Shown here: piece by piece, positions 1 to 36,829 of the stretch
Layout: every line of letters starts with the position of its first letter
Numbering within the stretch: the stretch's first letter is position 1
NCBI GenBank assembly: GCA_012519655.1
Contig: JAAYPS010000096.1
Location: 1-36,829 of the forward strand
From: Clostridiaceae bacterium
Lineage (GTDB): Bacteria; Bacillota; Clostridia; DSM-8532
Length of the DNA: 36,829 nt
Direction of reading: 5' to 3'
The notes under the pieces: model-generated
Told to the model about the DNA's origin: nothing
The model's database searches: none
The model's input: the letters and a program-made list of their open reading frames with translations, nothing else
Made by a program: the position numbers and the translations under genes

Positions 1-878
1 AACTTAACTGTTTGAATAGGTTCAGCCCACTCGACTACATTCTTTTGAATTTCTCCAAAGCCCTTTGAGTATTTGTCTAAATCCTTAGCTACTATAAAGT
101 TAACAGCGCTGTTAACAAGCTCTTCGTTATTTAGAACTTGTTCAACATATTTGTCAACATTATCATCTGACAAAATACCTTCTGCTAAAATTCTGTCTAT
201 AAATGTAGCTACAGAATCAGAAGCAGTACGTTTGTAACTGTTGATTTCAACTTCAAGTTCGTCAACATAATCTTTTGCCAAAGCTTTTATTGCCTCAGAG
301 TCTAGTTTAATAAAAGCATTTAGGTTACCAGTACTGTACTTAATGTCTTCTATTGCAAATAACTGAGGTAGACCAAGATCAGCATAGTTAAATGCGAAAC
401 TTAACTGATCGGTGGGTAACCGTTTGGTGACAAATTTAGGTGCTTTTTTATCACCTAGATTAAACTCACCAACTGAAATTGATATTCCAGTATCGCCTGG
501 GTCGATGAATACTTTCGCGCTGATCGGAAGACTGATTGAGCCGTATTTTGCATTCACATACATACGTTGATCAGCTGTTTTGAATGCCACTTCTTGAATT
601 GTTAGTTTGTCGGGAAGACCTAAATCTGTTTTCTCTAATTCATCCTTAATAAAAGAGTTGATTAAGTCCTGGTTGAGTTCGATTTCCAAAGTTCTTGTGT
701 CTGCATCATAATATAAATGCTTTTTTGCGATTTCCGTCAGTGGATCCTCAAGTTGTACATAAGTAAAGCTTAAATCATCATAAACGGAATTGTTTAACCT
801 CATGATGGTTGATATAGGTATTGCAATGATAACTAAAACAACAGCTATAATTACATAAAACCACCATTTTTTAAACAT
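1..878 (-). CDS. Membrane-anchored hypothetical protein, 3' end cut by window edge
   Basis: An open frame without stops runs from an ATG at 878 leftward off the window, giving at least 292 residues. The start has a good ribosome-binding site (AGGGGGTG, about 7 bases upstream). The protein begins MFKKWWFYVIIAVVLVIIAI, a short basic stretch followed by one hydrophobic segment (about residues 5-24), so it is probably a single-pass anchor with the rest outside the membrane. The remainder is soluble, mixed alpha/beta and rich in Asp, Lys and Asn, with no catalytic motif I recognise. The layout (N-terminal anchor plus an extracytoplasmic domain) loosely recalls YpmS/DUF2140-type proteins, but this is only an impression. 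It is transcribed away from the beta-propeller gene, from a strong promoter at 1075-1103. Its C-terminus and downstream neighbours are not in the window. Confidence 0.8.
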   Translation of the reverse strand, partial: MFKKWWFYVIIAVVLVIIAIPISTIMRLNNSVYDDLSFTYVQLEDPLTEIAKKHLYYDADTRTLEIELNQDLINSFIKDELEKTDLGLPDKLTIQEVAFKTADQRMYVNAKYGSISLPISAKVFIDPGDTGISISVGEFNLGDKKAPKFVTKRLPTDQLSFAFNYADLGLPQLFAIEDIKYSTGNLNAFIKLDSEAIKALAKDYVDELEVEINSYKRTASDSVATFIDRILAEGILSDDNVDKYVEQVLNNEELVNSAVNFIVAKDLDKYSKGFGEIQKNVVEWAEPIQTVK

Positions 879-1074
879 AACTGGCACCCCCTATAATTTG
901 AGCTTGTCCTTCAAGCCTTTTTATGGAACATTTATTTATTATAAATATATATATGATATATATTTATATGCCTATTATGTACGATAATATTCAATACAAA
1001 TTTCAGGTATTCCTAAAAATTGTATACGTAAAATTAACCAAAAAAATTTCATTATTTTGCTAACTACTTAGTAT

Positions 1075-1103
1075 AATATACTATAAAATAGTATCACTGT
1101 CAA
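1075..1103 (-). promoter_or_regulatory. Sigma-A-type promoter for the leftmost gene
   Basis: On the minus strand there is TTGACA (1103-1098), a 17-base spacer and TATATT (1080-1075): a perfect -35 and a five-of-six -10. The predicted transcript would carry a leader of about 190 bases before the ATG at 878. A 13-base palindrome (AGTATAATATACT, 1070-1082) overlaps the -10 and could be a regulator site, but no regulator can be named. Confidence 0.65.
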
Positions 1104-1355
1104 TTATAGCTTTCCCGCCAGTTTTTAAAAAAGTCCCTCTTCTGAGCTAAAAAATTAAGAATTTTTAGTATCTTAGTGGACTGCATCATGTCTGGATATA
1201 ATATATAGAACGATTCAAAAATTAAACAACTACACAATAAACCAAATGGTGGCAAAAGTCAATATCAATCAAGGAAATGCTTTCCACAAAATAATCAGAT
1301 GAAAATTGGATATAATGTCTAAATAGGCAAGGGCACATCGCTAAGCCTTTACTAA

Positions 1356-1384
1356 TTGAAACAGAGTTTCTATTGTGCTACAAT
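1356..1384 (+). promoter_or_regulatory. Sigma-A-type promoter for the beta-propeller gene
   Basis: TTGAAA (1356-1361), a 17-base spacer and TACAAT (1379-1384), each hexamer matching five of six consensus positions. The start of transcription would be near 1391, giving a leader of about 76 bases that contains the hairpin described at 1420-1455. Confidence 0.65.
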
Positions 1385-1412
1385 AGATTTTATTTTAGTA
1401 CATAAAAATTGA

Positions 1413-1455
1413 AAGGAGAAGGCAAAGGAAAGTTAGTTTTATTAAATCCTTGCCT
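1413..1455 (+). promoter_or_regulatory. Distant ribosome-binding site followed by a leader hairpin
   Basis: The ATG at 1467 has no Shine-Dalgarno sequence in the normal window. The nearest good one (AAGGAG, 1413-1418) is about 48 bases upstream. Between them a stem can form: AGGCAAAGGA (1420-1429) against TCCTTGCCT (1447-1455), 9 pairs with one bulged A and a 17-base loop. Folding would bring the site to about 13 bases from the ATG. An in-frame stop at 1443 and the lack of other start codons rule out an upstream start. A similar element lies ahead of the helicase gene. Confidence 0.5.
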
Positions 1456-1466
1456 ACTGTTTTTAT

Positions 1467-3272
1467 ATGAGAAAAAAACGATTATTGTATTCTTTATTAT
1501 TTTTACTTATATTAGCAAGCTTAGCACTATTCATAACCTCACGAACACCTTCTAGGACACGCACAGCAGACAATAAATCTGCTACGCCAACTCCTTCTGT
1601 CACAAAACAGGCCATGCCACAAAATAACGACATTACAGCTATACCGACCCCTACCCCACCACCAGTGATACAAACCATATCACCAGAATATTTCCCATTT
1701 GATGTCGACCCTAAAAATGTGAATCCTGATACCCTACCAATATTTGATGGTACTAATGCTTATAATGAGTATGCAAAAGAAGTGAGTTTTGGAGATGTTG
1801 ATTATAAGTTCTGGCATTTTCTGGATATGGATATTGTGACTTCGGATGTTGAAAACCCCGGGATTACATTTGGAGCTGCTGATAGTTACACAGATGTTCA
1901 AGGAATTACAACTTTTAGAGGAAATCATTATCGGGACTCTGCAGCATATGGCTCACGGCAAGTTACAGAAAAAAAATTGGAGTTGGTGTGGACAAAGGAT
2001 ACTGGTTCTATCAGTACAGGTTCTTCTTACTGGCCTGGTGTTGGCTGGACTGGCCAGCCTTTGATTATACATTGGGATGAAGATGTGCGTAGATTGATGA
2101 ATATAAATTCTGAGTTTAAAGATTCAGATCTTGTAGAAGTAATATATCCAACGCTGGATGGTAATATTTATTTCCTTAATCTTGTTGACGGAAGACCTAC
2201 GCGTGATCCAATTAACATTGGATTTTCTACAAAAGGAACCGCAATGATTGACCCAAGAGGTTATCCTATTTTGTATACTGGACAGGGTCTTAATCAGAAT
2301 GGTGATGTTTTTGCGCACCATGAATTTAGAATCTTTAGTTTAATTGATCAAACAGAGATGTTTTCCATAGTGGGTACTACTGCTGAAGCTTTTCGCCTAT
2401 GGGGTGCTTTTGATCCTTCCCCACTTTTGGACAAAGAAACCGATACCTTAATCCAACCCGGTGAAAATGGGCTTTTATATAGAATTAAGATGAACACAGA
2501 TTTTAAACGTGAAACAGGTGAGCTTTCTATTGACCCAGAAGTAACTAAATTCAGGTATGGCAAGGTTTATGACCCAAACATAGGTTTTGAGAATTCGCCT
2601 GTGATGTATAAGAATTACCTATATCTTGCTGATAATGGTGGATTATTACAATGTATTGACATTAACACATTAGAGCCTGTTTGGATTGCAAATGTTTATG
2701 ATGACACAGATGCAACAATTGTACTTGAAGAGACAGATAAAGGTGTCTTTATATATACGGGAAATGAAGCTGATTTGCGTTGTATTGGCAAACCACAACC
2801 TTCCTATGCTGATTGTCAGCTCCGAAAATTTAATGCTTTAACTGGTGAGCTTATTTGGGAAAAATCATATGAATGTATATACCAATATGGTGTAAATGGT
2901 GGTTTACTTTCTACACCTGTGCTTGGAAAGAACGAAATATCAGACCTTGTTATTTTTAACATATGTAAGACAAAGGACTGGAAAAGCGGCAAAATGGTTG
3001 CTCTTAATAAAGAAACTGGAGAAGAAGTATGGGTAAAGGACCTCGAGAACTACAGCTGGAGTTCACCTGTCGACTTTTTGTCTGATGACGGCAAAACCTA
3101 CATGATCTTCTGTGATTACGCAGGAGATATGCATCTTATGGATCCTATGACTGGAGCAATAATTGATACAATATCAGTAGGACTCAATGTTGAAGGTTCT
3201 CCTGCAATTTATGATGATATGGTTGTTATTGGAACATACGCAAAGAAAATATATGGCGTAAAGATTAAATAG
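1467..3272 (+). CDS. Membrane-anchored PQQ-like beta-propeller protein
   Basis: 601 residues. A basic start (MRKKR) and a hydrophobic segment at about 7-24 form a signal anchor. A Pro/Thr/Ser-rich linker follows (about 25-70), suited to crossing a Gram-positive wall. The rest carries repeated blades of the BamB/PQQ-dehydrogenase type, with phrases such as ETGEEVWVKDLE, LTGELIWEKSYE and SPAIYDDMVVIGT recurring at blade spacing. Such propellers are usually binding or scaffold modules. The quinone-site residues of true PQQ dehydrogenases cannot be confirmed here and no enzyme partner adjoins, so no catalytic function is assigned. The gene stands alone between its own promoter and that of ychF. 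The start is the only ATG after an in-frame stop at 1443. Confidence 0.85.
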   Translation: MRKKRLLYSLLFLLILASLALFITSRTPSRTRTADNKSATPTPSVTKQAMPQNNDITAIPTPTPPPVIQTISPEYFPFDVDPKNVNPDTLPIFDGTNAYNEYAKEVSFGDVDYKFWHFLDMDIVTSDVENPGITFGAADSYTDVQGITTFRGNHYRDSAAYGSRQVTEKKLELVWTKDTGSISTGSSYWPGVGWTGQPLIIHWDEDVRRLMNINSEFKDSDLVEVIYPTLDGNIYFLNLVDGRPTRDPINIGFSTKGTAMIDPRGYPILYTGQGLNQNGDVFAHHEFRIFSLIDQTEMFSIVGTTAEAFRLWGAFDPSPLLDKETDTLIQPGENGLLYRIKMNTDFKRETGELSIDPEVTKFRYGKVYDPNIGFENSPVMYKNYLYLADNGGLLQCIDINTLEPVWIANVYDDTDATIVLEETDKGVFIYTGNEADLRCIGKPQPSYADCQLRKFNALTGELIWEKSYECIYQYGVNGGLLSTPVLGKNEISDLVIFNICKTKDWKSGKMVALNKETGEEVWVKDLENYSWSSPVDFLSDDGKTYMIFCDYAGDMHLMDPMTGAIIDTISVGLNVEGSPAIYDDMVVIGTYAKKIYGVKIK

Positions 3273-3312
3273 TAAAAGCAAACCTATATTAGTAAAATAT
3301 TTTTAAATATAG

Positions 3313-3341
3313 TTAACAAAAAATCATCTATCCTTTATAAT
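3313..3341 (+). promoter_or_regulatory. Sigma-A-type promoter for ychF
   Basis: TTAACA (3313-3318), a 17-base spacer and a perfect TATAAT (3336-3341). The ATG of ychF follows 47 bases later, with its own GAAAGGAAG ribosome-binding site. Confidence 0.7.
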
Positions 3342-3388
3342 ACCTATTTAGAATTTATTATTGCTTAAAATTTGAAAGGAAGAAAGAA

Positions 3389-4483
3389 ATGAAACTTGGA
3401 ATAATTGGACTGCCCAATGTAGGGAAAAGTACTTTGTTTAATGCAATTACAAAGGCTGGTGCTGAAAGCGCCAATTACCCTTTTTGCACTATAGATCCAA
3501 ATTTAGGAATTGTAAGTGTACCAGACGATCGTCTTGAAAAACTTGCTGAAATCTATAAACCAAAGAAAGTTATACATACTGCAATTGAGTTTGTGGATAT
3601 AGCTGGACTTGTGAAAGGAGCAAGTAAGGGCGAAGGACTTGGGAATAAGTTCCTATCACATATTCGTGAAGTCGACGCAATAATTCATGTTGTCAGATGC
3701 TTTGAGGACCCAAATATTGTTCACGTGGATGGCTCCATTGGGCCTGTACGGGATATTGAAACAATTAATCTTGAATTAATATTTGCTGACTTGGAACTTC
3801 TTGAAAAACGTATGGACAAGATAAAAAAACAAGCAAAGTCAGGCGAAAAGCAATATTTTTTAGAGTTAGAATTCCTTGAAAAAATTCATAGCCATCTTGA
3901 ATCTAATCAGCCTGCACGTACAATGAAAATTGAGCCCGAATGGGAGAAATATATGGAACAGCTTTTTTTACTCACATCAAAGCCCCTTATATATTGTGCA
4001 AATGTCGCAGAAGAAGATATACAAAATTCCAGTGATAATCCCTATGTTAAAGAACTTATGTCCTACGCTGAGAAGGAGAATGCTGAAGTTTTGGTTGTTT
4101 GCGCAAATATTGAAGAAGAAATTTCACAGCTCGAAGACCAAGAAAAGCAAATGTTTATATCTGAGCTTGGTTTAGGTCAATCTGGACTTGACCGCTTAAT
4201 TCATGCAAGCTATGAGCTTTTGGGGTTAATTAGTTTCTTAACAGCAGGTGAATCTGAAGTACGGGCTTGGACAATAAAAAGAGGAACAAAAGCCCCTCAA
4301 GCAGCTGGTAAAATCCATAGTGATTTTGAGCGTGGCTTTATCCGTGCTGAAATAGTACCTTTCGATGACTTAATAAGGTTAGGCTCATATAATGCTGCAA
4401 AAGAACAAGGTCTTGTGCGTTCTGAAGGAAAAGAATATATAATGAAAGATGGAGATGTAACGTTATTTAGATTTAATGTTTGA
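3389..4483 (+). CDS. ychF: Redox-regulated ATPase YchF (Obg-family)
   Basis: 364 residues, the usual length for YchF/Ola1. The N-terminus has the P-loop GLPNVGKSTLFNAI (residues 6-19), followed by switch and G3 motifs (FVDIAGLVKGASKGEGLGNKF, shown here only in part: DIAGLVKGA) and a predicted coiled coil at about 130-165 (LLEKRMDKIKKQAKSGEK). The C-terminal TGS-like domain ends in VRSEGKEYIMKDGDVTLFRFNV-type sequence typical of the family. YchF binds ATP in preference to GTP, associates with ribosomes and is linked to translation and stress responses. It appears to be a single-gene unit with its own promoter, convergent with the Crp/Fnr gene; only 5 bases separate the two stops and no clear terminator hairpin is visible. 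Confidence 0.98.
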   Translation: MKLGIIGLPNVGKSTLFNAITKAGAESANYPFCTIDPNLGIVSVPDDRLEKLAEIYKPKKVIHTAIEFVDIAGLVKGASKGEGLGNKFLSHIREVDAIIHVVRCFEDPNIVHVDGSIGPVRDIETINLELIFADLELLEKRMDKIKKQAKSGEKQYFLELEFLEKIHSHLESNQPARTMKIEPEWEKYMEQLFLLTSKPLIYCANVAEEDIQNSSDNPYVKELMSYAEKENAEVLVVCANIEEEISQLEDQEKQMFISELGLGQSGLDRLIHASYELLGLISFLTAGESEVRAWTIKRGTKAPQAAGKIHSDFERGFIRAEIVPFDDLIRLGSYNAAKEQGLVRSEGKEYIMKDGDVTLFRFNV

Positions 4484-4488
4484 TCTTA

Positions 4489-5181
4489 CTACTTAACATA
4501 CTCTGCTATTTGTTGAGGGTCTACTATTTTAACAGTTGATAAATAAAAATCAATAAGTCCTTCATCTCGCATTTTACACAGTTCTCTTGACATTGAAGGT
4601 CTGGAAACATTTAAGAAATCTGCCATTTCGTTTCGCTTCATGGGCAAATGAATTAGTAAACTGCCTTGCTTTTTATGCTGTTCCCAAATGTAAGTGCACA
4701 GCTTCTCTCTCATACCCTTAATAGACAAGTACTCTACTTGTTTATTAAGGCTCATTGCTTTATCAGAAAGTATCTTTAACATATTAGTAGTTAATTGTTG
4801 GTGATATGAGCATGCCCTCTCACACCCTGCTACTATTTTCTCAGGCTTAATAAATAGAACAATTGAACTCTCAACAGCCGAAATTGTGGCAGGCCATACT
4901 CTTTTTTCTGAATAAACAGCCATTTCCCCAAATAATTCTCCTGGCTTTAGAATGTTCATTATTAAACGGTTCCCATCAATGTTTTCTTTCAACACTGATA
5001 AACTTCCCTGTAAAAGCAAACCAAAACCTTCCATTTTCTCTCCGAGATGTGCTACGATTTCACCCTTTGTATACGATTTTTCTTTGGGGTTAAGGCATGC
5101 AACCATATTTAATATGTTTTCTTTTGACATATCTGAAAACAATAGTGAGCTTTCTAACACTTCATACCATTTATTTTTCAT
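4489..5181 (-). CDS. Crp/Fnr-family transcriptional regulator, probable HcpR-type regulator
   Basis: 230 residues, standard for the family. The N-terminal cyclic-nucleotide-binding-like beta roll (about 15-125) includes GELFGEMAVYSEKRVWPATISA. A dimer helix (about 130-165) leads to a C-terminal winged helix-turn-helix (about 178-225) with EMADFLNVSRPSMSRELCKM. There is no N-terminal cysteine cluster like that of classical FNR; cysteines occur at about 29, 118 and 122. The gene is divergent from hcp, and a perfect 14-base palindrome lies between its ribosome-binding site and the hcp promoter. HcpR regulators commonly sit beside hcp and activate it in response to nitric oxide or nitrite, so that role is inferred from context. 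Start: ATG at 5181 with AAAGGGAGA 6-8 bases upstream. Confidence 0.93.
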   Translation of the reverse strand: MKNKWYEVLESSLLFSDMSKENILNMVACLNPKEKSYTKGEIVAHLGEKMEGFGLLLQGSLSVLKENIDGNRLIMNILKPGELFGEMAVYSEKRVWPATISAVESSIVLFIKPEKIVAGCERACSYHQQLTTNMLKILSDKAMSLNKQVEYLSIKGMREKLCTYIWEQHKKQGSLLIHLPMKRNEMADFLNVSRPSMSRELCKMRDEGLIDFYLSTVKIVDPQQIAEYVK

Positions 5182-5195
5182 AAAATTCTCCCTTT

Positions 5196-5209
5196 GTAGC
5201 TATAGCTAC
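5196..5209. promoter_or_regulatory. Perfect palindrome, probable Crp/Fnr-family operator
   Basis: GTAGCTATAGCTAC is a perfect 14-base palindrome in the hcp/regulator divergent region. Its centre (5202.5) lies about 41.5 bases upstream of the transcription start predicted from the hcp -10 box, the standard class II activator position for Crp/Fnr proteins. It also lies directly upstream of the regulator's own ribosome-binding site, so it could serve autoregulation. Confidence 0.6.
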
Positions 5210-5231
5210 CGATTTGTATATTCAAATATAT

Positions 5232-5237
5232 TATAAT
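5232..5237 (+). promoter_or_regulatory. -10 box of the hcp promoter
   Basis: A perfect TATAAT. The bases at the expected -35 position do not resemble TTGACA, as is usual for activator-dependent promoters, and the palindrome at 5196-5209 is placed where an activator would contact polymerase. The leader to the hcp ATG is about 74 bases. Confidence 0.55.
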
Positions 5238-5317
5238 CATAGCTAATAATCAACATTAATCTATAAAAAAACTTATTTATTTCCAAGTTAACTAATAATA
5301 AAAGGAGGCTACATTAA

Positions 5318-6880
5318 ATGTCAATGTTTTGTTTTCAGTGTGAACAGACTGTAGGGGGTAAAGGTTGTACGAAAGTTGGCGTATGCGGTAAAAAACCTGA
5401 TGTTTCCAACAGTCAAGACGAGTTAACCTGCGCATTAATTGGACTTGCCCAGGCAGCTGACGGTAAGAGCCCAGGAAAAGATGTCGCAGATTTAATGTTT
5501 AAATCACTTTTTGCAACTATCACTAATGTAAATTTTGACCAAGAACGCATTAATGAGCTCATAGCTGAAGTTGAAAAAGAAAAGAACGCACTAGGCGGAG
5601 CCGAAAACTATGATGCATCAAAGCTTTGGAAAGGCGACGTAGATATTGTATCTATGCGTTCAACATTGTTATTGGGTCTGCGCGGCATGGCAGCTTATGC
5701 CGAGCATGCCAGTGTATTAGGCAAGGAAGATATTGAAGTATCTAATTGGTTCTTTAAAGGTATGAAAGCCTTAGGCGAAGAACACACTATCGAGCAATGG
5801 TTAGATCTATTAATGGAATTTGGCAATATAAACCTTAAATGTATGGCTCTCCTCGACGATGCAAATACATCTGCTTATGGTCATCCAGTTCCTACAAAGG
5901 TTACTACAAATGTCGAAAAAGGTCCTTTCATTGTTATATCAGGGCATGACTTGCTTGATCTAAAGCAACTGTTAGAACAAACAAAGGATAAAGGTATTAA
6001 TATTTATACACATGGCGAAATGCTTCCAGCACACGGATATCCTGAGCTCAAGAAACATTCCCATTTAAAAGGCAATTTTGGTACAGCATGGCAGAACCAA
6101 CAGAAAGAATTTGATGGCGTACCCGGTGCATTTTTATTTACAACAAATTGTCTCATGCCTCCAAAAGCATCATATGCCGATAGAGTATTTACAACTGCCG
6201 TAGTAGCGTATCCCGAATTAAAACATATTCCTGATGGTGAAAACGGCGTTAAGGACTTCACACCTGTTATTGAAAAAGCACTTGAATTAGGTGGATATCC
6301 AGAAGACAAGTCTTTTACTGGTATAAATGGTGGCAGCGAACTTACAACAGGTTTCGCAAGAAATGCTGTACTAAGTAACGCTGGAACAATAATAGAAGCA
6401 GTTAAGGCTGGCGATATTAGGCATTTCTTCTTAGTTGGAGGATGTGACGGAGCAAAAGTAGGTAGAAATTACTACACGGATTTTGTTAAAAATACACCTG
6501 ACGATACAATTATACTTACATTAGCTTGTGGAAAATATCGTTTTAACGACCTGGACTTAGGGACAATCGGTGGATTTCCAAGAATTCTTGATATGGGGCA
6601 ATGTAACGATGCTTATTCAGCAATACAAGTAGCAGTAGCACTTGCAGAAGCTTTTGATTGTGGAGTCAACGATCTGCCATTGACATTGGTTCTTTCATGG
6701 TACGAGCAAAAGGCTGTTTGTATTTTGCTAACATTACTTGCACTAGGAATTAAAGACATATATTTAGGTCCCACATTACCAGCTTTCCTCTCATCCAACG
6801 TGTTAGGTATACTTGTTGAGAAGTTTGGTATTAGACCTATTACGACAGCACAAGAAGATCTTAAAGCAATACTTGGCTAA
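5318..6880 (+). CDS. hcp: Hydroxylamine reductase (hybrid-cluster protein), class I
   Basis: 520 residues. The N-terminal cysteines C5-X2-C8-X8-C17-X5-C23 have the spacing of class I Hcp from strict anaerobes, which bind a [4Fe-4S] cluster. Family signatures for the hybrid [4Fe-2S-2O] cluster follow: the HGEMLPAHGYPELKKH block (about 231), CLMPP, GGCDGAK (about 378), LACGKYRFN and the C-terminal VLSWYEQKAV. Hcp reduces hydroxylamine to ammonia in vitro and in cells acts in nitric oxide detoxification and protein S-nitrosylation; it is cytoplasmic. The start is ATG at 5318 with AAGGAGG 9 bases upstream. It ends at a strong bidirectional terminator. The divergent Crp/Fnr gene and the convergent hemerythrin-PAS gene fit a nitrosative or oxidative stress locus. 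The reductase gene hcr is absent, as expected for class I. Confidence 0.98.
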   Translation: MSMFCFQCEQTVGGKGCTKVGVCGKKPDVSNSQDELTCALIGLAQAADGKSPGKDVADLMFKSLFATITNVNFDQERINELIAEVEKEKNALGGAENYDASKLWKGDVDIVSMRSTLLLGLRGMAAYAEHASVLGKEDIEVSNWFFKGMKALGEEHTIEQWLDLLMEFGNINLKCMALLDDANTSAYGHPVPTKVTTNVEKGPFIVISGHDLLDLKQLLEQTKDKGINIYTHGEMLPAHGYPELKKHSHLKGNFGTAWQNQQKEFDGVPGAFLFTTNCLMPPKASYADRVFTTAVVAYPELKHIPDGENGVKDFTPVIEKALELGGYPEDKSFTGINGGSELTTGFARNAVLSNAGTIIEAVKAGDIRHFFLVGGCDGAKVGRNYYTDFVKNTPDDTIILTLACGKYRFNDLDLGTIGGFPRILDMGQCNDAYSAIQVAVALAEAFDCGVNDLPLTLVLSWYEQKAVCILLTLLALGIKDIYLGPTLPAFLSSNVLGILVEKFGIRPITTAQEDLKAILG

Positions 6881-6890
6881 TCAATATAGA

Positions 6891-6929
6891 AAAAGACCTG
6901 TTTTGTTCTAATAACAAAACAGGTCTTTT
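6891..6929. terminator. Bidirectional rho-independent terminator
   Basis: A perfect 17-base-pair inverted repeat (arms 6891-6907 and 6913-6929) closes a five-base loop (CTAAT). The stem has AAAA on the left and TTTT on the right, so it works in both directions. It lies between the convergent hcp and DUF438 genes. Confidence 0.92.
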
Positions 6930-6949
6930 GCATTACTGTAATCTTTTTT

Positions 6950-8167
6950 CTACAATAAACGTTTTTCGCCTTCAATTTCTTGTATGTGTTTTATGTCCTG
7001 TGTGACTTCTACTGTGCCAAGATATTTTCCATTCTTATCTCTGACTGCAAAATACCTAATATATACGAATTTATTGCCCATATTGATCCAGAATTCTTCA
7101 CTATCTTTATTACCAGCTTTAAAATCTTTCACTATTTCTTCAACCACATGAACACTGGCAGGAGGATGGCAGTTGTGAACGGTACGCCCGATAATTGCTT
7201 TTGTTCTTGCAAAAATTCTTTCGCTTGATTGTGAGAAATATTTTACAATATCATCTTTATCAACGAAAGTTATATCTATAGGCAGGCTATTTAGCATACA
7301 TGTTAACTCTTCAATTTCCAGAAAACCCGTTTCAAAACGTATATATCCATCTGCTTGCGTTTCACCTTTTTTATTTTCTTCTTGTTCAATATCTACTCGT
7401 TCTGGGTTCCATGGCTTAATTCTATCAATGAAACAAAAACCGATTTCATGGCTCTCTTTGTCAATTGTAACCCACTCATCCTCTGTAAGAAGGTCTTCTA
7501 CCATCGGGAATAATATGTTTTCCTCTTTAAAAATCATATCATTTACCCTAGCAATTACATTTTCAAGGTCCTTTAGTATATTCTTCATATCAGTTTTGTT
7601 TTTTATATTGTTAATTGCCTCTTTTATTTCTGCCCTAATTTCATCATCCACACCCCACATTACTTGTGGTGGCGTTGTAATATCGTATTTCTCCATATAT
7701 GGAAATAACAAATTTTCTTTGCGACTGTAATGTTTGTCTATTTCTAGAAGCTTTTGAACTTCATTTAATAGTTTATTAGTGTTGTCTTCAGATCCTTCCT
7801 CTTTAAATGCTGCCATCGCTGGTTTTAGTGAGCTCTCAATAAAATCTTCAATACCTCTATTTTCGGCCTTAAACACATAAATAGGGTGCCCTTCCTCTTC
7901 TACTGGTTTCTTTAAATCATGTATTTGCTCCACTGAACTACCTAGCACAGCAGCATGTACATCACACAATCTCTGAATCTCTTCAACTGGCATCCCTTCT
8001 GAAACAAGAGAATTTTCCAATTCGGCTATTTCTTCTGTAGTAACGCCATTGAGTAGTCTTTGGAAATCCTCTTTTACTACATCCACTGATTCCCCATCGT
8101 GAAGACGATTAATTAGTTTTCTCAATGTTTCACGCCTGTATTCACGGTTATTAATAATTTCACTCAC
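6950..8167 (-). CDS. DUF438 - hemerythrin - PAS domain protein
   Basis: 405 residues from a GTG at 8167. Three domains are visible in order: an N-terminal DUF438 helical domain (about 1-72), a hemerythrin-like HHE four-helix bundle (about 80-225) with HYSRKENLLFPYMEKY and EENILFPMVEDL, and a C-terminal PAS domain (about 280-395) with VDKDDIVKYFSQ and NCHPPASV. The HHE bundle suggests a di-iron or other metal site sensing oxygen or nitric oxide, and the PAS domain a sensory role; the output partner is unknown. The start was chosen because GGAAGGTG lies 6 bases before this GTG; a longer frame from a GTG at 8176 would start inside that ribosome-binding site. It shares a terminator with hcp, its convergent neighbour, supporting a role in nitrosative or oxygen stress. 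Confidence 0.93.
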   Translation of the reverse strand: MSEIINNREYRRETLRKLINRLHDGESVDVVKEDFQRLLNGVTTEEIAELENSLVSEGMPVEEIQRLCDVHAAVLGSSVEQIHDLKKPVEEEGHPIYVFKAENRGIEDFIESSLKPAMAAFKEEGSEDNTNKLLNEVQKLLEIDKHYSRKENLLFPYMEKYDITTPPQVMWGVDDEIRAEIKEAINNIKNKTDMKNILKDLENVIARVNDMIFKEENILFPMVEDLLTEDEWVTIDKESHEIGFCFIDRIKPWNPERVDIEQEENKKGETQADGYIRFETGFLEIEELTCMLNSLPIDITFVDKDDIVKYFSQSSERIFARTKAIIGRTVHNCHPPASVHVVEEIVKDFKAGNKDSEEFWINMGNKFVYIRYFAVRDKNGKYLGTVEVTQDIKHIQEIEGEKRLL

Positions 8168-8497
8168 ATAAATCACCTTCCATTTATATAGATCTGATTA
8201 TTACATTTGCATAATGGTTATATTCTACCCATTAATTTAGCAAATTAACTATACTTTGAAAATAGTAATCTTCTTTTTCAGCGGTAAGTTGATAATAACA
8301 AATGTTTCAAAGAATTGGATAAATTTTTCATTAAAACCACTTGTTTTTTGCATAACCTCGTGGTATATTTAATACGCTATAGTCATTTTAGATATATGCA
8401 TTGGATTAATATTTCCCTGCACCAGCCCTCTTTAATTAATTTTGGAGCGTAGAGTCAAAGAAGTATTAAATCCAAAAAATTAAGGAGGTATATGGGA
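8168..8497. other. 330-bp divergent spacer
   Basis: The spacer separates the DUF438 gene and the zinc-ribbon gene. The rightward promoter is at 8341-8369. I could not place a convincing leftward promoter for the DUF438 gene. No palindrome like the one near hcp is present, so shared control by the Crp/Fnr protein is not supported here. Confidence 0.5.
8341..8369 (+). promoter_or_regulatory. Possible promoter for the zinc-ribbon gene
   Basis: TTGTTT (8341-8346), a 17-base spacer and TATATT (8364-8369). The -35 is weak (four of six) and the leader would be about 120 bases. Confidence 0.4.
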
Positions 8498-8680
8498 ATG
8501 GCTGACAAAATTATAGTCTGCAAAGATTGCGGATCTGATTTTACCTTTACAGAAGGTGAACAAGAGTTTTACAAGGAAAAAGGTTTTGAAAACGAACCTC
8601 AAAGATGCCCAGACTGCAGAAGGGCACGTAAAGCACAAAGAAACAATAGAGGCAATCACGGCGGCGGAAACAGATGGTAA
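8498..8680 (+). CDS. Small zinc-ribbon protein (zf-trcl type)
   Basis: 60 residues from ATG 8498. It has two CxxC knuckles, VCKDCGSDF and RCPDCRRAR, separated by a conserved stretch (TFTEGEQEFYKEKGFENEP) and followed by a basic, Gly/Asn-rich tail ending GGGNRW. This is the pattern of the probable zinc-binding zf-trcl family, widespread small proteins of unknown function; the basic tail suggests nucleic-acid binding. Two start codons are possible. AAGGAGG (8482-8488) is 9 bases from the second ATG (8498) but only 3 from the first (8492), so the second is preferred. The gene is monocistronic, with a strong terminator 5 bases after the stop. Confidence 0.9.
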   Translation: MADKIIVCKDCGSDFTFTEGEQEFYKEKGFENEPQRCPDCRRARKAQRNNRGNHGGGNRW

Positions 8681-8684
8681 ACTT

Positions 8685-8710
8685 AAGGAGAGCAATAGCT
8701 CTCCTTTTTT
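8685..8710 (+). terminator. Rho-independent terminator after the zinc-ribbon gene
   Basis: AAGGAGAGC (8685-8693) pairs with GCTCTCCTT (8698-8706) around an AATA loop, and a run of T follows to 8710. Confidence 0.9.
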
Positions 8711-8745
8711 ATTTTCATAAAAAAGCACTTGTTTTGCGCAAATAT

Positions 8746-8774
8746 TTGATATTTATCACGTAATACTGTACAAT
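8746..8774 (+). promoter_or_regulatory. Sigma-A promoter of the nuclease-helicase gene
   Basis: TTGATA (8746-8751), a 17-base spacer and TACAAT (8769-8774). Transcription should start near 8782, inside or just before the LexA-type box at 8783-8794. Confidence 0.75.
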
Positions 8775-8782
8775 AACAAACG

Positions 8783-8794
8783 GAACATTTGTTC
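8783..8794. promoter_or_regulatory. LexA (DinR) SOS box
   Basis: GAACATTTGTTC is a perfect match to the Gram-positive LexA core GAAC-N4-GTTC. It begins 8 bases after the -10 box, so bound LexA would block transcription of the nuclease-helicase gene. This makes DNA damage the likely inducing signal. lexA itself is not in the window. Confidence 0.8.
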
Positions 8795-8807
8795 TAAAAA
8801 TTGAAAT

Positions 8808-8850
8808 GAGGGCAAAGGTACACGACGCTATTTTAGTAGCCTCGTTCCCT
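8808..8850 (+). promoter_or_regulatory. Structured leader of the nuclease-helicase gene
   Basis: The leader contains GAGGGCAAAGG (8808-8818) and later CCTC and CCCT (8840-8850), which can pair as AGGG:CCCT plus AGG:CCT. An alternative inner stem is ACGA-GCTA (8822-8830) with TAGC-TCGT (8837-8845). The ATG at 8867 has no nearby ribosome-binding site and an in-frame stop at 8837 excludes an upstream start. The layout resembles the leader at 1413-1455, with the shared motif GGCAAAGG. Confidence 0.4.
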
Positions 8851-8866
8851 ATTTTGCGACAAAACA

Positions 8867-11251
8867 ATGGAATCTATTAAGATAAATATCTCGGTGCGTG
8901 ATTTAGTTTCCTTTTCCATCCCTGTTGGTGATAACCGGGGCTTTTCAATAAACGCTGCAAGGGAGGGCATCGAGGGTCATCAAGAAGTTCATGATCGACT
9001 AAAGCAACAAATTGAGCCTTTGGGTACTTATCATAGTGAAGTACCAGTTTCAATTTCTTTTTCCCATGCCATTTTTTTGTTACAGGTTTCTGGAAGATTA
9101 GATGGTATCATTGAAACAGACAGTGGATATAGTCTGTGTGAGATAAAAACCACAAACAAGCCATTAGAATCATTAGAAGACTCTGATAATCCTGCCTATT
9201 GGGCTCAAGGTCTTTGTTATGCTTATATTGTAGCTAAAGAAAAAGGCCTTGATAGCATTAATATTTTACTACTATATTTCCACCGCAATAGTAAAGAAAT
9301 ACGTACATTCGAACAAAAGCTTACCTATTCAGAGCTTGAGAAGTTTTTCCATTCCCTTGTTTTTCCATATATCAATGGACAAAAAAAACAATATGACTGG
9401 CAAAACTTGCGCAATAGTTCTATCAAAGCTCTATCCTTCCCCTTCACTGAATTTAGAAAAGGACAACGAGCAATGAGCGCCGCAGTATACCGGGCAATAA
9501 GAGATGGTAACAGACAGTTCATCAAAGCCCCTACTGGTATTGGTAAAACTTTAGGCGGGATGTTTCCTGCAGTAAAAGCAATTGGAGAAGGACATATAGA
9601 CAAAATCTTTTACTTAACTGCGAGAAATACAACACAAGCCGTCGCAGGAGAGACATATGAGATGATGGCTTGTAATGGTCTTCGCTTAAAAACTTTACAT
9701 ATTACAGCAAAGGAAAAGGTATGCTTATCACCAGATACTTCATGCAACGAAGATGAGTGCCCTTTTCTTTCTGATTACCCTCAAAAATCTAGGAAAGTTA
9801 TTTCTCGTCTTTTCAAAGAAACCGATTATTTTGACAGGGATTTTATTGAAAGAGCTGCAACAGAAAATAAACTGTGTCCTTTTGAGTTATCCCTTGATTT
9901 AAGTACACAATCTGATCTAATAATATGTGATTATAACTATGCTTTTGATCCACGTGTTTACTTAAAACGCTTCTTTCAAGAAAAATCAAGCGATCAATTA
10001 TGCCTTTTGGTTGATGAAGCCCATAATCTACCCGACAGGGCAAGGGAAATGTACTCCGCTGAATTAAGGAGATCTTCTTTGAGAAATATTTACCATAAAA
10101 TTAAAAACAAGCTGCCCTCTCTTGCAAACTCCTTAAAGAAGGTGAGAAAAGCACTGCTCTCATATACTACAAATGTGCCTGCGTATTTTTCAGAAATACC
10201 TTTTCCATGGACCATAAATAATTCCGAGCCACCTGAAGAATTGAAAGAGCCCATAGAGAAGTTTCTTTTTCATGCCGAGTTTATATTAAATGATGAAACA
10301 CCGTACTCTTTTAAAGAAGAATTAATAACATTCTATTTTGACCTTGCTCATTTTTCAAGGATATATGATTATTTTGGTGCTAATTATGCCACAATCTTTA
10401 GCCGTGAAAAGGGTGACTTTGCCATAAAACTGTTTTGCATTGATCCTGCACCAATGTTGAATAAGCGAATGGAGAATGTAAAAAGCTCAATATTTTATTC
10501 AGCTACATTGTCCCCTGCCTCATATTATAAAGAAGTTTTAGGCGGTAACGAGAACGATGGCTATTTATCCCTCCCATCGCCTTTCCCACGGGAGAACCTC
10601 TATGTATATGTTGATAATACATTGTCAACAAAATATAGGTATCGCGATAGTTCTTTACCTCTTTTAATTGAACGCATACATGAATGTGTTAGTGTTAAAA
10701 CTGGTAACTACCTGGTTTTCTTTCCTTCTTTTGTATATATGCAAAAGACAGCAAAATTGTACGCTCAATTATTTCCCAATGACAAACTCTTGATACAAGA
10801 AACTAATATGGACGAAGAGCAACGTTCGTATTACCTATCTCATTTTAATGAATTTGGGGAAAATACATTGATAGCCTTTGCGGTTATGGGGGGAATTTTC
10901 TCCGAAGGAATTGATTTAAAGGGCGAGAATTTATCAGGTGCGATAATTGTAGGGGTTGGATTACCACAAATATGTGAGGAAAGAAATATTATAAAAACAT
11001 ATTACCAAAAAAAGACCAGTAGAGGTTTTGATTTTTCATATACATACCCAGGTCTTAATAAAGTCCAACAGGCTGCAGGGCGCGTTATTCGTTCGGAAAA
11101 TGATAAAGGGTTTATTATATTAATTGATGACAGGTTTACCACTCCTAATTATACAAAAATATTACCCTCGGAATGGTTTCCTTTAACAACTCCGAGGGAA
11201 TGTAAAAATTTATCTACAGATTTAAAATATTTTTGGGATAATATAAAATAA
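8867..11251 (+). CDS. PD-(D/E)XK nuclease fused to an iron-sulfur (XPD/DinG-like) DNA helicase
   Basis: 794 residues. Residues about 30-175 form a PD-(D/E)XK nuclease-like domain with GRLDG (76-80), CEIKTT (91-96) and a YWAQ motif (111-114). A superfamily 2 helicase follows: Walker A APTGIGKT (221-228), four cysteines suited to an XPD-type [4Fe-4S] cluster (C286, C293, C298, C337), DEAH box VDEAHNLPD (about 382) and motif VI QQAAGRVIRS near residue 735. XPD/DinG helicases unwind DNA 5' to 3' and resolve repair and R-loop structures; the nuclease would cut the unwound strand. No cas genes are nearby. A LexA box in the promoter points to the SOS response. The start is the first possible ATG but lacks a local ribosome-binding site. 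Confidence 0.92.
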   Translation: MESIKINISVRDLVSFSIPVGDNRGFSINAAREGIEGHQEVHDRLKQQIEPLGTYHSEVPVSISFSHAIFLLQVSGRLDGIIETDSGYSLCEIKTTNKPLESLEDSDNPAYWAQGLCYAYIVAKEKGLDSINILLLYFHRNSKEIRTFEQKLTYSELEKFFHSLVFPYINGQKKQYDWQNLRNSSIKALSFPFTEFRKGQRAMSAAVYRAIRDGNRQFIKAPTGIGKTLGGMFPAVKAIGEGHIDKIFYLTARNTTQAVAGETYEMMACNGLRLKTLHITAKEKVCLSPDTSCNEDECPFLSDYPQKSRKVISRLFKETDYFDRDFIERAATENKLCPFELSLDLSTQSDLIICDYNYAFDPRVYLKRFFQEKSSDQLCLLVDEAHNLPDRAREMYSAELRRSSLRNIYHKIKNKLPSLANSLKKVRKALLSYTTNVPAYFSEIPFPWTINNSEPPEELKEPIEKFLFHAEFILNDETPYSFKEELITFYFDLAHFSRIYDYFGANYATIFSREKGDFAIKLFCIDPAPMLNKRMENVKSSIFYSATLSPASYYKEVLGGNENDGYLSLPSPFPRENLYVYVDNTLSTKYRYRDSSLPLLIERIHECVSVKTGNYLVFFPSFVYMQKTAKLYAQLFPNDKLLIQETNMDEEQRSYYLSHFNEFGENTLIAFAVMGGIFSEGIDLKGENLSGAIIVGVGLPQICEERNIIKTYYQKKTSRGFDFSYTYPGLNKVQQAAGRVIRSENDKGFIILIDDRFTTPNYTKILPSEWFPLTTPRECKNLSTDLKYFWDNIK
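11165..11198. repeat. 8-bp inverted repeat inside the 3' end of the helicase gene
   Basis: CCCTCGGA (11165-11172) and TCCGAGGG (11191-11198) form a perfect GC-rich stem with an 18-base loop near the end of the coding sequence. There is no following T run. It may be a coincidence or a message-stabilising hairpin. Confidence 0.35.
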
Positions 11252-11284
11252 AGTGCCATATAAAAATAGTCTTTTGGTAATACA

Positions 11285-12304
11285 TTATTTAATTGGTGTA
11301 ACACTTTCTCTTTCTACAAGTGTTACACCAAGAGTAGTTTTGTAAAAAATCCTCTTTCTGCTCTCAATTAGCTGAATAAGATTTTCTACTGCAAGACGAC
11401 CAAGAGCATTTTTGTCAACATTTATTGTGGTAAGGTTTGGATCTGTAATTGTGCAAAAAGGCATATCATCAAAACCCACAATGGAAACATCATCTGGAAT
11501 TTTTATATTGTTTTCTTTGAGTGCTTTCATTGCACCAAGTGCGATAATATCATTATCAGCAACAAAAGCCGTAGGTAAACTCTTCTTATAAGACAATATA
11601 TTTATCATATCTAAATATGCTCCATCCATTGTTGGTAACAAAGGAATGACAAACTCACTGTTAGGTACTAAACCCTCTTCAGCTAAAGCTTTACAATACC
11701 CTTCATATCTTTCTTTAAAATTCTGAATGGGTACAGAACTCTTTAGATAACCAATTTCTTTGTGACCGTTTCTCAGCAAGACCTTTGTTGCCTTGTATAA
11801 ACCGCTAATATTATCGATTACGACATAATTTGCATTGACATTAATAAAAAAACTGTCAACTAACAAGACTGGTATATCTAATGATAAGAATGGTTTAAAA
11901 TCCTGTTCTTCCATTTCTGTACCTAATAGTAGCATGCCATCAATTGCATTCTCATTAATCTCTTTCTGTATTAATTCCATATCTGAGCGATCGGATATGG
12001 ACTTTATGATTAATTGATATGAATTATGTCTTGCTTTTGACTCGATACCTTCTATCAAAGCCTGAAAAAATGGGGTGTCACTGACAACTTTTGAATGCTT
12101 CTTGTAAATAGTAAGTTGCAGTTTTCCTTTATTCTTTAAATTAGCTCTTTTTAGCGGTGAGAGAGAATAGCCTAATTCTTCGGCTATTTTTACCACTCTT
12201 TCCCTTGTGCTTTGGCTAATACCTGGTTTATCATTTAAAACCATAGAAACCGTAGCTGTAGATACATTAGCTTTCTGTGCAATGTCGTTTATTGTGACCG
12301 CCAA
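11285..12304 (-). CDS. LacI-family transcriptional regulator (last gene of the GH78/transketolase cluster)
   Basis: 339 residues. The N-terminal helix-turn-helix (4-24, INDIAQKANVSTATVSMVLN) and hinge helix (about 50-58) are followed by a periplasmic-binding-protein-like effector domain (about 62-335) with the usual MDGMLLLG-type, SIVGFDDMPF and TTLGVTLVERESV blocks. The start codon is TTG at 12304, supported by AAAGGGTG 6-8 bases upstream and by the conserved beginning AVTINDIA. It follows the GH78 gene after 118 bp and may be co-transcribed with it or have its own promoter. It most likely controls the operon starting at 20047 through the palindrome at 20207-20217. The inducing sugar is unknown. 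Confidence 0.95.
   Translation of the reverse strand: MAVTINDIAQKANVSTATVSMVLNDKPGISQSTRERVVKIAEELGYSLSPLKRANLKNKGKLQLTIYKKHSKVVSDTPFFQALIEGIESKARHNSYQLIIKSISDRSDMELIQKEINENAIDGMLLLGTEMEEQDFKPFLSLDIPVLLVDSFFINVNANYVVIDNISGLYKATKVLLRNGHKEIGYLKSSVPIQNFKERYEGYCKALAEEGLVPNSEFVIPLLPTMDGAYLDMINILSYKKSLPTAFVADNDIIALGAMKALKENNIKIPDDVSIVGFDDMPFCTITDPNLTTINVDKNALGRLAVENLIQLIESRKRIFYKTTLGVTLVERESVTPIK
11293..11331. repeat. 14-bp perfect inverted repeat at the 3' end of the LacI gene
   Basis: TTGGTGTAACACTT (11293-11306) and AAGTGTTACACCAA (11318-11331) form a perfect 14-bp stem with an 11-base loop, within the last codons of the regulator. It lies between two convergent genes that have no other terminator, so it may serve as a shared hairpin stop or protect message ends. 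Neither side has a long T run. Confidence 0.6.
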
Positions 12305-12422
12305 AAACTACACCCTTTCCTCAATATTATCATTATATTAGCATATTAGTATGCCTGGTGCAATAAATTGTTGTATTAAAGAGTTTTGCGATGTAACTAT
12401 AATACTTAGCTGGAATATTGAA

Positions 12423-15206
12423 CTATTGTATCACTGGTATATTACTAAGTTTCTTATCAATTTCCTTCAAGATTTCTTCATCAAGAGTCAAAAGACCTTC
12501 GGTTATAAAATCACAAATGCTGCGTTCTCCTGCCATCATGGAAAACAACATCCACCCCGTCATTTCAGGTAGATATTGTGTCAAAATAGCAGTGGCTTCT
12601 TCACTTCTATACAACTCCTTAAGAGAAGTATTAACCCCATATATTTCTTTGTAGGGTTTATTTGGTTTATATGAAAAAGTATGTTCACCACTTTCAAGTT
12701 CATAGCTTTCTTGTAAGTCAGTTCCCTTAGTGTCGGGCAACACTAATTCGGCCGTGGTGTTGAACGGAACTTTAAAGTAAAAATCAACAGAACCATCCTC
12801 TTTAATATTCCATTTGCTTATGATTTTTCCTGCAGGTGACAAGAACTCTGCATTCATGGATTTTAACAGGTAATTAGGTTGCGGGCAAAGTTTAAATCGC
12901 CTAAATCCAGGAGAACTCTCTAACGGCTGTATGCCTGCTACATTTCTATACATCCACTCAACTATAGACCCATATGAATAATGGTTCAAGGAGTTCATCC
13001 CAGTATCACTTATTTTTCCGTCTGGAAGTATGGAATTCCATCTTTCCCATATGGTTGTTGCACCCATTGTTACAGGATACAGCCAACTCGGGTAATCCAA
13101 ATTTGTAAGAAGTCTATAGGAAATATCGTTGCTTCCATATTCAGATAACACACGGCATAAATATGGAGTTCCAACGAAACCGGTACGTAGATGGTAATTT
13201 GTTTCCTTTAGTTTCTTTCTTAAATTAAAGGCAATTTTCTTTTTCCATTCATCAGGAACAATATCCATATACAATGCAACAACGTGAGCTGTTTGTGTAT
13301 TTACTGCTAAACGACCATTAGGTGAAAAGTACTCTTTACGTATAGCTTCTTTGACTTCTTCAGATAAATTTTTATAAAATAAAGCATCGGACTCTTTATT
13401 TAAAATTTTTGCAGCTTTTGCAACTATGCTTGACGAAAAGCTATAAAATGAGCTGGCAAGAAAAGCAGGCTCGGTTCCACCAAAACGAAATAGTGGATCT
13501 TCTACATCAAGAGATAGCCAGTCTCCATAGTGAAAATCATTTACCCATAGTCTTTTTCCACCAGAAGCCTCGTCTCTGCTCCTAATATAGTCCACCCACC
13601 CCTTCATGCTATCATACTGCTGTTCTAGAATGGATATATCCCCATAGAATAAATACATATTCCAAGGAATAATTACCGAAGCGTCCCCCCATGCACAGGA
13701 ACCATTTTGTTTTACATCATGCGCTGGGACAACAACAGGAACATTGCCGCCACGTGCCTTTTGCTCCTGTTTCAAATCATATAGATATTTATCAAAGAAA
13801 GCATAAACGTCCATATTAAAAGCAGCTGTTCCTGAAAAAACTTGTGCATCCCCTGTCCAGCCCATTCTTTCGTCCCTTTGAGGACAGTCGGTTGGAACAT
13901 CGAGGAAGTTACCTTTTTGCCCCCATAATGCATTTAAGAATAATCTATTTACCAAAGGATTGTCAGTTGTAATGTTACCTGTTTGTTCCATATCAGAGTA
14001 TAGAACAAGACCAGTAAAGTCTTCTAGATTAACGTCGCCCTCCCATTTTGTCAGTTTCACATATCTGAACCCATAAAATGTAAAATAAGGACGTATCTTT
14101 TTCACTTCTCCATCCGATATATATCTGTACTCGCATTTAGCTGTGCGCAGATTGTCTCTGTAGAAGTTTCCGTCTTGTAATACTTCACCAAACTGGAGCA
14201 TAATCTCGGTACCTTTAGGAGCTCTATTTGTGAACTCAAGCCATCCCACCATGTTCTGCCCCATATCTATAACAGTTTCACCTGCAGGTGTATGAATAAT
14301 CTCTACAGCATTTATACGTTCTTTTATTTTGGTTGCAGGGCTTCTTCTTGGTTCAAGTTTTTTAGTATCTATATCAATTAATTTAACATTATAAACATTA
14401 TCATCACTAAAAGTATCATCGAATATTTCACCGTCAAAAATATTACTATCCACTACTTTTGATCGACGTGCTTTCCAATTTGTATCGCTCACGATAATTT
14501 CTGTACTGCCATCGTCATACTCAACATGCATCTCACAAATCAATGCAAACTTGTCTCCATATTGAAACAATTGTCTTCTATTTAGCCCATATCGGCCTTT
14601 GTACCATCCATTTCCGAGAAAGACTTCAATATTGTTGTTACCCTTCTTAAGTAGATTAGTTATATCGTATGTTTGATAAGGTAGCCATTTATCATATGCT
14701 ACAAGTCCTGGAGATAAATACTCGCTACCTGCTTTCGCACCATTTATTGCAAACTCATACACTCCCAATCCACAAATATAAACTCGTGCATTGGATACTT
14801 CTTTTTTAACACTAAAATCCGAAAATACTACAGGGTGATATGAAGAGTCAAAGTCTGGTGTAACCCATTTTGCCTGCCAGGTTTCATTCATTTTGGGCGT
14901 TTCAAACCAAGCAGCATCACTTGTAACTACGCTTCCATCATCTGCCCAAACCCGAACTCTCCAATAATATCTTGTCCTGGGTTTTAGCGTAATGTTTAAC
15001 GGATAGCATATGCTGTCAATATCCGTTCTTTTTCCACTATCAAATATAAGGCTTCTAAAATCTATCTCAGTGGAAACCTCTATTTGTGCAGCTACTTGTC
15101 GTTTTGCACTTTCAGATTCCACCATCCACGACAATCTTGCGTTGTTGCTAAATGAAAAGCCTAACGGGTTTTTAATTCTGTTTGTCATTAAGTTAAAAAT
15201 TTTCAT
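12423..15206 (-). CDS. Alpha-L-rhamnosidase, GH78
   Basis: 927 residues, no signal peptide, so probably cytoplasmic. The N-terminal beta domains (about 1-400, starting with a fibronectin-like fold) precede the (alpha/alpha)6 barrel (about 405-760). The GH78 signature DVPTDCPQRDERMGWTGDA is at 436-454, with E446 the expected general acid, and E721 in TTIWERWNS the expected base. A C-terminal beta domain is followed by a helical tail of about 65 residues (GVNTSLKELY... MTGWMLFSMM). It removes terminal alpha-L-rhamnose from plant glycosides or rhamnogalacturonan fragments. AAGGAG lies 9 bases before the ATG. It follows the FucI-family isomerase gene after 127 bp, a gap that holds a permease relic, so it may have joined this operon by a deletion event. 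Confidence 0.96.
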   Translation of the reverse strand: MKIFNLMTNRIKNPLGFSFSNNARLSWMVESESAKRQVAAQIEVSTEIDFRSLIFDSGKRTDIDSICYPLNITLKPRTRYYWRVRVWADDGSVVTSDAAWFETPKMNETWQAKWVTPDFDSSYHPVVFSDFSVKKEVSNARVYICGLGVYEFAINGAKAGSEYLSPGLVAYDKWLPYQTYDITNLLKKGNNNIEVFLGNGWYKGRYGLNRRQLFQYGDKFALICEMHVEYDDGSTEIIVSDTNWKARRSKVVDSNIFDGEIFDDTFSDDNVYNVKLIDIDTKKLEPRRSPATKIKERINAVEIIHTPAGETVIDMGQNMVGWLEFTNRAPKGTEIMLQFGEVLQDGNFYRDNLRTAKCEYRYISDGEVKKIRPYFTFYGFRYVKLTKWEGDVNLEDFTGLVLYSDMEQTGNITTDNPLVNRLFLNALWGQKGNFLDVPTDCPQRDERMGWTGDAQVFSGTAAFNMDVYAFFDKYLYDLKQEQKARGGNVPVVVPAHDVKQNGSCAWGDASVIIPWNMYLFYGDISILEQQYDSMKGWVDYIRSRDEASGGKRLWVNDFHYGDWLSLDVEDPLFRFGGTEPAFLASSFYSFSSSIVAKAAKILNKESDALFYKNLSEEVKEAIRKEYFSPNGRLAVNTQTAHVVALYMDIVPDEWKKKIAFNLRKKLKETNYHLRTGFVGTPYLCRVLSEYGSNDISYRLLTNLDYPSWLYPVTMGATTIWERWNSILPDGKISDTGMNSLNHYSYGSIVEWMYRNVAGIQPLESSPGFRRFKLCPQPNYLLKSMNAEFLSPAGKIISKWNIKEDGSVDFYFKVPFNTTAELVLPDTKGTDLQESYELESGEHTFSYKPNKPYKEIYGVNTSLKELYRSEEATAILTQYLPEMTGWMLFSMMAGERSICDFITEGLLTLDEEILKEIDKKLSNIPVIQ

Positions 15207-15235
15207 CGTTAAAAACTCCTTAATAAATTAATTTT

Positions 15236-15289
15236 TTAACCTTTAATTGCGCCACTTGTCATGCCCTCAACAGTAACAACGGAAGCAGT
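15236..15289 (-). pseudogene. Relic of a carbohydrate ABC-transporter permease (C-terminus only)
   Basis: Between the isomerase and rhamnosidase genes, 17 codons ending in TAA read TASVVTVEGMTSGAIKG. The ending EGMTSGAIKG closely matches the conserved C-terminus of MalG/LplC-type (CUT1) permeases, which commonly end in VxGxTxGAVKG. An in-frame TAA lies directly upstream (15290-15292), so the rest is gone. The identification rests on recall of the family's C-terminal pattern over a very short match. A complete permease is not present anywhere in the window. Confidence 0.55.
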
Positions 15290-15302
15290 TTACTTCCGTT
15301 GT
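15276..15302. repeat. 10-bp intercistronic hairpin
   Basis: ACAACGGAAG (15276-15285) and CTTCCGTTGT (15293-15302) form a perfect stem with a seven-base loop between the isomerase and GH78 genes. It has no T run on either strand, so it is more likely a processing or stability element than a terminator. It overlaps the upstream edge of the permease relic. Confidence 0.65.
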
Positions 15303-15333
15303 CATAATATGATTGTTAAAAATATGATCGTAG

Positions 15334-16737
15334 TTAACAATGTCTATAAACTTCCCACCCTAAATATTTGCTTAATGCTTCTTCAACAATATCAGCTACA
15401 TGTCCGCGAACCATTGAAACATGATGCTCATAGCCTTGTTCGCAAATCACATGCATTAAATCCTGAAGATTAGGTACGCTACATACTGCAGGTCCTCCGA
15501 AAGTATCAAGAGGCTTATCTACAAACTCGCCCTCACCAACATATGCACGAATTGTTCCGTTGACATCATCAGTAGCTATTTTACAGAATGTCATAGGTCC
15601 TGGTTTTACTTTACCCACACATGAACCGAAGCAATTTTCATATCCAAGTTGTGTTCCTAATATATCCAAAACACCAACTGCAGGTTTACACCCCATAAAA
15701 GAAGCTGGATAGTTTGAGCAATGGAAATTTATACAGGTATTTCTATCATCACCGTAATTATTATTCCAATCCAAATAACCGGCTGGCTCTCCTGCTGCTG
15801 AAGAAAGTGCATACATTGTGAGCGCTCCTGGAACATCCATTTCACAAGCGTGAGGAATACCCTTTTCACCCATCATACTCATTGCAAGGCAAGATGCACA
15901 ACCAAATTGGTTTTGAAGCACATTCCAGCATTGAACAGCTGCACAATCTGCGTCATGTAAGTTGAGCGAGTTTTCAAGAGCAATTTGGAAGCGTGCTAAC
16001 TTTTCAACCTTTTCAGTGGCTGCATCTTTTGGAATATTTGCGTATGAACTTATTTCTGCAATAGTTTCTTCAAGTCTATCCTTATCATCAAAGTTTTCAG
16101 CATCTGAAATTAAATTACCAATATCTTCTACTAAAACAGATATTCCGTTTATTTGTAATAGTTTTTCTGAGTAACGTACAGTCTGGAAAGCACCTGGCCG
16201 CGTACCGACTGCAAGTATACGCGCTTTACGTAAATTGTTTACCGTCTTACACAATTTCTCAAAACGGTTTATATCATCGGTAAATTCGTCACTTTCGATC
16301 TTGCATGTATGTAATTTCGTCAATGTGTATTTAATACCATATTGTTTTAAATTGTTGCATACTGACAGCTTACCACAAAACGCATCACGCCTATGCTCTA
16401 CATCCAATAAATGCAAATCATCGTCACAAGCTTGAACAAGAACGGGTACGTTAAGGCCTGCTTCATGAATTGCTGTAACTACTCCAATCTCATCTCCAAA
16501 GTTTGGCAGTATTACAATAATACCTTCAATTCTTTCACTATTCTTCTTAAATAAATCTGCACATATTTTTCCATGTTCGTACGATTGTACTGCACCATAA
16601 GGCATTGAATCTTTATCTACCATCACAAATTCATGCCCCATCTGCGTAAGCTTGTTGGAAATTAGCTCTCTTGCTTCTTCTGCAAGCCACCCTGGAAAAA
16701 AACCTCTTGTTGTAACAATCACTCCAAATACAGACAT
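15334..16737 (-). CDS. L-fucose/L-arabinose isomerase-family sugar isomerase, substrate unknown
   Basis: 467 residues, the size of the family (FucI-related, COG2407-like). The N-terminal half is two Rossmann-like domains (TTRGFFPGWLAEEA, IEGIIVILPNFGDEIGV, VLVQACDDDLHLLD, ILAVGTRPGAF). The C-terminal half carries the expected metal region: HACEMDVPGALTMYAL (about 296-311), with Glu and Asp as likely metal ligands, NTCINFHCSNYP and a late His in YEHHVSMVRG (about 439-448). Such enzymes convert aldoses to ketoses using a divalent metal. It is 17 bp after the FGGY kinase and in the same operon as a split transketolase, so the product is probably phosphorylated and then cleaved by transketolase. 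AAAGGTGG precedes the ATG. L-fucose, D-arabinose, sulfoquinovose and apiose cannot be told apart by sequence alone. Confidence 0.85.
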   Translation of the reverse strand: MSVFGVIVTTRGFFPGWLAEEARELISNKLTQMGHEFVMVDKDSMPYGAVQSYEHGKICADLFKKNSERIEGIIVILPNFGDEIGVVTAIHEAGLNVPVLVQACDDDLHLLDVEHRRDAFCGKLSVCNNLKQYGIKYTLTKLHTCKIESDEFTDDINRFEKLCKTVNNLRKARILAVGTRPGAFQTVRYSEKLLQINGISVLVEDIGNLISDAENFDDKDRLEETIAEISSYANIPKDAATEKVEKLARFQIALENSLNLHDADCAAVQCWNVLQNQFGCASCLAMSMMGEKGIPHACEMDVPGALTMYALSSAAGEPAGYLDWNNNYGDDRNTCINFHCSNYPASFMGCKPAVGVLDILGTQLGYENCFGSCVGKVKPGPMTFCKIATDDVNGTIRAYVGEGEFVDKPLDTFGGPAVCSVPNLQDLMHVICEQGYEHHVSMVRGHVADIVEEALSKYLGWEVYRHC

Positions 16738-16754
16738 ATCTTTTCAACCACCTT

Positions 16755-18251
16755 TCAAGCTTTTTTTACAAGAGCACGGTTGATAGCATCACTCCAGCCC
16801 TTTTTATTCTTTATTCTATCTTCTTCCATCATTGATGGATAAAACTCCGCTAAAACCCGGCGTTTTTGCTTAATTTCATTAACGCTTTTCCAAAAGTTAG
16901 TAGCTAAACCAGCCATATTTGCACTTCCTAAAGCTGATAATTCCTCCACTTCAGGGACTACTACGTTTGTATTAGAAATATCTGACTGAAACTGCATCAA
17001 AAACTTATCCCTGGTAGGTCCTCCGTCAACTCTCAACTGCGTTAAAGGAACACCAGAATCTTTTTGCATTCGTTCTAAAATATCATTTATCTGGTATGCA
17101 ATTGATTCTTCAGCAGCGCGTACTATGTTTTCTCTTTTAGTACCTAATGTAAGTCCTGTAATAATTCCCTTTGCTGAATCATCCCAGTATGGTGCGCCAA
17201 GACCAGTAAAGGCAGGAACAAAATATACTCCACCATTATCACGGATTTGGGACGCAAGTATACCCGATTCTTTTGGGTTTGAAATATAATTAGTTTGAAC
17301 AAGCCATTCTATAGTTTTTCCTGTAGAATTGATATTACCTTCAAGTACATAAACTGTTTCGTTGGACGTTACCCATCCGACAGATGTTACAATTCCACTG
17401 TCTGAATAAACGAGTTTATCTCCAATGTTCATCATCACCGAAGATCCCGTTCCATACGTGGCTTTTGTCATCCCAACATCAAAACAGTTTTGTCCAAAAA
17501 GTGCTGCATGGGAATCACCCATTACACCACTTATGGGTATGCCTTCAGGAATAAAGTCATCACATTGAGTATATCCAAAGATAATATCAGAAGGTTTTAT
17601 ATCTGGCATCATTTTTTTTGGGATTTCAAAAATCTCTAATAACTTCTCATCCCAAACCAAATTGTGCAGATCCATTAATAGGGTACGACTGGCATTTGAA
17701 AAATCTGTAGCATGAACCTTACCACCTGTAAGGTTCCATATAACCCAAGAATCTATGGTGCCAAATTTCAATTTTCCTGATAAAGCCTTGTTTTTTGCAT
17801 CCTTCACGTTATTCAATATCCATTGAACCTTAGGAGCCGTAAAATAAGGTGAAAGATGAAGACCGGTTTTTTGATATATGTATTCTGGGATTTTGGGATC
17901 TTTAGCTATCTGATCACATTGTTCCTTTGCTCTGGGACATTGCCAAACAATCGCATTGTATATAGGTATTCCAGTTTCACTATCCCATACCATTCCTGTT
18001 TCTCGCTGATTGGTAACCGCAATTGATGCTATTTCATCCCACGAAGCATCACCTTCAATCATTACCCTTGAAATAGCTTTTTTACTATTTTCATATATTT
18101 CTTCGGGATCATGCTCAACCCAATCAGGACGAGGATTTATCTGCTCATGTAAAATCGTTACACGGTGATGCAAAGTGCAGTCCTTAGTGAATAAAATAGC
18201 TTTTGTACCTGATGTGGACTGGTCTAATGCAAGTATATATTTTTTTGCCAT
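16755..18251 (-). CDS. FGGY-family carbohydrate kinase, glycerol-kinase-like
   Basis: 498 residues, full length. The FGGY fold is clear: N-terminal phosphate motif LALDQSTSGTKAILF (6-20), GDSHAALFGQ (about 246) with the likely catalytic Asp, and TYGTGSSVMMN. Its closest known relatives are glycerol kinases, with NQRETGMVWD, AIVWQCPRAK, WNLTGGKVHATDFSNASRT and GLGAPYW; the glycerol-binding Arg-Glu, Trp, Tyr and Asp of GlpK appear to be kept. The position in an isomerase-transketolase operon, however, argues for a ketose or dihydroxyacetone substrate rather than glycerol; no glpF or glpD is nearby. It starts 6 bp after the transketolase C-subunit stop, with a weak GGTGAG site. Annotation as glpK would be risky. 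Confidence 0.85.
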   Translation of the reverse strand: MAKKYILALDQSTSGTKAILFTKDCTLHHRVTILHEQINPRPDWVEHDPEEIYENSKKAISRVMIEGDASWDEIASIAVTNQRETGMVWDSETGIPIYNAIVWQCPRAKEQCDQIAKDPKIPEYIYQKTGLHLSPYFTAPKVQWILNNVKDAKNKALSGKLKFGTIDSWVIWNLTGGKVHATDFSNASRTLLMDLHNLVWDEKLLEIFEIPKKMMPDIKPSDIIFGYTQCDDFIPEGIPISGVMGDSHAALFGQNCFDVGMTKATYGTGSSVMMNIGDKLVYSDSGIVTSVGWVTSNETVYVLEGNINSTGKTIEWLVQTNYISNPKESGILASQIRDNGGVYFVPAFTGLGAPYWDDSAKGIITGLTLGTKRENIVRAAEESIAYQINDILERMQKDSGVPLTQLRVDGGPTRDKFLMQFQSDISNTNVVVPEVEELSALGSANMAGLATNFWKSVNEIKQKRRVLAEFYPSMMEEDRIKNKKGWSDAINRALVKKA

Positions 18252-18257
18252 CGTAAC

Positions 18258-19208
18258 TCACCAACCATTTTTCTTTATATTAATTAGCTTTTCTGCTTCT
18301 TTACACAAGTTTTCAGCACTAATGCCATAATGGGCAAAAACCTCTTTTGATTTCCCCGGTATGGCTGGTTCGTCGGGTATACCCATTATCTTCATCGGCA
18401 CAGGACAATTCTGCACTACCACTTCTGCCACGGCAGCACCAAACCCACTCAAGATACTGTGTTCTTCAATCGTCATTATTGCACCAGTTTCTTTTGCAGC
18501 TTTAATAATGCACTCTTCATCTATGGGTTTTATTGTATGCATATTTATTACTCTGCATTTTATGCCCTCTTTTTCCATTAATTCTGCAGCATCCAATGCA
18601 GTTTTTACTGTCTCACCGAAAGTTAAGATTGATAAGCTGTCTCCCTCTTTAAGAGTAACAGCTCTACCTAGTTCGAACCCATAATCGCATGACGAATAAA
18701 CATCTTCAACAGGATTTCTACCTAGACGCATGTATGCTGGGCCCTTGTATTCAGATAGAACTCGGGTCATGTTTTCGGCTTCAAATCTGTCAGCTGGAAC
18801 TACAATCATAATATTTGGTATTGCTCTTAAAAGTGCTATGTCCTGTAGTGAATGGTGGGACATTCCAAGTGCGCCATAGCTTATACCTGAGCTTATACCA
18901 AGAAGTTTTACATTTGTATTAGAATAAGACACGTCAACTTTAATCTGTTCAGCAGATCGAGTGGTTAGAAAACATGCTGGTGACGCTACGAAAGGCTTTT
19001 TTCCGGAATGGGCAAGTCCTGCTGCAACCCCTACAATATTCTGTTCTGCAATTCCTATCTCAATTAATCTTTCTGGATATTTTTCTGCAAAGGGTTTCAT
19101 GGATGCAGAACCTCTTGAATCACTGCATAAAACTACTATGTCTTTATCACTTTTAGCAATCTCAATGAGTGTTTCACAAACAACTTGCCTATTATGTATT
19201 TTATTCAT
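18258..19208 (-). CDS. Transketolase, C-terminal subunit
   Basis: 316 residues. It contains the pyrimidine-binding domain of thiamine-diphosphate enzymes, with ERLIEIGIAEQNIVGVAAGLA (about 46-66) carrying the catalytic Glu, followed by MSHHSLQDIALLRAIPN, RLGRNPV and the C-terminal domain (about 190-310) with TIEEHSILSGFGAAVAE. It pairs with the N-terminal subunit encoded just upstream; their genes overlap by 4 bases (ATGA), a classic translational coupling. Split transketolases transfer two-carbon ketol units; dedicated versions act in apiose (apulose 4-phosphate) and sulfosugar catabolism. Context here (isomerase, FGGY kinase) suggests a dedicated rather than housekeeping enzyme. Confidence 0.94.
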   Translation of the reverse strand: MNKIHNRQVVCETLIEIAKSDKDIVVLCSDSRGSASMKPFAEKYPERLIEIGIAEQNIVGVAAGLAHSGKKPFVASPACFLTTRSAEQIKVDVSYSNTNVKLLGISSGISYGALGMSHHSLQDIALLRAIPNIMIVVPADRFEAENMTRVLSEYKGPAYMRLGRNPVEDVYSSCDYGFELGRAVTLKEGDSLSILTFGETVKTALDAAELMEKEGIKCRVINMHTIKPIDEECIIKAAKETGAIMTIEEHSILSGFGAAVAEVVVQNCPVPMKIMGIPDEPAIPGKSKEVFAHYGISAENLCKEAEKLINIKKNGW

Positions 19209-20047
19209 GAAAGCACCTCCAGCATTTTATCCAACTCTTCACAAGCCATTTTATATTGGTCAGCGTTCATTACACCATGGTGCCATGAAGCATTATTCTC
19301 CATGAAGGATATTCCTTTTCCTTTTATGGTTTCAGCAATGATTAGAGATGGCACTCCATCTATTTTATTTTCTTTAGAAAGGGCGTTACAAATTGAAGGA
19401 ATGTCATGACCGTCTACAACAGAAACATTCCAACCAAAGCTTTTCCATTTATCTTCCAGAGGAGTTAAAGCCATAACATCTTCAGTTTTGCCAGTTATTT
19501 GTAGTCGGTTTCTGTCGATTATTGCCACAAGATTGTCCAACTTGTAATTTGCTGCAGCCATAGCTGCCTCCCATACCGAGCCCTCAGCTAATTCACCATC
19601 CCCCATAAGAACAAAAACACGATAATCTTTATTATCCATTTTACCAGCTATAGCCATCCCAACACCAATAGATAGACCATGTCCCAATGCACCAGTGTTC
19701 ATCTCTATTCCCGGAATTGCTCTATTTGGGTGACCTATAAAATCCGAACCAAATTGTGAATATGTTTGTAATCTCTCTTTGTCAAAAAATCCTCGATCAG
19801 CAAGCACACAATAGTAAGCATCAATAGCATGGCCTTTACTAAGTATAAACCTATCACGTTCAGACCAATGAGGGTTCTTAGGATCTATTTTCATTACTTC
19901 ATAATATAGAGCAACAAGAATATCTGTTTCTGAAAGAGAGCCGCCTATGTGCCCAGCACTGGTTCTGTAGACTATGTCAACTATATCCCTTCGTATCTGA
20001 GCTGCTTTTTTTTGCAAGTTTACATTTTGACTTATTTTTTTATTCAT
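19205..20047 (-). CDS. Transketolase, N-terminal (thiamine-diphosphate-binding) subunit
   Basis: 280 residues. Typical blocks are SAGHIGGSLSETDILVALYYEVM, RFILSKGHAIDAYYCVLAD, NTGALGHGLSIGVGMA and the diphosphate/Mg motif GDGELAEGSVWEAAMAA (GDG at about 149-151) followed by IIDRNRLQ. It supplies the cofactor half of a two-subunit transketolase with the overlapping downstream gene. The start was set to ATG 20047 because GGAGGTG lies 11 bases upstream; a longer in-frame version from a TTG at 20089 has no ribosome-binding site. It is the first gene of the operon, with a leader of about 175 bases from the promoter at 20229-20257. Confidence 0.94.
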   Translation of the reverse strand: MNKKISQNVNLQKKAAQIRRDIVDIVYRTSAGHIGGSLSETDILVALYYEVMKIDPKNPHWSERDRFILSKGHAIDAYYCVLADRGFFDKERLQTYSQFGSDFIGHPNRAIPGIEMNTGALGHGLSIGVGMAIAGKMDNKDYRVFVLMGDGELAEGSVWEAAMAAANYKLDNLVAIIDRNRLQITGKTEDVMALTPLEDKWKSFGWNVSVVDGHDIPSICNALSKENKIDGVPSLIIAETIKGKGISFMENNASWHHGVMNADQYKMACEELDKMLEVLS

Positions 20048-20128
20048 ATATGTACTTGCACCTCCGTCCTTTATCAACTCGGTATTCAAATAAAAAAAAA
20101 TATCATAGAATTGATGGTTGATTCTTAT

Positions 20129-20154
20129 CTCGTGAAATATATCACTTACACGAG
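20129..20154 (-). promoter_or_regulatory. Hairpin / CRP-like palindrome in the transketolase operon leader
   Basis: CTCGTG (20129-20134) and CACGAG (20149-20154) can form a six-pair stem in the leader. The same stretch includes GTGA-N6-TCAC (20132-20145), which resembles a Crp-type operator half-site pair. The site would lie about 80 bases downstream of the start of transcription, an unusual place for an activator. No function is assigned. Confidence 0.35.
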
Positions 20155-20206
20155 TAAATCACTTAAATGTCTGATGTTCATATAAGAAAAAGATTTTACT
20201 TAATTT

Positions 20207-20217
20207 GTTTACTAAAC
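20207..20217. promoter_or_regulatory. LacI-type operator palindrome
   Basis: GTTTACTAAAC is an 11-base palindrome with a single central base, just downstream of the predicted start of transcription of the transketolase operon (about 20222). This is the standard place for a LacI-family repressor; the LacI gene at the end of the cluster is the obvious candidate. Confidence 0.55.
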
Positions 20218-20228
20218 TTTATAAGTTA

Positions 20229-20257
20229 ATTATAGTCAAGTTTAAGAAATGTGTCAA
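20229..20257 (-). promoter_or_regulatory. Perfect-consensus sigma-A promoter of the transketolase operon
   Basis: On the minus strand TTGACA (20257-20252), a 17-base spacer and TATAAT (20234-20229) match the consensus at every position. Such a strong promoter in a catabolic operon implies tight repression, consistent with the palindrome at 20207-20217. Confidence 0.85.
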
Positions 20258-20536
20258 CGTTTAATATAAAAAGCATTTTACTATAAGACATTTTTGAGCT
20301 CGGCTGTACAATGCTTTGTCGATACACGGAAATTTTTAGATGTTACATTTATTATTAAATTATTTAAGTTATTTAAATGAAGCGCTACTAACAGCCTACT
20401 TAATTATTTAAATTGTTGAATATAAAATCTTTACTTAAATGCTATAGGAGCAATATTCTCATTTTACCAAACTCTATATTGTCCCAAGCAAAGAAAGGTA
20501 TTAGTCGCGCTAATAAGAAAAGAGCTAATGAAGTTT
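20258..20536. other. AT-rich spacer between the transketolase promoter and the superoxide dismutase gene
   Basis: I see no open frame or RNA gene here. The only structure is a six-pair hairpin TATTAG/CTAATA at 20499-20515, 22 bases after the dismutase stop, followed on the minus strand by a mixed pyrimidine stretch; it could be a weak terminator for the dismutase gene. Confidence 0.4.
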
Positions 20537-21178
20537 TTATCTTTCTATAATTAATGCTACTTTTCCACTCATTGCAGAAATAAGTCTTCTTTCAACCTCA
20601 TTCCAGTTGACAAGTTGCCACCAAGCATTCACATAATCCGATCTTCTGTTCTGATAATCCAAATAATACGCATGCTCCCAAACATCACATACAAGGATTG
20701 GAATACCACTCCATTGTGTTAAGTTTTGATGTTTTTCTGCCTGTAATATTTCCATTCTACCCCATGTGGGTTGCCATGTTAAAATACCCCAACCAGACGC
20801 CTCAACATTTTCTGTTGCGAGTGTAAATTGATTCTTCATAGCCTCTATACTTCCAAAATACTGATTTGCATATGATACAGTCCTCTGTCCAGGTTGTCCT
20901 CCAGTGCCAACAGGAGCCATAATTGTCCAATATATACTGTGCAAAATGTGACCTGAACCATTATAAGCAAGTTCATTTTCCCAATACTTAATATACTCGA
21001 TATTATTTGTTTTACGTGCCTGTTCAAGATATAGCTCTGCCCTATTTAAGCCATTCACATACGCTTTGTGGTGTATATCATGGTGTATTCTTAATGTTTC
21101 AGCACCGATGACAGGTTCTAGTGCCTGATACGAGTATGGTAATGGTGGTAGTTTATGCATTCCTGGCATAACATACAT
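20537..21178 (-). CDS. sod: Superoxide dismutase (Fe/Mn family)
   Basis: 213 residues from ATG 21178. It begins with a family-typical HKLPPLPYSYQALEPVIG, and the four metal ligands can be placed by the family pattern: His about 32 (TLRIHHDIHHKAYVNGLN), His about 80 (GHILHSIYW), Asp about 165 and His about 169 (CDVWEHAYYLDYQNRR). It converts superoxide to oxygen and hydrogen peroxide in the cytoplasm; Fe versus Mn cannot be read safely. AAAGGG lies 9 bases before this ATG; a longer frame from GTG 21187 would overlap the ribosome-binding site. It sits alone between two sugar operons with a terminator upstream, so it is probably transcribed by itself and is unrelated to sugar use. Confidence 0.96.
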   Translation of the reverse strand: MYVMPGMHKLPPLPYSYQALEPVIGAETLRIHHDIHHKAYVNGLNRAELYLEQARKTNNIEYIKYWENELAYNGSGHILHSIYWTIMAPVGTGGQPGQRTVSYANQYFGSIEAMKNQFTLATENVEASGWGILTWQPTWGRMEILQAEKHQNLTQWSGIPILVCDVWEHAYYLDYQNRRSDYVNAWWQLVNWNEVERRLISAMSGKVALIIER

Positions 21179-21277
21179 ATACAACACCCTTTCAATGAGA
21201 GATTATGTTACCTATTTTATAGTATGAATCAAAATGTTTTTTGTTCGCTTATATTAGAATGTTAGTTACAATTTGAT

Positions 21278-21308
21278 AAAAAATAAAAGGGCCAAGAAAA
21301 TGACCCTT
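21278..21308 (-). terminator. Rho-independent terminator of the rhamnogalacturonan operon
   Basis: On the minus strand AAGGGTCA (21308-21301) pairs with TGGCCCTT (21294-21287, one G-T pair) around a six-base loop, followed by TTTATTTTTT. It ends the operon whose last gene is the short GH105. Confidence 0.85.
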
Positions 21309-21430
21309 ATTACTAACATAAAATAGAATTGATAATGCTATAGAGCAGAAAATTCTGATGCCTTTCACAAATTAACGTATTTCAAATTATATTATTCTTT
21401 TTATTTCTTTTTGATAAATAACTTCTAAAA

Positions 21431-22471
21431 TTATATCAGCTCGGTAAGCATCAAAAAGGTCAAACCTTGCCCATAGGCTGTCGGAGCAATGGGTATCTTT
21501 TTATAGAACTCTAAATCCTTACCCATACCCGTTCCATAAGATACACCTTGAACCATACCACTTTGATCTATTTTAGAAATAACTGCGTGGGCTGCTTTTC
21601 TCCCGTATTCCAAGTACTCTTCACCAACAATACCTAAGCGCACTCCTTTTAGGATCCCGTATGCAATACCTGCTGTTGCCGAAGTCTCATAGTATGTTTC
21701 TTCAACATCCAGTAGGGTGTTGAAAAGACCATTCTCGCCCTGATATTTTATCAGCTCTTTAACTTGGTCTATCCACGAAATCGTTATAAACCTTGATACA
21801 GAGTCATTTACTCCATATATATCAAGAAACTCCACAACGCTTGATGTAAACCAACTGTTTCCTCTTCCCCAAAAAGCGTCTGCATAATTGTGCTTACCAT
21901 CAAATGTCCAACCATGATAAAACAGACCTGTCTTTTTGTCTTGCAAATATTTTATATGGAAGAGAAATTGAAATCTTGCCTCATCTACATACTCATCCCT
22001 ATTGAGCACTTTTCCAGCTTTTAATAAAAACAAAACAGTCATAAAGAGGGTATCATCCCAAAGTTGTTCATAATGCCTGTTTAGAACTGTCATATGTTGC
22101 ATACCACCATATTGAGTACGAGGCATTTCATTCATTACCCAATCTGCCCACATGTTTATATGAGGAAGATACTTTTCATTTTTTGTTTCCTCATAAAGGC
22201 ACGTCATAGTCAGTGCCGGGCATACAGTGTTGACATTTTTATGAGGAGTGGGTTTGGACAGTTGAAAATCATACCATTCGGTTAGGTAATCTAAGTATTT
22301 GGTATTATTTGTCCTTTTATAGACCTTGTACATACTATAAAGGGCTACACCAGTAGGCCACTCCCAATTATCCATATGTAAGTGGTCATATAAACCTTCT
22401 CTCTCCTTATTGTTTACTAACATACCTACTACCTTGTCGGCAAGTTCAAGCATTTCAACATTTACTGACAT
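21431..22471 (-). CDS. GH105 unsaturated rhamnogalacturonyl hydrolase (YteR/YesR-like)
   Basis: 346 residues, the usual length of a single-domain GH105, with no signal peptide. The (alpha/alpha)6 barrel has the family blocks WEWPTGVALYSMYKVYK, WDDTLFMTVLFLLKAGK with the likely catalytic Asp, NYADAFWGRGNSWFTSS and YYETSATAGIAYGILKG. It releases the 4,5-unsaturated galacturonate end from lyase-made rhamnogalacturonan oligosaccharides in the cytoplasm. The start was moved to ATG 22471 because AAAGGTGG lies five bases upstream; an in-frame GTG at 22480 falls within that site. It is the last gene of the GH105-acetylesterase-GH105 operon and is followed by a strong terminator. Confidence 0.94.
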   Translation of the reverse strand: MSVNVEMLELADKVVGMLVNNKEREGLYDHLHMDNWEWPTGVALYSMYKVYKRTNNTKYLDYLTEWYDFQLSKPTPHKNVNTVCPALTMTCLYEETKNEKYLPHINMWADWVMNEMPRTQYGGMQHMTVLNRHYEQLWDDTLFMTVLFLLKAGKVLNRDEYVDEARFQFLFHIKYLQDKKTGLFYHGWTFDGKHNYADAFWGRGNSWFTSSVVEFLDIYGVNDSVSRFITISWIDQVKELIKYQGENGLFNTLLDVEETYYETSATAGIAYGILKGVRLGIVGEEYLEYGRKAAHAVISKIDQSGMVQGVSYGTGMGKDLEFYKKIPIAPTAYGQGLTFLMLTELI

Positions 22472-22501
22472 AAAAACCACCTTTCTTCTTCTATATTAAC
22501 C

Positions 22502-23182
22502 TTACTTTAAATGTCTTGCTAACGGTAAGCCAATCTCCTTCATTCCTTTAACCACAAGCCCTGCAATTTCATATGCTCCATCATCATTAAAATGGGTGTC
22601 ATCTTGAGAACCATCGGGGTAATTTTCTGATTCTCCAGGCTTTAAATAAAGAAATAATCTTTTTGACTCTTGTTCACCTAGCATTTTATAATAATCCTCA
22701 CTTAACGCTGTGAGATCAATAAATGGCACATCAAATTCTTCACAAATCTCTTTTACAGCTTGAGGATAAGCACCATGTGTAGGATAGAATTGACTAAATT
22801 CATTAAATCTTCTACGATTAACTGGGGACAAAAGAACAGGCGTAGCGCACTTTTGTCGAGCACCGTCAATATAGCGCTTTAAGTATGACTGATATGTTCC
22901 AAAAGGATCTGCATACACCCCATTCAATTTTTCATCATTGTGACCGAATTGAACAAGTAGTGTATCCCCAGCCTCAATGCGGTTTAAAATCTGGTCAAGT
23001 AGTCCTTCATCTATAAAACTTTTTGTGCTTCTTCCGCCAAGAGCATAATTATGAACATGTACATAATCCTTAAAATACCTTGGAAGCATTTTGCCCCAAC
23101 CTTCCTGTGGTCTATAGGACGAAGCGCAGTTTTGCACTGTTGAATCTCCTGCTATATAAATACCCACCTTTGAATCGAGCAT
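22502..23182 (-). CDS. Rhamnogalacturonan acetylesterase (CE12-like, SGNH hydrolase)
   Basis: 226 residues. The SGNH blocks are all present: block I GIYIAGDSTVQ with nucleophile Ser14, block II Gly in YALGGRSTKSF, block III Asn in LVQFGHNDEK, and block V DDTHFNDDGAYEIAG with the catalytic Asp and His. The architecture matches CE12 (YesT/RhgT) enzymes, which remove acetyl groups from galacturonate in rhamnogalacturonan I. The lack of a signal peptide points to action on imported oligosaccharides. The ATG at 23182 has GGAGGT 7 bases upstream and starts one base after the TGA of the preceding GH105 gene, indicating translational coupling; a longer frame from 23269 lies inside that gene and is rejected. 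Confidence 0.93.
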   Translation of the reverse strand: MLDSKVGIYIAGDSTVQNCASSYRPQEGWGKMLPRYFKDYVHVHNYALGGRSTKSFIDEGLLDQILNRIEAGDTLLVQFGHNDEKLNGVYADPFGTYQSYLKRYIDGARQKCATPVLLSPVNRRRFNEFSQFYPTHGAYPQAVKEICEEFDVPFIDLTALSEDYYKMLGEQESKRLFLYLKPGESENYPDGSQDDTHFNDDGAYEIAGLVVKGMKEIGLPLARHLK

Positions 23183-23183
23183 A

Positions 23184-25409
23184 TCAGTTACCTCCATCTG
23201 TAAGATAATCCAATAGTTTTGCGTATTCCACTCCTGCAAGTAAAACAATTCCAGTTCCATGTGTATCATTTAACTGCCAGCCAAGATCATTTACATAGTA
23301 GTCCTCAGAAAATGAAAAACCTGATCCTTTGCAAATTCCATATACATTACCACTGGTATCTATAGCCTCACGGCATAAGCCTTTCCATGCTTTACGCACC
23401 GATTCGGTGTATTTATATTCTTCTTTGAGCCACCCATTGCGTACACCTCTTGAAAAAGCACATATAAACATGGATGTACATGATGATTCGGGGTAAGATT
23501 CATGATTGGTTAAAACCTGATGCCATAGGCCCTTTTCATCCTGAAGAGCAAGATATCCTTTACATAACTCGTTAAAATTATGGATTAGCTGTTCCCTTAA
23601 ATCATGTTCTTGAGGTAAGAAGCTTAATAGTTCAGAATATGAGAAGGCAACCCATCCATTACCACGTCCCCATGATACTTCAGTGGCCCTTTTGTGTTTA
23701 ACATCATAAACATGGGACATTATTTTTTTATCAGACCTATATAAGTACTTGTGATATAAAACTAACTGTTTTGCTGCATCGTCTATATATTGTTGTTGAC
23801 CAGTCATTTTGTAATAACGGCAAAGAAAAGGAATACTCATATATAGATCATCTGCCCAGATTGTTTCATCCATTAACAGATGTGCTGGATTTACACGGTA
23901 CAGCGTACCATCTGGTAACCTGTCTAGTTTATTGGCAATAAAGTCTGCAATATAATCTGCTATTTTTACATAATCATAACTAATATCTCTATCGTCTCTA
24001 TCTTCGTTATCATGCTCTATATCTTCTCCTATTTCTTCCAACTCTTTAGAAGTTTCAAGCATTAGAGAACCAAAAGAACCGCAATCATCCAGGGTGCTGA
24101 TTGTAGAAAGGAGGTTGTGCAGACTTGCCGCTCCATACTTTTCTTTGTCCCATAGAGCATAATCGAAATATCGTGTACACATATGTACATGTGATGTGGC
24201 ATAGTCAATAAGAGCCTTGTCATGTAGATATCGACCTGTTTCAATAAGACCGTATAGCGTCACTCCTAATGGATAATTCCAATGACCATATAATTTATTG
24301 TCATTAAAAGGTCTTATAACTGTATGCGGTTTATCAAGTCTCCAGTATACTCTGTTATCTTCAGCTCCAAAAGGTTTATCTGTTTTATAAAGATTATCAG
24401 GCTCTAACTTAGTTGAAAGAGGAATTGGACCTGCATAAACCCATTCTTCATCCGTACCCATTACTTTCAAAGGGTTAATATACTGAATTTTTCTACCGTC
24501 GAAAAAACAATCTGCTGCAAATCCCCAATCTTTTTCACTACATTCATTTATTACTAAAATATTATGATATCCACATTTCAAACAAGTTTGTAACTCAAAA
24601 TCTTTCGATGCTTCAGAATTGAAAACCAGAGATTTGTCAATGTAAATCTTAATAGGCCCTGAATTTCTACCCTTTATAATGTATTCGCCACTTTTTTCAG
24701 CGAATACTGTTGTCCATCCAATAGCTTTGCAGTTTTTTCTCAGTGAATACATTCTCATCATTTGACCCATGGTCTCTTCTTCAGGCAACCATTTATTGAT
24801 TGGGTACCACGTAACACCAGTTTCTTCTTCTTTCATCCCAACCTCTGGAAGCTGAGCCAATGGCTTGTTCAAAGGGAGAGTATACAGCCATCCCCTCTGT
24901 GATTGTCTGTCTTGTGATGGAATAATAAAACTCTGCGGTCGGTTTCTTGATGATATGGCACTTAAAGTACCTCCGCAACCAGTATTAGTGCGAATGAACC
25001 TTAATACAAAATTATTCCAACCCTTTTTCAATTGAACAGAAAAAGTCGTTGAAATATCTCTCATTCTTTCTATTAAAACATTAGGCTTGAATACTCTTTG
25101 TCCGTTGCAATATATTATGACAGGTCCAAAACAACTAATTTCAAAGGTCATGTTCATATCATGGTCACTGTAGAGTTTACTCCATGCATATACACTGCTT
25201 TCGAGAGGCGACAGTGGATACAGGTCATGAAAATCAAAAACGAATCTATAATCGTTATCCTGTCTTATACCATTTTTCTGGTATGCATAGTAAGATACAT
25301 CATATGAAGGATTTTGACCGATATAGCGACTAGCAACAGTCTTTAGAACAGTGTTGATATCCTGAGTCATTGAGAAAATGGCATGTTCGTTATCAAAATA
25401 ATAGCCCAT
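23184..25409 (-). CDS. Large two-part GH105-family hydrolase with N-terminal beta-rich extension
   Basis: 741 residues, about twice the usual GH105. The C-terminal half (about 375-735) is a GH105 alpha/alpha barrel: GHWNYPLGVTLYGLIETGRYL, ETIWADDLYMSIPFL (likely catalytic Asp pair near 519-521), VSWGRGNGWVAFSYSELL (about 578-595) and YPESSCTSMFICAFSRGV. The N-terminal half (about 1-365) is beta-rich, with two stretches resembling jelly-roll or galactose-binding-like modules (WNNFVLRFIRTNTGCGG, GEYIIKGRNSGPIKIYID); its family is not recognised. An acidic insert (EEIGEDIEHDNEDRDDRD) lies near 460-475. AAGGGGG is 9 bases before ATG 25409. It leads an operon with the acetylesterase and the short GH105, so its substrate is likely an acetylated or branched rhamnogalacturonan fragment. 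Confidence 0.88.
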   Translation of the reverse strand: MGYYFDNEHAIFSMTQDINTVLKTVASRYIGQNPSYDVSYYAYQKNGIRQDNDYRFVFDFHDLYPLSPLESSVYAWSKLYSDHDMNMTFEISCFGPVIIYCNGQRVFKPNVLIERMRDISTTFSVQLKKGWNNFVLRFIRTNTGCGGTLSAISSRNRPQSFIIPSQDRQSQRGWLYTLPLNKPLAQLPEVGMKEEETGVTWYPINKWLPEEETMGQMMRMYSLRKNCKAIGWTTVFAEKSGEYIIKGRNSGPIKIYIDKSLVFNSEASKDFELQTCLKCGYHNILVINECSEKDWGFAADCFFDGRKIQYINPLKVMGTDEEWVYAGPIPLSTKLEPDNLYKTDKPFGAEDNRVYWRLDKPHTVIRPFNDNKLYGHWNYPLGVTLYGLIETGRYLHDKALIDYATSHVHMCTRYFDYALWDKEKYGAASLHNLLSTISTLDDCGSFGSLMLETSKELEEIGEDIEHDNEDRDDRDISYDYVKIADYIADFIANKLDRLPDGTLYRVNPAHLLMDETIWADDLYMSIPFLCRYYKMTGQQQYIDDAAKQLVLYHKYLYRSDKKIMSHVYDVKHKRATEVSWGRGNGWVAFSYSELLSFLPQEHDLREQLIHNFNELCKGYLALQDEKGLWHQVLTNHESYPESSCTSMFICAFSRGVRNGWLKEEYKYTESVRKAWKGLCREAIDTSGNVYGICKGSGFSFSEDYYVNDLGWQLNDTHGTGIVLLAGVEYAKLLDYLTDGGN

Positions 25410-25538
25410 GTACAATATCCCCCTTATCAAACTACCTCGATTTGCATAAAATATAGAAAATTAGAACAAAAAAGCCTAATCTGAATAATTATTAAGTAAA
25501 TATACCTTTATAAAGCATGTCTACTAAAATATTACCTT

Positions 25539-25568
25539 ATATTATGTAGTTGTTCAATGGTATATCAA
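25539..25568 (-). promoter_or_regulatory. Possible promoter of the GH105-acetylesterase-GH105 operon
   Basis: On the minus strand TTGATA (25568-25563), an 18-base spacer and TAATAT (25544-25539). The leader to ATG 25409 would be about 120 bases. Confidence 0.45.
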
Positions 25569-25591
25569 TACCGTTTATTAGGGATATTTAC

Positions 25592-25611
25592 AAAAAGAGC
25601 TATCACTCTCC
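25592..25611 (-). terminator. Weak terminator after the toroid-protein gene
   Basis: On the minus strand GGAGAG (25611-25606) pairs with CTCTTT (25599-25594, two G-T pairs), running into five T. It starts three bases after the stop codon of the upstream gene. Confidence 0.45.
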
Positions 25612-25613
25612 TC

Positions 25614-27257
25614 TTACTTTGCTTTTATTGTTATTGTATGATCGAAATTAGTATAATCGGTCATATATAGAATGTAACTTAGCTCATTGGTTGAGTCTTC
25701 TGAATACCCACCTCTTATAAACTCGTGGGTTGCAAATCCTCCTGAAATAACAAGATTGTCATTATTCTTTGTAAAATGAAATTTGCCATTTTTAAGTATC
25801 ATACCGTTATTTCCCTTGGTTTCAATTATAAAATTATCTGCGTACAGCTTTCCAGATACAGGCAGACTTATCTCCACTCTTATTGGAATCCTGTCAATCC
25901 CATTTGTTTTTATACGGACATCAATGCCATCATTAATATCAGTGATCTCTACGATAATTTCAGTGAAACTATTTATTAGTAACTCTCTGCTTGCATTATC
26001 CATCTGCCACCAATCTTGTGTTTCAGGCTCATGCTTGAAGGGCATATAATACCAGCCATCTGCTTTAAATTTCATTATATAGGTATTTTCTTTGTGTACT
26101 ATATGGTCTGCTCTAAAGTTTCTATGTTGAAAATAACTAACACCTATTTTCATTCCCAACCTTGTTGCGTTGTTTTGAAAAAATAAAAAGTTATTCTCGT
26201 TTTGTAAAAGTGAATATGTAATGTTTCCTTTGCGAGCCCTAACCAGACCAGAGTATGGAAAGTATTTATTATATTGGGTTGGAAAGCCTTTGTTTATCAA
26301 TTCTATATCCTGCATCCAGTCATAAAGCATAAATAAATGAAGGCAATCAATAGAATAGTCATTGTTTTCAATGGCATTTAATATTATTTGATGGGCAGCT
26401 GCACTAAATTTATCTCCGTTATTTTTGCTCTTTTGAGACATATACAAGAACTGGTAGAAATACTTAGCTCCATATTCTTTTCTTCCTTTATCCTGTCTTA
26501 ATGAGTTCTCTGTAAATATTGTTCCGTCAGCATCTATCATCATTAGCATCATATTAAGGTTCCGATCCACATACTCGAGATACTTTATGTCTCCTAATTC
26601 CTCAGAAAGCATTATCATAGCTGTATTAACAACTGCATTATAGTTTCCAGAGGATCTCTCTGAGTATTCGCCATCCTCAGTACAATCAATAGGCTCAATG
26701 AAATATTCATTCATTCTGTCAATACAGCGCTCAACAAGGCTTTTATCTTCTATGATATTTGAGCAAGCTGCAAGCCCAGCCGTTATCGCCCAACGATGAT
26801 TTGGAGTATGAAAACCACCTGTTATTAAGGCATTAGCTGCACAATATATGATGGAATATAATTTGTTTTTTATATGTTCCATACTATTTACGCTATCATA
26901 CTTTTCAATTAGCCAATATGTATAAGTTAGTCTCTTTAAAATAAAAGCAGTATCAGGTGCACTTTTGAAATTACAGCTTGCATAATCAAAACTACCATCT
27001 TCACGCTGATATTTCTTTATAAAGTCATATGCAAGAGATATTCTATCTAGAAGTGATTTACTACTATAAAAATTACTTTTTGGATTTAGGTATGCAGCAA
27101 TAGCAGTACAGCAGGAATAAACCGTCATTTTTACATCTATAAATGGCCCTTCAATTGAACCATGGTCGGGTCTGTTCTTATCCATTACCTGATTACTAAT
27201 GAAATAATTAGTTTTCTTATCTGCACTTTCAACAATATAATCGTAATACTTTTTCAT
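25614..27257 (-). CDS. Unclassified alpha/alpha-toroid polysaccharide-lyase-like protein
   Basis: 547 residues, no signal peptide. The first 330 or so residues are helical with repeats suggesting an (alpha/alpha) toroid, and the rest (about 340-547) is beta-rich, ending in a sandwich-like region. This two-part layout is that of heparinase II/III-type lyases and relatives. Conserved-looking clusters are GGFHTPNHRWAITAGLAA (about 147-164), DGEYSERSSGNYN (195-207) and TENSLRQDKGRKEYG (249-263); the Asn-His and Tyr in the first two sit where such lyases carry catalytic residues. I cannot assign a CAZy family. GGAGGG is close (about 4 bases) to the ATG. It lies 73 bp after the GH38 gene, so it may act on the same glycan. 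The exact reaction is unknown. Confidence 0.7.
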   Translation of the reverse strand: MKKYYDYIVESADKKTNYFISNQVMDKNRPDHGSIEGPFIDVKMTVYSCCTAIAAYLNPKSNFYSSKSLLDRISLAYDFIKKYQREDGSFDYASCNFKSAPDTAFILKRLTYTYWLIEKYDSVNSMEHIKNKLYSIIYCAANALITGGFHTPNHRWAITAGLAACSNIIEDKSLVERCIDRMNEYFIEPIDCTEDGEYSERSSGNYNAVVNTAMIMLSEELGDIKYLEYVDRNLNMMLMMIDADGTIFTENSLRQDKGRKEYGAKYFYQFLYMSQKSKNNGDKFSAAAHQIILNAIENNDYSIDCLHLFMLYDWMQDIELINKGFPTQYNKYFPYSGLVRARKGNITYSLLQNENNFLFFQNNATRLGMKIGVSYFQHRNFRADHIVHKENTYIMKFKADGWYYMPFKHEPETQDWWQMDNASRELLINSFTEIIVEITDINDGIDVRIKTNGIDRIPIRVEISLPVSGKLYADNFIIETKGNNGMILKNGKFHFTKNNDNLVISGGFATHEFIRGGYSEDSTNELSYILYMTDYTNFDHTITIKAK

Positions 27258-27330
27258 AAACCCTCCTGACTCATTGACCTAGTAAAATTATTCTTACTTA
27301 ATGATTCATAATTCCGTGAGATTTAATAGT

Positions 27331-30300
27331 TTACTTTATATTAGTTCTTATTCTCAATGTCTTTATTTCAAAGGGCCTAAACAGAAGTGACATTTTGTTG
27401 TTATGAGTTGATATTTCTCTTTTCTTTTCCTCTAGCATATTTGTCTCCCATACCTTCGCAGCACAAATATAAGTCGATATATCGCATGCCGATGTGGTGC
27501 CAGTACTTTCATATAGTCTAAGTATTATATCACCCGAGCGATCTTCAGCAAGTTTTACAGATTCAATGATAATATTTTTCATATCGACATAAAATAGCTG
27601 TTTATCTCCCGCATCTCCTTCTATAAGTAACACAGGGGAATTTAAATTATAGGCTTCTCTAATAACATCACTTTGCGAAAAAGCACCATTCCACAGATAT
27701 ATTGAGTAAGTGAATTCATGTATTCCTCTGTCTGCTGTCATATCTGGTACAAGTGCAGATTTTAGTAAAGTAAGATTAATGCTGCCACCAGACACATTAA
27801 CACCGTACTTGCAGTCATTTAATATTGCAAAGCCTCTATTTGCTTCAGCTATCGCTGTCCATTTATGATTGCATACTTCAAACCTATCTGCATCGTATTG
27901 TCTTGACTTATGATTAGGTCTTTTTATATACCCAAACTGTATCTCGTGTAGCGCTTCATTTGTATGTATGTTAGTTGGAAAATTCACTTTCAATAGCTTG
28001 TGGTCTTCTGCCCAGTCTATCGTGGTTATAAAATCAAGCCTTCGACTCTTGCTACTTAAAATAATCTCCTGCGTCATCAACGAGTTATTTAGCTTTCTTT
28101 TCACCTTTATACTAGCAACATAGTCACCTTGACATAGCACCTCAATTTTTGCACTTGTATCCAATACCACAGGAACACTTTCATACATGCTGTCAATGTC
28201 CCAAGCGTCGTAATATGCAGTTACATCCCGATACATCTTAAAGTCATTACACAGTCCTGCAGTATAATCAAATCCAGTTTGTTTATCAAGTATCTGTGTG
28301 ATTTGACCTACTTTATTAAAGCTTACATGAAGATATTCGTTCTCCAAATAATACTCTTCACCAGTTTCGCCAGTAATAGCACCACTTGTTTCGTTTTGAG
28401 CTCTCATGTCTGCATCCAATGCTTTTCCTATGGTTTCAACTTCTTTTTTTTCCTCGGCCAATAAATCGTCATTTAGGGATGTAGCCTTTTTAATTATATT
28501 ATATTCGTCTCTTAACGGCTCAATGGTTGTCCACCCACATGAAGGTATTCTCACTTTTGCATGTGGCGTATCAGATATGTATTGAACAGGTATTATTCTA
28601 CCATCATATATTCTAACTGATTTCGTACCAGTTGGTAGGGCAATTACTTCTTCTCTCTCCCAAGATAATGAGTTAAATATTGATATTTTATTGCTCTTGC
28701 TTGTTAGAGCTGAAAAAGCTTCATGCTGTATAGCCTTGGCTGTATCAATAACTTTCTTGTAATCAGCTTCTGCCTCTTCATGTACCCTTTTAATAGAAGT
28801 ACCTGCAAGTATATCATGGAATTGATTGAATAACACAATCTTCCATAAACTTTCCAACTCATCATAAGGGTATTCTGTTTGCTCAATCTGGTTTGATATA
28901 GCAAGCCAGAATTCACATTCTCTTAATGCAAACTCAGATTTTCTATTTCCTTTCTTTGTCTTTGCTTGACTTGTATATGTACCCCTATGCGCTTGGAAAT
29001 ATAGTTCTCCAACATATTTGTTTTTGGGTAGTCCTTGTTTTTCAATATCTTTGAAGAATTCATTGGGCTGGCTCATTTTCGTTCTCGGTACTCCCTCAAG
29101 ATCACCAAGTCTTCTGGCATATTCTACATGATACCTTGTAGGTCCTCCACCGCCATCACCAAAACCAAAGGGAAATATGAACGTTGAAATATCTTCCTGC
29201 TGTTTCCTATGTTCTTCCCACTTTTGTATAATCATCTCGGGATCTAGATGAGAGTTGTTTCTGTGGTGTATGTGGGTTAATATACTTGTTCCGTCAATAC
29301 CTTCCCACATAAATATATTATACGGGAAAGGATCTGCGTCATGATAATTGCGTACTATTTTTTGTGTTGAAAAATATTCAATACCGCAACCTGTAGCAAT
29401 CTGAGGAAGTGCAGCAGAAAACCCAAAAGTATCAGGAAGCCATAAAAGTTTGCTTTCTATACCAAGCTGTTGGCTAAAAAACTTTTTCCCATAAACAAAC
29501 TGCCTTATGAGGCTTTCACCTGAAGGTAAATTCGTGTCGGGTTCTACCCACATACCACCTTCTGGCATTATTTGCTTCTGCTCAACTTTATCGAGTACGC
29601 GCTTATATAACTGTGGATAGTGTTTTTTTAACATTTCAAACAAAGGCGGTTGTGTTATAAAAAATTTGTACTCAGGATATTCGTCCATCATTTCTAGTTG
29701 GGTAGACATTGTGCGACCAATTTTCCTCTCAGTTTCCTTCAATGGCCAAAGCCACGCTAAATCAAGATGTGATTGACCAAAAATATACATAAGAGGGCTG
29801 GTTGAACCATTTACACATTTAAGAAGTGGAGCAAGTCTTTCTCTGCAAGATTTAAATGTACTAATTCTTTTTTCATATGGAAGCTCAAAATCCACAATCA
29901 ACGTAAAATCTTTCAATGCTTTTGATATTTCCTGAGCTCGCAATGATTTACTGTCGATTCTTATCATAACTTTATAAAGGGTGGTTACATCTATGAATAG
30001 TTGGAAGGCCTCTTCTTCCCAAATACCGAACGAGCTTACACCCATTTGAGCTTGATGGCCTTCTGGTTCGGGCACAGCAACCCTACCGGGTGGGGTTGGA
30101 CCAATGTTCTCAATCCGCGGGCCATGTCCTGCATAGCTTTCTATGACAATATCATATGTATTATTTGGTATCCCCGAATTTGTTAGGGTAATTTCTTCAT
30201 GAGCATGATCTATTGAGCATGATACTTTACCGTTTATATATACAATACTCTCAGCTCCAGTATCGGGTTTTACAACAATACGTTTGCCAAGTGCAGCATC

Positions 30301-30582
30301 AGGAAGTGTAATAGTTCCTTTAAACCAGCCATACTCCCATTTTGCTCCCCAACTTGCACCTGGACTCATTGGAGAAAAATTACTATTTATAGCTTCATCA
30401 TAAGTCAATAAATCATATGTAGTAAAACCTGACAGTTCAATTTCCCCTAAAGGTATATAGAAATGATTTAATAGTTCTCTAATCCAAAGTTTTATTCTTT
30501 GTCCCCATTCCTTTTGATACGGATATTCCTTAAAACCAAATAAGTACTTCTTCACTTCACTGTTCAGCTTAGTTATTTCCAT
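27331..30582 (-). CDS. Alpha-mannosidase, GH38
   Basis: 1083 residues, typical for bacterial GH38, without a signal peptide. An N-terminal beta domain (about 1-255) precedes the catalytic domain: GQSHLDLAWLWPLKETERKI with the zinc ligands His272 and Asp274, MWVEPDTNLPSGESLIRQF, and WLPDTFGFSAALPQI with the expected nucleophile Asp384. The middle three-helix region and C-terminal beta domains (about 650-1083) complete the fold. It hydrolyses alpha-mannosides with retention of configuration; linkage preference cannot be read. AGGAGG lies 6 bases before the ATG. It is sandwiched between iolG and the toroid protein on the same strand, which raises the possibility of a mannosylated inositol substrate, though this is only inference. 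Confidence 0.97.
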   Translation of the reverse strand: MEITKLNSEVKKYLFGFKEYPYQKEWGQRIKLWIRELLNHFYIPLGEIELSGFTTYDLLTYDEAINSNFSPMSPGASWGAKWEYGWFKGTITLPDAALGKRIVVKPDTGAESIVYINGKVSCSIDHAHEEITLTNSGIPNNTYDIVIESYAGHGPRIENIGPTPPGRVAVPEPEGHQAQMGVSSFGIWEEEAFQLFIDVTTLYKVMIRIDSKSLRAQEISKALKDFTLIVDFELPYEKRISTFKSCRERLAPLLKCVNGSTSPLMYIFGQSHLDLAWLWPLKETERKIGRTMSTQLEMMDEYPEYKFFITQPPLFEMLKKHYPQLYKRVLDKVEQKQIMPEGGMWVEPDTNLPSGESLIRQFVYGKKFFSQQLGIESKLLWLPDTFGFSAALPQIATGCGIEYFSTQKIVRNYHDADPFPYNIFMWEGIDGTSILTHIHHRNNSHLDPEMIIQKWEEHRKQQEDISTFIFPFGFGDGGGGPTRYHVEYARRLGDLEGVPRTKMSQPNEFFKDIEKQGLPKNKYVGELYFQAHRGTYTSQAKTKKGNRKSEFALRECEFWLAISNQIEQTEYPYDELESLWKIVLFNQFHDILAGTSIKRVHEEAEADYKKVIDTAKAIQHEAFSALTSKSNKISIFNSLSWEREEVIALPTGTKSVRIYDGRIIPVQYISDTPHAKVRIPSCGWTTIEPLRDEYNIIKKATSLNDDLLAEEKKEVETIGKALDADMRAQNETSGAITGETGEEYYLENEYLHVSFNKVGQITQILDKQTGFDYTAGLCNDFKMYRDVTAYYDAWDIDSMYESVPVVLDTSAKIEVLCQGDYVASIKVKRKLNNSLMTQEIILSSKSRRLDFITTIDWAEDHKLLKVNFPTNIHTNEALHEIQFGYIKRPNHKSRQYDADRFEVCNHKWTAIAEANRGFAILNDCKYGVNVSGGSINLTLLKSALVPDMTADRGIHEFTYSIYLWNGAFSQSDVIREAYNLNSPVLLIEGDAGDKQLFYVDMKNIIIESVKLAEDRSGDIILRLYESTGTTSACDISTYICAAKVWETNMLEEKKREISTHNNKMSLLFRPFEIKTLRIRTNIK

Positions 30583-30678
30583 GTTTTCCTCCTAAGACAT
30601 TACACTGCCACATCAGTCTACTACCCCATAATATTATAAGTAAATGCAAGATTAGTTTTTCTGCGATACTATAAATTA

Positions 30679-31689
30679 TCAAAGATAAACGGTCTCGGCT
30701 TTACCCGACTGTAGAGATTTTTTAGCAGCTTGAGCAATCAATACAGAAATAAGTCCGTCCACACCGTTCACTGGTGGTTTTTTGTTATGTAATATACAAT
30801 CAATAAATTCCCCAATTTCGTTTATAAAGGATTCCTTATACCTTTCAAGAAAAAAGTATTTTGGTTTCTCAGATAAAACACCATTTTTGTCACTTAGAAC
30901 AGCAAGAGAATTGATCTCATTTGATACTGTTATACATCCCTCCGAGCCAAAGACCTCTATACGCTGGTCATATCCGTATACTGCCTTTCTACTATTATCT
31001 ATAATACCAATAGCACCATTTTCAAACTTTAACACCACAGCCGCGGTATCTATATCACCTAAATCAGCTATTGATTTGTCCACCAACGTATCGCCCGTCG
31101 CATATACTTGTATTACCTCACTGCCAGATAAGTATCTTGCCATGTCAAAATCGTGAATTGTCATATCCATAAAAAGTCCACCCGACACTTGTATATATTC
31201 CGGTGTAGGCGGCTCAGGATCTCTTGATGTTATTTTAACAACATGTACCTTTCCTATTTTTCCCTCTCTAACAGACTCATATGCTCCTCTGAAATTCTTA
31301 TCAAACCTTCTATTAAAACCCACCTGAAAAACTACTCCTGCCTCTTTCACACAGTTGAGAACCTCTTTTATTCTATCTGGGTCCATATCAATAGGTTTCT
31401 CACAGAAAATATGTTTCCCAGCTTTTGCAGCCTCAATTGAAATTTGTGCATGGGTATCGGTCGGAGAGCATATCAAGATAGCATCAATCATTGGATCATT
31501 TAATATATCTTTATAATCTCCAGTTAGATTCTCAATTCCAAGACCATTGGCCCACTCTGATAGATTTTTGTAGAAAAGATCAGAAATAGCTGCTATTTTA
31601 ACATTTCTATGATAAGCCACAATGTTCTGTGCATGTAGCTTCCCAATTCTTCCTGCGCCAATAATACCTATATTTAATATTTTTTCCAT
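30679..31689 (-). CDS. iolG: Inositol 2-dehydrogenase, Gfo/Idh/MocA family
   Basis: 336 residues. The Rossmann motif IGIIGAGRIGKLHAQNI is at 5-21, the family EKP motif in HIFCEKPIDMD near 92-102, and the substrate-binding FMDMTIHDFDMARYLSGS near 170-187 holds the catalytic Asp and His. It oxidises myo-inositol to scyllo-inosose with NAD+. The start was moved to ATG 31689 because GGAGGT lies four bases before it; an in-frame ATG at 31707 lies upstream of that site. The identification as inositol dehydrogenase is strengthened by the nearby iolO, iolN and iolM genes, which use the product. Other family members act on other polyols, so the substrate remains partly contextual. Confidence 0.9.
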   Translation of the reverse strand: MEKILNIGIIGAGRIGKLHAQNIVAYHRNVKIAAISDLFYKNLSEWANGLGIENLTGDYKDILNDPMIDAILICSPTDTHAQISIEAAKAGKHIFCEKPIDMDPDRIKEVLNCVKEAGVVFQVGFNRRFDKNFRGAYESVREGKIGKVHVVKITSRDPEPPTPEYIQVSGGLFMDMTIHDFDMARYLSGSEVIQVYATGDTLVDKSIADLGDIDTAAVVLKFENGAIGIIDNSRKAVYGYDQRIEVFGSEGCITVSNEINSLAVLSDKNGVLSEKPKYFFLERYKESFINEIGEFIDCILHNKKPPVNGVDGLISVLIAQAAKKSLQSGKAETVYL

Positions 31690-31708
31690 GTTAACCTCCA
31701 TTTTCATT

Positions 31709-31902
31709 TAATCTCGTATAAAACAAGATTAAAGTTTTAAGAGCATTTTGGGTTAAATATTTCGCATCCAATGTACAATTCTTGTGGTATGTATTAGAAT
31801 TTCTTCAAAATATTGCACAGCAAATACTTATCATGGTTATACTGCAGAAGTCTTGTAAAAAATGCTAACTGTCTGTCTCTTAATTTCTGTATAACGAGAT
31901 TA
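31709..31902. repeat. Inverted repeats framing the iolO-iolG spacer
   Basis: TAATCTCGTATA (31709-31720) and TATAACGAGATTA (31890-31902) are inverted copies differing by one base insertion, about 170 bases apart. They frame the non-coding spacer between iolO and iolG, and the right arm includes the iolO stop codon. The arrangement could be the ends of a small MITE-like insertion or a long-range mRNA stem. There is no transposase and no clear target duplication. Confidence 0.4.
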
Positions 31903-32733
31903 CCCAGATATATTAAGGGATTTTATGTATTTAAGTCCCTCAACTGAGGCAATTTCTGGTTCTGGCCAGGGTAAATATTCAAAAGCAGCGTAACCATCGT
32001 AATTAATTTCATTAAGTGTTTTTAGTATGCCCGCAAAATCTATGTGCCCTGCTCCCGGTCTTCTTCTGTTACTATCTGCAAAATGCATATGACCAAGAAA
32101 ATCTTTGCACTCCTTTATGCTGTCATACATGCCAGTTAGACCGTGTTCTTCAATATTCATATGGAATGTATCAAGAAGGATTTTAATTTTGTTACTTCCG
32201 AGTTTTTTAATAAAATCACGCATTTCGATTGAAGAATTGTGGAAATTGTTTTCATATCTATTAACTGGTTCTAAAAGAATTGTTACTCCTTTTTTCTCAG
32301 CGTAATCGGCTAATAATAACAACGATTCGCTGTAATTTTTCATAGCTCTTTCTTTATCTTGTTTATGTCCTTCTGGAATTCTGCCCCTCATTGAGCCAAT
32401 GATAACGCCGCAATGCAATATTGAAGCAATATCAATATGTTCCTTAAGTCGTGCTATGGCTTGCCCTCTTTTGATATCATCATTATCAGTCAGAAAAAGC
32501 CCATCTAGTGTATATCCTAATCCAGTGCCAATAGTGGATATTTTAATATTGTGTTTCTGGCATACTTTGTCTATGGAGCTGGTATCTATGTCATCAGCTT
32601 TTCTAATATGTAGTTCAACGGCATCAAAACCATTTTCTGCACAGAATTCAATGGTTTTAATCATATTGCCTTTAAAAAGATATGGTGAAAATTCAGTACC
32701 AGCACTTGCTACTGTAGCACTATACTTTATCAT
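31900..32733 (-). CDS. iolO: 5-keto-L-gluconate epimerase (IolO-type TIM barrel)
   Basis: 277 residues, a xylose-isomerase-like TIM barrel. Expected metal ligands are Glu155 (LLEPVNRYENNF), Asp188 (LLDTFHMNIEE), His215/His217 (HMHFADSNRRRPGAGH) and Glu252 (AAFEYLPWP). The phrases STIGTGLGYTLDGLFLT, GVIIGSMRGR and HFADSNR..PG.GH recall the Thermotoga maritima IolO (TM0416) sequence as I remember it. That enzyme converts 5-keto-L-gluconate to D-tagaturonate in the inositol pathway. AGGAGG is 5 bases before the ATG. It lies between iolN and iolG, separated by gaps of about 190-210 bp that contain inverted repeats. A ketose 3-epimerase or other TIM-barrel isomerase is the main alternative. Confidence 0.82.
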   Translation of the reverse strand: MIKYSATVASAGTEFSPYLFKGNMIKTIEFCAENGFDAVELHIRKADDIDTSSIDKVCQKHNIKISTIGTGLGYTLDGLFLTDNDDIKRGQAIARLKEHIDIASILHCGVIIGSMRGRIPEGHKQDKERAMKNYSESLLLLADYAEKKGVTILLEPVNRYENNFHNSSIEMRDFIKKLGSNKIKILLDTFHMNIEEHGLTGMYDSIKECKDFLGHMHFADSNRRRPGAGHIDFAGILKTLNEINYDGYAAFEYLPWPEPEIASVEGLKYIKSLNISG

Positions 32734-32793
32734 AACTCCTCCTAATATGTACTTGATTATTATACTAAGAGTATTCTAATATAGTTTAATCTA

Positions 32794-32847
32794 GCTTTGC
32801 AAGTGTATGTGCACCAACACAAGAGCGTCGATGCACATACATCAAGC
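32794..32847. repeat. Intercistronic hairpin between iolN and iolO
   Basis: TGTATGTGCA (32804-32813) and TGCACATACA (32832-32841) form a perfect 10-bp stem; after an internal loop GCTT (32794-32797) and AAGC (32844-32847) can extend it. The T run (TTTTT) follows on the plus strand, where no gene is present, so on the iol message it is more likely a processing or stability element. Confidence 0.55.
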
Positions 32848-32926
32848 TTTTTGACATTCATGTTATAGCATAGCAATGATCTTTTCATATTGTGTTATTC
32901 ATATCTTTGTCATTCATCCTAAAAGC

Positions 32927-34045
32927 CTATAACTTAGTAAATACCCCCAAAGGCGGCAACTCATAGACAGACTTCCATCCCTCTGTAAGAGGTTCCTTCA
33001 AGAATGGTTCCATTTCTTTCTCTGTCCTCAAAGTAGTTTTTTCAATAGGTGGCACTGTACCAGCAGGATAAGCCTCAAGAATCTGATCATGTACTAATGT
33101 CAGATACTTCAGTATTGCAGCAATAGGTCTTTTAGCTTTTTCTTTTGTTGCTATGGATGGTTTCCCAACAACACCTTCAGGTGTTGCAGCCCTTTCTATT
33201 GCAGCATGACCTTCACCTTCGGACCAACGATGTGGTCTTCTAAATGGATCTACCGATTTATCAAAATGTCCATCTGGAAGGAAGCTTTCGCCTTCTGCAT
33301 CTTGGACTAGAGACATGTCGACCATTTTTTCAAACATTAACAGAGCTACCGATGTTTCTGCTTCATCAGCATGAACAAAATGCGTTTCCATACTACCGTC
33401 TCTATTAACAGGATAGAAAAACTCACGCACAGCCCTGTGCCAATCCAATACGCGAAAAATACCCGGTAGATGGAACCTTTTCATAAACTCTTGAATTGCT
33501 GCTTCAAGCATCCATAAATGACCATGATTATTTATCATAATGATTTTTCTAAATCCATCATTCCATAAACCTAGCATCATATAGATAAGGGTTTCCTTCA
33601 CTACTTCTTCAGGCATTACTACAGTTCCTGGCATACCTAGATGATGGTATGGATGACCCCCATAGTTTAACGGTGGGAAGGCTAAGCTTACCTCACAACC
33701 TTTTTTTGCAGTATACCTTCTTAAACCTTCAAGTATCTGAGTAACCATGAAAGTATCAAGGCCGCTATTTGCATGTATTCCATGATTTTCTGTGCATCCT
33801 ATGGGAACAAATACAATGTCATTTTTTCTTCTTCTTTCGATAACTTTAACACGTGGAGTGTTTTGTATGTAACTACCAGCCTTACCCAACTCGGATTCTG
33901 ATGGTATTTCGTATTCTTCAAGTATCTTGTCTATTTCATCTTCTGAAGCATCCCAAAGTTGTTTTTTTAGCCTTCCCACAGTATTATCTTCAAAAATAAT
34001 AGCTGGGTTATCTGTTAGTAACCATTTCTTATCCTTTTCCGACAT
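32927..34045 (-). CDS. iolN: 3-dehydro-scyllo-inosose hydrolase (creatininase family, IolN)
   Basis: 372 residues, longer than plain creatininase. The creatininase metal motifs are visible: GCTENHGIHANSGLDTF (about 83-99, with Glu, His and Asp ligands), INNHGHLWMLEAA (about 171-183) and HADEAETSVALL (about 225-236). In T. maritima IolN opens the ring of 3-dehydro-scyllo-inosose to give 5-keto-L-gluconate. The gene is 14 bp after iolM, indicating one operon. The start was moved to ATG 34045, with GGAGGT 6 bases upstream; an in-frame TTG at 34063 overlaps the iolM stop. The assignment depends on the iolM neighbour and family resemblance, since creatininase-family members also act on other cyclic substrates. 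Confidence 0.85.
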   Translation of the reverse strand: MSEKDKKWLLTDNPAIIFEDNTVGRLKKQLWDASEDEIDKILEEYEIPSESELGKAGSYIQNTPRVKVIERRRKNDIVFVPIGCTENHGIHANSGLDTFMVTQILEGLRRYTAKKGCEVSLAFPPLNYGGHPYHHLGMPGTVVMPEEVVKETLIYMMLGLWNDGFRKIIMINNHGHLWMLEAAIQEFMKRFHLPGIFRVLDWHRAVREFFYPVNRDGSMETHFVHADEAETSVALLMFEKMVDMSLVQDAEGESFLPDGHFDKSVDPFRRPHRWSEGEGHAAIERAATPEGVVGKPSIATKEKAKRPIAAILKYLTLVHDQILEAYPAGTVPPIEKTTLRTEKEMEPFLKEPLTEGWKSVYELPPLGVFTKL

Positions 34046-34059
34046 CTTAATACCTCCAA

Positions 34060-35262
34060 TCAATCATCCATGATACAAGTAATCTTGCATTCTTTTCTGT
34101 CTGTTCTTAGCATTACAATATTCTCAGGAACATCATCCAACTTTATTTTTTTAGTAACCATTGGTAGAACATCCATACCAGATGCTATACACTGAATTAC
34201 TCTAGGGAATGTACCTTCGCCCGAGTGACCTTGTGCTCCAACTATCTGTGCTCTTCTTACCTGAAGAACCTCACCACTAACAGGCATTTTGGCATCAGCT
34301 CTTGCCACTACAACTATTGTACTGTTGAGTGTTCTTCCTTCCCATATGGTCTGTTCTATAGAAGGATATACAGCTGTAGGTAACCCCGTAGCTTCAAGGT
34401 ACAGTTTAGCTCCCATACCATCTGTTATTTCGAGAACTCTTTGAGCAAAATCTTCTTCCAAAGGATTAATAATATAATCTGCTCCCATCACTTTTCCCAG
34501 CTCAGCTCTTTCTGCCTGAGGTTCGGATAGTATAACCCTTGCAGCGCCTTGTCGCTTAAGAATAGCGCAAGCTGCTAATCCAATTGGACCACCACCACAT
34601 ATAACAACATTATCTCCAGGTTTAATTCCTCCGCCCCTCTGTATAACTGCATTATATGCAACGGAACAAGGTTCAACGAGAGAGCCTGCGAGGAATATGT
34701 CATCCTCACTCTCATACATTCTTCTTAACGGTTCAAGACTCCATAAAAGTTTTGCAGGGAGAACTATATATTTTGCAAATCCACCATCTACATTAAAACC
34801 AATTTCATCAAGTCTTTCACAATGGTTCGGATAACCATCTGCACATGGCTGACAGCTGCCACACCATAGCATTTCCTCTGTACATACAATCTCGCCACCC
34901 TTATAGGGTTTGTTTGTTACCTTATCAATTGCACCTGGACCTGCTTCAACTACTACACCGGATAACTCATGCCCCAGAATTGAAGGAAAACCAGTTAATC
35001 CCGGATAGTAAATATATCCGTCATCGTCAGGTTGTGCCATATGTACATCACTTCCACATATACCACACGCCTTAACCTGAATTAATACTTCTCCTGGTCC
35101 AGGCTTTGGTATATCATATTCCCGAATTTCAATTTTTGGATTTTTCCATACCTGACTGCCAAGATATGTCTGTCTTTTGTCAATATCCTTAGGTCCTAAC
35201 TTAAAACCCTCTTTTGGCTCCCAGTCCGCAACAAGTGTTACACCCCTCATTTTACCGTTCAT
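34060..35262 (-). CDS. iolM: scyllo-Inosose 3-dehydrogenase (zinc alcohol dehydrogenase family, IolM)
   Basis: 400 residues. The zinc-dependent medium-chain dehydrogenase fold is clear: catalytic-zinc region KACGICGSDVHM (about 68-79) and LGHELSG (about 97-103), a structural zinc site with four cysteines in WCGSCQPCADGYPNHCE (about 133-149), and a Rossmann motif VVICGGGPIGLAA (about 219-231). The N-terminus has a long extra segment (GVTLVADWEPKEGFKLGPKD) as in the Thermotoga IolM type. It would oxidise scyllo-inosose to 3-dehydro-scyllo-inosose with NAD+. GAGGAGG precedes the ATG by 7 bases. It is the first gene of the iol operon, with a leader of about 270 bases containing a LacI-type operator, a short open frame and a hairpin. 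Confidence 0.87.
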   Translation of the reverse strand: MNGKMRGVTLVADWEPKEGFKLGPKDIDKRQTYLGSQVWKNPKIEIREYDIPKPGPGEVLIQVKACGICGSDVHMAQPDDDGYIYYPGLTGFPSILGHELSGVVVEAGPGAIDKVTNKPYKGGEIVCTEEMLWCGSCQPCADGYPNHCERLDEIGFNVDGGFAKYIVLPAKLLWSLEPLRRMYESEDDIFLAGSLVEPCSVAYNAVIQRGGGIKPGDNVVICGGGPIGLAACAILKRQGAARVILSEPQAERAELGKVMGADYIINPLEEDFAQRVLEITDGMGAKLYLEATGLPTAVYPSIEQTIWEGRTLNSTIVVVARADAKMPVSGEVLQVRRAQIVGAQGHSGEGTFPRVIQCIASGMDVLPMVTKKIKLDDVPENIVMLRTDRKECKITCIMDD

Positions 35263-35334
35263 ACTAAAACCTCCTCACAATTTTCATAGTGTTTAATTGT
35301 GTGTTTTTCTTAATACAACATGACACTAAATTGT

Positions 35335-35418
35335 TTATTTTACTGGCTTTTGCCAGTTACTTACCACACTGATATTTTGTAAAAAATCATTCTTTCTCTT
35401 ATTTCTTATATGTTTCAT
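35335..35418 (-). CDS. Possible 27-residue leader peptide upstream of iolM
   Basis: ATG at 35418 has GAGGT 9 bases upstream and opens a 27-codon frame ending in TAA at 35335, within the iolM leader. The peptide is basic (MKHIRNKRKN... QKPVK) with no recognised domain or run of a single amino acid. A six-pair hairpin, ACTGGC-TTTT-GCCAGT (35342-35357), overlaps its last codons. It may be a small regulatory frame or chance; in DNA this AT-rich a 27-codon frame is not rare. Confidence 0.3.
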   Translation of the reverse strand: MKHIRNKRKNDFLQNISVVSNWQKPVK

Positions 35419-35535
35419 GGTGCTTTTACCTCATTAGGTGTTTGCTAATCTGATACATCCTAATTCTGCAGCAGCTACAACAAAGTTCTTTTCACTTATG
35501 TTAGTCTTATCAATACACTACTATCAGAGTTTTTC

Positions 35536-35547
35536 GCAAACGTTTAC
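35536..35547. promoter_or_regulatory. LacI-type operator upstream of iolM
   Basis: GCAAACGTTTAC; read on the minus strand it is GTAAACGTTTGC, sharing the 10-base core GTAAACGTTT with the site at 36694-36705 ahead of the regulator gene. It also differs from the catabolite-response (cre) consensus by only two positions, so either the local LacI protein or CcpA could bind. Confidence 0.6.
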
Positions 35548-35677
35548 AATTGTGAGTAAAAAAATTTATTGGACGTCGTCACCAGTAAAAAACCAACTTT
35601 AATATACATAACTAAAATATATATGGACTATTTAAGGGTGTCAGAGTGCGCTAATTACGATGTCCCTTATTTGCCTC

Positions 35678-36676
35678 TTAATACTTACCGCATGTACCTC
35701 TGACTATCAAAAAAGGTTCTAATATAATTTGCTTAGAATCCGCACTACCTGATATCAAATCAAGAAGTATATCAGCTGATTTTCGACCTATGTCAAACTT
35801 AGGTTGTGCAACTGTTGTAAGGTTTATTTTAGGTAGCGATCCAAATTCAATATCATCAATACCTATAATAGATATATCTTTAGGTACATCGTATCCATGC
35901 TTTTCAGCTGCTTCCATTATTCCAAGAGCAATAATATCATTCTCGGCAACAATAGCCGTAGGCACTTTCCTATTTTTCACCATCTTAAGAAAGGTACCGT
36001 ATCCGCTCTCCTTTTTAAAACTATAACCTTTTATGCTGTTTATGTCTGCTTCAAGTCGATTTTCTTTTAATGCTTGTTTGTAACCATTTATACGATCTAT
36101 GTGTGATGTGGATTTGTCGTGTCCACCTATAAAAGCAATGTTAGAGTGACCAAGTTTCATGAGATATTCGGTTGCCATATATCCTGCTTTAAAATCATCT
36201 ATAACAACATAATTTGATTTGTTACAATCCACTCTACTTCCTATATACACCACAGGTATATCCAATTTACTGTCTGAAACATAATCAATTGTGTCTGTAG
36301 AAACAGGTGCAATTATTATCCCATCTACTCGCCGTTCTTTTAGAATTGTAAGGTATTTCTGCTCATTTTCTTCATCCCAGTTTGTATTACACAGAAAAAC
36401 ACAATACCCATTTTCCCTTGCATAATCTTCAACACCTCTTGCAACTTCAGGATAAAATGGGTTGGTAATGTCGGGTATTAGAAGGGCTATCATTTCTGTA
36501 TTTTTCTTAACAAGTCCTCTTGCAACCGCATTGGGAGTATAGCCCATCTGTTGAGCTATTTCTTTTATTTTTTCCTTAGTTATCACATTAATTTCGGGAT
36601 GATCATTTAACGCTCTTGAAACCGTTGCATAGGACACCCCTGCTACTTTTGCGATATCTTTAATCGTTACAGCCAT
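35678..36676 (-). CDS. LacI-family transcriptional regulator, probable inositol-operon repressor
   Basis: 332 residues. Helix-turn-helix at 4-24 (IKDIAKVAGVSYATVSRALN), hinge helix around 48-57 (PNAVARGLVKK), and a sugar-binding-protein-like effector domain (about 60-330) with NTEMIALLIPDITNPFYPEVARGVEDYA and SIIGIDDIEFG. The C-terminus ends LIVRGTCGKY, where many LacI members have LVxRxS. It is upstream of iolM on the same strand, and the two share the operator core GTAAACGTTT in front of each, supporting autoregulation and control of the iol genes. AAGGG is 7 bases before the ATG. The inducer is inferred to be inositol or a pathway intermediate. Confidence 0.94.
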   Translation of the reverse strand: MAVTIKDIAKVAGVSYATVSRALNDHPEINVITKEKIKEIAQQMGYTPNAVARGLVKKNTEMIALLIPDITNPFYPEVARGVEDYARENGYCVFLCNTNWDEENEQKYLTILKERRVDGIIIAPVSTDTIDYVSDSKLDIPVVYIGSRVDCNKSNYVVIDDFKAGYMATEYLMKLGHSNIAFIGGHDKSTSHIDRINGYKQALKENRLEADINSIKGYSFKKESGYGTFLKMVKNRKVPTAIVAENDIIALGIMEAAEKHGYDVPKDISIIGIDDIEFGSLPKINLTTVAQPKFDIGRKSADILLDLISGSADSKQIILEPFLIVRGTCGKY

Positions 36677-36693
36677 TTAAATACCCTTTTTTC

Positions 36694-36705
36694 GTAAACG
36701 TTTTA
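36694..36705. promoter_or_regulatory. LacI-type operator upstream of the regulator gene
   Basis: GTAAACGTTTTA lies about 13 bases downstream of the -10 box of the regulator's own promoter and just before its ribosome-binding site, a repressing position. It shares GTAAACGTTT with the iolM operator. Confidence 0.6.
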
Positions 36706-36717
36706 AATTTTGATTAT

Positions 36718-36746
36718 ATAATACCAAAGTTTTGGTTTCTTGTCAA
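36718..36746 (-). promoter_or_regulatory. Sigma-A promoter of the LacI regulator gene
   Basis: On the minus strand TTGACA (36746-36741), a 17-base spacer and TATTAT (36723-36718); the -35 is perfect and the -10 matches five of six. Confidence 0.75.
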
Positions 36747-36762
36747 TGAACCCAAGTCAGAA

Positions 36763-36829
36763 GAAAATTATTCTTACTTCGATAATGTAAAGAAGAGGAA
36801 AATTATTCTTAATTCGCATAATGTAAATG
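36763..36829. repeat. Tandem repeat of about 35 bp, cut by the window edge
   Basis: Two adjoining copies start at 36763 and 36798. Both begin GAAAATTATTCTTA and continue with TTCG and ATAATGTAAA-like sequence; the second is truncated by the window end. There are no spacers, so it is not a CRISPR unit. The first 16 bases of the repeat after its initial G (AAAATTATTCTTACTT) also occur at 27284-27299 upstream of the toroid gene. Confidence 0.55.

Follow-up and report, generated by a model that had tools for sequence, protein, structure and literature searches.

Gene content of the locus

The window, by which we mean the whole stretch of 36,829 nucleotides that was analyzed, carries the gene under study at positions 25614..27257 on the minus strand. 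The gene starts with ATG and encodes P0001, a cytoplasmic protein of 547 aa that is predicted to combine an (alpha/alpha)-toroid with a beta domain and is a putative uronate C4–C5 eliminase. The open reading frame and its length match those of the initial annotation exactly; the strand, absent there, is minus. A ribosome-binding site, AGGAGG, can be read from the sequence at 27262..27267 (minus strand), with 4 bases between its end and the ATG. Inspection of the N-terminal sequence for a hydrophobic stretch or export signal revealed none. The GC content is 0.331 in the gene vs 0.361 in the window.

The neighboring genes described here all lie on the minus strand. A GH38 alpha-mannosidase gene (27331..30582; PF01074) is located 73 bases upstream and provides the sole PF01074 match in the genome; the same holds for the cluster’s GH38 in a second genome, G193. 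A gene for a GH105-type unsaturated uronyl hydrolase (23184..25430; PF07470, 1e-62) lies 183 bases downstream, and nearby are a GDSL/SGNH esterase (22502..23269; PF13472, 9.4e-18) and a second GH105-type unsaturated uronyl hydrolase (21431..22480; PF07470, 1.2e-93). The cluster with GH38, GH105 and an acetylesterase that had been described earlier is thus recovered by Pfam as a GH38, two GH88/105-type proteins and a GDSL/SGNH esterase. The product of 23184..25430 has a long N-terminal extension of ~380 residues with no clear family, PA14 being below its cut-off.

Next to the gene lies an inositol pathway block (30679–35262) that was absent from the initial annotation. It encodes the inositol 2-dehydrogenase IolG (30679..31707; TIGR04380, 467.5 bits, cut-off 355), an IolO-like epimerase (31900..32733; NF041099, 267.7 bits, below the cut-off of 300), the 3-dehydro-scyllo-inosose hydrolase IolN (32927..34063; NF041098, 315.9 bits, cut-off 245) and the scyllo-inosose 3-dehydrogenase IolM (34060..35262; NF041097, 524.4 bits, cut-off 450). 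The block is headed by a LacI-type regulator (35678..36676) named by reading the sequence, and blastp synteny indicated the same order in genomes G193 and G304. The IolM/N/O route is presumably of Thermotoga-type origin. No inositol-phosphate phosphatase or phospholipase was recognized among the cluster genes, in annotations that were not aimed at either.

Two further features lie on the minus strand on the other side of the cluster. Next to a GH78 rhamnosidase, positions 15334–20089 encode a FucI-C isomerase-like protein, an FGGY kinase and a split transketolase, the latter named by reading the sequence; this block is mostly conserved in G193 and G304. The best NCBIfam match of the isomerase-like protein is the sulfoquinovose isomerase SftI (94 bits, cut-off 700), and whether the block constitutes an unusual deoxy-sugar route may be asked. 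A protein with an Fe/Mn superoxide dismutase domain is encoded within the sugar cluster at 20537–21187, and occupies the same place in G304 (85% identity) and G193 (79%).

Conservation and superfamily relationships of P0001

Relatives of P0001 were identified in 26 of 391 genomes of the class and in 10 of 398 genomes of the phylum, 8 of the latter being new with respect to the class set. The one named relative is from Acidaminobacter sp. JC074. A plasmid collection yielded three records (two Subdoligranulum and one Streptomyces), and a viral-contig collection none. Two class-set matches, G344 (fragmentary and interrupted by stops) and G012 (partial), were dropped before counting, and the counts below use 32 genomes, 24 from the class set and the 8 new ones from the phylum set.

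P0001 belongs to a real family of conserved bacterial proteins. In a 40-row family alignment, which takes in near-duplicates and three partial rows, the invariant positions are G148, T151-P152-N153-H154-R155-W156, E188, D191, G196, E200, S202, N233, T249, S252, R254, D256 and Y403, while Y206 and R424 are each kept in 39 of the 40 rows. The exception at Y206 is probably an alignment shift, because the Streptomyces row has a Tyr one residue earlier in the alignments. The Asn-His-Arg-Trp motif (codons at 26790..26801) lies at residues 153–156 and the acidic/Tyr cluster (codons at 26637..26675), DGEYSERSSGNYN with D195 at its start and Y206-N207 at its end, at 195–207, both as first described, and these pocket residues are kept, not lost, in the homologues. 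The invariant Tyr403 (codon 26049..26051) stands at +250 from Asn153, and the near-invariant Arg424 is encoded at 25986..25988; all of these codons are on the minus strand.

Database searches gave the family no name. P0001 had zero matches to Pfam and NCBIfam models at E values up to 10 and only a chance match (E 2.2) among PDB sequences, where a 30-row family profile, A1, gave a non-significant match to PL8 chondroitinase AC (E 0.11, profile positions 10–83). The Pfam cut-offs for Hepar_II_III_N and Hepar_II_III_C were reached by none of 30 proteins (P0001 and 29 relatives). PF07470 (GH88/GH105) was absent from P0001 and weak in 2 of 30 members (best E 0.001), and the PL8 model PF08124 (Lyase_8_N) was weak in 3 of 30 (best E 0.073), below its cut-off. 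The earlier claim that no nameable family applies therefore withstood the searches of Pfam, NCBIfam and PDB sequences, in which no significant match, and hence no strong match to an established family, appeared. An existing CAZy family that has no Pfam model may still cover P0001.

Membership in GH154 (DUF2264, PF10022) was weighed, as GH154 had been named in the initial annotation, dehydratase activity has been demonstrated for GH154 enzymes and the motifs are alike. Proteins with PF10022 match the structures 9o4u, 9nwf and 8oi4, so PF10022 corresponds to GH154. P0001 has no Pfam match to this model, and the hhalign comparison gave E 0.11 and a probability of 0.5; membership was rejected.

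Profile–profile comparison by hhalign placed A1 closest to a Clostridia heparinase II/III set (Hepar_II_III_N proteins below 800 aa, 18 of 30 extracted), with E 4.4e-6 and a probability of 87, or 91 for the toroid alone. A PL8 set gave E 1.7e-5, with an alignment that ends at residue 203, short of the Tyr. Controls gave E 4.5e-4 (GH127), 0.011 (GH78), 0.028 (GH105) and 0.089 (GH38), from sets of unequal size (only 2 sequences for GH127 and 4 for GH78), and comparisons with reversed A1 all had E of at least 0.31; the probability was below 95 in every comparison. In the heparinase alignment, TPN-HRW stands opposite the SSSNW motif and DGEYSERSSGNYN opposite DGVHMERTPIYH of L065, which places N153 and Y206 on the heparinase II/III Asn and Tyr motifs. 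The motifs, initially said to fit no nameable family, indeed belong to no family named in Pfam or NCBIfam, but they do align with those of the heparinase II/III superfamily. L065 (532–2652, minus strand, contig C32 of genome G000) encodes an ordinary heparinase II/III protein in the window’s own genome, which matches heparinase III (4mmh) at 2.7e-37. At locus L051, a Hepar_II_III_C protein (7223–9082, plus strand) directly adjoins a family member.

The distance from Asn to Tyr is 53 in P0001 (N153/Y206) and 54, as counted from the alignment, in PL12 HepC. Reported active sites have a similar spacing: 53 in PL33 (N238 and Y291, with the His at H444; PMC11848413), 57 in PL17 Alg17c (N201 and Y258, with adjacent Asn-His and a second Tyr, Tyr450, at +249; PMC4765187) and 53 in the GH154 enzyme BcGDH (N176 and Y229; PMC12269599). 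For the active-site His of PL33 and PL17, the 40-row alignment offers no invariant counterpart, the nearest candidate being H378 (His in 9/40); H511 is kept in 33/40. Elimination is favored over hydrolysis because N153 and Y206 align with the heparinase II/III Asn and Tyr motifs, and in our judgement C4–C5 elimination on a uronic acid is quite probably the chemistry of P0001. Of the ‘lyase or hydrolase’ of the initial annotation, the lyase-type alternative is thus the one to which the alignment points. A purely hydrolytic reading was discarded on the profile controls, given the E value for GH105.

Two of the 30 aligned family members served as AlphaFold input, with P0001 as the query of model 1 and a relative as that of model 2. 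Both are low-confidence models (mean pLDDT 57.5 and 55.6), in which helices are predicted to about residue 317 and strands afterwards; pLDDT is mostly 70–86 in the toroid and mostly <50 in the beta half. The models are consistent with the alpha/alpha toroid and beta-rich half proposed at the outset. Foldseek searches of the PDB with model 1, a weak model, retrieved PL8, PL33, PL15, PL17, PL39 and PL12 enzymes and human dermatan sulfate epimerase 1 (DS-epi1) as the top 40 (E 1.4e-7 to 2.8e-4, TM ~0.3–0.4), with PL8 lyases leading; some of these PL numbers are our presumed assignments from structure titles. With model 2, also weak, the top 27 were of the same lyase class, the best being the heparinase III 4mmi (8.1e-7). 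The heparinase II/III-like layout suggested earlier thus agrees with the lyases of the (alpha/alpha)-toroid class that both weak models retrieved first.

The presence of DS-epi1 among the matches of these weak models would suit a uronate C5-epimerase of the same fold, but such an enzyme does not account for the GH105 and GH38 next to it in the cytoplasm, and we regard it as extremely improbable. Superposition by VIA-align on the toroid alone was non-specific, with GH88 hydrolases and epimerases at Z ~18 over ~280 residues; among two-domain lyases, GAGase VII (PL35, 8khw) gave Z 17.7 over 419 residues (rmsd 10.2). The GH88 superposition, together with the weak PF07470 matches in two members, speaks for a glycoside hydrolase on a toroid fold, either an alpha-glucuronidase or a GH88/105-like hydrolase. 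Against it stand the failed GH105 profile alignment and the conserved Asn and Tyr that align with lyase motifs, and we consider it very unlikely. From the models and profiles we infer that P0001 represents a previously undescribed family within the (alpha/alpha)-toroid plus beta-domain (heparinase II/III-like) lyase superfamily, with the detail of its fold at the level of prediction.

Linkage to inositol, GH105 and GH38 genes

Linkage was counted in the 32 genomes with a family gene, ‘near’ meaning within 20 kb and the expectation being that of uniform placement, which ignores the clustering of catabolic genes; related genomes are not independent in these counts, which cover GH105 and GH38 copies of at least 200 bits and IolG and IolE above their cut-offs. 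IolG exceeded its cut-off in 13 genomes and was near the family gene in 9 of them, at distances of 3.4–17.4 kb, compared with 0.20 expected under a null that ignores clustering and kinship; by genus, the figure was 4 of 6 (0.20 expected). IolE was near the family gene in 6 of the 12 genomes having one. GH105 genes above 200 bits were near it in 11 of 17 genomes having one (0.79 expected) and GH38 genes above 200 bits in 8 of 30 (1.16 expected). A hand-picked control set comprised copies more than 20 kb from the family gene in genomes with IolG (48 GH105 and 15 GH38). None of these GH105s was near IolG, and only one of the GH38s, which lies at the edge of the G604 cluster.

A second lineage is represented by L041 (genome G026), where the genes after the homologue encode IolD (917.9 bits, cut-off 715), an IolB-like protein (84.6, below 205), IolE (409.3, cut-off 290) and IolG (475, cut-off 355). 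Two different inositol routes therefore accompany the same enzyme: IolM/N/O in the window, and in L041 IolD/E together with an IolB-like protein.

Many members of the family have no inositol link. IolG did not exceed its cut-off in 19 of the 32 genomes; it was present yet unlinked in G082, G455, G715 and G754; and several clades (family f39 and others) have neither GH105 nor iol neighbors, those of f39 being beside other genes. The P0001 clade of the tree has 13 rows (support 89/98), of which 7 are inositol-linked and 4 have a GH105 without linked inositol genes. The other two are a second G304 copy, beside a GH38 on a 6-kb contig, and a Subdoligranulum member (L032) with no recognized neighbor. 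The inositol-linked label needs 3 changes on the tree, in which the Streptomyces row (L033) forms a long branch, and is not clearly clustered, because 208 of 500 shuffles were as low. Immediately upstream of a distant Subdoligranulum member (L034, 10846–11865) lies a GH105 gene, and no inositol genes were recognized there; the GH105 link therefore extends beyond the inositol clade. A KduI/IolB-family protein was present in 15 of 15 genomes tested, so an unsaturated uronate could be metabolized. A 725-aa protein with no Pfam match (L046, 6975–9149, plus strand), possibly another unnamed enzyme, occurs next to or near family members in the f39 genomes (L044–L047), L043 and L034.

Proposed function and comparison with known systems

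Our best explanation, which we hold at just under an even chance, is that P0001 is a cytoplasmic uronate eliminase of a new family, acting in its clade on an imported GlcA-inositol glycoside; we infer both the chemistry and the substrate. Asn153, with His154/Arg155, would neutralize the C5 carboxylate of a glucuronic acid, and Tyr206, the putative catalytic Tyr, perhaps with Tyr403 (equated with Tyr450 of Alg17c by spacing only), would transfer the C5 proton to the leaving group at C4. The product would be a delta-4,5-unsaturated uronosyl residue, to be taken off by the neighboring GH105 enzymes. A small imported glycoside is a likelier substrate than a polysaccharide, because P0001 carries no export signal and its gene is part of an inositol cluster; the ‘polysaccharide’ of the initial annotation is accordingly disfavored, and the glycoside is a candidate. 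That the substrate of the P0001 clade contains inositol is, in our judgement, somewhat probable.

P0001 may equally well dehydrate a terminal GlcA or cleave a glycan, because GH154 glucuronate dehydratases share the Asn–Tyr spacing. GH154, formerly called a beta-glucuronidase, is reported to convert terminal GlcA by dehydration into a delta-4,5 residue, which is subsequently taken off by GH88, and its genes to co-localize with GH88/GH105 (PMC12269599). By pathway logic, GH38 would act first if P0001 is a dehydratase; if P0001 is a lyase, only additional mannose would call for GH38. By analogy with GH154 we lean slightly toward water as the leaving group, since GH38 would be redundant if P0001 itself released mannose.

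An exo-acting lyase with a sugar leaving group would instead cut the 4-O-glycosidic bond to GlcA (e.g., Man-alpha1,4-GlcA) with no prior mannosidase, as PL17 and xanthan lyase do. GH105 usually acts after a lyase, and the profile neighbors of P0001, like the fold neighbors from the weak models, are true lyases. Moreover, N153/H154/Y206/Y403 mirror Asn201/His202/Tyr258/Tyr450 reported for PL17 Alg17c (PMC4765187). This activity is nonetheless the less probable one, as it would make the adjoining GH38 redundant for the Man-GlcA linkage and P0001 is cytoplasmic. The cluster might also degrade a xanthan-like side chain, P0001 being a lyase followed by GH105 and then GH38, the SGNH esterase removing acetyl groups and the inositol genes being unrelated. 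The xanthan side chain is Man-beta1,4-GlcA-beta1,2-Man. The R.UCG13 xanthan locus is described as having PL8, GH88, two GH38 and two esterases, a similar set of activities (PMC10881899). However, neither an endo-xanthanase nor a cellobiose phosphorylase was recognized in the window, PL8 is absent from its genome, and the two different inositol pathways beside the gene would go unexplained; we consider this route improbable.

For a uronate eliminase acting on a GlcA-inositol glycoside, the best candidate substrate in the P0001 clade would be the imported plant GIPC head, Man-alpha1,4-GlcA-alpha1,2-myo-inositol. GH38 would remove mannose, P0001 would unsaturate GlcA, GH105 would free inositol, and IolG, IolM, IolN and IolO would degrade it. 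Reported GIPC heads are alpha-D-Man-(1,4)-alpha-D-GlcA-(1,2)-myo-inositol in Brassicaceae (PMC12498067), with GlcNAc replacing Man in Solanaceae (PMC11496612). The cluster fits the four steps needed to consume this head, namely GH38, eliminase, GH105 and inositol catabolism. In our judgement GIPC specifically is a possible substrate, with the balance somewhat against it, and we suggest only tentatively that the family is the missing step in bacterial dismantling of the plant GIPC head, in which a GlcA-inositol dehydratase/lyase would lead through GH105 to either of two inositol pathways. A search of open-access PMC text returned no paper on the P0001 family or on bacterial GIPC-head catabolism; the family is nameless and hence hard to search for. 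In the passages searched, two reviews of bacterial inositol use (PMC12482443 and PMC9430895) mention no GIPC or glycosyl-inositol substrate.

GIPCs are reported to account for a substantial share of plant and fungal lipids (PMC11907402), and, according to a 2021 review, their digestion mechanism had not been clarified (PMC8268314). If the proposal is true, an unannotated family would mark out bacteria that feed on plant membrane lipids, and the question is testable, as head-group glycans have reportedly been synthesized (PMC12498067). Even without GIPC, P0001 would represent another candidate family for uronic acid removal by a dehydratase/lyase with GH105, recently recognized for GH154 in the published account (PMC12269599).

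Several known systems resemble P0001 in part. PL8 hyaluronate, chondroitin and xanthan lyases are the top Foldseek matches of model 1 and show weak Lyase_8_N similarity to three members, whereas their profile alignment stops short of the Tyr and no Pfam match exceeds the cut-off. PL33 (BT4410) and PL35 (GAGase VII) have the toroid plus beta fold, the former with the same N238–Y291 spacing of 53 and the latter aligned over 419 residues through 8khw; unlike P0001, they are glycosaminoglycan lyases with a conserved His, and PL35 has Mn2+. PL17 Alg17c, an exolytic enzyme for which a two-Tyr mechanism has been proposed (PMC4765187), shares the adjacent Asn-His and has Tyr residues at +57 and +249 (+53 and +250 in P0001, Tyr403 by spacing only), but no sequence relation was detected, an equivalent of His415 was not found in P0001, and alginate is not the expected substrate. 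PL12 heparinase III and the Hepar_II_III proteins provide the best profile alignment, including the Asn and Tyr motifs, whereas P0001 is cytoplasmic and shorter, none of 30 members has the Pfam match, and the catalytic His was not found. GH154 (BcGDH, 9O4U; BT_3677), which we take to have a toroid fold, differs in its PF10022 domain, its size (~400 aa in the solved enzymes), its hhalign result and its conserved R285/Y289, not located in P0001. It is alike in the Asn-Trp motif and the Tyr at +53 (N176, W178, Y229), in working with GH88/105, in the two-Tyr elimination proposed for it and in its terminal GlcA substrate, toward which we lean for P0001.
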